A stretch of 64,000 nucleotides of DNA, from the NCBI RefSeq assembly GCF_000300515.1, contig NZ_AMSI01000002.1:124001-188000 (forward strand), written 5' to 3'. The notes beneath the pieces are model-generated. The model was not told where the DNA came from and did not search any database. It saw nothing but the letters and a program-made list of their open reading frames with translations. Within the stretch, counting starts at the first letter, position 1, and each line of letters starts with the position of its first letter. Positions 1 through 64,000 of the stretch are shown in pieces. Origin of the DNA: Nitratireductor indicus C115. Lineage in GTDB: Bacteria > Pseudomonadota > Alphaproteobacteria > Rhizobiales > Rhizobiaceae. The translations under genes were made by a program, and so were the position numbers.

Positions 1-18
1 CACCCGCATTCCCGGTCT

Positions 19-453
19 TTATAAAAGTCCCAGTTCAGCGAGTTCCCGCCGCAGTTCGGGAGGCATTTCCGCCGATGAAGAATCCGTTCCGAGATCGGCG
101 GGCGCCTCCTTCGCATCCAGATAGCGCCAGCCCTGGAACGCGCGGCGCGGCTGATACTGGGTGCGGACGACCTTCGGTTCAAGAACCAGATAGCATCGCG
201 AAATACCCTCACCGTCCCGGAACGGCCTGATATCTAGAATGCGCTGCCGGCATTGCACCGTTCCCTTGATGACCCAGTAGAGAGAACCACCGTCGGTCAG
301 TTCCTCAACACGCTTGGGCACCATCCGGGTGGTGTGGAATTGCTCCGCCGGCTCGCCACGCGCCGCCTTGTCACGCAAGCGCAGTGTGATCCATCCTTCC
401 AGATCCTCGACGCTCTCGCAGCCGACGCACAGTTTTATGAGATTGAGAGACAT
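19..453 (-). CDS. DUF1489 family protein
   Basis: A 144-residue protein of the DUF1489 family, known almost only from Alphaproteobacteria and without an assigned function. The start is placed at the Met of MSLNLIKLCVGC, which is the usual N-terminus of the family; a longer frame adds eight unconvincing residues. It is soluble, with no signal peptide or membrane segment, has a conserved Cys-Val-Gly-Cys near the N-terminus and an acidic, Leu-rich C-terminus. It lies 45 bp downstream of the serine dehydratase gene on the same strand and could be co-transcribed. The family call is from residue similarity only. Confidence 0.75.
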   Translation of the reverse strand: MSLNLIKLCVGCESVEDLEGWITLRLRDKAARGEPAEQFHTTRMVPKRVEELTDGGSLYWVIKGTVQCRQRILDIRPFRDGEGISRCYLVLEPKVVRTQYQPRRAFQGWRYLDAKEAPADLGTDSSSAEMPPELRRELAELGLL

Positions 454-498
454 GGTTGGAATGTCGGCCCTCGACACGGCAAGGTCAAGCCGCCTCGA

Positions 499-1899
<1,401 letters not shown>

Positions 1900-2055
1900 T
1901 GGCGGGCTTCCGGGATGGATCGAAAGAACGAGCCAAAGGCATACAGCATTTTCCCGTCGGGTGGAAACACCATGCCTGCGCATGAAATCCCAAACAGCGT
2001 CCGTTCAATGCAAAGCAGGTCACAGCAAAGTGGGCCAATGCCGAGGGGACCCGAT

Positions 2056-2086
2056 AAAAAAGGGCGCAGCCCCCAGGCCGCGCCCC
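2056..2086 (-). terminator. Rho-independent terminator
   Basis: Read on the minus strand, a GGGCGC stem pairs with GCGCCC across a 12-base C/G-rich loop and is followed at once by six T residues. It lies 50 bp past the stop codon of the 43-residue membrane protein and before the serine dehydratase gene, so it should end that short transcript. Confidence 0.75.
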
Positions 2087-2135
2087 TTCAATCAGATGAA
2101 ATCTTTCCTGCGGTTCGTTCGACCAGCTTGTCCGA

Positions 2136-2267
2136 TCAGCCGGCCGACGCAACGACCGAAGCCGCTTCGGCGCCCACGAACAGCCATGCCATGAAGATGA
2201 TCGCCGCAAGGCAGATCACTGCTTTGACGGCAACGCCCCAGCAGGATCTCTCGATGATATCGTCCAT
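2136..2267 (-). CDS. Small single-span membrane protein (43 aa)
   Basis: A short gene encoding MDDIIERSC followed by one hydrophobic helix (about residues 11-32) and a small, Ala/Val-rich tail. It has an ATG start and a normal stop, and a strong terminator follows 50 bp downstream, which together argue for a real, separately transcribed gene. A charged N-terminus (Asp-Asp, Glu-Arg) before a single helix suggests an inner-membrane small protein. No family is recognised and no function is proposed. Its upstream region (2268-2530) is AT-rich and long enough to hold a promoter. Confidence 0.6.
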   Translation of the reverse strand: MDDIIERSCWGVAVKAVICLAAIIFMAWLFVGAEAASVVASAG

Positions 2268-2530
2268 TTAAATCCCGTTGTTGTCAGGTCCAGTGTCCGC
2301 ACCGTTTCGGTGCCTGAGCCGTGGCGCAGGGTGATACTCTTTGCGCGTGCGTTGCGCAAGCAAATAACGGCAAAATGACGGCAATGTAACTGTTCGTGAT
2401 CTAACATAAAAACAAATTACGATTTAAAATCAATGCGATAATGCCGGTAAGAATTTTTCAACAATTGCGGCGAAATGGGGATATTTCATGCTGCAACGCA
2501 GCATTCCCGCCATTTTAACCGGCAAACGAC

Positions 2531-3340
2531 TCAGTCCGCCAATGCCTCCGGCGCGGGCAGGAATGCTTCCGTTCTGCCGGCATAGCGGTAGGCCGCAAGT
2601 CCGATCCATTCGCGGATACCGACGGAGACGTTGCGCAGGGAATCGAGAGAATTGTCTTCCGCAAGACCGATCCCCTCATTGCCTGCCGTCTTATAATCCA
2701 CCGGCCATGGCAGGACTGGAAACCCGACCTTTCGGAAGACACCCATGGCGCGCGGCATGTGGAAGGCGGATGTGACCAGGAGCCAGACTTCGCCCTCGTC
2801 CGGTGAAACGAGCTGGCGTGAAAAAAGCCCGTTCTCATAGGTATCCCGCGAGCGGTTCTCGAGGATGAGCCGGCTGCGATCGACGCCAAGCGCTTCGAGA
2901 AGGCGTGGTGCCGTATCGGCATCCCCCTCGCCACTCAGGAAAACGGCGCCCTGCCCACCTGAAACGAGTATCTTCGCGTCGGGATAACGCCGTGCAAGGA
3001 TTGCCGTTTCCACAAAACGGTCACCGCTGGCGTTAAGCTCATGGCCACCGCGTGCAAGGTTGATCGAGCCTTCCAGCCCCCCGCCCAGAACGACAATGCC
3101 GGCGACCTCGCCTGGTACAGGGTCCGGCTTGTGGAATCGATCCTCAAGGGGAATCAGCAAATGAGCACCGAGCGTCGTCCAACCGGAAAGAAACAAAACG
3201 AGGAAGGACATCGAACTGGCCGCTATGGCGAGCCTTCTCCAACGCAGGAGTGCCAAAACCACACTCAGCCCGACAAGCAGCATGGCCAGCCCGAAAGGCT
3301 GGATAAAAAGCCACCCAATCGCCGAAACGAGATGAAACAT
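2531..3340 (-). CDS. YdcF/ElyC family membrane protein (DUF218)
   Basis: A 269-residue protein with two N-terminal membrane helices (about residues 5-25 and 28-50) followed by a DUF218 domain. The domain shows the family pattern IVVLGGGLE, ILVSGGQG and LLVTSAFHMPRAMGVFRKVGF, an alpha/beta fold facing the periplasm. E. coli ElyC of this family affects envelope and peptidoglycan or lipid-carrier homeostasis; the biochemical reaction is not settled. The start at MFHLVSAIGWLF is chosen because the longer frame adds a basic, out-of-frame-looking stretch. It is 49 bp from gatA on the same strand. Confidence 0.85.
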   Translation of the reverse strand: MFHLVSAIGWLFIQPFGLAMLLVGLSVVLALLRWRRLAIAASSMSFLVLFLSGWTTLGAHLLIPLEDRFHKPDPVPGEVAGIVVLGGGLEGSINLARGGHELNASGDRFVETAILARRYPDAKILVSGGQGAVFLSGEGDADTAPRLLEALGVDRSRLILENRSRDTYENGLFSRQLVSPDEGEVWLLVTSAFHMPRAMGVFRKVGFPVLPWPVDYKTAGNEGIGLAEDNSLDSLRNVSVGIREWIGLAAYRYAGRTEAFLPAPEALAD

Positions 3341-3389
3341 ACGCGGCACGCCTTTCGGGAAATGCCGCGCCCAGCGGCGTACTAGCGGA

Positions 3390-4871
3390 TTACCACCACG
3401 GAGTAGGCTTGAAGCGGCCTGCAGCCTGCTCGATCGCATGAGCGACCGTGAACAGGGTCTCCTCGCCGAAAGGCTGGCCGATGAGTTGCAGACCAAGCGG
3501 CAGACCGCGCGCGTCGAGGCCTGCGGGAACTGCGATGCCAGGCAGGCCCGCCATGTTCACCGTCACCGTGAAGACGTCGTTCAGATACATCTGCACGGGG
3601 TCGGCATTCATTTTCTGGTCAGCCACGCCGAAAGCCGCCGAAGGCGTCGCCGGTGTCAGGATAGCGTCGACGCCCGCATCGAACACCACTTCGAAATCGC
3701 GCTTGATCAGAGTGCGCACCTTCTGCGCTTTCAGGTAATAGGCGTCGTAATAGCCTGCCGAAAGCACATAGGTGCCGATCATCACACGCCGCTTGACCTC
3801 GCGGCCGAAACCGGCCGCGCGGGTCTTCTCATACATGTCGATAATGTCCTTGCCGGGCACGCGCAGGCCGTAGCGCACGCCATCATACCGGGCAAGGTTC
3901 GAGGATGCTTCCGCCGGGGCAACGATATAATAGGCCGGAAGCGCATATTTCGTATGAGGCAGGGAGATGTCGACGATCTCCGCGCCCGCATCGCGCAACC
4001 AGTCGATACCCTTCTGCCAGAGCGCATCGATCTCCCCGGACATGCCATCCATGCGGTATTCCTTGGGAATTCCGATCTTCATGCCCTTGAGCGAACGGCC
4101 CAGCGCCGCCTCGTAATCGGGCACCGGCAGGTCAACCGAGGTCGTGTCCTTTGCATCGACGGACGCCATGGATTTCAAGAGGATTGCCGCATCGCGCACA
4201 TCCCGGGCAATGGGCCCCGCCTGATCGAGCGAGGAGGCGAAGGCAACCGTGCCCCAGCGCGAACAACGGCCATAGGTCGGCTTGATGCCGACAGTGCCGG
4301 TGAAAGCTGCCGGCTGGCGGATAGATCCACCCGTGTCGGTCGCCGTGGCGCCCGCGCATAGGAATGCTGCGACCGCCGCCGCGGAGCCGCCGGACGAGCC
4401 ACCGGGAACCAGATCCTGGTTGGAGCCTGCAGCACGCCATGGATTGATCACCGGGCCATAGTAGGAGGTCTCGTTGGACGACCCCATGGCGAATTCGTCC
4501 ATGTTCAGCTTGCCAAGCATCACCGCCCCGTCTGCCCAGAGGTTGGCGGTGACAGTGGATTCGTAGCGCGGCTTGAACCCGTCGAGAATATGGCTTGCGG
4601 CCTGTGTGTGGATGCCTTCGGTCGCGAAAAGATCCTTGATGCCGAGCGGAATGCCCTCAAGCGCACCGGCCTCGTTTTTCGCCAGCCGCTCATCGCTCGC
4701 CTTGGCCATCGCCCGTGCCTGATCGTGCGTTACGGCGACATAGGCATTAAGCTTTTCATTTGCCGCATCGATGGCGCCGAGATAGGCCTCCGTCAATTCG
4801 ACGGCGCTGAACTCCCTGGCGGCCAGTTTCTCGCGTGCTTCGGCGATGGTGAGATGGGTAAGCTCGGTCAT
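3390..4871 (-). CDS. gatA: Asp/Glu-tRNA amidotransferase subunit A
   Basis: Glutaminase subunit of the GatCAB complex that converts Glu-tRNA(Gln) (and Asp-tRNA(Asn)) to the amide form, needed where a bacterium lacks GlnRS or AsnRS. The 493-residue protein has the amidase-signature catalytic triad Lys79, cis-Ser159 (within GGSSGGS) and Ser183 (in [10 protein letters not shown]). Length is normal. It lies directly after gatC (75 bp gap) on the same strand. The presence of GatCAB matches the GluRS encoded at 8.2-9.6 kb, which would supply misacylated tRNA(Gln). gatB is not in this window. Confidence 0.97.
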
Positions 4872-4946
4872 GGAAAATCCGTTTGGCGAAAACTCGTTGG
4901 GCGAAATCCGCTGGCCCCGAGGGCAGGAGCGGTCGGTGGAGAGCGA

Positions 4947-5234
4947 TTACTCGACCACCTTCGGCACCACGAAGAAATTGTCTTCCGTGGCCGGCGCGTT
5001 GGCCACGATGTCGGCTGCCTTGTTGCCGTCGGTCACCTGATCGACACGCTTGCGCATTTCCATCGGAATGACGGAGGTCATCGGCTCGATGCCGTCAACA
5101 TTCACCTCGTCGAGCTGCTCGACAAAGCCCAGAATGGCATTCAGCTCGCCGGTCATTCGCTCGGCTTCACCTTCATCGACAGCGATGCGGGCAAGACGTG
5201 CAACGCGCTTTACGGTTTCAATGTCCACGGACAT
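4947..5234 (-). CDS. gatC: Asp/Glu-tRNA amidotransferase subunit C
   Basis: Small structural subunit of GatCAB, about 95 residues, which wraps around GatA and stabilises it. The start is set at [19 protein letters not shown], the conserved family N-terminus; the longer frame is discarded. The segment [24 protein letters not shown] and a C-terminal FFVVPKVVE motif are typical. It is the first gene of a gatC-gatA unit on the minus strand and ends 75 bp before gatA. Confidence 0.96.
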
Positions 5235-5394
5235 GGGGCTCTCCGGCACTCGGTCTTTGTGTCCTTCCACCTCGTCGGCAAGCCCTGGCAGGGCACGGCG
5301 CAAGCCGGCGGACACATGCTTGATTATCGTGTCACGGCTATAATCGCCGCGCAGGCGGCGCGCAACCGCCTACGCCTTCCCCAGAGAGGAAATG

Positions 5395-6105
5395 CTACAC
5401 CTCGAAGGCTTCGCCGACCTTGGGCAGAAGCACCTCGGTCTTGCCGCCTGCAAGCCCGTCGACGAATTTCTGCGCCGTCGGATCGAGGAGCGGAAAAGTC
5501 GCAAAGTGGCAAGGCACGACCTTCTCGAAATTGAAATAGCGCTGGCAGGCAAGGGCCGCCACCGCTCCCCCCATGGTGAAGCGGTCCCCCACGGGAACAA
5601 GGCCGATATCGGGCTGATGCAGTTCCTCGATAAGCGCCATATCGCCAAAAATATCCGTATCGCCCATGTGATAGAGCGTCTTTTCCTCCGGGAAATGCAG
5701 GATAAGACCGGCCGGGTTGCCGAGATAGGTGTTGGACCCGTTCGGTCCGGCCGTGGAGGAGGAATGCTGCGCATTGACGAAGGTGACGGTGAAGCCGCCG
5801 CAATCCACCGTACCGCCATGATTGCCGGGATTGATGCGCTCGCCCGAAGCACCCTGCCCGACCAGATAGCTGCAAATCTCGAAATTGGCGACCAGCATGG
5901 CGCCGGTCTTCTTCAAAATCTCTGCGGAATCTCCCAGATGGTCGTCATGCCCATGGGTCAGAAGCAGATGGGTAATTCCTTCCGCCGGCCCCTCCCAACC
6001 CTTTCCCCAGGACGGATTTCCGCTCAGAAAAGGATCAATCAGGATGCTTGCTCCGCCGGCATCCACGCGAAAAGCGGAATGGCCATACCAGGTCAGTTTC
6101 ATCAA
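5395..6105 (-). CDS. UPF0173 metal-dependent hydrolase (MBL fold)
   Basis: A 236-residue metallo-beta-lactamase-fold protein of the UPF0173 family. It shows the metal-binding LTHGHDDHLGD motif (HxHxDH), further ligands in HMGDTDIFGD and in PCHFATFPLLDP near the C-terminus. The substrate of this family is unknown. The first two codons are both ATG, so the start is uncertain by one residue. It is divergent from ruvX, with a 209-bp shared upstream region, and lies 160 bp upstream of gatC on the same strand. Confidence 0.9.
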   Translation of the reverse strand: MMKLTWYGHSAFRVDAGGASILIDPFLSGNPSWGKGWEGPAEGITHLLLTHGHDDHLGDSAEILKKTGAMLVANFEICSYLVGQGASGERINPGNHGGTVDCGGFTVTFVNAQHSSSTAGPNGSNTYLGNPAGLILHFPEEKTLYHMGDTDIFGDMALIEELHQPDIGLVPVGDRFTMGGAVAALACQRYFNFEKVVPCHFATFPLLDPTAQKFVDGLAGGKTEVLLPKVGEAFEV

Positions 6106-6314
6106 AAATCTCCTGTTTCGTCCCTTGGATGCGCACCCGTTCGGCGGTTCGCGCTTTCACGGCGACCTTGGCACCGATAGAACATATCATCCATGTCCAG
6201 GCAATTCCGGTAAAACACGGCTCAGCGAAACTGTCCTGGAATTTATAATCCGTATTGTCCGGCGCCTGAGCGGCATCGCTTCGGCCGGAAAGGCACCAGA
6301 AGGAGCGGCCCACC

Positions 6315-6791
6315 TTGCCCGTCGTGGAACTTTCAGAACTGCCCCCGCAGCTTGAACAAGGCAAGACGCTTGCAGGCCTCGATCTTGGCACGAAGACGAT
6401 CGGTCTTGCCGTGTCGGACAGGGGACTGCGGCTGGCAACTCCTCGTCCGGTAGTGATGCGCAAGAAGTTCACGCAGGATGCAGAGGCCCTTCTTGCCGCT
6501 TTCGCCCGCGACACGGTGGGCGGTATCGTGATCGGCCTGCCCGTCAACATGGATGGCAGCGAAGGCCCCCGCGCCCAGTCCACCCGCGCTTTCATCCGCA
6601 ATTTCGAGCGGCTGAGCGATCTCCCCGTGGCCTTCTGGGACGAGCGTATGTCCACGGTCGCCGCCGAAAGGGTGTTGATCGAAATGGATGTATCGCGAAA
6701 GAAGCGCGCCGAGCGCATCGATTCCGCAGCCGCAGCCTTCATCCTGCAAGGCGCCCTGGACCGATTGAAGACGCTCGAAGAGAGAGATTGA
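6315..6791 (+). CDS. ruvX: Holliday junction resolvase RuvX (YqgF)
   Basis: RNase H-fold nuclease implicated in 16S rRNA 5'-end processing and proposed as a Holliday junction resolvase. The 158-residue protein carries the three acidic motifs of the family: [30 protein letters not shown] and [12 protein letters not shown]. Length is normal with a roughly 15-residue N-terminal extension common in Rhizobiales. It is transcribed away from the UPF0173 hydrolase and gatC-gatA genes. Confidence 0.95.
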
Positions 6792-6820
6792 GCCGAGGAT
6801 TTGGCATTTATTTGGAAATT

Positions 6821-6848
6821 GCCGGTAGAAATGTCGGACATTTCCGGC
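6821..6848. repeat. Long stem-loop after ruvX
   Basis: GAAATGTC and GACATTTC form a perfect 8-bp dyad around one G, and flanking GCCGG and CGGC lengthen the stem with a small bulge. It lies 30 bp past the ruvX stop. There is no T-run, so a role as terminator or mRNA 3'-end stabiliser is possible but not proven. The remaining sequence to 7102 holds no gene that I can support. Confidence 0.45.
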
Positions 6849-7102
6849 TGCCATTGATCGGCGCTTGCAAATTCAACCGCTTACCGGGTTGCGAATGGTG
6901 CGTGACCCGGTATGTCACGAAGATGACATCCCCACATTTAGTTTACCATTCCGCGAAAACGCATTGTGGGAAATGCATCTTAAGGTAGAAATTCTCAGAA
7001 ACATGTGTTTCTGTGGGAACCTGGATTTCCGACGTTCGTTGAAATTTTTGCTGGAAAAGAATTCCGGCGGCGCTTGTGTTGTTCCTTGGGGGTATCGGGG
7101 CC

Positions 7103-8260
7103 ATGCGGATGGGATTCTTCTTACGCATCTTATGCGTCGCAGCCGGAGCGATGGCCGGGATTGCCCTTCCCTCCGGGGCTGCGATGGCACAGTCCGCGAT
7201 CTGCCGCAATCTGACGGCCGAGTTGAAGACCGCAGGGCGCGGCGCTCCCAGTGCCAGCGTCCGCAAGGTGCAGCAGGCGATTTCCCGCCAGACCGCCGAG
7301 CTGCGCAAGGTCAAGGCGCAGATGAACCAGGCCCGCTGCGGGTTTGGCCTCTTTTCCGGACAAAATGCTCAATGTTCCATGTTGCGCAACACTGCAGGCA
7401 GCATGGAAAACAATCTCTGGAAACTGAAACAGCAGCTCTCGGGCGACGCATCCGCTCGCAAGACACGAAGCCGCGCAACCATTCTTGCCGCCATGCGGCA
7501 AAACCGCTGCGGTGAAAAGGCGACCGTCAGAACAGCCTCCGCGCCCGCAAATGCCGGTCGTAACCTTTCGGCGTCGCGCGACACGGCAAAGCGCGCTGTC
7601 AGGTCGGAAGGCCGCCCATCCAATGTTTATCGCACTTTGTGTGTGCGCACATGCGATGGCTATTATTTCCCGATTTCCTTCTCGGTCTCGAAGGACATGT
7701 TCGCGCGTGATGCCAAGACCTGCGAAGCCCGCTGCCCCGGAAGCGAAGTTGAGCTTTATGCGCATGATGTCGTGAACGAAGAATCGGAGGCGATGGTCTC
7801 GGTGGCAAGCGGAACCCCCTATTCGGAATTGCCGGCAGCCTTCAAATACCGCTCGCGCAAGGGGATCGACCGGGCAAGCTGCACATGCCGGGCCAACAAG
7901 AACTTCAAGATCGTCGCCGGCACTTCAAAAGAGCCGCTGGAGCCAGCAGAAAAAAACATGGCGGAAACTGCCGAGGAAACGACGGTAGCGCATAACCAGG
8001 AAATGCCGGCATCCCAGTCGAACACCAGCTTTTATGTTCCTGCTGAGCCTGCATCCCTTGACGCCGGCAAGGCAAAACCTACTCTCAAGGCCGCCATCAA
8101 GGCCATTGATAACATTGTTGAGACTGACACTGCCTCTGAGGAGACGGAAACGGCGGAGGTTTCTGAGCCTCGCCGTGTCAGGCTAGTCGGGCCTGAGTTT
8201 CTGCCCGACCCAGAAGGGGCAATAGACCTGACAGCTCCGGCCCGGACGCCCGCCCCGTAA
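7103..8260 (+). CDS. Exported DUF2865 protein
   Basis: A 385-residue secreted or periplasmic protein. A signal peptide ([19 protein letters not shown], ending AMA-QS) is followed by a helical, Lys/Arg-rich segment and the Cys-rich DUF2865 core, [20 protein letters not shown] with CEARCP and [10 protein letters not shown], then a long acidic low-complexity tail. The six or more cysteines suggest disulfides. Function is unknown; the family is typical of Rhizobiales. A Met two codons further (7109) is an alternative start. The last 83 bp overlap the 3' end of gltX on the other strand, which is unusually long for convergent genes. Confidence 0.8.
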
Positions 8261-9551
8261 GCGCGATACGAAGGGGCATGAAAAGAGCCTTGCCCTTTCG
8301 CCCGCTGGCAGCCTTCACCGCATTCGTCCAGTCACGCCAGGTGTCCTGGTCCCAGGGTTCGGCGGGCAGATGCGCAGCCGCCTGCTGAACAAACTCACGA
8401 TCATCCGTGGAGAGTTCCCCCGCAGGGTCCGGCTGGTCGTGAACGATGTTCCACCAGATGCCGGCGTCCGACATGCGATCGAGGTTGCCCTGAACCGCCA
8501 CCCAGAACGCACGCGCATTCTCACCTTGAATGCCCAGCGCGGACAGACGCTGTTCAGCCTGCTCGAAGGGCATTGCCTGCAAGAGATGCCGGCTCAGCAC
8601 ATCGAGCTCGGCAGGATCGAATTTCGCTGCCGACTTCGACGTGGCTTCAGGGACGAAGAGAGCCGCCAATTCATTCATGTCGGCGGCAGCCACCACATTC
8701 TCCGAGGTCCCGATAAGAACCGCGAGCGAGGCAACGGCCATGGCCTCCACGCCCGCTTCGCGCAGGCTGGCAATGGAGAGCGCGCCCGTTCGCTTCGAAA
8801 GCCCTTCTCCCGACACGGTAGTCAGGAGATTGTGATGCCCGAATGCCGGCGGTTCGGCGCCAAGCGCCCGGAAGATCGCGATCTGGGCACCCGTGTTGGT
8901 GACGTGATCATCGCCGCGGATCACATGGGAGATACCAAGATCGATATCATCGACCACGGAAGGCAGCGTGTAGAGATAGGTCCCGTCCGCACGGATCAAC
9001 ACCGGATCCGACATGGACGCGAGATCGACGGTCTGCGGGCCGCGTACGACATCGTTCCAGTGCACTTCCGTACGTTCGGTCGAAAATGGGTTCTCCGAGA
9101 AATTGGGAAGCAGAAACCGCCAGTGGGGTTTGCGCCCTTCCGCCTCGAAGGCTTCCGTCTCGGCCTTGGTCAGCTTCAGCGCCTCGCGGCCGTAGACGGG
9201 CGGCAGGCGCCGCGACAGCCTGATCTTGCGGCGGCGCTCCAGTTCTTCGGGCGTTTCGTAGCAGGGATAGAGAAGCCCCGCCGCCTTCAACCTTTCCGCC
9301 GCAGCATCATAGCGCTCGAAACGCGCCGACTGGGCCACGGTCTCGTCAGGCTCGATACCGAGCCACGCAAGGTCACGTACAATGCCCTCGGCATATTCCT
9401 TGCGCGAGCGTTCAACGTCCGTGTCGTCGAAACGCAGCACGAACCGACCATTGTTCTTCCTGGCGAAAAGCCAGTTGAAGAGCGCGGTGCGCGCATTGCC
9501 GATATGGATATGGCCGGTCGGAGACGGCGCGAAGCGTACGGTGACAGTCAT
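8178..9551 (-). CDS. gltX: Glutamyl-tRNA synthetase
   Basis: Class I synthetase charging tRNA(Glu), and in GatCAB-dependent organisms also tRNA(Gln). The 457-residue protein begins [21 protein letters not shown] (HIGH region) and has the second signature as GEGLSKRTG, where the usual Lys before LSKR is Gly. Alphaproteobacteria commonly carry two GluRS paralogues; 457 residues is the shorter type. The start is set at the Met preceding the conserved VRFAPSPTG. Its 3' end overlaps the DUF2865 gene by 83 bp tail to tail, and its start faces arsR 104 bp away. Confidence 0.95.
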
Positions 9552-9620
9552 GCTTGCGGCGTAGCCAAAAGCTCCCGACTTGGCAAGGAGAAGCGCATGC
9601 GATGCATGTCGCTTTGGCAC

Positions 9621-9650
9621 TTGCCAAAAAGATAAGTACCTGCTTATCTT
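9621..9650 (+). promoter_or_regulatory. Putative arsR promoter (leaderless)
   Basis: TTGCCA at 9621-9626 and TATCTT at 9645-9650 are spaced 18 bp, a plausible sigma-70 pair. The expected start point falls at about 9656, exactly at the ATG of the ArsR gene, and no purine-rich ribosome binding site precedes that ATG. This suggests a leaderless mRNA. Inference from sequence only. Confidence 0.5.
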
Positions 9651-9651
9651 T
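9628..9651. promoter_or_regulatory. ArsR operator, 9-bp perfect dyad
   Basis: AAAGATAAG, six bases (TACCTG), then CTTATCTTT: a perfect 9-bp inverted repeat. It fills the space between the proposed -35 and -10 elements and ends four bases before the ArsR start codon. Position and symmetry fit an autorepression operator for the ArsR-family regulator it precedes. Confidence 0.75.
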
Positions 9652-9655
9652 ATTC

Positions 9656-9985
9656 ATGAACGACAGACTGACACCGGAATCGGAAATTTTCCGCGCTCTC
9701 GCCGACCCGACCCGGCGGTTGCTGCTTGAGCGCCTGAGCGCGAGCGAGCGCAATGCGACGGAGCTACGCGACGGGCTTTCGATATCGCAGCCTGCGATCT
9801 CGCAGCACATCGCTGTCCTGCGCGGCGCGGGCCTCATCGAGGAAGAAAAGCAGGGCCGACAGATACGCTACCGCATCCGGCCCGAAGGGCTGTCCCCCGT
9901 GGTGGACTGGCTAACCCGCTACCGCGCGTTCTGGCCGGCCCGTGTCGACAAGCTCAAGGCACTGCTCAAGGAGATGGACCAATGA
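9656..9985 (+). CDS. ArsR family transcriptional regulator
   Basis: A 109-residue winged-helix repressor: EIFRALADPTRRLLLERL, the recognition helix region SISQPAISQHIAVLRGAGLI and wing EEKQGRQIRYRI. It has no cysteine at all, so it is not an As(III)/Cd(II) thiol sensor; it matches the ArsR subgroup paired with SRPBCC (AHSA1-like) proteins. The start is the first Met after the dyad operator, since upstream residues do not fit the family. It overlaps the SRPBCC gene by four bases (ATGA), indicating translational coupling. Confidence 0.9.
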   Translation: MNDRLTPESEIFRALADPTRRLLLERLSASERNATELRDGLSISQPAISQHIAVLRGAGLIEEEKQGRQIRYRIRPEGLSPVVDWLTRYRAFWPARVDKLKALLKEMDQ

Positions 9986-10374
9986 GCACAACTGAAGAAG
10001 AAATCCTCAAGGAAAACATTGTCTTGGAGTATACTCTCGACGCTCCGCCTGAAAAGGTCTGGCGAGCGCTGACGGTTCCCGAACTCGCCGCAAGCTGGCT
10101 TGGGACACAAGAACACCAGCCAGAGCATCGGCCAGAACACCGGCCAGAACACCGGAATGACGATCCCGCCTACGAGCTTCTCGATACGACGCCCTTTTCG
10201 CGCGTGCGCTATGCCTGGCGCGATGCCGGGACCGACATGCCCGAAACATTGGTAACCTTCGAGATCAGCCCTGCCCCCGATGGCAACACGCGCTTTCGCC
10301 TAACACACAGCGTTCGTGCCACACCGCCGCTTGCTGCAAACTGCAATGGAGCGCCAATAGCGCGCGCCGCCTGA
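9982..10374 (+). CDS. SRPBCC (AHSA1-like) protein with His-rich repeat
   Basis: A 130-residue START/Bet v1-type protein. ENIVLEYTLDAPPEKVWRALTVPELAASWLG is the typical first strand and helix of AHSA1-like proteins; the C-terminal ANCNGAPIARAA corresponds to the usual last helix. Residues 44-59 are four copies of Glu-His-(Arg/Gln)-Pro/Asn, inserted where family members have a short loop. Such proteins bind a hydrophobic ligand in a deep cavity; the ligand here is unknown. It is coupled to the arsR gene by an ATGA overlap, a common regulator-partner pair. Confidence 0.8.
   Translation: MSTTEEEILKENIVLEYTLDAPPEKVWRALTVPELAASWLGTQEHQPEHRPEHRPEHRNDDPAYELLDTTPFSRVRYAWRDAGTDMPETLVTFEISPAPDGNTRFRLTHSVRATPPLAANCNGAPIARAA
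10111..10158. repeat. Four 12-bp tandem repeats in the SRPBCC gene
   Basis: Units begin GAACACCAGCCA, GAGCATCGGCCA, GAACACCGGCCA and GAACACCGGAAT; each encodes Glu-His-Arg/Gln-Pro/Asn. The period is a multiple of three, so copy-number change would keep the frame. Confidence 0.9.
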
Positions 10375-10413
10375 CCGCCCAAAAATTCTGAAATCGATGA
10401 AAGGAGTTCGCGC

Positions 10414-11031
10414 ATGCGCGACACGATGGCGCTCGTCCCTATGGTGGTCGAGCAATCACCGAGGGGCGAACGCTCTTTCGACATTTATTCCCGCCTTCTT
10501 CGAGAGCGGATCGTCTTTCTGAACGGCGAGGTGAACGATGATTCCGCCGCCCTCATCTGCGCCCAGCTTCTTTTCCTGGAATCGGAAAACCCGAAGCGGG
10601 AGATTTCCTTCTACATCAACTCCCCGGGCGGCGTCGTTTCGAGCGGCTTTGCCATCTATGACACGATGCAGTTCATCACCTGCCCGGTATCGACCCTTTG
10701 CATGGGTACGGCCGGTTCCATGGGATCGTTTCTGCTGATGGCGGGAGAACCTGGCCATCGCGCCGCACTGCCCAATGCGAGCGTCGTGCTTCACCAGCCC
10801 TCAGGCGGTTTTCGCGGGCAGGCTTCCGATATTCAGCGTCACGCCGAAGACATCTTGAAGCTGAAGCGCCGGCTGATCGGCCTTTACGCTCAACATTGCA
10901 GCCGCACGGAGGAAGAGGTCGAACGCACGCTCGACCGGGATTTTTTCATGACGGCCCAGGAAGCATGCGATTGGGGCCTTGTCGACCGCGTCTATTCAAG
11001 ACGCAGCACGGCCACGGAAAGCACAGACTGA
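10414..11031 (+). CDS. clpP: ATP-dependent Clp protease proteolytic subunit
   Basis: Serine protease subunit that forms the two-ring Clp barrel. In this 205-residue protein the triad is Ser102 (MGTAGSMGS), His127 ([10 protein letters not shown]) and Asp176 ([11 protein letters not shown]). It differs from the main ClpP, which has GQAASMGA around Ser and DRDNFMSA near Asp, so it is likely one of the extra ClpP paralogues of Rhizobiales. A clear ribosome binding site (AAAGGAG) precedes the ATG by seven bases. No clpX, clpA or lon is adjacent, so it is an orphan here. Confidence 0.92.
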
Positions 11032-11039
11032 AACATTAC

Positions 11040-11093
11040 CGGGGATGGCTGCGATCCGCCCGACAGGCAGAAAACAGCGCAAAGCCATCCCCG
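11040..11093. repeat. Long inverted repeat between clpP and nadE
   Basis: CGGGGATGGCT at 11040-11050 and AGCCATCCCCG at 11083-11093 are perfect 11-bp complements around a 32-base loop. It sits between the convergent clpP and nadE stop codons. No T-run follows on either strand, so it is called as a structured 3' element rather than a proven terminator. Confidence 0.5.
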
Positions 11094-11115
11094 AAAATCA
11101 TTTCAAAACAAAAAC

Positions 11116-12801
11116 CTATGTCCGATCCCTGAATCGGTTTGTGATCGGATAGCGACGATCCCGCCCGAAATTCTTCTTGGTGATTTTCACGCCTGGCGCA
11201 GCCTGTCGGCGCTTGTACTCGGCAATGTAGAGCAGATGCTCGATACGATGCACCGTATCGCGGTCATGACCGCGCGCCACGATGGCATCGACGCTCATCT
11301 CGCCTTCCACAAGGCACTCCAGAATATCGTCGAGCACCGGATAGGGCGGCAGCGAATCCTGGTCCGTCTGATCGGGCCGCAATTCGGCCGAGGGCGCCTT
11401 ATCGATGATGTTTTTCGGAATGACCTCACCCGAGGGGCCAAGAGCGCCGGGCGGCACAGTCGTGTTGCGCCAGGCAGAAAGCGCATACACCTGCATCTTG
11501 TAGACGTCCTTTATGGGATTGAAGCCGCCATTCATATCGCCGTAAAGCGTGGCGTACCCCACCGACATCTCCGATTTGTTGCCCGTGGTCACCACCATGG
11601 AACCGAACTTGTTGGAAACCGCCATAAGGATCGTTCCGCGCGTGCGGCTTTGCAGGTTCTCTTCCGTCACGCCTTCCTTGGTGCCTTCGAAAAGCTGGGC
11701 GAGCGCATGGGAGAAACCGTCCACCGGCTCGAAGATCGGCACGATGTCGTAGCGGCAACCAAGCGCGCGGGCGCAATCCTCGGCGTCTTTCAGGGAGTCT
11801 TTCGATGTATAGCGATAGGGCATCATGATGCAGCGCACCCGCTCCTCGCCAAGCGCATCGACCGCAAGAGCGGCGCAAATTGCCGAATCGATACCGCCCG
11901 AAAGGCCGAGCACCACATTCTTGAAGCCGTTCTTGTTCACATAGTCGCGCAGCCCGAGCATGCAGGCCCTGTAATCGGCCTCTTCCTTTTCCGGAATCTT
12001 CGACATCGGCCCGTCAGTGCACCGCCAGCCGTCCCCCTCCCGCCGCCAGGTCGACACGGAAACGGCTTCCTCGAACTGGCTCATCTGGAAGGCAAGCGAC
12101 TTGTCTGCCGCAATCGCGAAGGACGCACCATCGAACACCAGCTCGTCCTGCCCACCAAGCTGGTTGGCATAGAGCATGGGCAGCCCGGTCTCGATCACCT
12201 GGGCAATGGCCACCTGATGGCGAATATCCACCTTGCCCCGGTAATAGGGCGAACCATTGGGAACGAGCAGGATTTCCGCGCCCGATTCGGCGAGCGTCTC
12301 GCAAACGCCGAGCTCACCCCAGATATCCTCGCAGATGGGGATTCCGAGCCTTATGCCGCGGAAATTGACCGGCCCCGGAACATTGGGTCCCGGCTGAAAC
12401 ACGCGCTTCTCATCGAATTCGCCATAATTGGGCAGATCAAGCTTGTAGCGCTCGGCGATGATTTCGCCGTCATCGAGCACCATGATGGAATTGTGCAAAC
12501 CGCTTTCCCGGCGCAGTGGCAGGCCGATGATGACACCCGGCCCGCCATCCTGCGTATCCGCGGCAAGCTCTGCCGCAGCACGCTCGCAAGCCTCCACGAA
12601 GGCCGGCTTCAGAACGAGGTCCTCGGGCGGATAACCGGCAATGAAAAGCTCGGTGAAAAGAACAAGATCAGCACCGTGCCGCGCCGCATCTGCCCGCGCC
12701 TCCCGCGCCTTGGCAAGGTTTCCGGCCACATCCCCCACGGTCGGGTTGAGCTGGGCGGTAGCGATACGCAGGATGTCGGGAGCAGTCGTATTGCGGGCCA
12801 T
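11116..12801 (-). CDS. nadE: Glutamine-dependent NAD+ synthetase
   Basis: Last step of NAD synthesis, amidating deamido-NAD with ammonia from glutamine. The 561-residue two-domain form has an N-terminal CN-hydrolase (glutaminase) domain with catalytic Glu51, Lys120 and Cys157 (PICEDIWG), and a C-terminal synthetase with the ATP-pyrophosphatase loop SGGIDS at 301-306. The C-terminus KKNFGRDRRYPITNRFRD is typical. Length is normal and no fusion or break is seen. It is convergent with clpP. Confidence 0.97.
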   Translation of the reverse strand: MARNTTAPDILRIATAQLNPTVGDVAGNLAKAREARADAARHGADLVLFTELFIAGYPPEDLVLKPAFVEACERAAAELAADTQDGGPGVIIGLPLRRESGLHNSIMVLDDGEIIAERYKLDLPNYGEFDEKRVFQPGPNVPGPVNFRGIRLGIPICEDIWGELGVCETLAESGAEILLVPNGSPYYRGKVDIRHQVAIAQVIETGLPMLYANQLGGQDELVFDGASFAIAADKSLAFQMSQFEEAVSVSTWRREGDGWRCTDGPMSKIPEKEEADYRACMLGLRDYVNKNGFKNVVLGLSGGIDSAICAALAVDALGEERVRCIMMPYRYTSKDSLKDAEDCARALGCRYDIVPIFEPVDGFSHALAQLFEGTKEGVTEENLQSRTRGTILMAVSNKFGSMVVTTGNKSEMSVGYATLYGDMNGGFNPIKDVYKMQVYALSAWRNTTVPPGALGPSGEVIPKNIIDKAPSAELRPDQTDQDSLPPYPVLDDILECLVEGEMSVDAIVARGHDRDTVHRIEHLLYIAEYKRRQAAPGVKITKKNFGRDRRYPITNRFRDRT

Positions 12802-12892
12802 GGTCGTCCTGTTGCGTCAGCGGCGGGTCCTGCACTGCGTGTAACCCGCCCTCCCCGCATGCGCAACACGCCGTTGCACCTTCGGTTATCGA

Positions 12893-13489
12893 CTATGCGC
12901 CAACGCCGAGCTTGTCTTCCCCACGATCCAGGATCAAGGGAATGATCAGGTCTTCCTCGTCTTCAAGATGCCTGAGCAACATGGCGAGAAGCGCAGCGTT
13001 TTCCTGGCCATATTGATCAGCGGCAAAAAGCTGACGATCGCGTCCTGCCCCGAGCGACTGCAGGAAGGCAGAACCGGTCTCGGCATTGCGCTCCAATGCT
13101 CCATGGATCACGTGATGATCGGCATCGAGCAGATCGAAACCGCGTGACAGACGGGTCTCGGCAGCGGAAAAGACCGGGAAATAATGCATGTCCTCGATCT
13201 GGTGATGGCCGTGAAGCTGCTGCAGGAAAAAGCGCAGGCGCGGCGCGAACCAGGCCGCGAAATCATGCGGAGCAAGCTTGCCCTCGCGATAGTCGGCAAT
13301 CGAGGTTTTGAGCATGCCGCCCAATTCGCGAAACATATCGTGCCGCTGCAGCCAGAATTGCGCCATTCCGCCCAGATTTGGATGCGCGGTCCAACTCTCC
13401 CGGGGATATTTGCGCAGCAGATAGAGCAGATCGGGCGGCAGTCCCTTGCGGATTTCCAGTTTCAGCTCTTCAGGCAGATCAGCACGCAT
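12893..13489 (-). CDS. Hemerythrin HHE domain protein
   Basis: A 198-residue four-helix-bundle protein with hemerythrin-type ligands: HD in LQRHDMFRE, the strong HGHHQIEDMHYFPVF motif, DADHHVIHGALE and HLEDEEDLIIPLIL. Such proteins bind a di-iron centre and sense or store oxygen, NO or iron. The start at MRADLPEELK is preferred because the 20 residues further upstream derive from the region before the gene and look unrelated. It stands alone between nadE and the DAHP synthase gene, all on the minus strand. Confidence 0.85.
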   Translation of the reverse strand: MRADLPEELKLEIRKGLPPDLLYLLRKYPRESWTAHPNLGGMAQFWLQRHDMFRELGGMLKTSIADYREGKLAPHDFAAWFAPRLRFFLQQLHGHHQIEDMHYFPVFSAAETRLSRGFDLLDADHHVIHGALERNAETGSAFLQSLGAGRDRQLFAADQYGQENAALLAMLLRHLEDEEDLIIPLILDRGEDKLGVGA

Positions 13490-13533
13490 CGCTTCACGAA
13501 ATCCCTTCAAAATCAGGTGGTCCTGAATGCGAA

Positions 13534-13563
13534 GCGGACCGCCTCCCAAAGGAAGCGGTCCGC
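13534..13563 (-). terminator. Strong hairpin downstream of DAHP synthase
   Basis: GCGGACCGC and GCGGTCCGC form a perfect 9-bp stem, extended inside by TCC/GGA. A second, weaker hairpin (CCGC/GCGG) followed by TTTTT on the minus strand lies at 13579-13598, just past the DAHP synthase stop at 13610. Together they probably end that transcript. Confidence 0.55.
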
Positions 13564-13609
13564 AAGGAGAACCGAAGAAAAACCGCCGAAATAGCGGCCT
13601 TCATTGCGA

Positions 13610-14986
13610 TCAGGCGCTGGCAACCTTGCTGGCAGGATGCGAAGCGCGGTCCTTCTTCAGAAGTTCGGCCACCAGGAAAGAAAGCTCCAGCGCCTGGTCG
13701 GCATTGAGGCGCGGGTCGCAATGCGTGTGGTAGCGGTCCTGAAGCTCCTCGTCGCGGATGGCGCGTGCGCCGCCCGTGCACTCGGTCACGTTCTTGCCCG
13801 TCATCTCCACATGCATGCCGCCCGGATGCGTGCCTTCGGCGCGGTGCACCTCGAAGAAGCTCTGCACTTCCTTGAGGATGCGGTCGAAGGGCCGCGTCTT
13901 GTAACCGGCAGCGGTAATCGTGTTGCCATGCATCGGATCGCAGGACCACACCACCTTGCGCCCCTCGCGTTCGACAGCGCGAATGAGCTTCGGCAGGTGG
14001 TCGCCCACCTTGTCGGCGCCGAAGCGCGCGATCAGGGTCAGGCGACCCGGCTCGTTCTCCGGATTCAGGAGGTCGATCAGCTCGATCAGACCATCCGGGG
14101 AAAGAGACGGGCCGCATTTGAGACCGAGCGGATTCTTGATGCCACGGCAGAACTCCACATGGGCATGGTCCGGCTGGCGGGTACGATCGCCGATCCAGAT
14201 CATGTGCCCGGATGTGGCATACCAGTCACCGGAGGTAGAATCGACGCGGGTCAGCGCCTCCTCATAGCCAAGAAGCAGAGCCTCGTGGCTGGTGTAGAAA
14301 TCCGTCTCGCGCAGCGCGTGCGTGCTCTCACCGGTAATACCGACGGCACGCATGAAATCGATGGTCTCGGTGATCCGGTCGGCAAGCGCCTGGTAACGAC
14401 CGGCCTGCGGGCTGTCGGACAGGAACCCGAGCATCCAGCGGTGCACGTTTTCCAGATTGGCGAAACCGCCCTGGGCGAAGGCACGCAGCAGGTTGAGCGT
14501 TGCCGCCGACTGGCGGTAAGCCATCTCCTGGCGCGCCGGATCCGGCGCACGCGAAGCAGCATCGAACTCGATACCGTTGATGATGTCGCCCCGGTAGCTC
14601 GGCAGCACCAGATCGCCCTTGGCTTCCGTATCGGAAGAACGCGGCTTTGCGAACTGACCGGCAATACGGCCGACCTTCACCACCGGCTGGGAACCGGCAA
14701 ATGTCAAAACGACGGCCATCTGCAGGAAAGCACGGAAGAAATCGCGGATATTGTCCGCGCCATGTTCGGCAAAGCTCTCGGCGCAATCGCCCCCCTGAAG
14801 CAGAAAACCATTGCCCTCGGCAACCGCCGCGAGCTGCTTCTTGAGCTTGCGCGCCTCACCTGCAAAAACGAGCGGCGGATACGTGGCCATGCGCGCCTCG
14901 ACTTCCGCCAGGGCGTTCAGGTCCGGATAAGCCGGAACCTGCTGGATGGGCTTGTTTCTCCACGAATTCGGCGACCACTTCGTCAT
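13610..14986 (-). CDS. aroG: Class II DAHP synthase
   Basis: First step of the shikimate pathway: phosphoenolpyruvate plus erythrose 4-phosphate to DAHP. The 458-residue protein is the plant-like class II type. Visible hallmarks are [12 protein letters not shown] with the metal ligand Cys68, [38 protein letters not shown] and [21 protein letters not shown]. It begins [22 protein letters not shown], the standard N-terminus, so the start is secure. The symbol follows rhizobial usage; other annotations use aroF or aro. Confidence 0.96.
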
Positions 14987-15201
14987 CTTGCTTACTCGAT
15001 CGTTGCTACAGAATTATCCTTCCGGACCGCTTCAACCATTATAACGGATACCGAAACGCCGCTTATTAACGGATGTAAGGGTTCGATACTACCCCGGAAA
15101 TGCCCACTTGGCGACGATGAAGCCGGCAGTGCAAGGGAGCGCCAGCCAAACCCGCTCTCCAACCTCGCATTCAAAGTCCATTCCCGGCGCAGATAAACGG
15201 A

Positions 15202-16587
15202 TCAACCGACCCGTTCGCCCTTCACGACCCGATAGCTTGGCTGATACATCGTCACGAATTCCTCCGCCGCCGATGGATGCAACGCCATGGTCCGGTCGAA
15301 ATCATCCTTGGTCAGCTCCGCCTTGAGCGAAATGCCGAGAAGCTGAGCCATCTCGCCTGCATCCGGACCAAGCACATGCGCGCCGAGAACCTTGCGGCTC
15401 TCGCCATCAACGACCAGCTTCATGAGCATCTTTTCCTGCCGCCCCGACAGCGTGTGCCGCATCGGGCGGAAACTGGCGCGATAGATTTCGAGCGTTTCGA
15501 AACGCCCGGCAGCCTCGTCTTCCGAAAGACCGACCGTTCCGATCTCGGGCTGCGAGAACACCGCCGTGGCAATCGTATCGTGGTCCGGGCTTGTGGGATT
15601 ACCCTTATATTCGGTTTCGATGAAGCACATCGCCTCGTGGATCGCGACCGGGGTTAATTGCACGCGATTGGTCACATCGCCGAGCGCCCAGATATTGTCG
15701 ACATTGGTCCGCGAATAATCATCGATCAGAATTTCACCGGCCTTGCCAGTTTCCACACCTGCCGCCTCGAGCCCGAGGCCGGCCGTATTCGGTATGCGTC
15801 CAATGGCAAGCATCACCTGCCCGGCTGCCACTGCTTCACCTGATTTCAGATAAGCAACAAGCGATCCGTCGACCTTCTTTTCCACCGATGTCAGCACGTC
15901 ATGGCAAAGAATCCTGATCCCCTTGGCTTCCATCGCGGCATGCAGCTCGCGGCGCAGATCGGCATCGAAGCGCGACAGGATTTCCTTGCCGCGATAGACG
16001 AGCGTGGTTTCCACGCCAAGCCCGTGGAAGATATTGGCGAACTCGACCGCGATATAGCCACCGCCCTCGATGACGATGGATTGCGGCAATTCGGCAAGGT
16101 CGAAGGCTTCGTTGGAGGAAATGCAGTGCTCATGCCCAGGCAGTGCGGAATGCATGTTGGGACGCCCGCCGACCGCGATCAGGATCTTTTCCGCCGTAAC
16201 ACGCCTTCCGCCCACATCCAGCGTATGCCGGTCGACCAATGTCGCCCGCGCTTCGATGATCTCGGCGCCGGCATTCTCAAGCCCCTTGCGGTAAAGACCC
16301 TCGAGCCGAGTGATCTCGCGCTCCTTGTTCTCCACAAGCTTGCGCCAGTCGAAACGCGCCTTGGGCACATCCCAGCCATATCCAGCGGCATCTTCAAAAT
16401 GCTCCGGAAACTGGGAAGCATAGACGTAGAGCTTCTTCGGAACGCATCCCCGGATCACGCAGGTCCCGCCGAAGCGGAACTCTTCTGCGATGGCCACTTT
16501 CTTGCCAAGACCCGCAGCAAGACGCCCGGCCCGCACGCCGCCGGACCCGCCGCCAATCACAAAGAGATCGTAGTCGAAATTGCTCAT
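15202..16587 (-). CDS. gor: Glutathione-disulfide reductase
   Basis: NADPH-dependent flavoenzyme keeping glutathione reduced. The 461-residue protein has the FAD motif VIGGGSGGVRAGRLAA, the redox pair Cys43/Cys48 (GGTCVIRGCVPKK), the NADP-site GGGYIAVEFANIFHGLG followed by Arg in VYRGKE, and the C-terminal active-site HPSAAEE. The start at MSNFDYDLFVIGGG is chosen over a longer frame because it is where the FAD domain begins. It is downstream of the DUF2059 and rpiA genes on the same strand but separated by a terminator. Confidence 0.96.
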   Translation of the reverse strand: MSNFDYDLFVIGGGSGGVRAGRLAAGLGKKVAIAEEFRFGGTCVIRGCVPKKLYVYASQFPEHFEDAAGYGWDVPKARFDWRKLVENKEREITRLEGLYRKGLENAGAEIIEARATLVDRHTLDVGGRRVTAEKILIAVGGRPNMHSALPGHEHCISSNEAFDLAELPQSIVIEGGGYIAVEFANIFHGLGVETTLVYRGKEILSRFDADLRRELHAAMEAKGIRILCHDVLTSVEKKVDGSLVAYLKSGEAVAAGQVMLAIGRIPNTAGLGLEAAGVETGKAGEILIDDYSRTNVDNIWALGDVTNRVQLTPVAIHEAMCFIETEYKGNPTSPDHDTIATAVFSQPEIGTVGLSEDEAAGRFETLEIYRASFRPMRHTLSGRQEKMLMKLVVDGESRKVLGAHVLGPDAGEMAQLLGISLKAELTKDDFDRTMALHPSAAEEFVTMYQPSYRVVKGERVG

Positions 16588-16710
16588 CCTGCTTCCCTGG
16601 CCCCGAGGGCGCTTGCGCGCGCATCCGCGCTCTGCCTGAAATTCCACCGTGGTGTCGCCGAATCCGGCCGGTCCGGCCGCATAGACTTAGAAACCGCAAC
16701 ACAAAAATAA

Positions 16711-16733
16711 AAGCCCGGCGCTATGGCCGGGCT
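16711..16733 (-). terminator. Rho-independent terminator after DUF2059 gene
   Basis: AAGCCCGGC and GCCGGGCTT form a perfect 9-bp stem with a six-base loop. On the minus strand it is followed by TTATTTTTG. It lies 23 bp past the stop of the DUF2059 gene and separates it from gor. Confidence 0.85.
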
Positions 16734-16755
16734 TTCAAAACTGCGTGTGCAGGGT

Positions 16756-17316
16756 CTACTGGTTGGCGGCCGCGCCGTTATTGGCGCCATCGCCGGCAGG
16801 TGCTGCACCTTCCTTGGGCGCCACCGTGCTCTGAATCTTCTGCCCGACCATCTGTGCGAGGTCGCGGGCAATGCCCCGGCGCCAGATTTCACCGGCCTTG
16901 AGAACTTCGCGGCTGACGATAGGACCGTCGGAAAGCAACTTCTTGCCGGTGGGCGATTCGTAGAATGTGCGGATATCGTTCAGTTCCTGCTCGCTGAAGA
17001 CGCGGGCATAGGCCTGAGCGGCCTCGCGCTCGAGATCAACACGCCGGCTGGCAAGGTCGATCGCCTGCTCATCGACAGTGGTGTTGATGAGCTCGACCAG
17101 ATCCGGATTCTTGCGGATGAGTTCGGACTTCAGCGCAGTCGCCGCCTGCGGCAGCACATTGTCGAAATCATCGGTTGCATGAATAGCGGAGATCGCGGCG
17201 CGCGCGGCAGCGAGGTGAGTTTCCGAAATGTCCTGCGCGGAAGCCGGCGCAAGCGCTACGGTAAGCGCGACCGCAGCCGAAGCAGTCATGAGGCGGAGGC
17301 GAGTTGCCAAAGTCAT
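16756..17316 (-). CDS. Exported DUF2059 protein
   Basis: A 186-residue exported protein with a signal peptide (MTLATRLRLMTASAAVALTV, Ala-Ser-Ala cleavage region) followed by a DUF2059 domain, typified by YARVFSEQELNDIRTFYESPTGKKLLSDGP. The tail is Ala/Gly/Asn-rich and probably disordered. Function is unknown. The start is set by a good ribosome binding site, GGAGTGAG, eight bases before this ATG; a Met seven codons earlier is a poorer choice. It follows rpiA by 23 bp and is probably co-transcribed with it. Confidence 0.88.
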   Translation of the reverse strand: MTLATRLRLMTASAAVALTVALAPASAQDISETHLAAARAAISAIHATDDFDNVLPQAATALKSELIRKNPDLVELINTTVDEQAIDLASRRVDLEREAAQAYARVFSEQELNDIRTFYESPTGKKLLSDGPIVSREVLKAGEIWRRGIARDLAQMVGQKIQSTVAPKEGAAPAGDGANNGAAANQ

Positions 17317-17339
17317 CTTATTCTCACTCCATTGCAATT

Positions 17340-18041
17340 CTATACGGCCCCGACAGCTCGCACCCCGCCATCGCCTGCGATGTAGGCGGTGTCGGCGAGA
17401 TCGAGAAACAGGCCATGTTCCACAACACCGGGGATGGCGTTCAAAGCGTTTGCCAATGCTCTTGGATCGGGAATGCGGCCAAAAGATGCATCGACAATCA
17501 GGTGACCGCCATCGGTAACGAAAGATTCCCCAGCCTTTTCACGGATTGCCAGAGGTCCCTTCAGGCCAAGCTCGCGCGCCACGCCCTCAATGGCAAGCAC
17601 CGTTGCCCGCAAGCCGAATGCATTGACTTCGATGGGCAGCGGAAACTGGCCGAGCGTCTCGACCATCTTGCTCTTGTCCGCAATCACGATCATGCGCGCC
17701 GACGCAGCCGCAACGATCTTCTCGCGCAGCAACGCCCCACCACCGCCCTTTACGAGGGACAAGCCCGGCCCGATCTCATCCGCCCCGTCGATCGTAAGGT
17801 CGAGCGCGGGCGTATCGTCGAGCGTGGTAAGCGGGACACCAAGCTCCAGGCAAAGCCGGGCTGTGCGCTCCGAAGTCGGCACGCCAATGACGGAAAAACC
17901 GTTCTCGACGCGCTCGGCCAGAAGGCGAACGAATTCCTCGGCGGTCGAGCCTGTACCGATTCCCAGACGCATACCGTCGGTCACCTGGCCAAGCGCAGCC
18001 CGAGCCGCTTCGATTTTCAGTTCACGCATGTCTTCCGACAT
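17340..18041 (-). CDS. rpiA: Ribose-5-phosphate isomerase A
   Basis: Interconverts ribulose 5-phosphate and ribose 5-phosphate in the non-oxidative pentose phosphate pathway. The 233-residue protein shows the family blocks [53 protein letters not shown] and the C-terminal [19 protein letters not shown]. Two possible starts are four residues apart (MSEDM); the first is used. It is followed at 23 bp by the DUF2059 gene and is divergent from gph. Confidence 0.95.
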
Positions 18042-18176
18042 CTGGCCCCCAGTCCTGTTCTGTGCGGTTCCTAACCCGTTTTGCCGTGGCCCGCAAATGC
18101 CACTTAGACAAGAGGCCCATAAACTTGCGCAGCCCTCTCCGGCAGGCTATCCCAAGAAATCTGCAAAGGGGACACA

Positions 18177-18860
18177 ATGACAGCGCCAATCATCGTCTTC
18201 GATCTCGATGGAACCCTGATCGACACCGCGCCGGACCTTCTCGACAGTCTCAATCACTGCCTCAAGGGTGTAAATATCGAGCCGGTGGATGGCAGCGAGA
18301 TCAACCGCATCGTGGGGTTCGGCAGTCGCGTCATGATCGAGCGCGCCTTTGCAGTGCGTCGAAAAAACCTGGCACCCGGCCAGCTGGATACCTTGCAGGC
18401 TGAGTTTTTCGATCACTACACCAACAACGTACCGGGCCGTTCACAGCCCTATCCGGGCGTATTGGAGGCCATCGAACGCTTCAAGCAGGCGGGCTACACC
18501 GCGGCCGTGTGCACAAACAAGCTGGAAGGCATGTCGCTCGCTCTCCTGAAGGCGCTTGCAATCGACCATCACTTTCAGGCGATCTGCGGCGGCGACACAT
18601 TTCCCGTTCGAAAGCCCGATCCGGCCCATCTGCGCGGCACGATCACCATGGCTGGCGGCAATCCGGAACGGGCGGTCATGGTCGGCGATTCGCGCACGGA
18701 CATCGACACGGCCAAGGCCGCGGGCATACCCGTCATTGCGGTCGATTTCGGCTACACCGACCGCCCGGTGCATGAATTCGAACCTTCGCGCATCATCTCC
18801 CATTTCGACCAGCTGACGGTGGAAATGGCTGAAGAACTGATTGCCGCGACCGCTTCTTGA
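18177..18860 (+). CDS. gph: Phosphoglycolate phosphatase
   Basis: HAD-superfamily phosphatase that removes 2-phosphoglycolate formed in DNA repair or oxygenase reactions. The 227-residue protein has the nucleophile motif VFDLDGTLIDT (Asp9, Asp11), the Thr/Ser-Lys region VCTNKLEGMS, the conserved Lys in RKPDPAHLRG, and GDSRTDIDTAKAAG. Substrate is assigned from overall similarity; other small HAD substrates are possible. It is divergent from rpiA and followed 75 bp later by tRNA-Val. Confidence 0.88.
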   Translation: MTAPIIVFDLDGTLIDTAPDLLDSLNHCLKGVNIEPVDGSEINRIVGFGSRVMIERAFAVRRKNLAPGQLDTLQAEFFDHYTNNVPGRSQPYPGVLEAIERFKQAGYTAAVCTNKLEGMSLALLKALAIDHHFQAICGGDTFPVRKPDPAHLRGTITMAGGNPERAVMVGDSRTDIDTAKAAGIPVIAVDFGYTDRPVHEFEPSRIISHFDQLTVEMAEELIAATAS

Positions 18861-18878
18861 AAAAGCGCCTCGCCGCGC

Positions 18879-18908
18879 TTGACTTTCCCCCGCGCCGCCT
18901 CGTATATC
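18879..18908 (+). promoter_or_regulatory. Promoter of tRNA-Val
   Basis: TTGACT (18879-18884) and TATATC (18903-18908), spacing 18 bp, lie about 28 bp upstream of the tRNA 5' end. This is a good sigma-70 match positioned for transcription of the tRNA. Confidence 0.7.
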
Positions 18909-18935
18909 GCGGCTCGCTCGATCATCGATGCGGGC

Positions 18936-19010
18936 GGGCGCGTAGCTCAGCGGGAGAGCACACCCTTCACACGGGTGGGGTCGTAGGTTCAATCCCTACC
19001 GCGCCCACCA
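18936..19010 (+). tRNA. tRNA-Val (anticodon CAC)
   Basis: A complete cloverleaf: acceptor GGGCGCG pairs with CGCGCCC, D arm GCTC/GAGC, anticodon stem CACCC/GGGTG around loop TTCACAC (anticodon CAC, reading GUG), T arm GTAGG/CCTAC with TTCAATC loop, discriminator A and an encoded CCA. A sigma-70-like promoter is 28 bp upstream. No duplicated 3' end marking an attachment site was found in the window. Confidence 0.97.
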
Positions 19011-19045
19011 TCAACAGGCCAACAACCCCATGGTTTTGTTGATGG
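19008..19045 (+). repeat. Inverted repeat overlapping the tRNA-Val 3' end
   Basis: CCATCAACA (which includes the encoded CCA) and TGTTGATGG at 19037-19045 are perfect 9-bp complements. An alternative shorter hairpin, CAACAA with TTGTTG, is nested inside. It may be the transcript's 3' structure, although no T-run follows. The remaining bases to 19362 hold no gene I can support. Confidence 0.5.
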
Positions 19046-19362
19046 ATTTAGAAGTTAAGAACATTTCCCCCGACAAGAACTCTCTGGCAAACATCGGCAG
19101 AACACGGCGTATCAAGCCATTGTGAGCTTTCTTTTGATGCTCGCGTCAATTCATTGAGCCGCCCCGCCTCCACACGTGGCGGACAGAAAGTCCATGATCG
19201 ATAGATGTTGCCGGCTGCCGCAACGCGTATACCTGAGCTGTGAAGCAATCAGCCAACGGGTGCCGACAAAAGCACCGTCTTTGCAATTTGGCTGTGATCG
19301 GGGGAATACGTTTCCTTGCCTGATCATGCAGCTCCTGCGATTCCAGTCGCCCAAAACACCAA

Positions 19363-20493
19363 GTGCCAAGCCGCCAGGGAATTGCAGTGTTGAGATTTTT
19401 GAAAGCGTTTGGCCCCGCCGTCGCCCGAACGAAACCCAGCGAAGCCCTGCGGGCAGGTGCGGGAGCGTTTCTCGGACTCGCGCTCTGCGGACTGTTTGCC
19501 TTAACGCCAGCCATCAATCTGAATTTAGGCCTCTACCTCATCGCTCCATTCGGTGCGAGTTCGGTGTTGCTCTTCGCGGTGCCCAACAGCCCTTTGGCAC
19601 AACCCTGGTCAGCGATATGCGGCAATACAATCGCCGCGTTGGTTGGCGTCGCAGTCTGTCTCCTGGTAGATGAACCGGTCTTGCGTATTGCACTCTCGGT
19701 CGGACTGGCGATCATGGCGATGATCCTCTGCCGCGCCGTCCACCCACCCGCAGGCGCCGTCGCGATGACGGCGGCAATGAACCCGGACACCATTGCCGAA
19801 CTGGGATTCCGCTTCGCCCTCACCCCGGTTGCCAGCGGCACGACGCTCCTTGTTCTGATTGCCATTCTATACGCACGTATGACCGGCCGGCGTTATCCGT
19901 TTCGCCAATTCGACGAGCCAAACCGGCACGGGACGGCAGACCGCCCTCCATTCGAACGTCTTGGCCTGACGAGCGAGGAGCTGACAGATATCCTCAGGCG
20001 ATACCGTCAATCGTTCAACCTGGGTGTCGAGGACCTCGCGCGACTGATCGGGGCAGCCGAGATGCAGGCCGCGTCTCATCGGGTGACGCCTGTCGTTGCC
20101 GCAGACCTGATGTCGCGCGACCTCGTGACTGTAAATCCACAGGCATCCCTTGCCGAAATCACAGCATTGTTCGAGCGGCACAGATTCACCTCGCTGCCCG
20201 TCGAAACCACCGATCGCAGGTTCGTCGGCATCATCTTCCAGATTCACTTGCTTATCCAGGACCGGGGTGCCGATGCACCGATCTTTAGCAGACGGCGGCG
20301 GCGCCTTAAGGCCCAGGACATTATGGAAACGACCAGCCCGCGGGCAGCCCCGTCGACCCCCTTGGCTGCACTGGTCCATCTGATGGCCGAGAGCGAAGTC
20401 GATGCGGTACCGGTGATCGAGGACGAGCGGATTGTCGGGGTGGTGACCCGAACAGACCTGATTGCCACGCTCGCACGCAGCAGCCTGTCATAA
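19363..20493 (+). CDS. HPP family membrane protein with two CBS domains
   Basis: A 376-residue protein: an N-terminal HPP domain of four membrane helices (about residues 30-170) with the name-giving CRAVHPPAGAVAMTAA motif, a cytoplasmic linker, then two CBS domains (VAADLMSRDLVTVNPQASLAEI and KAQDIMETTSP...LAALVHLMAESEVDAVPVIED). Some HPP proteins are nitrite transporters; CBS pairs usually bind adenine nucleotides. A GTG at 19387, eight codons in and preceded by AGGGA, may be the true start. It stands alone after tRNA-Val. Confidence 0.88.
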   Translation: MPSRQGIAVLRFLKAFGPAVARTKPSEALRAGAGAFLGLALCGLFALTPAINLNLGLYLIAPFGASSVLLFAVPNSPLAQPWSAICGNTIAALVGVAVCLLVDEPVLRIALSVGLAIMAMILCRAVHPPAGAVAMTAAMNPDTIAELGFRFALTPVASGTTLLVLIAILYARMTGRRYPFRQFDEPNRHGTADRPPFERLGLTSEELTDILRRYRQSFNLGVEDLARLIGAAEMQAASHRVTPVVAADLMSRDLVTVNPQASLAEITALFERHRFTSLPVETTDRRFVGIIFQIHLLIQDRGADAPIFSRRRRRLKAQDIMETTSPRAAPSTPLAALVHLMAESEVDAVPVIEDERIVGVVTRTDLIATLARSSLS

Positions 20494-20762
20494 CGCGTCG
20501 TCTCCGTTGTTATTGCTCAGAGATGCCCCGGCCAGGTGCGGTCTCGAAAGCACCTCATTCGGCAGGAGATAGTCCTTCCGGTATTTCTGACATGGGGACA
20601 ACTCACCCGTTTCGCAAAAGGCTGGAGATATAATCAGAGCATATGCAGTTTCAGGATAAGCTTTCATCCCGTTGGCTTCGAAAAGAGCGATAGGCCATAG
20701 GCACCTTGCCAAACCACCTTCTCCTGCGGGACAAGAGCAATCATGATCGCGAAAGCAGGTTG

Positions 20763-21902
20763 ATGCAGCAAAGACCAGACATTCCCAGCGAGCCCCCATG
20801 GCTCGGCGTATCGAGCTCCCAGCGTTCAGCGCTCGTTCCCCCGCGATCCGTCGCCCGCTGGCTGCTGGTTCTGATCGTCGTTGCCGGCATCTACTTCTTT
20901 CACGATTTTCTCGTTCCCGTTCTGGCCGCCGTCGTCATCGGCTTTGCAAGCTGGCCGGCTTACCGGGCCCTGCTCAACCAGCTCGGCGGCAATCGCGCCA
21001 CGGCCGCAACCGTGGCAATCCTGCTCATTCTTCTGTTCCTGATCGTGCCGCTATTCTTCGCGGTCACTTACACGATCGATGAAATCGGCCAATGGTTCAG
21101 CTGGGCCGTGGAAACCAACTCCACCGGCGCTCCCACTCCCAGCTGGCTGGCAAACCTGCCGGCCGTCGGGGAATGGCTGGACAGTCAGTGGACGACCTAT
21201 ATCGGCCACCCCGGCGCAATAGGAGAACTGGTCCAGATCGTCAGCGGCGCCAATATCGGCAATATCTACCGCGCAATCCTGGCCACCGGCTCAAGCGCCT
21301 TCGACATCATCCTCACACTGCTTTTCATGATGATCGTTCTCTTTTTCGTCTACCGGGATGGGGAAGCCTTCGCCCGGCAGGTGGATGTACTTGGAGAGCG
21401 CATCCTTCCAACCCGGTGGGAACGTTTTTCCCGCGTGGTCCCCGCCACCATAAAGTCCACCGTGGTCGGCACCACTTTGATCGCTATCGGCGAAGGCATT
21501 GTGCTCGGTTCAGCCTACTGGATTGCCGGCGTCCCCTCCCATGTCACCCTGGGCGTTCTTACAGGCGTGATGGCGCTTGTACCCGGCGGCGCTCCGCTTT
21601 CCATGACACTCGTATCCACCTATCTCGTGGCAAGCGGCTCGCCTGCCGCCGGCATAGCGCTGTTTGCCTGGGGCGCGCTCGAGCTCTTTATCGTGGACAA
21701 GGCAATCCGGCCGCGGCTTGTGGGGGGGCCGATAAGCCTTCCCTTCCTGCCCACGTTTTTCGGCCTGATTGGCGGCGTGAAAACCATGGGGTTCGTGGGC
21801 CTGTTCATAGGCCCCGTGCTGATGGCCCTTTTTGTCGCGATCTGGCGTGAATGGGTCCGGGAAGCGGAGCAGGACGAAATCCGCTCAAGGCAAGGCGAAT
21901 AG
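20763..21902 (+). CDS. AI-2E family transporter
   Basis: A 379-residue inner-membrane protein of the AI-2 exporter (PerM/UPF0118) superfamily. About eight helices are seen, including paired helices near residues 35-75, a long soluble loop (TIDEIGQWFSW to AILATG), and the C-terminal block with GVLTGVMALVPGGAPLSM and GPISLPFLPTFFGLIGGVKTMGFVGLFIGPVLMAL. Members export varied small molecules or ions; the substrate here is unknown. The start is the Met 19 codons into the open frame. The 269 bp upstream of it have no gene. Confidence 0.88.
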   Translation: MQQRPDIPSEPPWLGVSSSQRSALVPPRSVARWLLVLIVVAGIYFFHDFLVPVLAAVVIGFASWPAYRALLNQLGGNRATAATVAILLILLFLIVPLFFAVTYTIDEIGQWFSWAVETNSTGAPTPSWLANLPAVGEWLDSQWTTYIGHPGAIGELVQIVSGANIGNIYRAILATGSSAFDIILTLLFMMIVLFFVYRDGEAFARQVDVLGERILPTRWERFSRVVPATIKSTVVGTTLIAIGEGIVLGSAYWIAGVPSHVTLGVLTGVMALVPGGAPLSMTLVSTYLVASGSPAAGIALFAWGALELFIVDKAIRPRLVGGPISLPFLPTFFGLIGGVKTMGFVGLFIGPVLMALFVAIWREWVREAEQDEIRSRQGE

Positions 21903-21922
21903 TTTTACCGCTCCCGCAACAT

Positions 21923-23350
21923 TCAGGCCGAGCCGGAAGTCTCAGCCCTGTTGCGCCCCAGCTTCTTGGCCGCATAAAGCGCTCCATCCGCCTCAAGCAG
22001 CATGGCATCGAGATCCGCGTTGGTACTGCCTGCTGCCGCGAGCCCCACGCTGATTGTGATATCGAGCGCACCGTCCGGATAAGCCGGCACCGGTTCGTCC
22101 GCGATGGCCCGGCGAATGCGCTCCGCAACGGCAAGCGCCTCCGAACGTGTGCAGTGAGGCAGGAGAATGGCGAATTCTTCACCGCCGATACGGCCGATGA
22201 CATCGGTGGGCCGCAGAAACGCTGCCGCACGCTCCGCCACGATACTGATCACCGCATCGCCGGCCGCATGACCATGGCTGTCGTTGATCGACTTGAAATG
22301 ATCGATGTCGAGCATTAGAAGCGCCACCGGCTTTTCTTCCCTGCGCACCGCCTTCAACCGCATTTCCGCCTCGCTGCGAAATGCTCTTCGGTTGAACAGG
22401 CCCGAAAGTGGATCATGAGCCGCAAGATGACGCAGCCGCTCCAGAAGTTCCGCCTGACGGCTCATGACGCTCGCAAGCATGATGGGCGCGAGCGCGATAA
22501 GGCTGACGCCCAGACGGATTGAAATCAATGCCTGCTCGTTGGAGGCATCCACCGTATTGGGTAGATAGCCGGCCGAAAGCGCGAGCAGCGTCCAGAAACT
22601 GAAAGCAAGTGTCAGCAAAGCCGTCACGAAGCGCGGATAGACAAGCGCGCCCCACAATAGCGCCGGCACAGGAAGAGCAAGCGCCCCCGCCCCGCCAATC
22701 GCAACGGCGATTGCACAGGCGAGGATCAACGCCAGCACCGGCGCAGCATAATGGAGAATTTCAAACCGGTCAGGTCGACGCCAACGCGGCAAGGCTGATG
22801 CCGTCAGGATCACAGGCAAAATGGCCACGTAATTGGCGAACTCCGTCACGAACCAGAAGGTCAGCCCTCCAAGAGCTGTTCCGCCGAACAAGATCGGATT
22901 TGCAACAGCCCCCACCCCGCCTGCAAGAAGGGATCCCACAGCAACGGCAAGAACCAGCCCGAGTGTCGATTCCGGTGTGCGCAATTCAATCGCATCGCGG
23001 GAAAAACGGCTGATGACGAAGTATGTCCCCGCAATCCCGATCAGGTTTGCGCTCGCCAGAATAACGGCCTTGAAAACAGTGGCACCGGCAAGGAAATCGG
23101 CAGCAAGAAACGCCGCGCTGCCGGCAATCCATCCAATGGGACCAGCCGCACGTGGCATGCGCAGCATCAGGCCAAGCATCACGGCATTGGCCGGCCAGAC
23201 GGTCGCCAGAAAATCAACGGGCCTCGTGTAGATGCCGAACAGGCACGAGGAGAACACGGCACAACCCAGAATGAGCGCGCAGGACAGGGTGCCGGCAACC
23301 GAAGCCGACTTGAAGACTGAAATACCGCGCGAACGCCCTGACAGGTTCAA
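21923..23350 (-). CDS. MASE1-GGDEF diguanylate cyclase
   Basis: Synthesises cyclic di-GMP. About 475 residues: an N-terminal MASE1 sensor of eight or so membrane helices, then a GGDEF domain (AAHDPLSGLFNRRAF, LDIDHFKSINDSHGHAAGD, IGRIGGEEFAILLP). The active motif is GGEEF, so it should be catalytic, and an RPTD inhibitory site lies five residues before it, implying product feedback. A TTG start at 23350, eight bases after GGGGAGA, is preferred; the frame stays open to an ATG at 23446 but the added residues do not look native. Confidence 0.88.
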   Translation of the reverse strand: MNLSGRSRGISVFKSASVAGTLSCALILGCAVFSSCLFGIYTRPVDFLATVWPANAVMLGLMLRMPRAAGPIGWIAGSAAFLAADFLAGATVFKAVILASANLIGIAGTYFVISRFSRDAIELRTPESTLGLVLAVAVGSLLAGGVGAVANPILFGGTALGGLTFWFVTEFANYVAILPVILTASALPRWRRPDRFEILHYAAPVLALILACAIAVAIGGAGALALPVPALLWGALVYPRFVTALLTLAFSFWTLLALSAGYLPNTVDASNEQALISIRLGVSLIALAPIMLASVMSRQAELLERLRHLAAHDPLSGLFNRRAFRSEAEMRLKAVRREEKPVALLMLDIDHFKSINDSHGHAAGDAVISIVAERAAAFLRPTDVIGRIGGEEFAILLPHCTRSEALAVAERIRRAIADEPVPAYPDGALDITISVGLAAAGSTNADLDAMLLEADGALYAAKKLGRNRAETSGSA

Positions 23351-23469
23351 AGAACCATCTCCCCAACTTGCAAACCTAGCATAACCGGCATGTTTAGCCG
23401 GGACGTTAACGGAACATCCCGGCAACGGCCGACCGCAGGCGCACATCGCTCATGGTTAATTTCGCGATG

Positions 23470-23488
23470 CAGATTTGATTAAAATCTG
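23470..23488. promoter_or_regulatory. 7-bp dyad upstream of small membrane protein
   Basis: CAGATTT, five bases (GATTA), then AAATCTG: a perfect inverted repeat 18 bp before the ATG of the 53-residue reading frame and between two divergent genes. Could be an operator; nothing identifies its protein. Confidence 0.35.
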
Positions 23489-23505
23489 AGGCATATCCTT
23501 TGCGC

Positions 23506-23667
23506 ATGATGAGCCCGTTGCAATTGTTGACCAGTCTCCTGCGCGCCGCCGCATTGCTGTCTCCAGCAGCGGTTGCCATACTGACCTTCGTCTATCTGGT
23601 GCACGACGCCGACAATCCCCGTAACGCAAGAAGCGTCGACTATACGAGCACCGCTTCGGTGGATTGA
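23506..23667 (+). CDS. Putative small membrane protein (53 aa)
   Basis: A short frame (MMSPLQLLTSLLRAAALLSP...) with one hydrophobic helix at about residues 8-32 and a polar, charged tail (HDADNPRNARSVDYTSTASVD). The composition, helix-then-charged-tail plan and codon usage are reasonable for a small inner-membrane protein, but no family is recognised and no strong ribosome binding site is seen. It lies between the MASE1 cyclase (divergent) and a methyltransferase (same strand, 124 bp later). Confidence 0.4.
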   Translation: MMSPLQLLTSLLRAAALLSPAAVAILTFVYLVHDADNPRNARSVDYTSTASVD

Positions 23668-23791
23668 CGACACACGGCCACCCCGGCTAGCAAGCCCCCT
23701 TCAGGAACAGGGCGGACAGCGTCGGCACAAAAGCGATGCCTTGCATCGAGGCCGGTTGAACAACGCCGTGTCGCATAACCGGGTGAATCTT

Positions 23792-24499
23792 ATGAGCAAG
23801 CTTGAGAACGGCTGGGAAACATCGGCTGCGGCATGGATCTCGGACATGGGTGAAGCGGGAGATTTTTCGCGCAGGCACATACTTGATGCCCCAATGCTCG
23901 CCCGCATCCGCGAAAAAGGTTTTACGCGCGCACTCGATGTGGGAGCCGGCGAAGGTCGCTTTTGCCGAATGATGAGGTCCGAAGGACTGGAAGTGATCGG
24001 CGTCGAACCGACCCCGAGCTTACACGCCATGGCTCAAGCCCGCGATCCTTCCGGCACCTATGTCGATGCCATGGCCGAAAACTTGCCGTTCGAGGATGCC
24101 AGTTTCGATCTGGTGGTGAGCTACCTGACCCTCATCGACATAGATGGAATAAAAGAAGCAATTGGCGAAATGGCCCGGGTTCTCAGGCCTGGAGGATCGC
24201 TTCTCATTGCCAATCTCAACAGTTTCAACACCGCCGGCGGCTGGAAGACAGTACCGGATGGAACCCGGCGCTTCGAGATCGACAATTATCTTACCGAACG
24301 CGCCGAATGGGTAAGTTGGCGTGGAATATCCATTCGAAATTGGCACCGCCCCTTCCACACCTATATGCGCTTGCTTCTCGACACGGGTCTGCGCCTCGTT
24401 TTCTTCGATGAACCGGCCCCGTCCGGCGGCGATCCGGAGGTCGCGGCACGTTACAGACGCTCTCCCTATTTCCACATCATGGAATGGAAAAAGGCCTGA
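23792..24499 (+). CDS. Class I SAM-dependent methyltransferase
   Basis: A 235-residue methyltransferase of the Methyltransf_11 type. Motif I is ALDVGAGEGRFCRMM, motif II the acidic end VIGVEPTP, motif III SFDLVVSYLTLIDID, followed by MARVLRPGGSLLIANLN. The C-terminal part (RPFHTYMRLLLDTGLRLVFFDEP) resembles small-molecule methyltransferases. Substrate unknown. The start is set at MSKLENGWETSAAAWI because family members begin near the W-x-x-x-A-x-x-W region; an upstream Met adds 17 unrelated residues. A membrane protein gene follows after 96 bp. Confidence 0.88.
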   Translation: MSKLENGWETSAAAWISDMGEAGDFSRRHILDAPMLARIREKGFTRALDVGAGEGRFCRMMRSEGLEVIGVEPTPSLHAMAQARDPSGTYVDAMAENLPFEDASFDLVVSYLTLIDIDGIKEAIGEMARVLRPGGSLLIANLNSFNTAGGWKTVPDGTRRFEIDNYLTERAEWVSWRGISIRNWHRPFHTYMRLLLDTGLRLVFFDEPAPSGGDPEVAARYRRSPYFHIMEWKKA

Positions 24500-24595
24500 G
24501 CACGCGCCCTTATCGAGGCCTGTATTTATCCGCCTGGTTGCAATCTGCCACGCGGTTCTGTCGGAATAGGCCATTCGATTCGCCTGGGGGCCTTG

Positions 24596-25081
24596 ATGAA
24601 CCGCACTCTGTCCGCTTTCCTTCTGGTGGCTGTCCTCACTGGCTTGCTGGTCGCCCTCAGCTTCGGCCTGCAGATCAAGGGATATCCCTTCGGCAGTCTC
24701 GGCGTCTCGCGGCTCGACGGGCTGGCAAACGCCAAGACCTTCATTCCGCTTGCCGCGATCTATGCCCTTTCGGGCGCTCTGATCGTCATCCTGCCGCTTC
24801 GAACAGCCGGGATGATACATTCCGGAGCCGCCTCGCCGGTTTTTTCCACGGCGGTGGTGCTGCTTGCCACAATTTTCGGCGTGCAGGTCGCCCGCTTTGC
24901 GTTCGGCGTTCGCGATGCATTGTCGATACTTCTGGATTGGCAATTTCTGTTTGCAGCCGCGATTGTGGTTGTGCATCTGTCGCTCGACACATTGCGGCGC
25001 AATGCGCTTCTGCGCACGCTGTCTTTCATCGGATTTATCGCTGCAACGCTCGCCTGCCTCTACTGGACCTTCCGTCTGTAG
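24596..25081 (+). CDS. Four-helix membrane protein, unknown function
   Basis: A 161-residue protein with four predicted membrane helices (about residues 6-28, 48-68, 80-100 and 108-128, with a further hydrophobic stretch at the C-terminus). It has no recognised domain. The ATG used directly follows a TTG and a GGGGG tract that can act as a ribosome binding site. It is on the same strand as the methyltransferase and convergent with the second diguanylate cyclase, so it could form a two-gene unit with the methyltransferase. Confidence 0.65.
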   Translation: MNRTLSAFLLVAVLTGLLVALSFGLQIKGYPFGSLGVSRLDGLANAKTFIPLAAIYALSGALIVILPLRTAGMIHSGAASPVFSTAVVLLATIFGVQVARFAFGVRDALSILLDWQFLFAAAIVVVHLSLDTLRRNALLRTLSFIGFIAATLACLYWTFRL

Positions 25082-25146
25082 AAAAGTTTCAGACAGGACG
25101 GATCGGCTGAATTCTCAGCGGCCGCAGGGGAAAAGCGTTGCCTGAA

Positions 25147-26349
25147 TCATTGCGCGACCCGCACCAGACGTTTGTCGGATGAGAACAGACGCACCTGGTC
25201 TCGGCCGGCATCCTTCGCATCGTAGAGCGCCCGGTCGGCGCGGCGCAGGAGCTTGAACAACTCCTCCCCGCGATGGGTCGAAAAGGCAAGGCCGATACTG
25301 GCGGTGGTCGAGAAGTGATCCGGCAGCCCTTCGACACGCAGCTCCGAAACACGCTTGCGTAGCTCTTCTGCAAAGCACCGAGCTTTCCCTGGATCGACAT
25401 TGGGAACGAACACGGCGAATTCCTCGCCGCCGATCCGCCCCGCGACCATTTCGGGCTCGATCATGGCACGTAGCATCCGCCCGAAAGCCGCGATCACACT
25501 GTCTCCGACCGCATGGCCGAAATTATCGTTGATCCGCTTGAAGTGGTCGATGTCGACAATCAGAAGAACCGCTGCCTCGCCCCGCTCGTTACACGATTGC
25601 AGCAACGCGCTTGCCTGATCCTCAAAGCCCCGCCTGTTGGCAAGGCCCGAAAGCACATCCGTACGTGCTTCTTTGGTCAGTTCCTCGATGAGATCCGTGG
25701 CGACCGCGACAAGTAGGATCAGCGCAATGGTGACCGAGATCAACGCCTGCGTGAATTGAACGGTCGCCCAGTAAAGCGACTGCTGGAAACCGGTATAGTC
25801 CGCATAGCTTTCATAGCCGCCCTGCAACCAAACAATGAGGATAGGGCGAAAGATGAAATTCGTAGCGGCCAGGAAGCTGACCCAGAACAGCACCTTGTCG
25901 ATGAATTTCGGGTTGCGGATTTTGCGCAGTTTGAACACAGCCGATGCCGCGATGATGCCGAGCCCGATATTGATGGAATAGATCCGGTTCGTGAGGCTTG
26001 GATGAACCACCAGAAACCAGCAAAGGGCGGCAAAACTGGCGCCCGCGACAATCAACATTGGATAAAGCGGCGCCTTGATCCGGTACCGCCATAGAACCGA
26101 AGTCCACAGGAACAGCGCCGACACGATAAAGAAAAAATTCGATGGAATGCGTTGCAGCTCCATCGGCATGCCCGGCATGATGTCCTGAAACAGGAAGCCG
26201 AGCGCCATCGCCCCATAACCGGCAGCAGCAAGCGCCACATAGGCCTGATTGCGCTGGTTGAGCCAGAGGATGGCAAACGCCATCGCCAGGATGATACCAA
26301 TCCCCGGATTTAACAGCGATATGAATAGCTGCCCGCTCAATGCGCCCAC
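25147..26349 (-). CDS. Membrane GGDEF diguanylate cyclase
   Basis: A 400-residue cyclic di-GMP synthase with an N-terminal module of about seven membrane helices (residues 10-225), not recognised as MASE1, then a GGDEF domain: ARTDVLSGLANRRGF, VDIDHFKRINDNFGHAVGD and AGRIGGEEFAVFVP. The catalytic motif is intact. The position five residues before it reads EPEM rather than RxxD, so the usual inhibitory site is absent and feedback control may be missing, unlike the cyclase 2 kb away. It is convergent with the small membrane protein gene. Confidence 0.88.
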   Translation of the reverse strand: MGALSGQLFISLLNPGIGIILAMAFAILWLNQRNQAYVALAAAGYGAMALGFLFQDIMPGMPMELQRIPSNFFFIVSALFLWTSVLWRYRIKAPLYPMLIVAGASFAALCWFLVVHPSLTNRIYSINIGLGIIAASAVFKLRKIRNPKFIDKVLFWVSFLAATNFIFRPILIVWLQGGYESYADYTGFQQSLYWATVQFTQALISVTIALILLVAVATDLIEELTKEARTDVLSGLANRRGFEDQASALLQSCNERGEAAVLLIVDIDHFKRINDNFGHAVGDSVIAAFGRMLRAMIEPEMVAGRIGGEEFAVFVPNVDPGKARCFAEELRKRVSELRVEGLPDHFSTTASIGLAFSTHRGEELFKLLRRADRALYDAKDAGRDQVRLFSSDKRLVRVAQ

Positions 26350-26634
26350 TCCCGAAAGTGAGCCGACCCTATGCCAGGAGCATAAAAGAAGGCATTAACG
26401 AAACAGATTCAAATTTTACAAGTAATCACCAATCCATGTCCCAAGATCTTTCCCGGAATAACAACCAATTGAAATCATAAGGAATATATTGACCAAAGGC
26501 CTGAAATTCGAAAACGTTCTGCAATGGAATTTTACTTTGCCGACCATATATCAGCCGCTTACTTGCCCCCAAAGCACTTGTATGGTCTGTTTCATCGCCT
26601 TTGCAGGAATCGAACGAATGGACATCCGGAGACG

Positions 26635-27027
26635 ATGCTGAGGAATATCGCCGCTGCAATTTTCGGAGCCATGCTCCTTTCAACGCCCGCACAAGCCTTC
26701 AATACCGGCATGAAGGCTTCATTGATGAAGCTTGACCCTGTCACCCGGCTGGAACAGCGTTGCGACGTCGCCGTGATGGAGACAATTCGGCACGATCAGA
26801 ACCGTTTCAATCCAGACCGCGTCGTGGCCTACACGTTCGAGGAACCAAACGTCGACGGCGATGAGATCAGCAGTCACGGTGCAGCGTTCCGAAGCAAGGG
26901 GCACTGGTATCGCCTCGCCTTTTCATGCAAGACGGCTCCGGATCACATCGAAGTGCTTGCACTCGAATACAAGGTCGGCGACGAAATCCCCCGCGACGAC
27001 TGGAAACGCCTCAATCTTTGGAAGTAG
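26635..27027 (+). CDS. Exported DUF930 protein
   Basis: A 130-residue protein of the DUF930 family, found mainly in Rhizobiales and of unknown function. A signal peptide (MLRNIAAAIFGAMLLSTPAQA) precedes MKASLMKLDPVTRLEQRCDVAVME, the hallmark of the family, and the chain ends LEYKVGDEIPRDDWKRLNLW. Two cysteines could form a disulfide. The start is the ATG preceded by GGAG; an ATG 37 codons earlier lies in AT-rich non-coding sequence. It is divergent from the second diguanylate cyclase. Confidence 0.85.
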   Translation: MLRNIAAAIFGAMLLSTPAQAFNTGMKASLMKLDPVTRLEQRCDVAVMETIRHDQNRFNPDRVVAYTFEEPNVDGDEISSHGAAFRSKGHWYRLAFSCKTAPDHIEVLALEYKVGDEIPRDDWKRLNLWK

Positions 27028-27195
27028 CATTCGGCAAATCACCCAAAAATTTTTTACGCCGTGGGCCTGAGCGTAGCCTGATTCGAATGTTCCGGACATC
27101 GAAGACGGATGGTCAGATTTCGTAATCGCCGTCGAGGCAATGTCTGGAATGCTCCCGAGGCAAATATTGCACGCGGGGTAATACCGGAAAATTCC

Positions 27196-27238
27196 TTGCG
27201 CGCGCAAAGATATGGACAATGCGCTCCGCGCATTGTCC
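27196..27238. repeat. Two palindromes in the DUF930-LuxR intergenic region
   Basis: TTGCGCGCGCAA at 27196-27207 is a 12-bp palindrome. GGACAATGCG (27214-27223), five bases, then CGCATTGTCC (27229-27238) is a perfect 10-bp stem. They lie in a 293-bp stretch (27028-27320) with no supported gene. The larger hairpin could end the DUF930 transcript or belong to a small RNA; no T-run follows. Confidence 0.5.
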
Positions 27239-27320
27239 CAGCTTTCGCTCAAGGGGTTCTGCAATAGACTACCTGCGGCAGAAGCCTTCCGCGGATTTCA
27301 TCTATCGGACAGCCAGCAGA

Positions 27321-27512
27321 TCAAGAACCGAACCCTTGTGCCTCTGCCACCACTTCAAGACACATGCTGGTCAGATAGGAAAAGAGCTTATGCTCTTTGA
27401 AATCCTCAATCTCCCCCGCCAGCCGAGCTGCCTCGTGAAGATGAGTCATAATCAAATTATAGGAAGAAAAAGCAGCTTTCGCTTCAATTTCAAGAATTTC
27501 ATTTTTAAGCAT
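27321..27512 (-). CDS. Small protein downstream of LuxR gene (63 aa)
   Basis: A 63-residue soluble, helical frame (MLKNEILEIEAKAAFSSYNL...) with alternating acidic and hydrophobic residues, no signal or membrane segment. GGGGTGG lies seven bases before the ATG and is a fair ribosome binding site. It is on the same strand as the LuxR regulator, 107 bp downstream of it, with a near-perfect dyad in between, so it may be a target of that regulator. No family recognised; the residue pattern looks like a real protein but it could be spurious. Confidence 0.5.
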   Translation of the reverse strand: MLKNEILEIEAKAAFSSYNLIMTHLHEAARLAGEIEDFKEHKLFSYLTSMCLEVVAEAQGFGS

Positions 27513-27554
27513 GAATCAGCCACCCCCGGTTCCATCAAAGCTTAAAACATATAT

Positions 27555-27579
27555 GCTGGGATATGAGCCATATCCTAGC
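27555..27579. promoter_or_regulatory. Lux-box-like 25-bp dyad
   Basis: GCTGGGATATG, then AGC, then CATATCCTAGC: 10 of 11 positions are complementary, with one G-T mismatch. It lies 43 bp upstream of the 63-residue frame and between it and the LuxR gene. Size and symmetry resemble LuxR-type operators, but the sequence is not a known lux box. Confidence 0.5.
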
Positions 27580-27600
27580 GCGAGCTGAATTCGATTTCAT

Positions 27601-27619
27601 CCCCCCAAAATTTGGGGGG
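27601..27619. repeat. C6-A4-T3-G6 palindrome at the luxR stop
   Basis: CCCCCC AAA A TTT GGGGGG is a perfect 9-bp dyad around one central A, abutting the LuxR stop codon at 27620. It may form a strong hairpin in the mRNA. No T-run follows on the minus strand. Confidence 0.6.
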
Positions 27620-28357
27620 TTATCTGATAACACGATACGCTATAGCCTTACTCACTGCGTGTGGTAGCGTACGGCTGTTGAGTTTCTCACGAGCCGATTT
27701 CAGATAATACCGGACCGTATGTTCCGAGATTTCAAGAATCTCGGCAATATCGCCAGCATCCTTGCCACGTGCAACCCATTGCAGACATTCAATTTCGCGA
27801 GGCCCTAACCGCACGACTTCCTCAACGCCCGATTCCCTGATTGCATTCTCATGCAGTACCCAGGCAATCTCCAGCAGTTCCTTGGCAATAGTTGAAATGT
27901 AGCGTTTCCAGTCCTCAGGCGACATGAAGGTATTGAGCGAGATCAGCGAGCGACGCCCCAGCCGGTCGTGAATAGGAATCGAAAACCCCTCCGGCCCCAC
28001 TCCTCGCTGCATGGCGTCGCGCATGATGAGGTTCCAAATTCTCGTCCGTTCGAGATCGGACCAGAAAAACGGACGCTCCGTCGTAAAGCCGTGAACCACC
28101 ACCTGATCACCACCGATATAGCCGCGCGTCAGCTGATGTGCGATCCATTCGGCCGCGTAAGTCGTCCTGATATAAGGAATATCGAACAATCCGAGCGGCG
28201 CAGCAGCAAGTCGGACGGTAACATGCTTTATCTCGTACAAGCCGCGTAAAAGGTGAATGGCCTCTTCGTTCGAGGACGCCTCTTTGATGACCTTCAACTT
28301 TTCGGCGCTGCTCGTCTCACGCCAGCGGGCCACGTTAAGTAGGATGCGCTCCAGCAA
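27620..28357 (-). CDS. LuxR-type regulator (solo, altered ligand pocket)
   Basis: A quorum-sensing-type regulator with an N-terminal autoinducer-binding domain and C-terminal LuxR helix-turn-helix (LGPREIECLQWVARGKDAGDIAEILEISEHTVRYYL). By alignment with TraR, the Trp57, Asp70, Trp85 and Gly113 equivalents are kept, while Tyr61 and Pro71 are both Gln (EWIAHQ...GGDQVV). No luxI-type synthase is present in the window. A TTG start at 28357, seven bases after AGGGGA, gives 245 residues, normal for the family; the frame remains open to 28450 but would add an odd 31-residue extension. Confidence 0.8.
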   Translation of the reverse strand: MLERILLNVARWRETSSAEKLKVIKEASSNEEAIHLLRGLYEIKHVTVRLAAAPLGLFDIPYIRTTYAAEWIAHQLTRGYIGGDQVVVHGFTTERPFFWSDLERTRIWNLIMRDAMQRGVGPEGFSIPIHDRLGRRSLISLNTFMSPEDWKRYISTIAKELLEIAWVLHENAIRESGVEEVVRLGPREIECLQWVARGKDAGDIAEILEISEHTVRYYLKSAREKLNSRTLPHAVSKAIAYRVIR

Positions 28358-28381
28358 TTTAGTTCCCCTGCACGCCTTAGG

Positions 28382-28396
28382 GGCTCTAACAGAGCC
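28382..28396. promoter_or_regulatory. 6-bp dyad upstream of luxR
   Basis: GGCTCT-AAC-AGAGCC, a perfect inverted repeat 25 bp upstream of the proposed TTG start of the LuxR gene. Possibly an operator. The rest of 28397-28559 holds no supported gene. Confidence 0.35.
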
Positions 28397-28559
28397 AAAG
28401 ACGCCACCACAGCCGGATTTGGCTATGGTAGGCGAATTTTGCAACAGCAATTTTTACTTGCAATTCCGCAGGAAATACGCCGGCAAAATCATTCGGGAAT
28501 GGCCCCTCCCATTCCATCCGTCTGCCAAGTCCCTGTTTGCGGGATGCAGACAATGGGCC

Positions 28560-29264
28560 TCACACGCTGATGAGCCGCTGATTCTCAGCCAGTTCCGCCC
28601 TCAGCTGGGTGCTCGTCCCAGACCAGGAGACCCTCCCTTTTTCCATCACATAGTGCCGGTCGGCAAGATCAAGAAGATGCGAAAGGTTTTTGTCGATCAA
28701 CAAAATGGCCTGACCTGCCGCCTTGAGCTGCCGGATCACCTGCCATATCTGCTCGCGAATAAGGGGGGCCAGGCCTTCGGTTGCCTCGTCCAGGATCAGG
28801 AGACGGGGATTGGTCATCAGCGCGCGCCCGATGGTCAGCATCTGTTGTTCGCCTCCCGAGAGCGAGAAGCTCGCCTGTGCCTGACGCTCATGCAAGCGGG
28901 GAAAAAGTGCGTAAATCCGCTCAAGCGTCCACGGATTTTCGACATTCCGGTGGTTTGCGGCGGTCGCCACAAGATTTTCCCGCACGCTCAGCGTGGGAAA
29001 TATTTCGCGCCCCTCGGGCGCCAATCCGAGCCCCAGGCGCGCAATCCGGTGCGGCGGCAAGCCGTGGCAGCGCTGACCTGCGAATGAAATCGCACCGCGC
29101 GCCGGTGGTGTCAGTCCCATGATCGAACGCACGGTAGTGGTCTTTCCCATGCCGTTGCGTCCCATCAGCGTGACGACCTCCCCCTCGCCCACGGCAAGAT
29201 CGACGCCGAAAAGCACCTGACTTCGACCGTAGAACGTTTCGAGCCCTCGCACTTCAAGAAGCAT
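28560..29264 (-). CDS. livF: Branched-chain-type ABC transporter ATPase LivF
   Basis: Second ATP-binding subunit of a branched-chain amino acid-type (HAAT) importer. The 234-residue protein starts MLLEVRGLETFYG and has Walker A GRNGMGKTT, signature FSLSGGEQQML and Walker B LLILDEATEGLAP. The start overlaps the end of livG by 11 bp. It is the last gene of a minus-strand livK-H-M-G-F-type operon next to an organic-acid catabolic block, so an aromatic or aliphatic acid may be the substrate instead of an amino acid. Confidence 0.93.
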   Translation of the reverse strand: MLLEVRGLETFYGRSQVLFGVDLAVGEGEVVTLMGRNGMGKTTTVRSIMGLTPPARGAISFAGQRCHGLPPHRIARLGLGLAPEGREIFPTLSVRENLVATAANHRNVENPWTLERIYALFPRLHERQAQASFSLSGGEQQMLTIGRALMTNPRLLILDEATEGLAPLIREQIWQVIRQLKAAGQAILLIDKNLSHLLDLADRHYVMEKGRVSWSGTSTQLRAELAENQRLISV

Positions 29265-30015
29265 CCGCTTCCTCCCCCAGATAGGCTTCCCGGACGGCGG
29301 GGTTGTTGCGGATTTCGTCAGGCGAGCCGGTCGCGATGGCCTTGCCGTAGACGAGAACGGTAATCCGGTCGGCCAGGCTGAAAACAGCGTCCATGTCATG
29401 CTCCACGAGCAATGTGGTGACCTGTCCGCGCAAGCCGCGCAAAAGCTCCACCATGATGGCGCTTTCCTGTGGTCCCATCCCGGCCATGGGTTCATCGAGA
29501 AGAAGCAGGGACGGCTCCAGCGCAAGCGCCATGGCGCATTCCAATTGCCTTTGTTGACCATGAGCAAGGGCCGAAGCCAGCCTGTCATGCGCGCCTGAAA
29601 GCCCCACCCGTTCGATCAGTTTGAGAGCCGGCTCCTCGATATCCGCATCCCCCTTGGCCCGCCGCAAGATGCCCGCCCCGCCGGTCATGCGCATCTGCAC
29701 AGCGGTAGCGACGTTCTCAAGCACCGTATAGTCGGGAAAAATCGATGTGATCTGGTAGGACCGCGCAATGCCGAGCCTCGCCCGCCGGGGCGCTGTCGCA
29801 TACGTGATGTCGGCGCCTCGAAACAGGATTCGCCCCGCATCCGGTTTCATTTCTCCTGAGAGTTGCTTCATCAAGGTGGATTTACCGGCTCCGTTCGGGC
29901 CGATCAGCGCATGAATTTCACCGGTACGCACTTCGAGATCGAGACCGTCGGTGGCCTTCAAGGCGCCGAAGCGCTTTTCAAGCCCGTCGACGGCCAGGAG
30001 AAGATCAGCGCTCAT
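29254..30015 (-). CDS. livG: Branched-chain-type ABC transporter ATPase LivG
   Basis: First ATP-binding subunit of the importer, 253 residues. Walker A is GPNGAGKST, the signature is the LivG-type variant ALAHGQQRQLE, Walker B LLLLDEPMAGM, and the H-loop LLVEHDMD. It overlaps the livM stop by four bases and livF by 11, which indicates one tightly coupled operon. Confidence 0.94.
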   Translation of the reverse strand: MSADLLLAVDGLEKRFGALKATDGLDLEVRTGEIHALIGPNGAGKSTLMKQLSGEMKPDAGRILFRGADITYATAPRRARLGIARSYQITSIFPDYTVLENVATAVQMRMTGGAGILRRAKGDADIEEPALKLIERVGLSGAHDRLASALAHGQQRQLECAMALALEPSLLLLDEPMAGMGPQESAIMVELLRGLRGQVTTLLVEHDMDAVFSLADRITVLVYGKAIATGSPDEIRNNPAVREAYLGEEADAS

Positions 30016-31013
30016 TGCCTGGGCCTCCCGGCAAGAAGGCCGTAAAGACCCCGCCTGTTAAACAGCATGACGATGATCAGCAGCGGGCCGAAAACGATCC
30101 GCCAATGTTCCTTGAGGAGTTCCAGCCCGGCCGCATCGAATAGAACCGGCAGATACTCCTCCAGGAGAAGGAAAGCCACGGCGCCGAAGACAGGCCCCAA
30201 AAGCGTGCCGCTCCCGCCCAGAATGACCATGAAAAGAAGTTCGCCCGAGCGGGTCCAGTGCAACACGTCAGGGCTGACATAGCTCGCCTGGTTCGCCAGC
30301 AGCGCGCCCGCAAGCCCGGCCCCTGCCCCCGCGATGACGAAAATGGCAAGCTTGTAGCGGTAGACATTGCAGCCGAGCGTGATCATGCGCGCCTCGTTCT
30401 GGCGTATGGCGCCGAGCGCGCGACCGAACCGCGTTCCCACCAGATAACGGCAAAACAGAAGAAAAGCGAAAAGGACGGCCAGGCAGACATAGAAGAAGGT
30501 CCATTCGCTTGAAAGGTCGAGCGGCCCCAGCCTGTTCGGCCCAGCATACATGAAGAGCCCGTCATCCCCGCCATAGCGCTCCAGCGAAACGGTGATGAAG
30601 AACATCATCTGCGCAAAGGCGAGCGTGATCATGATGAAATAGATGCCGGAGGTGCGCAGGCAGAGCGCGCCGAGAACGAGCGCGACAAGCGCTGAAAAAA
30701 GAATGGCGAGCGGAATGCTCACCAGCCCTTCCACCGTGCCGGGAAGCCCGAAAATCGTGCTGCCCTCAACCGCATGAAAGGACAATATCCCCACGACATA
30801 GGCCCCTACGCCGAGATAGGCTGCATGGCCGAGGCTCACGAGCCCAGTATAGCCCACCAGGAGATTGAGGCTTACCGCAGCCAGCGCATAGATCAGAATA
30901 CGGCTTGCACTCGGAACCAGATAGGCACTGCCTCCGGCTTCCGCCAGAAGCGGAAAGAAGAGCGCCAGAACGACGAGCGCGAGCGTTACGATGCGAAGAA
31001 AACCATCAGGCAT
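30012..31013 (-). CDS. livM: Branched-chain-type ABC permease LivM
   Basis: Membrane permease, 333 residues with about ten helices. It contains the LivM signature SLNLLVGYTGLVSLGHAAYLGVGAY near residues 48-72 and GGSGTLLGPVFGA near the C-terminus, the coupling region for the ATPases. It overlaps livG by four bases (ATGA) and starts two bases after the livH stop. Confidence 0.94.
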   Translation of the reverse strand: MPDGFLRIVTLALVVLALFFPLLAEAGGSAYLVPSASRILIYALAAVSLNLLVGYTGLVSLGHAAYLGVGAYVVGILSFHAVEGSTIFGLPGTVEGLVSIPLAILFSALVALVLGALCLRTSGIYFIMITLAFAQMMFFITVSLERYGGDDGLFMYAGPNRLGPLDLSSEWTFFYVCLAVLFAFLLFCRYLVGTRFGRALGAIRQNEARMITLGCNVYRYKLAIFVIAGAGAGLAGALLANQASYVSPDVLHWTRSGELLFMVILGGSGTLLGPVFGAVAFLLLEEYLPVLFDAAGLELLKEHWRIVFGPLLIIVMLFNRRGLYGLLAGRPRQ

Positions 31014-31015
31014 GA

Positions 31016-31936
31016 TCAGCGCCCTGCCACAACAGGAAAAAGCCCCTTCGGGCGGATGACAAGGATGAGCGCCATAACGATGTAGATGCCCATGGAAGAG
31101 AGGGCCGCCCCCATGCCCGCAGCCTCGGCGGGTGGCAGGAAAAGCCCCAGAAAGTCGCGCAGGAAGGCGCGGCCGAGCGTATCCACCAGCCCGACGAGAA
31201 TGGCGCCTACAAGCGCGCCGCGCACGGAGCCGATACCGCCGATCACCACCACCACGAATGCGAGGATGAGGATCGATTCCCCCATGCCCACTTGCACGGA
31301 AACAAGCGGGCCCGCGAAAGCGCCGGCAAGGCCAGCCAGAACCGCACCGGCAGCAAACAGGAGCGTGTAGAGCCGATCGATATCCACCCCCAGCGCCGAA
31401 ACCATTTCGCGGTTTGTCGACCCGGCGCGGATCAGCATGCCGATGCGGGTTTTCGAGATGAGGAACCAGAGCCCCACGGCACCGGCAAGGCCCGCCAGGA
31501 TCACGCCCAGCCTATAAACCGGATAAGGCGCACCCGGCACGATTTCCACCGAACCGGAAAGCGATTGCGGAAGATCCATGAAAAGCGGAGTACGCCCCCA
31601 GATCATCGTCACCGCCTCGTTAACGAACAGGATCAGGCCGAATGTCACCAGAACCTGATCGAGATGATCCCTACGATAAAGCCGGCGCATCAAGATGACT
31701 TCCATCAATGCGCCGGCAAGGGCGGCAGCCAGCCCCGCCGCAAGAAAGCCCAGCCAATAGGAGCCCGAGGCCATGGAAACGGTGGCGCAGGTATAGGCGC
31801 CGATCATGTAGAGCGAGCCATGCGCCAGATTGATCACGCCCATGATGCCGAAGATCAGCGTTAGCCCGGCTGAAACCAGGAACAGGAACACGCCGAGCTG
31901 CAGCCCGTTCAAAATCTGTTCGATGAAAAGCAGCAT
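31016..31936 (-). CDS. livH: Branched-chain-type ABC permease LivH
   Basis: Membrane permease, 306 residues, about eight helices. Hallmarks are LNGLQLGVFLFLVSAGLTLIFGIMGVINLAHGSLYMIGAY at the N-terminus and VVVVIGGIGSVRGALVGAILVG near the C-terminus. The start at MLLFIEQILNGLQLG is the usual LivH start; 22 residues of open frame upstream are rejected. It is 139 bp downstream of the binding-protein gene, a gap that often holds a stem-loop lowering permease expression (GTTTC-CCT-GAAAC at 32047-32059). Confidence 0.94.
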   Translation of the reverse strand: MLLFIEQILNGLQLGVFLFLVSAGLTLIFGIMGVINLAHGSLYMIGAYTCATVSMASGSYWLGFLAAGLAAALAGALMEVILMRRLYRRDHLDQVLVTFGLILFVNEAVTMIWGRTPLFMDLPQSLSGSVEIVPGAPYPVYRLGVILAGLAGAVGLWFLISKTRIGMLIRAGSTNREMVSALGVDIDRLYTLLFAAGAVLAGLAGAFAGPLVSVQVGMGESILILAFVVVVIGGIGSVRGALVGAILVGLVDTLGRAFLRDFLGLFLPPAEAAGMGAALSSMGIYIVMALILVIRPKGLFPVVAGR

Positions 31937-32075
31937 GATGCGACTATTTTTCCCTGCCTGGGAACGGGACGGCTTGTGCAGCGCCATCCCGCCCGTGAGC
32001 ATCCTGCCTTCCTGCAGAATTAGCTGATGTCTGAAAGCGGAATGGCGTTTCCCTGAAACGGTGCCGCGCCCGGCA

Positions 32076-33257
32076 TCAGTTCAGCTTGCACTCCGCTCCG
32101 TAGACATCGCCATGTTCCTCGACGATGGTCTGCGTCGTCGCGAGCGACAGCTTTCCGTCTGCGCCCTTGCGTGCTTCCAGCAAGTACCAGTTCTGCACCG
32201 GATGCTGATTGGCAGCGAATTTGAATGCGCCGCGCACTGCTTCGAAATCGGCCTCGCGCAGCGCCGCACGGAAACCGTCCGCGTCGTCGAGCACCTTGCC
32301 GCCGGTGTGCTTCAGAGCACTGGCGATGAGGCGGGCGGCGTCATAACCCTGCGCCGCCCAGGGCGTGGGTTCGCGCTTGTAGGCGTCGCGATAGGCAGCC
32401 ACGAAGGCCTTGTTGGCGGCATTGTCGAGGTCGGCGTTCCAATGGGCCGTGGCCCGAATCCCTTCCGCCGCATCGCCGACACCCGCCAGAATGCGCGCTT
32501 CCATGGAAACCATCGGCGCAATGATAGGTATTTCCCCCATCAGGCCCGCCTGCCCGTACTGTTTCAGGAAATTGATGCTGAGGCCGCCGGGCAGGAAATA
32601 GAACACGACATCCGGCTTGTCAGAACGGATGCGCGCAATCTCCGCCGCATAATCCGTCTGGTTCAGCTGGGTATAGAGTTCCTCGACGATTTCGCCCTTG
32701 AAGAAGCGCTTGAACCCGGCAACCGCATCCTTGCCCGCCTGATAGTTGGGCACCATGACGACGGCCTTCTTGTAACCGGCATTGTTGGCCGCAATACCCG
32801 CAGTCTCATGCATGGCATCATTCTGCCACGAGCTGACGAAATAGTTCTCATGGCAGCCCGCGCCCGCCATCGGCGACGGTCCGGCATTGGAAGCCACATA
32901 GAAGCGGCCATTGTTGAGCGCGATAGGCGCCACGACAGGCTGAACATTCGAAAAGATCACGCCTGTCAGAATGGCAGCGTTGTCGCGCCGCACCATGCGT
33001 TCTGCAATCTGCTTGGCGTTTCCGGGATTCAACCCGTCATCCTCCACCAGAAGCTCCACCGGCGCGCCGCCGAGCTTTCCACCCTCCTCGTCTATGGCCA
33101 GCTTGAATCCGTCCCGCATATCCTCTCCCAGGTAGCCGGGAGGACCCGAAAGCGTGGTGATCAAACCGATACGGATCGCATCTTCCGCGGCCGCCGGAGC
33201 CACGAAACCGGCAACGGCGAACGCCAGCGCCGCAAGGCGCACTCCATTCTTCAACAT
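32076..33257 (-). CDS. ABC transporter substrate-binding protein (Peripla_BP_6)
   Basis: Periplasmic binding protein of the LivK/Peripla_BP_6 type, 393 residues, feeding the livHMGF importer. Signal peptide MLKNGVRLAALAFAVAGFVAPAAA precedes EDAIRIGLITTLSGPPGYLGEDMRDGFKLAIDE. Members of this subgroup often bind aromatic or other organic acids, fitting the adjacent catabolic genes, but the ligand cannot be read from sequence. A strong ribosome binding site GGGAGGA precedes this ATG. It is the first gene of the liv operon, divergent from the TRAP operon. Confidence 0.92.
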   Translation of the reverse strand: MLKNGVRLAALAFAVAGFVAPAAAEDAIRIGLITTLSGPPGYLGEDMRDGFKLAIDEEGGKLGGAPVELLVEDDGLNPGNAKQIAERMVRRDNAAILTGVIFSNVQPVVAPIALNNGRFYVASNAGPSPMAGAGCHENYFVSSWQNDAMHETAGIAANNAGYKKAVVMVPNYQAGKDAVAGFKRFFKGEIVEELYTQLNQTDYAAEIARIRSDKPDVVFYFLPGGLSINFLKQYGQAGLMGEIPIIAPMVSMEARILAGVGDAAEGIRATAHWNADLDNAANKAFVAAYRDAYKREPTPWAAQGYDAARLIASALKHTGGKVLDDADGFRAALREADFEAVRGAFKFAANQHPVQNWYLLEARKGADGKLSLATTQTIVEEHGDVYGAECKLN

Positions 33258-33334
33258 GTTTCCTCCCAGAGCCTGTTGCGGTCTCTCCCACCGCCGAAAT
33301 GACACTAGGAGTTGACGCAGGGCAAACCAAACGG

Positions 33335-33340
33335 ATTGTA
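33335..33340 (-). promoter_or_regulatory. Putative -10 element of the liv operon
   Basis: TACAAT on the minus strand, a five-of-six match to the -10 consensus, about 77 bp upstream of the binding-protein start. The -35 position, 17 bp further upstream, falls on the IclR-type site at 33358-33372 and has no consensus of its own, suggesting that a bound regulator acts there. Confidence 0.45.
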
Positions 33341-33357
33341 ACAAACCTTACAGTAAT

Positions 33358-33372
33358 TTCCGCACAGCAGAA
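33358..33372. promoter_or_regulatory. Putative IclR operator, site 1 (liv promoter)
   Basis: TTCCGC-ACA-GCAGAA, a 15-bp quasi-palindrome matching sites at 33493 and 39635. It covers the -35 position of the proposed liv promoter. Size and symmetry are normal for IclR-family operators, and the only IclR regulator in the window is 5.5 kb away in the same gene block. Confidence 0.65.
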
Positions 33373-33492
33373 TAATGACCATAGCATCCCAACCCGGACG
33401 CGCGGTGTCTCATATGCCAGAACCGCATAATTTTCGCGTAGTTCGGGCAGAACGCCATTTGAACGTTGGAATGAAACAACGCCGGCTTCTAT

Positions 33493-33517
33493 TTCTGCAC
33501 TGCGGAAAGAAATTCCG
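33493..33517. promoter_or_regulatory. Putative IclR operator, site 2 (TRAP promoter)
   Basis: TTCTGC-ACT-GCGGAA (33493-33507) followed after five bases by a half-site TTCCG (33513-33517). The same composite arrangement, palindrome plus N5 plus TTCCG, is found at 39635-39660. It ends ten bases before the TTGACA of the TRAP promoter, a position typical of activators. Confidence 0.7.
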
Positions 33518-33526
33518 TAACTTCGC

Positions 33527-33532
33527 TTGACA
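33527..33532 (+). promoter_or_regulatory. -35 element of the TRAP operon
   Basis: A perfect TTGACA. A -10 element at normal spacing is weak (TTTGCT near 33551), as expected for an activator-dependent promoter. The rest of the 377-bp divergent region (33258-33634) shows no gene. Confidence 0.4.
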
Positions 33533-33634
33533 CTTGTTTCGCAGCGCTGCTTTGCTGCACGCCATGGCGATACCGGCCGGGAGGGCTCGTCCCGGATCGT
33601 CCAGCAATCCTTAGATGATTGGGAGGTCAATCAC

Positions 33635-34612
33635 ATGAAACGTGTTTCGATTCTTGCTGCCGTGGCGATGGCACTCGCCGCGGCCGTTCCGGCCCGCGCC
33701 GAAACCCTGACCATGCTTTCGAGCTGGGACGAGAGCTATAATGCCGTGCCGGTTTTCGCGCAGGAATTCGCCAAGCGGCTGACGGAGAAATCCGGTGGCG
33801 AGCTCAGCGTGGAAATGCGCGGTCCCGAAACAGTGCCGCCCTTCGAGCAGCTGCAGCCGGTTTCGGCAGGCCTCTTCAACATGCTCTTCACGCATGGCGC
33901 CTATCATCTGGGCGAAACCACCATGGCCTTCGGCATGGACGCGGTGAAGGATGATCCGCAGGCGCGCCGCGAAAGCGGTATCTATGACCTGATCGACGCC
34001 CATTATCAGCAGCGCAATCTGAAACTCATCGGCGTCTTCTCCGCCGCTTCCGGCTACCACATCCTGCTCAAGAACCCCATCGCGGAAGACGGCGCCCTCA
34101 AGGGTCGCAAGATCCGGGCCTCGGGCACCTATCACGACCTCGTCAATGAACTGGGCGGTTCGGTGGTGACGTTGCCGGCAAGCGAAATCTATTCCGCGCT
34201 CGAGCGCGGTGTGGTGGATGGCGCAGCCTGGCCCGTCTTTGGTGCTATGGATTACAAATGGTACGAGGTTGCCGGGTACATGACCCGTCCCACCTTCGGC
34301 ATCACCAACCTGTCACTGTTCATGAACCTGGACACCTGGAATGGATTGTCGGCCGAGCAGCAGACAATGGTGACCGACATCGCCAAGGAGCTCGAGATCG
34401 AGGGGCGCAAGCATTTCGAGGGCCTTTGGGCGAAGGAAGACAAGGCCATGCAGGATGCCGGCCTCGCCATCACCGAGTTCGGTCCCGACGTGGCCGGCAA
34501 GGTCGACGGTATCTTCGCGGCAGGTGTGTGGAAGCAGGTGGAAGACAAGGCCGGCGAAGATGGCAAGGCTTTCCACAAGCTGGCCCTCGAAAAGAACCTG
34601 ACGGCTCAGTAG
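33635..34612 (+). CDS. dctP: TRAP transporter substrate-binding protein DctP
   Basis: Periplasmic binding protein of a tripartite ATP-independent (sodium-driven) importer, 325 residues. Signal peptide MKRVSILAAVAMALAAAVPARA is followed by the DctP fold; KGRKIRASGTYHDLVNELGGSVVTLPASEIYSALERGVVDGA holds the Arg that salt-bridges a substrate carboxylate in this family. The start is fixed by GGGAGG ten bases upstream. It is followed 15 bp later by dctQ. The ligand is presumably a carboxylic acid used by the downstream CoA-pathway genes. Confidence 0.94.
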   Translation: MKRVSILAAVAMALAAAVPARAETLTMLSSWDESYNAVPVFAQEFAKRLTEKSGGELSVEMRGPETVPPFEQLQPVSAGLFNMLFTHGAYHLGETTMAFGMDAVKDDPQARRESGIYDLIDAHYQQRNLKLIGVFSAASGYHILLKNPIAEDGALKGRKIRASGTYHDLVNELGGSVVTLPASEIYSALERGVVDGAAWPVFGAMDYKWYEVAGYMTRPTFGITNLSLFMNLDTWNGLSAEQQTMVTDIAKELEIEGRKHFEGLWAKEDKAMQDAGLAITEFGPDVAGKVDGIFAAGVWKQVEDKAGEDGKAFHKLALEKNLTAQ

Positions 34613-34627
34613 GAAAGGCCATCTGCC

Positions 34628-35116
34628 ATGCGCTGGTTGTTGCGCCTGCATGACGGGCTGACAAATGCGAGCTTCTGGGGGGCCACCGTCGCGGTGGCCT
34701 ATCTCACCCTTGTGACAGCCTGGGAAGTCTTCGGCCGCTATGCATTGCAGGCGCCAAGCGACTGGGCGCCGGACACCGCAGCCGTCAGTTTTGCGATGAT
34801 CACCTTCCTCGCAGCCCCGATGCTCACCCGCAACACCGGCCATGCGCGCATGACCTTCATCGCCGAGAAGGCTTCACCGGAAACAGCCCTGTGGCTTAAC
34901 CGTTTCGTGCTCTTTCTTGGCATGGCCGCCTGCGGCCTTTGCGCCTGGTACGGCATTGCCGAGACCGCCCGCCAGGTGACACGGGGCGTCAAGATGATTG
35001 CGGTCACCCCCATCCCCAAATGGGTGGTGACGGGCGTCATCGCCTACAGCCTCATGAGCATGGCGCTCTATTTCCTGCGCCACCTTGCGGCGACCTTCCG
35101 GTCGCCGGCCCGATAA
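34628..35116 (+). CDS. dctQ: TRAP transporter small permease DctQ
   Basis: Four-helix small membrane subunit, 162 residues. The first helix carries the typical EVFGRYAL motif (WEVFGRYALQAPSDWAPD) and TGHARMTFI follows, both characteristic of DctQ. It lies between dctP and dctM with short gaps of 15 and 22 bp, so the three genes form one transport operon. Confidence 0.93.
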   Translation: MRWLLRLHDGLTNASFWGATVAVAYLTLVTAWEVFGRYALQAPSDWAPDTAAVSFAMITFLAAPMLTRNTGHARMTFIAEKASPETALWLNRFVLFLGMAACGLCAWYGIAETARQVTRGVKMIAVTPIPKWVVTGVIAYSLMSMALYFLRHLAATFRSPAR

Positions 35117-35138
35117 CCCTTATCGACGGACCTCTTTC

Positions 35139-36443
35139 ATGGACTGGTGGATCCTTCTCAGCGGCGTCTTCGTCATGCTCCTCGTCTTGTTTGCGACGGG
35201 GCTGCCGATCTTCCTGTCGTTCCTGGTCCTGAACATTGCAGCGCTCTATCTGCTTTCGGGAAATTTCAATGGCGTGCTCCTGATCATCAATTCGATGTTC
35301 GACACGGGCACCAGCTTCTCGCTCGCAGCCATTCCGCTCTTCATCCTGCTTGGCGAAATCCTGTTCCGCTCGGGCTCGGTGAACATCCTCTTCAACGCAG
35401 TCGACGCCTTGATCGGCAACATCCGGGCGCGCCTTTATGCCGTTGCCATCGTTCTTTCGACCATTTTCGGCGCGCTGTCCGGTTCGGCCATGGCCGTGGC
35501 CGCCATGATGGGCTCGTCCCTGCTTCCAGAGATGCGCTCGCGCGGCTATGACCGCAACCTGTCCATCGGTGCGCTGCTGGCCGGCGCCAGCCTTGCTCCG
35601 ATCATCCCGCCCAGCGTGATGGCCGTGGTGCTCGGCATTCTGTCGAAGGTCTCGATCGCAGCTCTTCTGATCGCCGGCATTCTGCCCGGCATTCTGCTTG
35701 CTCTCGCCTTCTTCGTTTATGTGGTCATCCGCGGGCGCATCAATCCCGCCCTTGCGCCCGTCAGCGCGAGAAGCGGATTGCCCGCCCGCGAACGGCTCGC
35801 CCTCGTCACCCGTGCACTGCCTTTCCTGCTCATCATCGCATCCATCCTGGGCTTCATCCTGGCCGGCATCGCCACACCGACGGAAGCCGCCGCCGTGGGC
35901 TGCGTGACAGCGGCGATCATCTGCGCGATCTTCGGAAACCTGACCTGGGCCAAATTCGTCGAATGCGTACGCTCGACGGCGGGCATCACCACGGTGATCA
36001 CCATCATCATGGTGTCGTCCGTGTCCTTCAGCCAGGTGCTCAACATGACCGGCTCGACCTTCAAGCTGGTTGCCGCCGTTACGGCCCTGGACCTGCATCC
36101 AGCGATCATGTTCATCCTGCTTCAGGTCCTGCCCTTCGTGCTGTGCATGTTCATCGACCAGATCGCGCTGATGATCATGCTCGTTCCGCTCTATGGCCCC
36201 ATCGTGCTGGCCATGGGCTTCGATCCGATCTGGTTCTGGACGATCTTCCTGATCAACATGTCCATCGGCGGCATCACCCCACCTTTCGGTTACACGCTGT
36301 TTGCACTGCATGGCGTGACGGAAGACGTGCCGCTGCAGTCGATCTTCCGTTCGGTCCTGCCCTTCATCGGCATTTTCATTCTGGTGATCGGGCTATTGGC
36401 CCTGTTCCCTGACATCATCCTCTTCCTGCCATCCTTCCTCTGA
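35139..36443 (+). CDS. dctM: TRAP transporter large permease DctM
   Basis: Large membrane subunit that performs sodium-coupled transport, 434 residues and about 12 helices. Visible family blocks include IFGALSGSAMAVAAMMGSSLLPEM, GASLAPIIPPSVMAVVLG, GIATPTEAAAVGC and NMSIGGITPPFGYTLFAL. The start at MDWWILLSGVFVMLL follows dctQ by 22 bp; 18 residues of upstream open frame are rejected. The SDR gene follows after 13 bp, extending the operon. Confidence 0.94.
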   Translation: MDWWILLSGVFVMLLVLFATGLPIFLSFLVLNIAALYLLSGNFNGVLLIINSMFDTGTSFSLAAIPLFILLGEILFRSGSVNILFNAVDALIGNIRARLYAVAIVLSTIFGALSGSAMAVAAMMGSSLLPEMRSRGYDRNLSIGALLAGASLAPIIPPSVMAVVLGILSKVSIAALLIAGILPGILLALAFFVYVVIRGRINPALAPVSARSGLPARERLALVTRALPFLLIIASILGFILAGIATPTEAAAVGCVTAAIICAIFGNLTWAKFVECVRSTAGITTVITIIMVSSVSFSQVLNMTGSTFKLVAAVTALDLHPAIMFILLQVLPFVLCMFIDQIALMIMLVPLYGPIVLAMGFDPIWFWTIFLINMSIGGITPPFGYTLFALHGVTEDVPLQSIFRSVLPFIGIFILVIGLLALFPDIILFLPSFL

Positions 36444-36456
36444 AAGGAAACGCCCC

Positions 36457-37236
36457 ATGGATCTCGGTATTTCCGGTCTCAACGCCCTCGTGCTCGGCAG
36501 CTCGCAGGGGCTCGGTTTCTCCTGCGCCAAGGCGCTTGCCGAAGCCGGCGCACGCGTGGTGGTCAACGGGCGCGATCAAAAGAAGGCCGAAGCTGCCGCA
36601 ACTTCCATCGGCCATGGCGCGGCGGCGGTGGCAGGCGACGTTTCCGACCCGGAGGGCCGCGCCCGTATCGTGGAAGAAGCGCGCGCGCTCACCGGCCCGA
36701 TCTCCATACTCGTCACCAATGCTGGCGGACCGCCCCCCGGACCTCTTGAAACCCATGGTCACGATGTCTGGCTGAAGGCGCTGGAAAGCAACATGCTCTC
36801 GGCCATCGACATGGTCCGGCTCGTTCTGCCCGGAATGCGCGATGCCGGTTTCGGCCGCATCGTCAACGTCACCTCCTTCACCGTGCGCGAACCCTATCCG
36901 AATATGGGCCTTGCAACCGGCGTGCGCGCCGGCCTGACGGGAGCCATGGCAAGCCTTGCCCGCGAAGTGGCTGCCGAAGGCATCACGGTCAACAATCTTC
37001 TCCCCGGCCTGATGGACACCGGCGCGCTGAAACGCGTCTATGACGCGCAGGCCGCGCGCGAGAACATCACACCCGAAGCGGCCAAGACCCGCATGGCCGA
37101 CAGCGTTCCGATGAAACGTCTGGGTGAAGCCGATGATTTCGGCCCGGTCTGTGCATTCCTGTGCTCGCGCCACGCCGGTTACATGACAGGCCAGAACATC
37201 ACCGTCGACGGCGGTCTGGTTCGCGCGCTTCTCTAG
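36457..37236 (+). CDS. SDR-like protein lacking the YxxxK pair
   Basis: A 259-residue Rossmann protein of the short-chain dehydrogenase family, resembling 3-oxoacyl-ACP reductase-like members. The nucleotide loop is GSSQGLG, NAGG follows, and the C-terminal TGQNITVDGGLVRALL is typical. Where the catalytic Tyr-x-x-x-Lys should be, the sequence reads LATGVRAGL, so Tyr is Ala and Lys is Arg. A subgroup of SDR proteins with an imperfect cofactor loop and no standard tetrad is known; function is unclear. It sits 13 bp after dctM in the catabolic operon. Confidence 0.85.
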   Translation: MDLGISGLNALVLGSSQGLGFSCAKALAEAGARVVVNGRDQKKAEAAATSIGHGAAAVAGDVSDPEGRARIVEEARALTGPISILVTNAGGPPPGPLETHGHDVWLKALESNMLSAIDMVRLVLPGMRDAGFGRIVNVTSFTVREPYPNMGLATGVRAGLTGAMASLAREVAAEGITVNNLLPGLMDTGALKRVYDAQAARENITPEAAKTRMADSVPMKRLGEADDFGPVCAFLCSRHAGYMTGQNITVDGGLVRALL

Positions 37237-37337
37237 AGCATTTTGCAGTCAGAAAAACGCATACGACGCCCGCATAAGTGCGGGAAAACAAGGAGATAGA
37301 GTAGAACATCGTTTCCGCGAAACGATGGAGCGCTCTG
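37235..37337. repeat. Dispersed intergenic repeat, copy 1
   Basis: Begins AGCATTTTGCAGTC directly at the SDR stop codon, contains GACGCCCGCATAA, a perfect hairpin CATCGTTTC-CGC-GAAACGATG, and ends GAGCGCTCT. A shorter, diverged copy of its first 70 bases occurs at 51948. The arrangement fits rhizobial intergenic mosaic elements. Confidence 0.6.
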
Positions 37338-37361
37338 GATTTCGCAGAAGGATTACCCGGC

Positions 37362-38858
37362 ATGATGGACATGAATGCGCCGCAACTGTCGCTCGGCGTG
37401 ATCGGCGCCGGCGCCATGGGAACAGGCATCGCCCAGGTCGCAGCGACAGGCGGCATCGACGTTATCGTCTTCGACACGCGCCCCGGCGCTGCCGCCAAGG
37501 CTTGCGAAGGCATTGCAGCGCGCCTGTCAAAACGCGCCGCCGAGGGCAAGATGCCCACCGAAGACGCAGACGCTGCGGCCAAGCGGCTGCATCCGGCCGC
37601 AAGCCTTACGGATATCGCCCCCTGCGCCATCGTCATCGAAGCCATCGTTGAAGACCTGACGGTCAAGACGGAACTTTTCAGCGAACTGGAAAAGCTCGTC
37701 GCACCGGACGCCATCCTCGCCTCCAACACATCCTCCCTGCCCATCGGCGCCATTGCTGCCGGGTTGCAACGAAAGGACCGCGTTGCCGGTCTTCATTTCT
37801 TCAATCCCGTACCCGTGATGAAACTGGTTGAGATCATTCGCGGTCCCGATACCACCGAGGCCGTCGCAGAAGCGCTCTTCGTCCTGGCGAGGCGTCTCGG
37901 GCGCACACCGGTGCTCGTCAAGGACACGCCAGGCTTTCTCGTCAATTTCGGCGGACGCGCCATCAACACGGAAGCGCTCGCGCTTGCCCATGAGAACGTC
38001 GCCTCCCCCGCGGAAATCGATGCGGTGATGCGTGACTGCTACGGCTTCCGCATGGGGCCTTTCGAACTGATGGACCTGACCGGCGTCGATGTGAACTTCC
38101 CCGTCACGCGCTTCATCTACGAAAGCTTCTTCGACGACCCGCGCCTGCGATCCACTCCCATGCACCGCTACAAGCTTGAGACGGGCCAGCTCGGCCGCAA
38201 GACCGGACGTGGCTTTTATTCCTATGCCGAAGGTGCTGAAAAACCTTCAGCCGACACCCGAACCGGTGCAAACCCAGCTTCTGCTGTTTTCATCCACGGT
38301 GAAATGCGCGGTCTCGAAACGCTCCTCGCCGAATGCGGCACGGACATTCTTGCCTCCGATGACGGCACCGCGCCCATTCTGGCCGCCCCCCTCGGCGAGG
38401 ATGCCTCCGCCTATGCAGCTCGCAACGGCTTGGATCACCGCCGCCTGGTCTGCATCGACATGATTTCGGACACTGCAAAGCGCGTTACGCTCATGACCTC
38501 ACCTGGTGCCGAACGCGCGGTTCTCGAAAGCGTTATTGCGATTTTTCAGGAAGCGCGTGCCGTCACCGCTATAGCGGATTCTCCGGGCTTCATCGGCCAG
38601 CGTGTCGCCGCCATGGTCGCCAATCTCGGCTGCGAAATGGCCCAGACCGGCCTAGCCTCGGTGGAAGACATTGACCTCGCCATGCGGCTTGGCCTCAACT
38701 ACCCGAAAGGCCCGCTCGAACTCGCGGACGCCATGGGCCCCGAGATCGTCCACCGGATTCTGACCGCCGTGCAGGCACTGACCGGCGACGACCGGTATCG
38801 CCCCAGCCAGTGGCTTCGTCGTCGCGCGATGCTGGGCCTGTCGGCCCGTCAGGCCTGA
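37362..38858 (+). CDS. 3-hydroxyacyl-CoA dehydrogenase
   Basis: NAD-dependent oxidation of 3-hydroxyacyl-CoA to 3-oxoacyl-CoA. The 498-residue protein is the PaaH/HbdA-like long form: Rossmann loop GVIGAGAMGTGIA (residues 13-25), catalytic His145 in LHFFNPVPVMKLVEI, one 3HCDH C-terminal domain (MGPFELMDLTGVDV) and a second one at the end (LGLNYPKGPLELADAMG). PaaH acts in phenylacetate breakdown, but no other paa ring-opening genes are present, so the substrate remains open. It works with the ligase, crotonases and thiolase downstream. Confidence 0.92.
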   Translation: MMDMNAPQLSLGVIGAGAMGTGIAQVAATGGIDVIVFDTRPGAAAKACEGIAARLSKRAAEGKMPTEDADAAAKRLHPAASLTDIAPCAIVIEAIVEDLTVKTELFSELEKLVAPDAILASNTSSLPIGAIAAGLQRKDRVAGLHFFNPVPVMKLVEIIRGPDTTEAVAEALFVLARRLGRTPVLVKDTPGFLVNFGGRAINTEALALAHENVASPAEIDAVMRDCYGFRMGPFELMDLTGVDVNFPVTRFIYESFFDDPRLRSTPMHRYKLETGQLGRKTGRGFYSYAEGAEKPSADTRTGANPASAVFIHGEMRGLETLLAECGTDILASDDGTAPILAAPLGEDASAYAARNGLDHRRLVCIDMISDTAKRVTLMTSPGAERAVLESVIAIFQEARAVTAIADSPGFIGQRVAAMVANLGCEMAQTGLASVEDIDLAMRLGLNYPKGPLELADAMGPEIVHRILTAVQALTGDDRYRPSQWLRRRAMLGLSARQA

Positions 38859-38860
38859 GT

Positions 38861-39619
38861 TCAGACGGGAAGCGCCGGCCCCAGTATTTCGGCCACCTCC
38901 TTTAGCGCATCGGCAAGCGTCGTGCGCATCGTCTGTTCCGGGATGGATCCCGTCGCCACGGGGATGGTCAGGGCGGCATATTCGCCCTGATTGTAGACAG
39001 GCACCGACACACCGCCGATGCCCGGATTCCACAGGTTGCGAACGATTGCCACGCCATCGCGCCGACATTCGGCCACGGCCTCGGTGAAAGCTTCCGGGTT
39101 CTGCCCCGTGCGCGTCATCTCTGCGCGCACCCGGGTTGCCAGGAGGCGCCGCTCCGCATCGGGAAGTGCTGCCACCAATGCGATGCCCGCCGCCGATACC
39201 GGGATACGCAGGCGCCCGCCAGTGGCGAGCCTGACCGCAACAAGATTGGCTCCCTCGATCACCGCCACAAAGGTGATGTGCAGCTTGTCGCGGATCGCCA
39301 GTGCCGCCGTTTCCCCGGTGGTGCGGCTCAATTGCTCCAGATGCGGGCGCGCCTGTTCCAGAAGCGGCATGCCGGCAAGGACGGGATAGCCGAGGGTGAG
39401 GTTTTTGGGCGTCAGCTCGTATGCCCTGTTCGAGCGACTGAGGCGCACATACCCCATCATGGTCAATGTGTGGGTCAGGCGGCTGACGGTCGACGGCGCA
39501 AGCCCCGTCATCTTCGCAAGGTCACCATTGGTCAGCGGCTGCTGCGCCCGGGACAGTGATTCCAGTACGGCAAGTCCCCGTGCCAGCGCTTCCACGAATT
39601 GCCGGTCCTTATCGCTCAT
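38861..39619 (-). CDS. IclR family transcriptional regulator
   Basis: A 252-residue regulator: N-terminal winged helix (VLESLSRAQQPLTNGDLAKMTGLAPSTVSRLTHTLTMMGYV) and C-terminal effector-binding domain (LHITFVAVIEGANLVAVRLATGGRLRIPVSAAGIAL to GGVSVPVYNQG). Many IclR proteins of this type sense the substrate of an adjacent catabolic pathway. The ATG at 39619 is used; a GTG three codons earlier is possible. It is convergent with the dehydrogenase gene (2 bp apart) and divergent from the CoA ligase, with an operator-like site 16 bp before its start. Confidence 0.92.
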   Translation of the reverse strand: MSDKDRQFVEALARGLAVLESLSRAQQPLTNGDLAKMTGLAPSTVSRLTHTLTMMGYVRLSRSNRAYELTPKNLTLGYPVLAGMPLLEQARPHLEQLSRTTGETAALAIRDKLHITFVAVIEGANLVAVRLATGGRLRIPVSAAGIALVAALPDAERRLLATRVRAEMTRTGQNPEAFTEAVAECRRDGVAIVRNLWNPGIGGVSVPVYNQGEYAALTIPVATGSIPEQTMRTTLADALKEVAEILGPALPV

Positions 39620-39634
39620 TTCCTCCACCCAACT

Positions 39635-39660
39635 TTCTGCACAGCGGAAGTCCTTTCCGC
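39635..39660. promoter_or_regulatory. Putative IclR operator, site 3 (iclR/CoA ligase region)
   Basis: TTCTGC-ACA-GCGGAA (39635-39649), five bases, then TTCCGC (39655-39660). GCGGAA and TTCCGC also form a perfect 6-bp dyad. The site is 16 bp upstream of the iclR start, suited to autoregulation, and 144 bp upstream of the CoA ligase start. Confidence 0.7.
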
Positions 39661-39803
39661 AAAATACGTTTGCAGTATGCCGGTTTTTCCCGGAAAGTCA
39701 CCCGCAACCTGCACAGGCCAAATGATTGGAAATTCATGCTTCCGCCCCGGGTCTGCCGCATATAAGGGGCTGGAACGAAAGACAATTCAGGGAGGACGTG
39801 GCG

Positions 39804-41327
39804 ATGCTTACGGGGGATATGCTGCGCCGCTCTGCGGAACGCTTTCCGCAGAAGCCGGCTATTCTTTGGCAGGGTACCTCGCTGAGCTATCGCGAGCTGG
39901 ACCGCCAGGCGAACCAGCTTGCCAATGCGCTCATCGGGTACGGTATCGCAAAGGGAGCCAAGGTCGGCATCATCAGCCGCAATCGCACCGAATATGGCAT
40001 TGCATTCTTCGGGGTGGCCCGCTCCGGTGCGGTGATCGTCAATGTATCCGTGCTCTATGCGCCCGACGAATTGGCCTATGTGCTGAACAAGGCTGACATC
40101 GAACTCCTCTTCTATGAAGAGATGTTCGCGCCGAAGGTCGACGCCGTGCGCGATCAACTGCCCCAACTTCGCGAAGCCATCTGCATTGGTGGCGAAGACG
40201 ATGCTTTCCGTGCCTTTTTTGCAAAAGCCTCAAGCGAATATCCGGATATCGAGATCGGTGAGGACGACCCCTTCTGCATGACCTATACGGGCGGCACGAC
40301 TGGACGCCCCAAAGGTGTTCTGACAAGCCACCGCAACCGCATGATCACCGCCCATACGGTGATGGTCGAGGAGGCGATCGACGAACGGGACGTGGTGGGC
40401 ATCGTCACCCCGTTGTTCCATGTCGCGGCGCTGAACATCATGTTCCAGCCGGCGGTTCTGGCCGGCGCGACCTCCACCTTCCTCAGCAAGTGGAACGTCG
40501 ACGACTTCGCTACAATGGCCAAAGACACCGGTATGACGGCCGCCTTCATGGTGCCGACACAGGTTTCCATGGTGGTCAGCGCGCCCAATTTCGACGCGGA
40601 GAATTTCGCCGCCTGGCGCAAGCTTTCCTTCGCCGGCGCGCCGATGCCCGACTGGGTGCAGGTGGAAATGCTGAAACGCCTGCCGGATGTCAGGATGACG
40701 CAGATCTACGGCCAGTCCGAGATGGGCGTTTTGACCTCGTTGCGCCATTGGTACCTGCCTGAGAAGCTCGGCTCCATCGGCCGTCAGGCCTACAATGTGG
40801 ATGTTGCCGTGATCGACCGCGAGGGCCGTCCCGTCGCCGTCGGCGAGATCGGCGAAATCGTCTCGCGTGGCGAAAACGTAATGCTCGAATATTACAACGA
40901 ACCCGAGCAGACCGCCGCTTTCTGGAAGCATGGCTGGGCGCATACGGGCGATGTCGGCACCATTGACGAGGATGGCTTCATCACGCTTGTCGACCGCTCC
41001 AAGGACATGATCATCTCGGGCGGCGAAAACGTCTATCCGAAAGAGATCGAGAATGCGATCTACGAACATGAAGCCGTTGCCGAATGCGCGGTCTTCGGCA
41101 TCCCCGACGACAAATGGGGCGAGGTTCCGGCCGCCTATGTGCAGTTGAAGGCAGTAGCGGCCATTTCGGAAGATGAGCTTGTGGAACATTGCGCCCAGCG
41201 GCTGGCCCGCTTCAAGCGCCCCCGCATTGTGAAATTCGTCACCGAATTCCCCAAAACGCCGATTGGCAAGATTCAGAAAAACATCCTGCGCGAGCCCTAC
41301 TGGAAGGACCGGGAGAAGAAGATATGA
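39804..41327 (+). CDS. Acyl-CoA synthetase (ANL superfamily)
   Basis: Activates a carboxylic acid to its CoA thioester with ATP. The 507-residue protein has the AMP-binding P-loop [20 protein letters not shown], the hinge region [14 protein letters not shown] and the C-terminal catalytic Lys in TPIGKIQKN. Length and lack of a membrane segment fit short, medium or aryl acid ligases; the acid is unknown. The start is fixed by GGGAGG ten bases upstream. It is the first gene of a four-gene operon with ATGA-type overlaps. Confidence 0.92.
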
Positions 41328-42133
41328 CCGACCGCTACGCAAAATATCAGCGCCTGAAATTCGATTGGCCGGACGAACGCATTCTGCGCGTGACGATGGA
41401 AAATCCAGGCCGCCTGAACTCCGCCGACCGGATCATGCACGGCGAGCTGGTCGAGGTATGGCGCGATATCGATAGCGACCCCAATGTCAGCGCAGCGATC
41501 ATTCGCGGCGCGGGCAATGCCTTCTCCGCTGGCGGCGATCTCGATCTCGTCAAGGAGATGAGCGAGGATTTCGAGACCCTCACCCGCGTTTGGAAAGAAG
41601 CGCGCGACCTAGTCTACAACCTCGTCAACTGCTCCAAGCCGCTGGTTTCGGCAATGGAAGGACCGGCCGTCGGCGCTGGTCTCGTTGCCGGGCTCCTGGC
41701 GGATATCTCCATCGCCTCGCGCACCGCCCGCATCATCGACGGCCATACGAGGCTCGGCGTTGCAGCCGGCGATCACGCGGCAATCGTCTGGCCGCTTCTG
41801 TGCGGTCTGGCCAAGTCGAAATATTATCTGATGCTGTGCGAACCCGTCAGTGGAGAGGAAGCTGAGCGCATCGGCCTCGTTTCCTTGTGCACGGAACCCG
41901 AGGACTTGCACGACAAGGCGCTTGAAGTGGCGAGAAAGCTTGCGGTGGGGTCCCCCACTGCTCTGCGCTGGACCAAATACGCGCTCAACAACTGGCTGCG
42001 CATGGCCGGCCCCACATTCGACACCTCATTGGCGCTCGAATTCATGGGTTTCAATGGCCCGGACGTGCGTGAAGGCCTCGCCTCGCTCCGTGAAAAGCGC
42101 AAGCCCGAATTCAATCCGAAATGCCCCCTGTGA
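41324..42133 (+). CDS. Crotonase-family protein lacking both catalytic Glu
   Basis: A 269-residue member of the enoyl-CoA hydratase/isomerase superfamily. CoA and oxyanion-hole elements are present ([26 protein letters not shown]). The two catalytic Glu of hydratases are missing: GGGLEL is GAGLVA, and PEVKLGI is GHTRLGV. An Asp in VAAGDHAAI is a candidate replacement, so isomerase, hydrolase or decarboxylase chemistry is possible. It overlaps the CoA ligase stop by four bases, so it is translationally coupled and probably acts on the ligase's product. Confidence 0.85.
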
Positions 42134-42144
42134 GGTCCTGATCC

Positions 42145-43350
42145 ATGCGGGAAGCCTATATCTGTTCCGGTGTACGCACTCCGATAGGCCGCTATGGCGG
42201 CGCGCTCGCTTCCGTACGGCCAGATGATCTGGCCACCGTTCCTCTGCGCGCCCTGATGGAGCGGCACAAGCAGGTGGATTGGGCTGCCGTTGACGATGTA
42301 ATCCTTGGCGCGGCCAATCAGGCCGGCGAGGATTGCCGCAACGTCGCGCGCATGGCCTCCCTTCTGGCGGGCCTGCCGGAAGAGGTTTCAGGCACGACGG
42401 TGAACCGCCTGTGCGGCTCCGGCCTCGATGCCGTTGCCATGGCGGCGCGCGCCATTCGCGCCGGCGAGGCCGAACTCGTCATTGCGGGCGGTGTGGAATC
42501 CATGTCACGCGCGCCCTTTGTGATGGGCAAGGCCGAGACTGCCTTTTCCCGCCAGGCGGAGATTTTCGACACCACGATCGGATGGCGCTTCGTCAACCCT
42601 TTGATGAAGAAGGGTTTCGGCGTGGATTCCATGCCTGAAACGGCGGAAAATGTTGCCGCTGAGTTCAATGTCTCGCGTGCAGATCAGGACAAGTTCGCCC
42701 TGCGCAGCCAGGAAAAGGCTCTCAAGGCGCAGGAAAGCGGCAGGCTCGACCGCGAAATCATTCCGGTTTCGATCCCGCAACGCAAGGGCGATCCGATCGA
42801 GGTGAGCGCCGACGAGCACCCGCGCCGCACGACGCTGGAAAAGCTTGCCGGCCTCCCTACACCGTTCCGTGCGGGCGGATCCGTGACCGCCGGCAATGCT
42901 TCCGGTGTCAACGATGGGGCCGCAGCCCTGATCGTCGCCTCCGAGGAAGCAGCCGTGAAATATGGGCTGACGCCGCTGGTGCGGGTTGCGGGAGCCGCGA
43001 CGGCCGGCGTCCCGCCCCGCATCATGGGCATGGGCCCCGCGCCCGCGAGCAAGAAACTGCTCGCGCGCCTCGGCCTCGGTGTTGCTGACATGGACATCGT
43101 CGAACTCAACGAGGCCTTTGCCGCGCAAGGCCTGGCCGTCCTGCGTGACCTTGGCCTTCCCGATGATGCCGATCACGTCAATCCGAATGGCGGCGCCATT
43201 GCGCTCGGCCACCCGCTCGGCATGTCCGGCGCCAGGCTCGCGCTTACCGCCACGCACGAATTGTTGGAACGCAAGGCCGACCGTGCCCTGTGCACCATGT
43301 GCATCGGTGTGGGCCAGGGCATCGCCATGGTCCTGGAGCGTGTGAAATGA
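42145..43350 (+). CDS. Acetyl-CoA acyltransferase (thiolase)
   Basis: Cleaves a 3-oxoacyl-CoA to acetyl-CoA and a shortened acyl-CoA. The 401-residue protein carries the full thiolase set: Cys90 (NRLCGSGLD), His356 ([16 protein letters not shown]) and Cys386 ([10 protein letters not shown]). The form [16 protein letters not shown] and overall length resemble 3-oxoadipyl-CoA thiolases (PcaF/PaaJ), though the substrate cannot be fixed. It follows the crotonase by 11 bp and overlaps the second crotonase by four. Confidence 0.94.
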
Positions 43351-44120
43351 GCGACATCGTCCTGCTGGAAAGACCGGACCCCGCCATTGCGGTCGTGCGG
43401 ATCAACCGCCCCGAGGTCCGCAACGCCCTCAATCTGGAAGTGCGCCAGAAAATGGCGGCGATCTTTCGCGATTTCATGGACGATCAGGCGCTGCGCTGCG
43501 TGATCCTCACGGGCAATGAGGAAGCATTCGCAGCAGGTGCTGATATTCTGGACATGTCCCGGATCGACGCTGTCGCCATGTATCATCGCCACACTGAACG
43601 GCTCTGGTCGGCGGTGTCGGACTGTCCAGTGCCGGTTATCGCTGCCGTCAACGGCTTTGCGCTCGGCGGCGGTCTGGAGCTTGCCATGCATGCCGACATC
43701 ATCGTGGCCGGGCGCGGCGCGAAACTCGGCCAGCCCGAGGTGAAGGTCGGCATCATGCCCGGCGCAGGCGGCACGCAGCGACTGACCCGCGCCGTCGGGA
43801 AATTTCGCGCCATGCTCCTCTGCCTGACGGGAGACATGATCGACGCCGATGAAGCCTATGCGATGGGGCTCGTCAGCCTGCTTACCGACGATGAAGCCGT
43901 GATGGACAAGGCCATGGAGCTCGCGGGAAAAATCTCCCGCCTTCCCCCGATCGCCGTCGCTCAGATCAAGGAAGTGATCCTGGCAGGTCCCGAAGCCCCG
44001 CTTCAAACGGCACTTGCCCTGGAGCGCAAGGCCGTGCAGCTCCTGTTTGCGACCCGCGACAAGCACGAAGGCATGCAGGCATTTCTGGAGAAGCGCAAAC
44101 CGAATTACACCGGCTTATGA
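43347..44120 (+). CDS. Enoyl-CoA hydratase
   Basis: Hydrates 2-enoyl-CoA to 3-hydroxyacyl-CoA. The 257-residue protein has both catalytic residues, Glu111 (GGGLELAMHAD) and Glu131 (QPEVKVGIMPGAGGTQRL), and the NPxxRNAL start region. It resembles PaaF-type hydratases. It overlaps the thiolase stop by four bases and ends the operon. Its product would be the substrate of the 3-hydroxyacyl-CoA dehydrogenase encoded at 37.4 kb. Confidence 0.94.
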   Translation: MSDIVLLERPDPAIAVVRINRPEVRNALNLEVRQKMAAIFRDFMDDQALRCVILTGNEEAFAAGADILDMSRIDAVAMYHRHTERLWSAVSDCPVPVIAAVNGFALGGGLELAMHADIIVAGRGAKLGQPEVKVGIMPGAGGTQRLTRAVGKFRAMLLCLTGDMIDADEAYAMGLVSLLTDDEAVMDKAMELAGKISRLPPIAVAQIKEVILAGPEAPLQTALALERKAVQLLFATRDKHEGMQAFLEKRKPNYTGL

Positions 44121-44217
44121 AGCTGCCGGCGTTCGCTGGCTGCACCTGAGCGAAACGGTTCCCTCCGGGGCGATTCTGCTGTAGGCACTGTGCGGTCAAT
44201 TGTGAGAGCCTGCCACA

Positions 44218-45678
44218 GTGCAACCTTCGACAATCCGCACCGCCGCCTATCCAGCCGCGATCTTTGCCGTTTATGTAGCAATCGCCATGCTGCTTCCCGC
44301 AGCAGTCGATCTCTACTATGGCAACAAGGACTGGCAGGTCTTCGTCATCTGCTCCATCGCGACCGGCGCTATCGCCCTGACCATCGCTGCCGCGACCCGG
44401 GGGCCGCTGCCGATGGGGTCCACCCAGACCACCTTTCTCGTGGTCGTCATACTTTGGGCAACGCTCGGCCTCGTGGGCGCGCTGCCCTTCTACACCGCCT
44501 CGCTCAAGCTCGACCTCGCCGGCTCCGTCTTCGAATCCGTTTCGGCCATAACGACGACCGGCTCCACGGTGATTACCGGGCTCGACGGGCTACCGCCGGG
44601 CCTTCTCCTATGGCGCTCGCTGTTGCAATGGATCGGCGGTATCGGCGTGGTGGCGCTGGGCCTCTTCCTGCTGCCCTTGCTGAAGGTTGGCGGCTTTTCC
44701 TTTTTCCGTGTCGAATCCTCGGATATCGAAAACCGACCCTTCGAGCGCTTCGTCAGTTTCCTGATCGCTCTCATCGGCATCTACTGCACCCTGACCGCCC
44801 TTTGTGCCATCGCCTATGCGGCTGCGGGAATGAACAATTTCGATGCGGTCAACCATGCGATGACCACCATCGCGACGGGCGGCTTCTCGACCCATGACGC
44901 CTCGTTCGGATATTTCGCCGAGGCCGGCCTGCCAATGCTCTGGATCGGGACGATCTTTATGCTTGTGGCGGGACTACCCTTTTCGATCCTTGTGCTCTTC
45001 TTCGTGCGTGGCCGTCTCGACGCGTTGCGCGACCCGCAAATCCGCCTTTTTCTGGCCTATGTCGCGGTAATCGTGGTCGCCCTTGCGGTTCAGCGACGCA
45101 TCACCACCGGCATGCCCTTCGACGAAGCACTGGCAACAACTGCATTCAATTTCACCTCCATCATCACGACCACCGGCTTTGCCAGCGAAGACTATACGCT
45201 CTGGGGACCCTTCGCGGTCACGCTTGCCTTCTTCGCGACCTTCCTGGGCGGTTGCTCAGGCTCCACGGCCGGTGGCATCAAGTCCTATCGGTTCCTTATC
45301 CTCGGCCGCATGCTTCTGAACGGGCTGAAGCTTCTGATCCACCCCCATTCAGTTCAGGCCCTGCGCTACGGAAAGCGGCAGGTGGAAGATGAAATGCAGC
45401 GTTCGGTGGTACTGTTTTTGACCGCATTTCTGGCGTCCTGGGTGGTCTCCACCCTGCTTCTCGCCGTAACGGGAATTGATTTCCTGACATCGGTCACCGC
45501 TTCCCTGACCGCACTGACGAATGTCGGCCCCGGTCTTGGAGATATCGTCGGCCCGGCCGGCAACTTCACGACCATGAGCGACTTCGCCAAATGGGTACTC
45601 TCCGCGACCATGTTGCTTGGCCGCCTGGAGATTCTGGCGGTGATCGTCCTGTTCGTGCCGACTTTCTGGCGCAGCTGA
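44218..45678 (+). CDS. trkH: TrkH family potassium uptake protein
   Basis: Membrane channel subunit of a Trk/Ktr potassium importer, 486 residues. The four pore-loop filters are visible as TTTGST, ATGGFS, TTTGFA and TNVGPG, with conserved pore Gly in each repeat; GGCSGSTAGGIK is typical. It starts with GTG. The partner TrkA/KtrA regulator is not in this window. It is a single gene after the catabolic operon, 97 bp from it, and convergent with the L,D-transpeptidase gene. Confidence 0.93.
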   Translation: MQPSTIRTAAYPAAIFAVYVAIAMLLPAAVDLYYGNKDWQVFVICSIATGAIALTIAAATRGPLPMGSTQTTFLVVVILWATLGLVGALPFYTASLKLDLAGSVFESVSAITTTGSTVITGLDGLPPGLLLWRSLLQWIGGIGVVALGLFLLPLLKVGGFSFFRVESSDIENRPFERFVSFLIALIGIYCTLTALCAIAYAAAGMNNFDAVNHAMTTIATGGFSTHDASFGYFAEAGLPMLWIGTIFMLVAGLPFSILVLFFVRGRLDALRDPQIRLFLAYVAVIVVALAVQRRITTGMPFDEALATTAFNFTSIITTTGFASEDYTLWGPFAVTLAFFATFLGGCSGSTAGGIKSYRFLILGRMLLNGLKLLIHPHSVQALRYGKRQVEDEMQRSVVLFLTAFLASWVVSTLLLAVTGIDFLTSVTASLTALTNVGPGLGDIVGPAGNFTTMSDFAKWVLSATMLLGRLEILAVIVLFVPTFWRS

Positions 45679-45692
45679 TCCCTGAAAAACGG

Positions 45693-45725
45693 GTGAACCG
45701 CCCTGCCGAAGGCAAGACGGTTCAC
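45693..45725 (-). terminator. Terminator between trkH and the L,D-transpeptidase gene
   Basis: GTGAACCG and CGGTTCAC form a perfect 8-bp stem, with an inner TGCC/GGCA stem. On the minus strand it is followed by CCGTTTTTC, so it should stop transcription of the L,D-transpeptidase gene; it may also act for trkH. Confidence 0.7.
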
Positions 45726-45798
45726 AAAAACATTTACTGATCAGGAGGCTACGACCGAAATCTCCGTCAATGCGCGAGCATGGAGAGAGAGCAAAAGA

Positions 45799-47763
45799 TC
45801 AGCTGCTTGGAGCCCGCAGGTCCGACACCTTGTCCAGCGCGATCTTAAGCCGCTCATCGCGCCCATAGACATCGCCATGATAGACAACCTTGCTGGAGCC
45901 GGCTTCTGGCCAGGCGGTGAAATACCCCACATAGACGGGAATATCCCGATCGATCTTGCGCCGCGTCGGCCGGCTCCTGTCGCCGCTGTTAATGTTCTTG
46001 GCGACATCGTCGACCGAGGTTCCAAGAACAGCAGCGGCCATCGCCCGCGGATCGGCAAGCCGCACACAGCCATGGCTGAAAGCACGCGTATCGCGGCTGA
46101 ACAGGCTCTTTGCAGGCGTATCATGCATGTAGATCGCGTGTTTGTTCGGGAACAGGATCTTCAATTCGCCAAGCGAATTCGAGGGCCCCGGCTTCTGGCG
46201 CACGCTGACCGGCACCTTGCCCCCGTAGGAGCCCCAGGCAACCGTTGTCGATGAGACCTTCTGTCCGCGATTGTTCACGACCTCATAGCCGTTGCGGTCC
46301 AGATAGCTCGGATCACGCATGAGCTTGGGCAGCATCTCGTTCACCAGAATGGAGCGCGGCACGCCCCAATAGGGATTGAACTCCACCGTCTCGAGCTTGT
46401 CGTAAAAGAAACTCGTCTGATTGGATCGCGAGCCGACGACCGTGCGCATCGAAAGCTTCGGCTTACCGTCTTCGATGTAATCCACCTCATAGGCGGCCAC
46501 ATTGATCATCACATGCGTGGTGCCCAGGTCGGAGGGATGCCAGCGCAGCCGTTCCAGCGCAAAGAGCACCTTGTCGATGCGGGCAGCCTTGGATTCACCC
46601 GCAATAGCGCTCACTGTGCGAGGCCCAATGACACCGTCGGGCTTGAGATTGTGGCGTTCCTGCGCCGCCTTGACGGCAGGCACCAGCTCCTGCGCATAGA
46701 CATCGCTGCCCTGATGCGCCTTCAAGAGCTCGCCATAGGTCGCGAGGAAAGCCTCATTACCGTCCCGCTCGATGATCTTGAGAAGTTTCGGGAATTCTGA
46801 ATGCGTGCCGCCCGGCCGAACAAAGGTCTTCGGATCGACGACAATCTCCTTTTCGGCGGCAGCGCGCAGCGTTTCAAGCTCGGCGCGTAATGCGCGATAC
46901 TCTTCATTGCGCGGGTGCTGCCCTTCCAGATAGCGTCCCGGCTCCGACATATTGGCCATGAACCCGAGGCTCTGGGTGAGGTTCATCGGTTTCTCGGGAA
47001 AATCATGATAACCCGACAGCTTGTTCGGGTCGACGCGTCCCGAATGGGCATCATGCGCGTAACGCAGCGCACGCGCCGAAAGCGCCATCTCGAAACGGAT
47101 AAGCTGCTTTGCGCGCTCCGCTTCATCCATTCCCGGTTCGGAAAGCGCTGGAACCGAGACCCGATAATCGGCTTCCGACAGACCGTAGCTCTCCGCTTCC
47201 CCAAGCGCGCGCAACGCGCTCCTGGCCCTCTCGTTCACGCTATCATCGGAAACCCAGACGAAATCGGGATGTGCTTCGTAATGGGCGACAAGCGCCTCGG
47301 CGATCTCTTTCTCCGTATAGAGGTCGAAACCTTCAAGCCCAGCCAGAGCAACAGAGAACGCGCTCTTTTCAGGTTCCGCCTGCGCAACCGCATTCGCTTC
47401 GTTCTGCAAGCTGGTGTCGGTGTCGACGGCAGTTTCGGCCTTTCCGTCAGGCTCTGCCGCTACCTGCGTGGCGGCCTCTTTCGCAATGCTCGCCGCAAGT
47501 CGCGCAAAATCGACCCGCACCAGGCCCTGCGGCTGATAATTATAGTAGGATGGCGCCGCCACCTTGGGCACGGAGACGGGTTTGCGGCGCACCGGCTCCT
47601 GTACCGGCTGCGGCGGGCGCTGCTGCTCCACGCGCCCGCGGTTGGCGCGGCCTCCGAACAGCATATCGAAGAGATATTCTGCGCGAACGTCTGAGACGCC
47701 CCCTGCAAGAAATGCTGCTGTCGCGCAGGCAAAACCCGCCTTATGGAACAATCTAAAGCTCAT
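45799..47763 (-). CDS. L,D-transpeptidase (YcbB-like, YkuD domain)
   Basis: Periplasmic enzyme forming 3-3 peptidoglycan cross-links, important in Rhizobiales. 654 residues: signal peptide (MSFRLFHKAGFACATAAFLAG), a Pro/Gln-rich linker, a scaffold domain (about 140-330), a peptidoglycan-binding repeat (QERHNLKPDGVIGPRTVSAIAG) and the YkuD domain with His564-Gly-Cys566 (FSHGCVRL). The start is the Met before the signal peptide; 38 upstream residues are rejected. It is a single gene ended by a terminator shared with trkH. Confidence 0.92.
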   Translation of the reverse strand: MSFRLFHKAGFACATAAFLAGGVSDVRAEYLFDMLFGGRANRGRVEQQRPPQPVQEPVRRKPVSVPKVAAPSYYNYQPQGLVRVDFARLAASIAKEAATQVAAEPDGKAETAVDTDTSLQNEANAVAQAEPEKSAFSVALAGLEGFDLYTEKEIAEALVAHYEAHPDFVWVSDDSVNERARSALRALGEAESYGLSEADYRVSVPALSEPGMDEAERAKQLIRFEMALSARALRYAHDAHSGRVDPNKLSGYHDFPEKPMNLTQSLGFMANMSEPGRYLEGQHPRNEEYRALRAELETLRAAAEKEIVVDPKTFVRPGGTHSEFPKLLKIIERDGNEAFLATYGELLKAHQGSDVYAQELVPAVKAAQERHNLKPDGVIGPRTVSAIAGESKAARIDKVLFALERLRWHPSDLGTTHVMINVAAYEVDYIEDGKPKLSMRTVVGSRSNQTSFFYDKLETVEFNPYWGVPRSILVNEMLPKLMRDPSYLDRNGYEVVNNRGQKVSSTTVAWGSYGGKVPVSVRQKPGPSNSLGELKILFPNKHAIYMHDTPAKSLFSRDTRAFSHGCVRLADPRAMAAAVLGTSVDDVAKNINSGDRSRPTRRKIDRDIPVYVGYFTAWPEAGSSKVVYHGDVYGRDERLKIALDKVSDLRAPSS

Positions 47764-47982
47764 TCCTCTCCCCGTCCGGGTAACTGACACGATGAATGCA
47801 CGGAAGTGACGGCCGGCAAGGCCGCAACCGGACCACCCCCGGGAGCGGGCAGGCACGAATCCCCAGAAGATCTGCAACCCGCAATGTTATTGAAGGATAA
47901 CAGCTAGCGAACGGTCAGTCGTCAGCCGATTGGTAAAATTGTTGCGATTAACCAAAGCAATCGAGGCTTGGTAAACGCCCGG

Positions 47983-48909
47983 TTAAGCCGCGACCCGCGT
48001 CGGGAGGGCGTGCGTGGCGCTTCCCTCCGCACAAAAGCCGGCAACCAGAGCTGCAACGGCCGAATCGCCAAGAATGCGCCTGTGACCGAGCCCTGAGGCT
48101 TTTACCAATGTGACGTGGTCTCCGGCCCCCGCCATCTCGACCGCATCGGCAAATGGCACTTCCTTGTCGTCCGGCGCATGCACGATTAGCGTAGAGACCG
48201 ACATTTCGCGCAGCTGATGCGCCGCGACGAAGCTCGATAGTGGGTGCCCTGCGATCTCCTCGACGCGGGCCTCGAGCGCATGTTGCGAGCGCCGGCCAAG
48301 GCCGATATGGCGTCCAAAGGCCGTAAAGAGATCGGGCAGCGCATTGGGCGAACCGATCATCACCAGCCTGCGGAAAAAGACCGGACGGACGCCACGCACG
48401 GCGCCGGCTGCCGCGTTGAGTGCGATGGCTCCTCCGAAGGAATGCCCCACAGCGGCATCGAACGGCCCCAGCCAATCCGCCGTTTCGCGCACCGCAGCGA
48501 CGGCGCTGGCGAGATTGAGCGTACGCCCCGCAGACACCCCGCTTCCCGGCAGATCGAGTGCAACAACGCGGAAGCCACGCTGCAAAAGTGCCTCGACAAT
48601 GGTGCGCATGTGCTCGGTTCGGGAGCGCCACCCGTGTAGAACAAGCACCGTCGGCCCATCCCGCCGCGTATCCCAATTGGTGAATTCAAAAGCCGTAAAA
48701 CGGCCATAGCGCGTGATCAGATCGTGCCGGCGCGCTCCCTTCATGAACGGAATGGAGCGCGCAAGAAGCCGCTTTTCCTTTTCCGAAACACGCTCCGGAT
48801 CCGGAGTGCGGCAGAACAGGCGAAAGGCAATCCGCCCGCCAAGGCTTGGCGCAATGTGTTCAATTATGCCAAAAAAGCTTCTTATGAAACGCATTCCGAG
48901 GTTGGCCAT
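47983..48909 (-). CDS. Alpha/beta hydrolase
   Basis: A 308-residue alpha/beta-fold hydrolase. The triad is Ser157 (VGHSFGGA), an Asp at 247-248 (VHAPDDKEV) and His276 (SGLGHRRIL); the oxyanion motif is LHGWRSR. Substrate unknown; an ester or lactone is likely. The N-terminus has a weak hydrophobic stretch (RFIRSFFGIIEHIAPSLGG) that may contact the membrane. It is divergent from the MarR gene with only 38 bp between, so the two MarR operators probably control both. Confidence 0.88.
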   Translation of the reverse strand: MANLGMRFIRSFFGIIEHIAPSLGGRIAFRLFCRTPDPERVSEKEKRLLARSIPFMKGARRHDLITRYGRFTAFEFTNWDTRRDGPTVLVLHGWRSRTEHMRTIVEALLQRGFRVVALDLPGSGVSAGRTLNLASAVAAVRETADWLGPFDAAVGHSFGGAIALNAAAGAVRGVRPVFFRRLVMIGSPNALPDLFTAFGRHIGLGRRSQHALEARVEEIAGHPLSSFVAAHQLREMSVSTLIVHAPDDKEVPFADAVEMAGAGDHVTLVKASGLGHRRILGDSAVAALVAGFCAEGSATHALPTRVAA

Positions 48910-48938
48910 GTCCGCTATCCAGAATCAGCAATCCAGAA

Positions 48939-48954
48939 TGTTCAAGGATGAACA
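48939..48954. promoter_or_regulatory. MarR operator 1
   Basis: TGTTCA-AGGA-TGAACA, a perfect 6-bp dyad with four-base spacer that contains the first possible ATG of the MarR gene. Its centre is 21 bp from the centre of the second dyad. Confidence 0.7.
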
Positions 48955-49433
48955 AAATTAGTTCAAACATGAACAAGAAGCAAGAGCTCGCCGCAAACCT
49001 GCCCTGGGACAATCCGCGCTTCCGCACCTGGATCGCCGTTGCCCGCGCCGAAAAAGCCATCGTGCGCGCACTCGGAAAAGGCCTTGAACCCCTTGGCCTG
49101 AAGATTGCCCAGCTTGACATGTTGATGAACCTCTACCGTCATCCGGGTCAGTCGCAGCACGATCTCGCCCGGCGGCTTCTGGTTGGACGCTCCAACATCA
49201 CCATGCTGCTGCCGCAGCTTGAAGCGCAGGGGCTCGTTCGCCGAGAGAACGATGCTTCCGACAAGCGCATCCTGCGGCTTCACCTCACGCCGGAAGGCGA
49301 GGCACGCCTTATGGAAGCGCTGGAGGTCTACACCCGGCTGATCGACCGCGTCATGGCGCAATCGACGCCCGAGGCCTGCGAGGCCATGGGCGAGCAGATG
49401 CGGCGGATCAGCGAGGTCCTTGCGGAAGACTGA
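48948..49433 (+). CDS. MarR family transcriptional regulator
   Basis: A 161-residue winged-helix repressor: PGQSQHDLARRLLVGRSNITMLLPQLEAQGLVRRENDASDKRILRLHLTPEG is the DNA-binding domain with the usual Asp-Lys-Arg wing. Ligand is unknown. Two ATG codons (48948 and 48969) each lie in an operator dyad and neither has a clear ribosome binding site; the first is used. It is divergent from an alpha/beta hydrolase and overlaps the AraC gene tail to tail by 26 bp. Confidence 0.9.
   Translation: MNKISSNMNKKQELAANLPWDNPRFRTWIAVARAEKAIVRALGKGLEPLGLKIAQLDMLMNLYRHPGQSQHDLARRLLVGRSNITMLLPQLEAQGLVRRENDASDKRILRLHLTPEGEARLMEALEVYTRLIDRVMAQSTPEACEAMGEQMRRISEVLAED
48961..48974. promoter_or_regulatory. MarR operator 2
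   Basis: GTTCA-AACA-TGAAC, a 5-bp dyad with the same spacer length and half-site as operator 1, containing the second possible ATG of the MarR gene. The 21-bp centre distance places both sites on the same DNA face. Confidence 0.7.
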
Positions 49434-50232
49434 TGTCGGCTGCCTGCAGATAGGCCCGCGGCGAAGCTCCGAGCATGCGCTTGAACATGGTGGTGAACGC
49501 CGCAACGCTCTCATAACCGAGATCGAGCGCGACATTGGTGACGGGCTGCCCTTCGGTCAGGCGCGGCAAGGCTGCAAAAAGACTTGCCTGCTGGCGCCAG
49601 AGGGAAAGGCTGACGCCCGTTTCCTGTTGAAACCGCCGGGTGAAGGTGCGCCGGCTCATGCCCAGATCTTGCGCCCATTCATTGATGGTCACGCGGCTTG
49701 TCGGCGCTTCGAGAAAATTCCTGCACAGGCGCGCCATGCGCTCGTCGGTCGGAAACGGCAAACCGAGCGGCATCTCCGAAAGCCGCGGAATTTCATGCAG
49801 TATCAGGCCATGCAGCAGCCCTGCCCGCCCCGTCGGCCGGGCCTCATAGGGAAGCGGCACCGCTTCGGCCAGAAGGCTGCGCATGAGGTTGGTCATGGCA
49901 ACTACCCGCAGCGTTTCCGGCAGGCCTTCGATGGCGCCAGGCAAGACATATGCCGAGTGCATCAACACACCGCTCAGCATATCCACGGCATGATCGACGC
50001 CAGCCGGAATCCAGATCGCATGGCCCGCCGGCACCATCCAGTGGCCAATGGCCGTCTGCACCAGAACCACACCCGAACGGGCATATAGAAGCTGCGCACG
50101 GCTGTGCCGATGCAGTGCCACTCGAAACCCGTCGGGATACGCGCTTTGCCAGACCACGATTTCGCCATCCGCTTCCTCGAGCCAGGAACGGCGGCGCTCA
50201 TCCAGTTCAACACGCTTTCTGACGGACTGCAT
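49408..50232 (-). CDS. AraC family transcriptional regulator
   Basis: A 274-residue regulator with an N-terminal cupin (FRVALHRHSRAQLLYARSGVVLV, MVPAGHAIWIPAGVDHAV) and a C-terminal AraC double helix-turn-helix (INEWAQDLGMSRRTFTRRFQQETGVSLSLWRQQ; VALDLGYESVAAFTTMFKRMLGASP). It is divergent from an Fsr-type exporter and probably controls it. The ATG at 50232, seven bases after AGGA, is preferred over an ATG at 50259 and a TTG at 50277. Its 3' end overlaps marR by 26 bp. Confidence 0.9.
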   Translation of the reverse strand: MQSVRKRVELDERRRSWLEEADGEIVVWQSAYPDGFRVALHRHSRAQLLYARSGVVLVQTAIGHWMVPAGHAIWIPAGVDHAVDMLSGVLMHSAYVLPGAIEGLPETLRVVAMTNLMRSLLAEAVPLPYEARPTGRAGLLHGLILHEIPRLSEMPLGLPFPTDERMARLCRNFLEAPTSRVTINEWAQDLGMSRRTFTRRFQQETGVSLSLWRQQASLFAALPRLTEGQPVTNVALDLGYESVAAFTTMFKRMLGASPRAYLQAADISLPQGPR

Positions 50233-50378
50233 TGAGCCGTCCTGTCCCAGCTCTTTCATCGTCTGGCCCACTTGCAAAAAAACTAGACCAAATCACTGAA
50301 GAAGGTCACACGCAACCCGAGTATAACCGCGCCCAGCCGCGGCAGCCTGCCGCACCGCGTTTTTTACGGAGCAGTCCC

Positions 50379-51581
50379 GTGACCGATACGACAGCAAACC
50401 AGGTACCGATGCAGACCGAGAAGACGACCTTCGCCGTCCTTCTCGCCGTCAGCTTCTGCCACATGCTGAACGACATCATGCAGTCCATGCTGGCCGCTAT
50501 CTATCCGATGCTCAAGCGCGACTATGCGCTGGACTTCTGGCAGATCGGCCTCCTCACCATGGCGTTTCAGGTCACGGCCTCTCTTCTTCAGCCGGCGATC
50601 GGTCTCGCCGCCGACAAGCGGCCAATGCCCTATTCGCTCTCGGTGGGCATGGGCTCCACCTTCGTGGGCCTGCTTCTCCTGGCGACTGCAGGCAACTATC
50701 CGTTCCTGGTGGTGGGCGCGATGTTCATCGGCTTCGGCTCTGCGATCTTCCATCCCGAATCGTCGCGCGTGGCCCGCCTCGCCTCGGGCGGCCGCTATGG
50801 ACTCGCCCAGGCGATCTTCCAGGTCGGCGGCAATGCCGGCACCGCCATCGGCCCGCTCCTGGCCGCTTTCATCGTCGTACCGCGTGGGCAGGGTAGCGTC
50901 GGCTGGTTCTCGCTCGCCGCACTCATCGGCATGATCATATTATGGCGCGTGGGCGCGTGGTACAGCCGCTACAGCGCCCGTACCGCCTCGCGCCGCAAGG
51001 TTTCCAAGGAACTCACCTTGCCGCGCGGCAGGGTGGCCTTGTCCATTGCCGTCCTGATTTCGCTGGTTTTTGCCAAGCACATCTACATGGCAGGCATCTC
51101 CAGCTACTACACCTTCTTCCTGATCGAGAAGTTCGGCGTCTCGGTGCAGCAGTCGCAAATCCTGCTCTTCGTGTTTCTCGGTTCGGTCGCCGCCGGCACC
51201 GTTCTCGGCGGAATTATCGGTGACCGCATCGGCTCCAAGACGGTGATTTGGTTCTCGATTCTCGGCGTGTTGCCTTTCACCCTGGCTCTCCCCTATGCAA
51301 ACCTGTTCTGGACGCCGATCCTGACCGTCATCATCGGCCTCATTCTGGCTTCCGCATTCCCGCAGATCGTGGTCTTTGCGCAGGAACTCCTGCCCGGGCG
51401 CGTGGGCATGGTGGCCGGCATGTTCTTCGGCTTTGCCTTTGGCCTGGGCGGGCTCGGTGCGGCCGTGCTCGGCATCATCGCCGACCACAAGGGCATCGAG
51501 TTTGTCTATCGCGTCTGCGCCTTTCTGCCGATGCTCGGCCTCTTGACGGTCTTCCTCCCCAATCTAAAAAGGGAAGGATGA
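50379..51581 (+). CDS. fsr: Fosmidomycin-resistance-type MFS exporter
   Basis: A 400-residue, 12-helix major facilitator of the Fsr family: CHMLNDIMQSMLAAIYPMLK at helix 1, GFGSAIFHPESSRVARLASGG in the first half, and FVFLGSVAAGTVLGGIIGDRIGSK in the second. Members export fosmidomycin and related compounds in E. coli; natural substrates are unknown. A GTG at 50379, eight bases after GGAG, is taken as the start; the Met ten codons later is an alternative. It is divergent from the AraC regulator and followed 16 bp later by a VOC protein. Confidence 0.88.
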   Translation: MTDTTANQVPMQTEKTTFAVLLAVSFCHMLNDIMQSMLAAIYPMLKRDYALDFWQIGLLTMAFQVTASLLQPAIGLAADKRPMPYSLSVGMGSTFVGLLLLATAGNYPFLVVGAMFIGFGSAIFHPESSRVARLASGGRYGLAQAIFQVGGNAGTAIGPLLAAFIVVPRGQGSVGWFSLAALIGMIILWRVGAWYSRYSARTASRRKVSKELTLPRGRVALSIAVLISLVFAKHIYMAGISSYYTFFLIEKFGVSVQQSQILLFVFLGSVAAGTVLGGIIGDRIGSKTVIWFSILGVLPFTLALPYANLFWTPILTVIIGLILASAFPQIVVFAQELLPGRVGMVAGMFFGFAFGLGGLGAAVLGIIADHKGIEFVYRVCAFLPMLGLLTVFLPNLKREG

Positions 51582-51597
51582 CAGGAAAGGCCCCGGC

Positions 51598-51948
51598 ATG
51601 ACCGTCAAGCGCATCGTTTCCAATTTCCAGGTGGGCGACATCGCAGCCGCCCGCCGGTTTTACGGCGACGTGCTCGGTCTCGACATCCAGATGGATCACG
51701 GCTGGATAACGACATTCGGCTCGGAGCAGCGCATGAGCGTGCAGATCAGCTTTGCCACGGAAGGCGGCTCCGGCACGCCCGTGCCGGATTTATCCATTGA
51801 GGTCGACGACCTCGAGGAAACGCTGGCCCGGGTCCGTCAGGCAGGACTGCCCATCGAATACGGGCCGGCGGACGAACCCTGGGGCGTCCGTCGCTTCTAC
51901 ACACGCGACCCCTTCGGCAAGCTGGTGAACATTCTCGTTCACCGCTGA
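51598..51948 (+). CDS. VOC (glyoxalase/bleomycin resistance) family protein
   Basis: A 116-residue single-domain vicinal oxygen chelate protein: VKRIVSNFQVGDIAAARRFYGDVLGLDIQMDHGWITTFG, DLSIEVDDLEETLARVRQAG and the end RRFYTRDPFGKLVNILVH. It likely works as a dimer, binding a metal or a drug. It lies 16 bp after the Fsr exporter, suggesting a joint detoxification unit under the AraC regulator. The dispersed repeat begins immediately at its stop codon. Confidence 0.88.
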   Translation: MTVKRIVSNFQVGDIAAARRFYGDVLGLDIQMDHGWITTFGSEQRMSVQISFATEGGSGTPVPDLSIEVDDLEETLARVRQAGLPIEYGPADEPWGVRRFYTRDPFGKLVNILVHR

Positions 51949-52025
51949 AGCATTTTGCAGTCGGGTGGCAGCGTCTGACGCCCGCATAAATGCTGAGAAA
52001 AAGAAGATTGAGAGTTCTTTGCGCG
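51948..52025. repeat. Dispersed intergenic repeat, copy 2
   Basis: AGCATTTTGCAGTC, then GACGCCCGCATAAATGC, then GAGAAAAAGAAGATTGAGAG: the same order of blocks as the repeat at 37235, diverged in between and lacking the terminal hairpin. Like that copy it starts at the stop codon of the upstream gene. Confidence 0.55.
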
Positions 52026-52060
52026 CCCGGAAAGACGCACGGCGCACTGGGCTGCCCTTG

Positions 52061-52690
52061 CTACCAGAGCGATTTGCACGCCCGTTCCGGCCACTCTTCG
52101 TCATAGGCTGCGCCATCGATCCGCGCCTTGCTGGTCGCCTGCAAAATGGCACCGGGGCTCGGCAATTCCGACGGGTTCACATGTCTTTCGCCGTTCCAGA
52201 GCTGCGAGCGGACGATGGCACGCGCGCATTGGAAATAGACTTCTTCGACGCCGATCACGATCACCGAACGCGGTGCCTTGTCCTCCACGGCAAAGCTTTC
52301 ACAAAGTGCCGGGTCCACCGAAAGTCTTGCCCGTCCGTTTACCCGCAGGGTGGTTCCTGACCCCGGAATGAGAAACAGGAGAGCAACCCGGCCATCGCGC
52401 ACGATATTGCGCAGAGAATCCACCCGGTTGTTGCCGCGTCGATCCGGAATCATCAAGGTGCGCTCGTCGTGAATCCGTACGAAACCCGGTTGATCGCCAC
52501 GCGGCGAGCAATCGATTCCTTCCGGTCCGACCGTCGCCAGCGCGACGAAGGGCGATGCGGTGATCAGCGCGGCATATTCGGGGATGATGCGCTCGGTTAC
52601 CTTCACCAGCGAGGTTTCCCCCGGAGTCCCATAAAGCGCTTCCAGTGCCGCAACGGTTTCAATGATATGCTGAGGTTCCTCAGTCGCCAC
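52061..52690 (-). CDS. Pyridoxamine 5'-phosphate oxidase-like flavoprotein
   Basis: A 209-residue PPOX-fold protein of the split-barrel family (MSMEG_1061-like). The FMN-binding region is seen in ASPFVALATVGPEGIDCSPRGDQPGFVRIHDERTLMIPDRRGNNRVDSLRNIV, and the C-terminus GERHVNPSELPSPGAILQATS is typical. These proteins bind FMN or F420; the reaction is unknown. Its start overlaps the DUF971 gene by 11 bp, so the two are co-transcribed on the minus strand. Confidence 0.85.
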   Translation of the reverse strand: MATEEPQHIIETVAALEALYGTPGETSLVKVTERIIPEYAALITASPFVALATVGPEGIDCSPRGDQPGFVRIHDERTLMIPDRRGNNRVDSLRNIVRDGRVALLFLIPGSGTTLRVNGRARLSVDPALCESFAVEDKAPRSVIVIGVEEVYFQCARAIVRSQLWNGERHVNPSELPSPGAILQATSKARIDGAAYDEEWPERACKSLW

Positions 52691-53033
52691 GGCTCAATCC
52701 CTTTTCCTTCAACTCATCGAGATAGCCCTGCCACTTCTCGTCCTTCTTCGTGACAAGTTCATGAAGATAAACCCAGGTGTAGATGCCGCTCTGATGGCCG
52801 TCGGAAAACACGATCCGCACCGCGTAATTTCCCACCGGCTCGACACGGGCAATGGTCACGCGCCGTTTGCCCGGCACGGTGATGCGCTGGTCAGGCGAAT
52901 GGCCCTGAACCTCGGCGGAGGGAGAAACCACCCGCAAGAATTCCGCCGAAAGAGCGACCGGCTCCTGTTCCGGAAAGGAGACGATCATATCAGAACGGTC
53001 GCTGGAGACGCGTAATTCCCTTGGTGGTTTCAT
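52680..53033 (-). CDS. DUF971 family protein
   Basis: A 117-residue protein of the DUF971 (gamma-butyrobetaine hydroxylase-like N-terminal) family. Hallmarks are PRELRVSSDRSDMIVSFPEQEPVALSAEFLRVVSPSAEVQGH and VGNYAVRIVFSDGHQSGIYTWVYLHEL. The fold binds metal in the eukaryotic relative; a role in Fe-S or cofactor metabolism has been suggested for the family. It is divergent from moaA, 176 bp away, and overlaps the PPOX gene by 11 bp. Confidence 0.9.
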   Translation of the reverse strand: MKPPRELRVSSDRSDMIVSFPEQEPVALSAEFLRVVSPSAEVQGHSPDQRITVPGKRRVTIARVEPVGNYAVRIVFSDGHQSGIYTWVYLHELVTKKDEKWQGYLDELKEKGLSRGD

Positions 53034-53209
53034 GTTTCACCGCCTTTCCTGCCCCGCATTAGATGATTTTCCAAATCAGGCAAACCGGACATCAACGCAT
53101 TTCTCCTGGCACAATTGCTCTCTCCCCATGACGAGTGTTAGCTTGCGCTTGAATTGCCGCGACAGAAGAAACACATTCTCAGGATCATTTCGGACAACAG
53201 CAAGCGGAC

Positions 53210-54244
53210 ATGCAAGCTTCGAAGACACAGCCCATAAACCTGCCGCAAAGCAGCATGATCGACCCCTTTGGTCGTACGATCGACTATCTGCGCGTTTCGG
53301 TGACGGATCGTTGCGACTTCCGTTGCGTCTATTGCATGGCAGAAGACATGACCTTCCTGCCCAAGCGCGACCTGCTGAGCCTTGAGGAACTGGATCGTCT
53401 TTGCTCCGTCTTTATCGAGAAGGGTGTGCGCCGCCTGCGCCTGACAGGCGGTGAGCCGCTTGTGCGCAAGAACATCATGCATCTGATCCGCCAGCTCTCC
53501 CGGCACATCCGCTCCGGTGCGCTTGAGGAACTGACGTTGACCAGCAACGGCTCCCAGCTCGAGCGTTTCGCCGGCGAACTGGCCGATTGCGGCGTGCGGC
53601 GCATAAACGTCTCCATCGACACGCTCGATCCGGAAAAATTCCAGGCGATCACCCGCTGGGGCAAGCTCGACAAGGTGATGCGCGGCATTGAGGCCGCGGA
53701 GGCTGCGGGCCTGCACGTGAAGATCAACACCGTCGCATTGAAGGGTTTCAACGAGCAGGAAATTCCCGAAATGATGCGCTGGGCGCATGGGCGCGGAATG
53801 GACATGACGGTGATCGAAACCATGCCTATGGGCGAGATCGACGCCGACCGGACAGACCAATACCTGCCCCTGTCGCTTCTGCGCGCAAGCCTCGAGCACG
53901 ACTTCACGCTTACCGATATCCCGTTCAAGACCGGTGGCCCGGCGCGCTACGTGGAAGTCGCAGAAACCGGCGGACGCCTTGGCTTCATCACACCGATGAC
54001 CCATAATTTCTGCGAGAGCTGCAATCGGGTACGCATCACCTGCACCGGCACGCTCTATATGTGCCTTGGGCAGGACGATGCGGCGGACCTCCGCGAGGCG
54101 TTGCGGGCCTCGGAAGGCAATGAACTCCTGTCTTCGGCAATCGACGAAGCCATCGGGCGCAAGCCGAAGGGGCACGATTTCGTCATCGACCGCCGCACGA
54201 GGCGGCCCTCCGTCTCCCGCCATATGAGCGTGACCGGAGGTTGA
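53210..54244 (+). CDS. moaA: GTP 3',8-cyclase MoaA
   Basis: Radical SAM enzyme for the first step of molybdenum cofactor synthesis, GTP to 3',8-cyclo-GTP. The 344-residue protein has the radical SAM cluster Cys35-x3-Cys39-x2-Cys42, the second C-terminal cluster at Cys268, Cys271 and Cys285, [10 protein letters not shown] for SAM and the double-Gly C-terminus that activates catalysis. The partner moaC is not in the window. mobA and mobB lie 2.4 kb downstream on the same strand, with two exporters between. Confidence 0.97.
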
Positions 54245-54377
54245 GGGTCGGACCTCTCCTTCTTTAACGATACAGTTTCTGGATATAGCCGATTGCCAAA
54301 AGGGTCAGGGCGACCTAGCGTTGGCCGATTCCGGGAGCATATCGCCTCGCTGATCGCACTGTTCCAATTCTTCCGCC

Positions 54378-55355
54378 ATGGCGGGGCAGCAGGTCTTTCG
54401 GCTGCCGGCATCTGGGCTCGAGGTTCCGTTGGCCGTTTCATCGAATTTGCGGGGTGCGCTTTTCCTGGCCGTGTCGATGGCCGGGTTCACCTGCAACGAC
54501 GCCATGACAAAACTGCTGACCGCAGACATGAATCTCGGCCAGATCATGTTTTTGCGCGGTGTGATCGCAACGGCCCTGCTCGCTCTGATTGCCTGGCGCT
54601 TCGGAGCCTTTGCCAACCTCAATCTGCGGGCGCTAGCCCATCCCATGATGATGCTGCGCGTGATTGGCGAGATTGGCGGCAATGTCTGCTTTCTGATCGC
54701 CATCAGCCACACACCGATTTCCAGCCTCGCAGCCGTTCTTCAGGTCCAGCCGCTTGCGGTCACCATGGGAGCGGCGCTCTTTCTGGCCGAGCCGGTCGGT
54801 TGGCGCCGCTGGAGCGCCATCATCGTGGGCTTCATCGGCATTCTGATCATTATCAGGCCGGGTGCCGAGAGCTTCAATCTGTATTCGCTCTTTGGTCTCG
54901 GCGTGGTGGCTTTCAGCGCGATGCGCGATATCGTCACCCGGCTCGTGCCCTCCAACATCCCCACACACATGATCTCGATGGTCACCGCAGCCTTCGTGTC
55001 GATGGCTGGCGGCGCCCTGATCGCGCCCACGGGCGGCTGGTCGCCAATCGATGGCTATTCCCTGATCCTCCTCATTCTGGCCGGTTCATTCATCGTGGTG
55101 GGATACCAGTTCATCGTCATGGCCCTGCGTCTTGGCGATCTCTCGTTCATCGCCCCTTTCCGCTACACATCGCTGCTGTGGGCCATGATGCTCGGCTTCG
55201 TCATTTTCGGCGAACGGCCTGATATCGCAATGCTCGTTGGGGCGTGCATCGTCGTTTGTTCGGGCCTTTACACGCTTTATCGCGAAAGGATCGTCGACAA
55301 GAACCGCCCGGTCGCCGCAAGCACCGCGCCCGAGCTCGCACCGGAGGAGAAATAG
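54378..55355 (+). CDS. EamA-type DMT family transporter
   Basis: A 325-residue drug/metabolite transporter with ten helices in two EamA repeats (SNLRGALFLAVSMAGFTCNDAMTKLL and NLYSLFGLGVVAFSAMRDIVTRLVPS). ISHTPISSLAAVLQVQPLAVTMGAALFLAEPVGWRRW is the typical end of the first repeat. The substrate is unknown. It lies between moaA and an MFS exporter on the same strand. The C-terminal tail (VAASTAPELAPEEK) is cytoplasmic and acidic. Confidence 0.88.
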   Translation: MAGQQVFRLPASGLEVPLAVSSNLRGALFLAVSMAGFTCNDAMTKLLTADMNLGQIMFLRGVIATALLALIAWRFGAFANLNLRALAHPMMMLRVIGEIGGNVCFLIAISHTPISSLAAVLQVQPLAVTMGAALFLAEPVGWRRWSAIIVGFIGILIIIRPGAESFNLYSLFGLGVVAFSAMRDIVTRLVPSNIPTHMISMVTAAFVSMAGGALIAPTGGWSPIDGYSLILLILAGSFIVVGYQFIVMALRLGDLSFIAPFRYTSLLWAMMLGFVIFGERPDIAMLVGACIVVCSGLYTLYRERIVDKNRPVAASTAPELAPEEK

Positions 55356-55419
55356 CGCCGGAAACACCAGGTCCGGCAACCGCATTTCAGCATTGTCGGA
55401 AAACCATTCGGGGAGGAGA

Positions 55420-56625
55420 ATGGCCTTGCTGCCGCAAGCACCGGCGAAACCGCCGCATATTCTGACATTGGTCATCGCCACGGCCACCGGTTCATTGTCG
55501 ATGAACATTTTCCTGCCGTCGCTGCCGGGCATGGCGGCCTATTTCCAAACCGACTATGCCCTCGTGCAGCTGGCGGTTTCGCTTTATCTGGCCGCAACGG
55601 CCTTGCTGCAGCTTTTCATAGGCCCTGCCTCCGACAGGTTTGGACGCCGGCCGGTGATGCTTGTATGTTTCGTGATCTTCATCCTCAGCACTTTCGCCGC
55701 GATCTTCACCACCGATATCATCCTTTTCCTCATCTGCCGGGTTCTGCAGGCGTTTTCTGCCGCAGGCATGGTGCTTTCGCGCGCCATCATTCGCGACACG
55801 GTGGATGCCGACAGTGCCGCCAGCCGTATCGGCTATGTGACCATGGGCATGACCCTGGTCCCGATGATCGGCCCCTTTATCGGCGGCTTCCTGGATGAAT
55901 TCTATGGCTGGCAGGCAACATTCTATCTGGCGCTTGCCTTCGGGATTTTCTCGATCGTCGTTGTCTATCTCAACCTCGGCGAGACCAACCATCAACCTAC
56001 ATCGAGCATGCTCGCGCAGCTCAAGAGCTATCCGGAGCTTTTCCGCGCCCGCCGTTTCTGGGGATACACGGCAACGGCCGCATTCGCATCGGGCGCCTTC
56101 TTCGCCTTTTTAGGCGGCGGGCCATATGTCGCGACACAGATCCTCCACCTGACCCCATCCCAATACGGCACCTATTTCATTCTCATCTCGATCGGCTACA
56201 TGATCGGCAACTTCTCGTCAGGCCGTTTTTCCCGCCAGATCGGGCTCAATAGGATGATGCTCGCCGGCAATGTCATCGCTTCGTCCGGACTGCTTCTGTC
56301 GCTGTTTCTGTTCTCCATGGGCTGTATGCATCCGTTGTCTCTGTTCGGGCCATCCCTCCTGCTTGGCATGGGAAACGGCATGACCCTGCCGAACGCGAAT
56401 GCAGGCATTGTCAGTGTCCGGCCGCATCTGGCCGGTTCAGCCTCCGGCCTTGGCGGTGCGTTGCAGATCGGCGGGGGCGCGGCACTTTCCGTGCTCGCGG
56501 GCCTGATGCTGACACCCGTTTCCGGCCCCTACCCGCTGATCTGGATCATGCTCACTGCGTCGGCGCTCGGCATTGTCGCATCGCTCTACGTGATGCATGT
56601 TGCCCGCCAAAGAGGCGAAATCTGA
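55420..56625 (+). CDS. Bcr/CflA family MFS multidrug exporter
   Basis: A 401-residue, 12-helix drug-proton antiporter. Motif A is GPASDRFGRRPVML between helices 2 and 3, motif C is MGMTLVPMIGPFIGGFLDEFYGW in helix 5, both typical of Bcr/CflA exporters. The start is fixed by GGGAGGAG just before this ATG; the upstream open frame of 61 residues overlaps the previous gene and is rejected. mobA follows after 14 bp, so the two are probably in one transcript. Confidence 0.9.
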   Translation: MALLPQAPAKPPHILTLVIATATGSLSMNIFLPSLPGMAAYFQTDYALVQLAVSLYLAATALLQLFIGPASDRFGRRPVMLVCFVIFILSTFAAIFTTDIILFLICRVLQAFSAAGMVLSRAIIRDTVDADSAASRIGYVTMGMTLVPMIGPFIGGFLDEFYGWQATFYLALAFGIFSIVVVYLNLGETNHQPTSSMLAQLKSYPELFRARRFWGYTATAAFASGAFFAFLGGGPYVATQILHLTPSQYGTYFILISIGYMIGNFSSGRFSRQIGLNRMMLAGNVIASSGLLLSLFLFSMGCMHPLSLFGPSLLLGMGNGMTLPNANAGIVSVRPHLAGSASGLGGALQIGGGAALSVLAGLMLTPVSGPYPLIWIMLTASALGIVASLYVMHVARQRGEI

Positions 56626-56639
56626 TCGATGAGGAAGAG

Positions 56640-57293
56640 ATGCTAAGCCCCATCGCCGGAGTGATTCTGGCCGGCGGCCGCGCCAGCCGGATGGGTGGCG
56701 CAGACAAGGGAATGCTCACCATCGGTCACTCGACCCTGCTTGAACGCGTGATCGGGCGGCTGGAGCCGCAGGTGACCGCATTGGCGCTGAACGCGAACGG
56801 CGATCCCTCCCGCTTTTCGCCGCTTGCCCTCGACATCGTCGCAGACCCCCTGCCTGAACAGGTGGGCCCGCTAGGGGGCATTCTGGCCGCAATGCGCTGG
56901 GCCGCAGCGCATAAAATACACTTCAGGCGGGTCGTCACCGTTGCCGCCGACACCCCGTTCTTCCCCGAAGACCTCGTTCGCAGCTTCCTCGAAACTGCCG
57001 GAGACAACGAGGAACGCATCGTTTTGGCGGGATCCGGCGGCCGCCCTCATCCGACATTCGGGTTGTGGCCCACCGGGCTGGCTGACGATCTCGCAGCTCA
57101 TATTTCTTCAGGCCAGCCGCGCCGCGTCACAGCCTATGCGATTGAAAAGCATGGAGCCGCAATCGCGGACTTTGCCTTCAGCGCCGGCTTTGACCCCTTC
57201 TTCAACATCAATACGCCAGAGGACCTGGCAGCAGCACGCGGCGCTGCCGAAACGGGGCCTCTGAAAGGCGAACAAGCGGGAAAGCAGGAATGA
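56640..57293 (+). CDS. mobA: Molybdenum cofactor guanylyltransferase
   Basis: Attaches GMP to molybdopterin to form the bis-MGD cofactor used by DMSO-reductase-family enzymes. The 217-residue protein has the nucleotidyltransferase signature VILAGGRASRMGGADKGML, GPLGGILAAM and VAADTPFFPEDLV. Its presence implies that the cell makes MGD-type molybdoenzymes. It overlaps mobB by four bases (ATGA) and follows the MFS gene by 14 bp. Confidence 0.95.
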   Translation: MLSPIAGVILAGGRASRMGGADKGMLTIGHSTLLERVIGRLEPQVTALALNANGDPSRFSPLALDIVADPLPEQVGPLGGILAAMRWAAAHKIHFRRVVTVAADTPFFPEDLVRSFLETAGDNEERIVLAGSGGRPHPTFGLWPTGLADDLAAHISSGQPRRVTAYAIEKHGAAIADFAFSAGFDPFFNINTPEDLAAARGAAETGPLKGEQAGKQE

Positions 57294-57811
57294 ACGCGAA
57301 AGCCGTGTACGGCATTGTCGGCTGGAAGAACTCAGGAAAAACCACACTGACAGAGCGCCTCGTGGGCGAATTGGTGGGCCGTGGCCTGCGCATTGCGACA
57401 CTCAAACATGCCCATCACGACTTCGATATCGACCGGGAGGGCACGGATTCATTCCGTCATCGCGCGGCCGGTGCTTCGGAGGTTGCCATCGTCTCAGGCC
57501 GCCGCTGGGCCCTGATGCACGAACTGGGCGAGAATGCAGAACCGTCTCTCGATGAAATGCTTGCCCGTCTTTCCCCGTGTGACCTCGTCCTGATCGAAGG
57601 TTTCAAGCGTGAATCTCATCCGAAGATCGAATGCCGGCGCCTGGGAGCGAAAGACACGGCCCCGCTTGCCGATAAAGATCCGGCAATCGCAGCAATTGCC
57701 AGCGATCACGAGACGGAAACGCAGGGCCTGCCGCGTTTCGATATAGATGACGTTCGGGCAATCGCGGATTTTATCCTGCGCAATACAGGCCTGACGAGTT
57801 CTACAGGATGA
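57290..57811 (+). CDS. mobB: Molybdopterin-guanine dinucleotide biosynthesis adaptor MobB
   Basis: GTP-binding partner of MobA, 173 residues. It has the P-loop VGWKNSGKTTLTERL, TLKHAHHDFDIDREGTDSFRHRAAGA, and DLVLIEGFKRESHPKIE, all characteristic. It is not strictly required for MGD formation but raises efficiency. The four-base overlap with mobA indicates coupled translation. Confidence 0.95.
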   Translation: MNAKAVYGIVGWKNSGKTTLTERLVGELVGRGLRIATLKHAHHDFDIDREGTDSFRHRAAGASEVAIVSGRRWALMHELGENAEPSLDEMLARLSPCDLVLIEGFKRESHPKIECRRLGAKDTAPLADKDPAIAAIASDHETETQGLPRFDIDDVRAIADFILRNTGLTSSTG

Positions 57812-57931
57812 GCGACTACTGCGCGAAGCAGCTTTGCAGTTGCAATCTCGCGTGAAACGATGGGAATATCCGGGTTCAAAATCCGTAGCCGCCTGATCGG
57901 CAAACGGAAAACATAACAGAGAGGAACCCGA

Positions 57932-58714
57932 ATGCGTATTTCAAGACGTGTCGCACTTGCCCTCCCGGCCGCGTTTCTTGCCTTCACCCTGGGCGCTGCC
58001 AATGCGCAGGGCATGAAAGTAAAGATCGGCACCGAAGGCGCCTACCCGCCTTTCAACAACCTGACATCGGATGGCAAGCTTGAAGGCTTCGACATCGACA
58101 TCGCCCGGGCGCTCTGCGAGGAGATGAAGGCGGAGTGCGAATTCGTCACCCAGGACTGGGACGGCATCATTCCCGCACTCCAGGCCGGAAAATTCGATGC
58201 GATCATCGCTTCCATGTCGATCAATGAGGATCGCAAGAAGGAAGTGGATTTCACCGACAAATACTACAACACCCCGCCCGCCATCGTGGTGCCCAAGGAC
58301 AGCGACATCAAGGGCGTGACGAAGGAAGATCTGGCCGGCAAGACAATCGGCGCGCAGGGTTCGACAACCCACTCCACCTATGCGGAAAAGACCTTCACCG
58401 ACAGCGACGTGAAGCTCTACCCGACGTCGGAAGAATACAAGCTCGACATCATCAACGGGCGCCTCGATGCCGTCATCGACGACGTGGTGGTGCTTGACGA
58501 ATTCCTGAAGACGGATGACGGCGCCTGCTGCAAGATCGCGGGCACGCTGACCCCGATCGAGGAAATTTACGGACCTGGCATCGGCATTGCCGTCCGCAAG
58601 GGCGACAATGACCTGCGCGAGAAGCTGAACGCCGCAATCAAGGCCATTCGTGAAAATGGAAAATACAAAGAAATCAACGAGAAGCACTTTTCGTTTGATG
58701 TTTATGGCGACTAA
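57932..58714 (+). CDS. Amino acid ABC transporter substrate-binding protein
   Basis: A 260-residue periplasmic binding protein of the lysine/arginine/ornithine-histidine type (SBP_bac_3). A signal peptide (to ANAQ) precedes KVKIGTEGAYPPFNNLTSDGKLEGFDIDIARALCEEMKAECEFV, and DWDGIIPALQAGKFDAIIASMSI follows. Two cysteines near DDGACCK are unusual but present in some rhizobial members. GAGAGGAA precedes the ATG. Two permease genes follow; a stem-loop in the 110-bp gap probably favours expression of the binding protein. Confidence 0.92.
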   Translation: MRISRRVALALPAAFLAFTLGAANAQGMKVKIGTEGAYPPFNNLTSDGKLEGFDIDIARALCEEMKAECEFVTQDWDGIIPALQAGKFDAIIASMSINEDRKKEVDFTDKYYNTPPAIVVPKDSDIKGVTKEDLAGKTIGAQGSTTHSTYAEKTFTDSDVKLYPTSEEYKLDIINGRLDAVIDDVVVLDEFLKTDDGACCKIAGTLTPIEEIYGPGIGIAVRKGDNDLREKLNAAIKAIRENGKYKEINEKHFSFDVYGD

Positions 58715-58741
58715 GCTTCGGCATTTATGATTGCCTTCGAG

Positions 58742-58772
58742 GCGGGCGGCGCAACAAACGATTGCCGCCCGC
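58742..58772 (+). repeat. Stem-loop between binding protein and permeases
   Basis: GCGGGCGGC and GCCGCCCGC form a perfect 9-bp G/C stem over a 13-base loop, without a T-run. It lies 28 bp past the binding-protein stop and 53 bp before the permease start. Such elements commonly protect the upstream mRNA and lower downstream expression. Confidence 0.65.
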
Positions 58773-58824
58773 ACAATTATCCCGCCACAGAAGCGGGCAA
58801 AGCCGGTAGGGGGAAAATCGGCAT

Positions 58825-59538
58825 ATGGAAAGGGTATTCACCCTCTTGAGCTTCGGCCCCGAGGGCTGGGGCGACAATATCGCGGCCGGCGTCGTCATCA
58901 CTGTCTCGCTCGCCTTGGCAACGCTGCCTGTCGGCCTTGCACTCGGTTTTCTCGTTGCCTTGGGAAAGCGTTCGCCGGATCGGTTCCTCCGGCTTGCCGC
59001 CAATATCTACACAACCATCTTCCGCGGGCTTCCCGAACTTCTGACACTCTTTCTCGTCTTTTACGGCGCGCAGATCGGCCTTCAGAAGCTCATCCATTTT
59101 TTCGACCCGGCCGCCAGCATAGAAATCAACGCGTTCGTTGCGGGAATGGTGGCGCTTGGCGCTGTCTTCTCCTCCTACGCAAGCGAGGTCTTCCTTGCCG
59201 CATTCCGCGCCATTCCCAGTGGCCAGTATGAGGGAGGGTATGCGGTAGGTCTTTCTTCGAGCCAGACAATGCGGCTGGTCATCGCCCCGCAACTCCTGCG
59301 TCTCGCCCTGCCCGGCCTTTCCAATCTCTGGCTCATCCTGATCAAGGACACCGCGCTCGTATCGGTGATCGGCATCGCGGATGTGTTGCGGCAGAGCCAG
59401 GTTGCCGCTCGCGTGACGAAGGAAGCGTTTCTGTTTTTTGGCCTTGCCTGTCTCATCTATCTGGCGCTCGCCATGCTCTCGTCGATTGCCATAGCCGCCA
59501 TCGAACGCCGGGCTGAACGCGCGGGAGCGGTGCGATGA
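58825..59538 (+). CDS. Amino acid ABC permease (HisQ/ArtQ type)
   Basis: Permease subunit with five helices, 237 residues. TIFRGLPELLTLFLVFYGAQIGLQ is the conserved first motif; the EAA loop coupling to the ATPase is EVFLAAFRAIPSGQYEGGYAVGLSSSQTMRLVIAPQLLRLALPGLSN. AGGGGGAAA precedes the ATG. It overlaps the next permease gene by four bases. Confidence 0.92.
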   Translation: MERVFTLLSFGPEGWGDNIAAGVVITVSLALATLPVGLALGFLVALGKRSPDRFLRLAANIYTTIFRGLPELLTLFLVFYGAQIGLQKLIHFFDPAASIEINAFVAGMVALGAVFSSYASEVFLAAFRAIPSGQYEGGYAVGLSSSQTMRLVIAPQLLRLALPGLSNLWLILIKDTALVSVIGIADVLRQSQVAARVTKEAFLFFGLACLIYLALAMLSSIAIAAIERRAERAGAVR

Positions 59539-60365
59539 CGGCTGCGCCTGGCTCTCTTACCCCCGCCGAACGCCCGCCGGTTCAAAAGGCTCCGTGGACG
59601 CATCAACGCACCCTCGGCGTCGTGCTTCTGTGCATCTGGGCAGCACTTGCGCTCGCCGTTGCGGCCTTCATGGTGGAATCCTGGAATCCGACGCTCTTCG
59701 AGCGCTATGCCCCGCGCTATATGTCCGGCCTTTGGATCACCATTCAGCTTGTGGTCCTGTCAGTGATTTTCGGCGCGCTTCTGTCGATCCCTATTGCCTA
59801 TGGGCGCATGTCGGAAAACAGGTTCCTCTCCGCCCTCGCCTACGCCTATGTCTACTTCTTCCGCGGAACGCCGCTCCTGGCGCAGACCTTCCTGATCTAT
59901 TACGGCCTCGGGTCCTTCCGCCCCGAACTCCAGGCAATCGGTCTGTGGAGTTTTTTCCGCGATGCCTGGAATTGCGCGCTCTTCGCCTTCACGCTCAACA
60001 CCGCCGCCTATCAGGCGGAGATATTGCGCGGCGCCATAGGGAGTGTGGGGCGCGGCCAATGGGAAGCCGCCTCGGCGCTCGGCATTCCGAAGCTTCTGGC
60101 CATCCGCAAGATCATCATTCCACAGGCCATGATCGTGGCCTTGAGGCCCTATGGCAACGAAGTCATCCTCATGATCAAGGGATCCGCGATCGTTGCCATC
60201 ATCACCGTTTTCGACCTTATGGGCGAAACCCGCCGCGCTTATTCCCAGACGTTCGATTTCCAGACTTACATCTGGGCCGCGCTGATCTATCTTGCCCTCG
60301 TCGAACTATTGCGCAATCTCATCGACCTGATCGAGAAGCGCATCACACGGCATCTGAAGCGCTGA
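59535..60365 (+). CDS. Amino acid ABC permease (HisM/ArtM type)
   Basis: Second permease subunit, 276 residues, five or six helices after a 25-residue N-terminal extension. YFFRGTPLLAQTFLIYYGL and the EAA loop EILRGAIGSVGRGQWEAASALGIPKLLAIRKIIIPQAM are typical. It forms a heterodimer with the preceding permease (four-base gene overlap). No ATP-binding subunit follows; the next gene is a dehydrogenase, so the ATPase must be encoded elsewhere. Confidence 0.92.
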   Translation: MTAAPGSLTPAERPPVQKAPWTHQRTLGVVLLCIWAALALAVAAFMVESWNPTLFERYAPRYMSGLWITIQLVVLSVIFGALLSIPIAYGRMSENRFLSALAYAYVYFFRGTPLLAQTFLIYYGLGSFRPELQAIGLWSFFRDAWNCALFAFTLNTAAYQAEILRGAIGSVGRGQWEAASALGIPKLLAIRKIIIPQAMIVALRPYGNEVILMIKGSAIVAIITVFDLMGETRRAYSQTFDFQTYIWAALIYLALVELLRNLIDLIEKRITRHLKR

Positions 60366-60411
60366 CGGGGCGCCAGATGCCGAGCATAGCATTCAGGGAG
60401 AATTTCAAGGC

Positions 60412-61284
60412 ATGGCTGACGTAGCATTCATCGGACTTGGCGTCATGGGATACCCGATGGCCGCCCATCTGAAACACAAGGGCGGGCATTCCGTAACGGT
60501 CTATAATCGCACATCCGCCAAAGCCGACAAATGGGTAAGCGAACATGGCGGCGGCGCGGCTGCGACGCCTAAGGAGGCAGCAAGCGGCAAGGACTTCGTC
60601 TTCGCCTGCGTGGGCAATGACGAGGACCTGCGGTCCGTCACCCTTGGCCCCGACGGAGCCTTCCAGAGCATGAAGAAGGGTGCGGTCTTCATCGACAACA
60701 CCACGGCGTCGGCCGAGGTCACCCGTGAACTCGATGCGGAGGCCACAAAACGCGGCATCCATTTCCTCGACGCCCCCGTCTCCGGCGGGCAGGCCGGTGC
60801 GGAGAACGGTGTCCTGACGGTCATGTGCGGCGGTGACCAGGCCATCTTCGACAAGGCAAGCCCCGTCATCGAAGCCTATGCGCGCATGGTTGGTCTCATG
60901 GGACCTGCCGGCGCCGGCCAGCTGACCAAGATGATCAACCAGATCTGCATTGCGGGTCTCGTGCAGGGTCTTTCGGAAGGGCTCCACTTCGGGCGCAAGG
61001 CGGGTCTGGACATCGAAAAGGTCGTCGACGTCATTTCCAAGGGGGCTGCCGGCTCCTGGCAGATGGAAAACCGCCACAAGACGATGAAGCAGAGCAAATA
61101 TGATTTCGGCTTCGCGGTGGACTGGATGCGCAAGGACCTGGGCATCTGTCTTGCCGAAGCTGACCGCAACGGCGCAAGCCTGCCGGTCACCGCCCTCGTC
61201 GATCAGTTCTACAAGGACGTGCAGAAGATGGGCGGCGGACGCTGGGATACTTCCTCACTCCTCGCCCGGCTCGAAGCCGAATAG
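60412..61284 (+). CDS. NAD(P)-dependent beta-hydroxyacid dehydrogenase
   Basis: A 290-residue oxidoreductase of the 3-hydroxyisobutyrate dehydrogenase family. The N-terminal FIGLGVMGYPMAAHLKHKG is the Rossmann loop, with NRTSAK after strand 2 suggesting NADP preference. FLDAPVSGGQAGAENGVLTVMCGG is the substrate motif and Lys in GAGQLTKMINQ the catalytic residue. Likely substrates are small aldehydes or hydroxyacids (tartronate semialdehyde, succinic semialdehyde, hydroxyisobutyrate); the exact one is not clear. It follows the permease genes by 46 bp. Confidence 0.9.
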   Translation: MADVAFIGLGVMGYPMAAHLKHKGGHSVTVYNRTSAKADKWVSEHGGGAAATPKEAASGKDFVFACVGNDEDLRSVTLGPDGAFQSMKKGAVFIDNTTASAEVTRELDAEATKRGIHFLDAPVSGGQAGAENGVLTVMCGGDQAIFDKASPVIEAYARMVGLMGPAGAGQLTKMINQICIAGLVQGLSEGLHFGRKAGLDIEKVVDVISKGAAGSWQMENRHKTMKQSKYDFGFAVDWMRKDLGICLAEADRNGASLPVTALVDQFYKDVQKMGGGRWDTSSLLARLEAE

Positions 61285-61410
61285 GAACCGGATACGCAGG
61301 CAGAAGACGCTGTCCACCCTGCCGCCGCGCCGTGCATCTCCCATGAGGCACGGCGCCGGCATCCTTCGCTTGGGATATGACCGGCAGGTATCCTGGCCTG
61401 AAGCGGACGT

Positions 61411-61905
61411 TCAAGCTGAAGCGCTTGCTCCACTTTCCTTGTCGAGCACGAGATAGTCGAGCGGTAATTCGGTCGTGTTCTTGATCTGCTCCATGGCAAA
61501 TGTCGAGGAGACATCGCGGATTTCGATCTTGCCGATGAGCTTCTTGTAAAACGCATCATAGGCAGCGATGTCGGGCACCACCACGCGCAGCAGATAATCC
61601 ACATCGCCGCTCATGCGATAGAACTCGACCACCTCGGGAAACTGCTGGATCACCTCCGAGAAGCGCTTCAGCCACTCATGGCTGTGCATGTTCGTGCGGA
61701 TCGAGACGAACACGTTCACCTTGGCGTTGATCTTCTCGGGATCGAGGATCGCCACCCGGCGGCGGATGACCCCTTCTTCCTCAAGCTTCTGGATGCGCCG
61801 CCAGCAAGGCGTCGTTGAAAGCCCGACTTTTTTTGCAATGTCGGCAACGGCAAGGGTCGAATTTTCTTGCAGCAGGCGCAAAATCTTGCGGTCGAGGCGG
61901 TCCAT
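61411..61905 (-). CDS. Lrp/AsnC family transcriptional regulator
   Basis: A 164-residue feast/famine regulator: N-terminal helix-turn-helix (LDRKILRLLQENSTLAVADIAKKVGLSTTPCWRRIQKLEEEGVI) and C-terminal RAM ligand-binding domain (FYRMSGDVDYLLRVVVPDIAAYDAFYKKLIG). Amino acids are usual effectors. The ATG six bases after GGAG is chosen over an adjoining GTG. It is convergent with the hydroxyacid dehydrogenase and could regulate the amino acid transporter nearby, which is speculative. Confidence 0.92.
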   Translation of the reverse strand: MDRLDRKILRLLQENSTLAVADIAKKVGLSTTPCWRRIQKLEEEGVIRRRVAILDPEKINAKVNVFVSIRTNMHSHEWLKRFSEVIQQFPEVVEFYRMSGDVDYLLRVVVPDIAAYDAFYKKLIGKIEIRDVSSTFAMEQIKNTTELPLDYLVLDKESGASASA

Positions 61906-62004
61906 CACGGTCTCCGAGGAAAATACTTTCCTAACATGGCCATCATAAGGCGCTTAAACAAGAAAGATTTTGCCACAAAAACTGAAATGAAGGTTGATAA
62001 TTCC

Positions 62005-62628
62005 CTATTTCGGCCCAACATACCGCCGAATTTGCTCCCTCAGCACAGGGAGCAGATCAGCCTCGAACCAGGGATTCTTTTTCAGCCAGCCGGTATTGCG
62101 CCAGGAAGGGTGCGGCAGAGGCAGGACACGTGGCCTCGCGTCCCGCTCGAAGAATCGCCGCCAGTCGTGCACCGTATCGGTCAGTCTCGCGTGCCGGTCC
62201 GTACCCAGATGCCAGGCTTGCGCATATTGTCCGATCACCAGCACAAGCTCGATCTGCGGCATGTGCTCCAACAAGGTGTGGCGCCAGGCGGGTGCACATT
62301 CGCGGCGCGGGGGAAGATCTCCACCCTTTGCATCGAGGCCTGGAAAACAGAATCCCATCGGTGCAATGGCGAAATGGTCAGGATCGTAGAAGACCTCCCG
62401 GTCGACCTGCAGCCAATCGCGCAACCGGTCCCCCGAGCGATCGTCAAAGGGAATGCCGGACGCGTGCACGCGTGTTCCAGGTGCTTGCCCTGCAATCAAC
62501 ACCCGCGCCCTGTGCGATCCCACCACCACGGGACGAGGCTCATGCGGCAAAGGCGCAGCGATGGGCTCTTCCACGCAAATGCGGCAAGCCCTGATTCGGT
62601 GGAGCAGCTCCTCGAAGGTTTCGTTCAT
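62005..62628 (-). CDS. Uracil-DNA glycosylase superfamily protein
   Basis: A 207-residue member of the UDG superfamily. Motif A is VLIAGQAPGTRVHASGIPFDDRSGDRL and motif B LPLPHPSWRNTGWLKKNPWFE, with the His-Pro-Ser of many family members; Cys-x2-Cys near the N-terminus (RACRIC) is compatible with a partial Fe-S-type site, but the full four-Cys set is not seen. It may remove damaged bases or have another nucleic acid role. It is followed 12 bp upstream on the same strand by a GST gene. Confidence 0.82.
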   Translation of the reverse strand: MNETFEELLHRIRACRICVEEPIAAPLPHEPRPVVVGSHRARVLIAGQAPGTRVHASGIPFDDRSGDRLRDWLQVDREVFYDPDHFAIAPMGFCFPGLDAKGGDLPPRRECAPAWRHTLLEHMPQIELVLVIGQYAQAWHLGTDRHARLTDTVHDWRRFFERDARPRVLPLPHPSWRNTGWLKKNPWFEADLLPVLREQIRRYVGPK

Positions 62629-62640
62629 CGCCGTCTTCGA

Positions 62641-63252
62641 TCAAGCCTTAGCGCTCGGTCGCCCCGCAACCGTGTGATACCAGCGCGCCACATTATCGAG
62701 TCCTTCCGGAAGGGTGAGCTTTGCGGGCTTCATGAAATCGATGCTGACGAGCCCGGTGATATCGGCAATCGTGTAATCCTCACCGGCGATGAATGGCTTG
62801 TCGGCCAGATGTCCATCCAGGAATTTGAGAAATTCCATCACCTTGGGCCGGTTCGCCTCTCCCCATTCGGCAACCTGCGGCACCTCCCATTCTTTCATCG
62901 CAGGGTGCAGATGCCGGAAAACCTGGGCAACAGGGAGGAAAAGATGAAACTCCATACGCCGTTGCCACATCTCAACGAGAGCGCTTCCGAGCGCACCTGT
63001 ACCCATGAGAGGGGGCTGTGGATGGAGCATCTCGAAATAACGGCAGATCGCCACGGTTTCCGTGAGAATCGTTCCGTCATTCAGCTCCAAAACCGGCAAC
63101 CGTTGCAGAGGATTGCGGCTCGTCATGGCATTGGAGCGATGCCCCATCTCGCCCATGTCGACCGGCTCGATCGGGACCTCGATCCCCTTCTCGGCTAGAA
63201 AGATGCGCACCCGGCGCGGATTGGGTGCACGCCCACCATCGAAAAGCTTCAT
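62641..63252 (-). CDS. Glutathione S-transferase family protein
   Basis: A 203-residue cytosolic GST: thioredoxin-like N-domain (MKLFDGGRAPNPRRVRIFLAEKGIEV, with NPLQRLPVLELNDGTILTETVAICRYFE, the glutathione-binding cis-Pro and Glu-Thr) and an all-helical C-domain (FIAGEDYTIADITGLVSIDFM). The N-terminal SP/NP site has PNPRRV, typical of the beta/nu-like groups. Its start overlaps the nuclease gene stop by four bases, and it ends 12 bp before the UDG-like gene, so the three may form one operon. Confidence 0.9.
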   Translation of the reverse strand: MKLFDGGRAPNPRRVRIFLAEKGIEVPIEPVDMGEMGHRSNAMTSRNPLQRLPVLELNDGTILTETVAICRYFEMLHPQPPLMGTGALGSALVEMWQRRMEFHLFLPVAQVFRHLHPAMKEWEVPQVAEWGEANRPKVMEFLKFLDGHLADKPFIAGEDYTIADITGLVSIDFMKPAKLTLPEGLDNVARWYHTVAGRPSAKA

Positions 63253-63869
63253 GTCGTCTCCTCACTCCAGCTCTTGATCAGGCCTCGAAAAAACTCCCGC
63301 AGGCGCTGCAGCAGCCCCGCCTCCCTTGTTTCGTCGGCTGGCCCACCATGTCTTGCACGCCAGTCACGTGGCGCATCGAATGTGCCATCCCAGATTCCCT
63401 TGCGCGCCCGCCGAGCCATGGCTTCCTCGCGATCGTAATCGCCATAGGCAACAGCCCCGCCCGCCTCCACGAGCGCAGCGCCGATATCCTTGCCGTTCAC
63501 CGAGCAACGCGCCAGAAGACGTTCGTAGCGGTCACGTTCATATCCCTCGCACACCACCTTGCCCGATGACACCAGCCTCTGCAGCATAGAACGTGCCTCA
63601 CGGCCGCAGGAATAGGCCACGCCGTTCCTGCTGCATGTCTGCGAGTATTCCGGCGCATCAAGCCCCTTCAAACGGATGCGCTCGCCCGAAAGAGTAAGCG
63701 TGTCGCCATCATTGACCGTGACCGCGCCCGAAAGGCTGACTTCTGCCTGACGTTGAAACCTGTCCACCGCCAGCACAAGCACGCCGATCAGGATCACGGT
63801 GGTCAGCACATCCGAAAGACGCCACCATGGGCTGCGCTTGCGCGGATAACGGCGGCGGCGTTTCGTCAA
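63249..63869 (-). CDS. Membrane-anchored thermonuclease (SNase) family protein
   Basis: A 206-residue protein with a basic N-terminus (TKRRRRYPRKRSPWWRL), one membrane helix (about 20-37) and a staphylococcal nuclease-like domain: VNDGDTLTLSGERIRLKGLDAPEYSQTCSRNG with the conserved Asp, Arg and Glu-type pattern, then YERDRYERLLARCSVNGKDIGAALVEAGGAVAYGDY. Cys pairs may form a disulfide on the periplasmic side. It starts with TTG, the only in-frame start upstream of the helix. It overlaps the GST gene by four bases. The 131 bp to the window end hold no gene I can call. Confidence 0.82.
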   Translation of the reverse strand: MTKRRRRYPRKRSPWWRLSDVLTTVILIGVLVLAVDRFQRQAEVSLSGAVTVNDGDTLTLSGERIRLKGLDAPEYSQTCSRNGVAYSCGREARSMLQRLVSSGKVVCEGYERDRYERLLARCSVNGKDIGAALVEAGGAVAYGDYDREEAMARRARKGIWDGTFDAPRDWRARHGGPADETREAGLLQRLREFFRGLIKSWSEETT

Positions 63870-64000
63870 CAGAAGGGTCTCTTAATCATTCCGCGATAGC
63901 GTGGCGGCGAACAGCGTGAACGTGATTTGGGGCGATGACGCCGGAACCTTCAAGAACGGCCGACAAATTTATTGTGGACCGCACCCGGCCGCATCGCAAC

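Follow-up and report, generated by a model that had tools for sequence, protein, structure and literature searches.

The question raised by this locus is whether one regulator governs a whole catabolic gene cluster of Nitratireductor indicus C115, and if so through which DNA sites. An earlier note on the window (the whole stretch of 64,000 nucleotides that was analysed) had pointed to a 15-bp quasi-palindrome in three control regions of the cluster, and had read it as the mark of a single IclR regulon with different regulatory outcomes.

Genes were called by Pfam and NCBIfam profiles unless otherwise indicated. A liv-type ABC transporter occupies 28560..33257 on the minus strand, with a solute-binding protein (SBP, 32076-33257) and ATPases (29254-30015 and within 28560-29588) recognized by profile, and permeases (31016-31936 and 30012-31013) assigned from open reading frames (ORFs), position and similar ORFs in relatives. 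On the plus strand lie a TRAP transporter, dctP-dctQ-dctM (33635..36443; dctP, 33635-34612, by the profile for TRAP solute-binding proteins; dctQ, 34628-35116, and dctM, 35139-36443, by ORF and position, with orthologues in the metagenomic assembly MAG bin21), an SDR dehydrogenase (36457-37236) and a PaaH-type 3-hydroxyacyl-CoA dehydrogenase (HACD, 37362-38858). The iclR gene (38861..39619, minus strand) encodes a protein of 252 aa with HTH_IclR and IclR_C domains. Divergent from it, on the plus strand, are an AMP-binding CoA ligase (39804..41327), an enoyl-CoA hydratase family protein of PRK07327 type (ECH1, 41324..42133), a PcaF-type 3-oxoadipyl-CoA thiolase (42145..43350) and a PaaF-like enoyl-CoA hydratase of PRK08138 type (ECH2, 43347..44120), all recognized by profile. 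The CoA ligase, the two hydratases, the PaaH-type HACD, the PcaF-type thiolase and a PaaG-type gene beside HACD in relatives (below the model's cut-off in one of three checked) point to a 3-oxoadipyl-CoA-type route; no ring-cleavage gene was found among the cluster genes examined by profile.

Exact copies of the motif, TTCYGCACWGCRGAA, number three in the whole genome (4,991,032 bases), all of them in this window and on the plus strand. The first, TTCCGCACAGCAGAA (33358..33372), lies at the liv promoter, with its edge about 100 bp from the ATG of the minus-strand SBP gene (33257). The second, TTCTGCACTGCGGAA (33493..33507), lies 5' of the TRAP-SDR-HACD genes, 128 bp from the dctP ATG (33635). 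The third, TTCTGCACAGCGGAA (39635..39649), lies in the iclR/CoA ligase spacer, with its centre 23 nt upstream of the iclR ATG (39619, minus strand), from which its edge is 16 bp away, and with 155 bp between it and the divergent CoA ligase ATG (39804). All three copies proposed earlier are thus exact and in place, and a search of the window found no exact TTCYGCACWGCRGAA copy beyond these intervals, in agreement with the note. Only the exact copies stand out in the window, because at up to three mismatches the 17 matches compare with 11.8 +/- 4.0 in shuffled sequence, and 12 of 100 shuffles reach 17. Genome-wide, up to two mismatches gave 35 forward and 31 reverse matches against 20 and 33 in a reversed control, no clear excess. 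The three places elsewhere in the genome with one mismatch each fall within an ORF of at least 100 aa, namely an M24-peptidase gene, a methyltransferase gene and an ORF before lnt, which may not be a gene, since it has no Pfam match at E<=1e-5. Given these positions inside ORFs, a wider regulon in the genome was considered and rejected.

The whole-genome scan that had been named as a check therefore finds the copies not scattered, but all within 6.3 kb, for which we calculate by hand a chance of roughly 5e-6. This bears on the possibility that three promoter-region words resemble each other by chance. The consensus was indeed written after the three copies had been seen, as such an explanation would have it, but the clustering of all genomic copies, and above all their recurrence at orthologous places (see below), speak against it; we regard the orthologous loci as having already refuted chance likeness and give it almost no credence.

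Close relatives cannot be used to judge conservation, because searches detected no iclR orthologue in 10 further genomes of the genus (E<=1e-30) or in the other 394 of the family (E<=1e-50). The pattern TTCYGCANWGCRGAA occurs in 3 of 11 genus genomes, this one included, with the copies in the other two (G005 and G008) inside ORFs, and a strict extended three-box pattern matches twice in this genome and nowhere else among the 395 family genomes searched. A class-wide search of 385 genomes (E<=1e-36) yielded, besides this genome, only two IclR matches, 36% and 38% identical. Among plasmids, IclR identity was about 32-36% in the 40 matches listed of 333 records, and the CoA ligase had no match of at least 60% identity. 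ECH1 neighbourhoods on four plasmids (Cupriavidus, Achromobacter, Paraburkholderia, Pseudosulfitobacter) belong to different clusters, and so were rejected as orthologous loci. An initial search of a genome-contig collection with the IclR protein gave no match.

The same collection was scanned with TTCYGCANWGCRGAANNNNNTTCCG, which is the window pattern with the middle base loosened. At least 117 stretches matched, of which 80 loci were examined; about 15 matches are expected by chance in the 257 Gb collection (a hand estimate). The motif alone led to iclR orthologues in two other alphaproteobacteria, in bin21 (68% identical, with the site 28 bp from the tblastn match) and in Microvirga alba (61% identical, with the matched site before HACD and 1.7 kb from iclR). 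A protein search of 248 genomes of Microvirga's family (E<=1e-60) found the regulator in four, Microvirga, G830, G838 and G870; the three orthologues added in this way are 59-61% identical to the window IclR, and their loci have the sites too.

Five orthologous clusters (L165/L166, L173, L174, L175 and L168) were thus available, with identities computed over the parts present. They are 59-68% identical to the window in IclR, 76-78% in the CoA ligase (over 82 residues only in bin21), 84-87% in ECH1, 73-76% in the thiolase, 72-74% in ECH2, 62-76% in SDR and 63-69% in HACD; the short contig of bin21 showed none of ECH1, thiolase and ECH2. The clusters from Microvirga's family have a gene order unlike the window's: SDR comes after ECH2, and HACD has its own promoter, facing the PaaG-type gene. 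The palindrome, with at most one mismatch, is found in the iclR/CoA-ligase spacer of all five clusters, upstream of HACD in all four with the region in view (the bin21 sequence stops within dctP), and, again in all four where the region is in view, between SDR and the genes of an ABC transporter. After this last site, the next gene in L165 and L175 encodes an SBP only about 25% identical to the window's, and in L173 and L174 the detected ABC genes begin about 2 kb on. The liv operon of G870 is orthologous to the window's (SBP 80%) and has a two-box site upstream, with poor alignment between the two liv upstream regions around the site. Altogether, the six cluster stretches contain 18 palindromes with at most one mismatch, of which 14 are in these control regions; the others are at L166 5146, L166 6672, L173 1579 and L174 13624. 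Microvirga's third exact copy (L167) was discarded, as it lies in an unrelated place where both copies are within ORFs.

The third box described below is conserved as well. At iclR/CoA ligase (5/5) and HACD (4/4), the orthologous third boxes are TTCCGC, TTTCGC or TTCTGC (TTYYGC) at 5 nt, and before the ABC genes they are TTTTGC (4/4). A wider three-box pattern, TTCYGCWNWGCRGAANNNNNTTYYGC, was drawn up after the orthologous sites were known, and matches all four iclR-bearing genomes among the 248 of Microvirga's family, against 2 of the 244 without an iclR orthologue. Because the pattern had been widened on the orthologous sites, the four matches are not independent, and only the rarity elsewhere is. 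One of the two remaining genomes has its site inside an ORF and the other (L179) between divergent ORFs, at a locus without similarity to the cluster proteins.

The motif therefore recurs at orthologous control regions in the genomes that bear the regulator, which, together with the motif scan leading to iclR orthologues, strongly supports the idea of one IclR regulon over three control regions. As for the suggested comparison with related genomes, conservation fails in the genus and family, only as the regulator is lacking there, and holds in the five orthologous loci. Because the same site stands at matching places beside the same regulator in distant relatives, it is very probably the regulator's docking site, and binding of the protein to the sites is very likely.

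A reading in which the sites serve another regulator, and are close to iclR only through the coincidence of a shared cluster, has to account for the wider scan. Of the 82 sites in the 80 loci, 31 are no more than 250 bp from where an iclR-homologue match starts, and such positions make up 2.8% of bases in the same loci (binomial p 4e-27). Twenty of the 31 are from Cupriavidus and not independent, and 11, bin21 included, are from other groups. Longest ORFs of at least 110 aa contain 13 of the 31, as well as 28 of the other 51 sites, with 23 of the 51 outside. None of the 51 has such a match start within 250 bp, and sites of this class without a nearby iclR homologue count in favour of another regulator. 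Against it, however, stand the adjacency of the site to iclR in all six clusters, the window's and the five orthologous ones, the iclR homologues near the site in the 11 loci outside Cupriavidus, and the closeness of the sequence to a published IclR motif class (PMC8222616), so that we judge this reading very improbable. In Cupriavidus and others, TTCYGCANWGCRGAA-N5-TTCCG lies at most 250 bp from where an iclR-homologue match begins. These homologues beside three-box sites are PcaR/PcaU-like and share the site layout of the window, but apart from bin21 they are only 27-43% identical over the tblastn pieces listed, and in Cupriavidus the sequence downstream of the site differs from the window's.

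The regulator itself is a clear IclR-family protein (HTH_IclR 58.8 against a cut-off of 22 bits and IclR_C 93.7 against 24 bits, Pfam). Its best NCBIfam match is PcaR/PcaU/PobR (TIGR02431), at 149.6 bits, below the cut-off of 284.75 for membership. The solved structure 8eju, of a 'Pca regulon' protein, matches it, as a sequence match only. Another IclR protein, a dicarboxylate biosensor, is reportedly the subject of a paper title.

Two of the window sites have more than the palindrome. A further half-site, exactly five bases on, had been noted in two copies, and both are exact: TTCCGT (33513..33518) at TRAP and TTCCGC (39655..39660) at iclR/CoA ligase, each on the plus strand and 5 nt past the palindrome. 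We identify this extra half-site with the third box of the three-box IclR operator known for PcaU, PobR and HmgR. A third half-site facing the palindrome at the group 2 spacing of 5-6 nt is thus present at two of the three window sites, at 5 nt, and absent from the liv sites of the window and of G870; at the window liv site, there are two boxes only, with a third on neither side. In the passages of the survey of IclR operators considered here, three-box sites are reported for a total of 32 orthologous groups, PcaU, PobR and HmgR are named as cases already known, PcaU binding is said to require the third box, and -22 is given as the commonest site position (Suvorova and Gelfand, 2021, PMC8222616). 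The group 1 motifs listed there include the subgroup WTT-11-AAW, of the layout WTTYCRYW3RYGRAAW. By hand, the window sites each fit 14-15 of the 17 positions of this layout, and several orthologous sites (TTCCGC...GCGGAA) fit better; the window differs from it in the centre, ACW with a middle C, and in having T or A in one arm where the consensus has C or G.

Like the operators of PcaU and PobR of Acinetobacter baylyi and HmgR of P. putida, as far as these are described in that source, the window sites combine a palindrome with an external direct repeat of the half-site, and, as in these systems, the targets are catabolic and the window regulator is nearest to the PcaR/PcaU/PobR profile. Unlike in these systems, the regulator is below the subfamily cut-off, the cluster genes examined include no ring-cleavage gene, a third box is absent from one of the three sites, and the half-site is TTCYGC, whereas that of PcaU is listed as GTTCGA (PMC8222616). 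The PobR of PMC12285266 offers no comparison, since it is annotated there as AraC family. No paper turned up in a text search of the open-access literature for six 15-mers of this class, a window site among them. Judged by sequence, the window sites belong to the already described three-box IclR kind, and the cluster is a further case of it.

What the sites do depends on where they lie relative to the promoters. At TRAP, TTGACA (33527..33532, plus strand) follows 8 nt past the third box, and TTGAC has the same spacing in three of four orthologous HACD promoters; that of G830 has no TTGAC after the third box. At the CoA ligase, the conserved -35-like hexamer TTGCAG (39670..39675, plus strand) follows 9 nt past the third box, as a TTGC hexamer does in all six loci (window and five orthologous), and 17 nt beyond it is a -10-like hexamer, GAAAGT (39693..39698, plus strand; GAGAGT in 2/6 loci). 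In the alignment of the iclR/CoA-ligase spacers, the operator columns are 85% identical and the rest of the gapless spacer 57% (permutation p 1e-5), with 51% in the 5-nt gap and 89% in the TTGC hexamer. At liv, TACAAT (33335..33340, minus strand), read from the sequence, is a possible -10, and palindrome arm GCGGAA, 17 nt away, could itself serve as its -35. These -35 and -10 assignments were made by eye and by conservation, since a promoter scan by consensus reported none of the inferred liv, TRAP and CoA-ligase promoters. The same scan returned a plus-strand match, CTTACA-18-AATAAT (33347-33376), across the liv palindrome.

TRAP and CoA ligase thus have one geometry in common, in which 8-9 nt separate the third box from a TTGAC or TTGC hexamer downstream; of the three window sites, only that of liv consists of two boxes and lies over a possible -35. 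A bare two-box site likewise precedes the orthologous liv genes of G870. If the hexamers are -35 elements, the palindromes at the TRAP-SDR-HACD and CoA-ligase promoters would be centred near -62, a usual position for activators. The earlier note had described three different placements; the positions hold, but those at TRAP and CoA ligase (the 39635 site, with TTGC 9 nt past its third box) share this geometry. The different outcomes predicted from them find only partial support: the liv site differs, with no third box and a place over a possible -35, but a single stretch of DNA serves as both the iclR-proximal and the CoA-ligase site, and, because TRAP and iclR/CoA-ligase sites share one geometry, the three outcomes are weakened to two.

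Taken together, the evidence suggests that the motif is the operator of the IclR protein encoded at 38861-39619, which would activate catabolism and uptake and repress its own gene; we put the probability of this reading at roughly 0.85. One dimer would bind each TTCYGC...GCRGAA palindrome through its winged helix-turn-helix. The third box, 5 bp on, would take a further subunit, so that the protein may bind there as a tetramer. At TRAP and CoA ligase, this box would stand just upstream of a -35-like hexamer that is followed by a poor -10, where an activator usually sits. Once its inducer has bound, presumably an acid or its CoA ester, the regulator would turn on uptake (TRAP, liv) and CoA-dependent degradation, ending at the 3-oxoadipyl-CoA-type thiolase, and through the site centred 23 nt from the iclR ATG it would keep its own gene repressed. 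At the bare liv site, which overlaps a possible -35, there may be repression or another mode of activation. The sequences show the sites, their uniqueness and their conserved place next to this regulator; that the protein binds them, its oligomer state, the activation and the effector are inferred, and, given binding, we lean towards activation as the direction of control.

The same regulator and sites could also work by repression only, with all promoters blocked until the inducer releases the protein. IclR proteins of aromatic catabolism are described as typically repressing (PMC13273656), and at liv both the possible -35 and the plus-strand promoter-like match overlap the palindrome. At TRAP and CoA ligase, however, the boxes stop 8-9 nt short of the -35-like hexamer on its upstream side, and do not cover -35/-10 or the start, a placement common to the window and the orthologues. 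We therefore regard pure repression as possible, but rather doubtful, and prefer the activating operator. In a further reading, in our opinion somewhat unlikely, one IclR protein would read two operator grammars within a single regulon: three-box sites upstream of the -35 would activate, and the liv site, with its two boxes over the -35, would act in another way.

This uncharacterised catabolic cluster gains a predicted regulator, operators and regulon limits, which are directly testable. Six clusters can now be aligned over a three-box IclR operator and the -35-like element downstream of it, which is useful for the role of the third box, which, if there are indeed two grammars, would be the element that selects activation. 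The regulon would tie two transporters, one ABC and one TRAP, to one CoA-dependent degradation pathway.

At 20 Cupriavidus loci among the matches listed (L035 and 19 others from the motif-only genome scan), the three-box site, a 15-bp palindrome followed by a third half-site box, takes the form TTCCGCATTGCGGAA-N5-TTCCG, with TAGTATA downstream, and lies at most 250 bp from an iclR homologue. The homologue at L043, the single Cupriavidus locus tested, is PcaR/PcaU-like. TTCCGCATTGCGGAA-N5-TTCCG is apparently a separate, conserved candidate IclR operator in Cupriavidus.

A longer conserved element, MATTCTTTCCGCANTGCGGAATGAATTTCCGAAA, is common to two Ancylobacter and two Xanthobacteraceae loci among the matches listed (L038, L040, L064 and L102), and a search within these loci found no iclR homologue. 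In Shimia haliotis, a pair of three-box sites face each other at a spacing of 71 bp (5984-6079 of locus L077); no iclR homologue was found in this 8-kb locus.

A genome similarity search placed an interspersed repeat roughly 100 bp long within the spacer between the SDR and HACD genes (window 37237-37361), with 41 matches in the whole genome including the spacer copy itself (E<=1e-5), to which the remaining copies are 73-80% identical.

The regulator of the cluster (window 28560-45678) was found in 1 of 395 genomes of its own family, as against 4 of 248 in another family, a distribution that may indicate horizontal acquisition.
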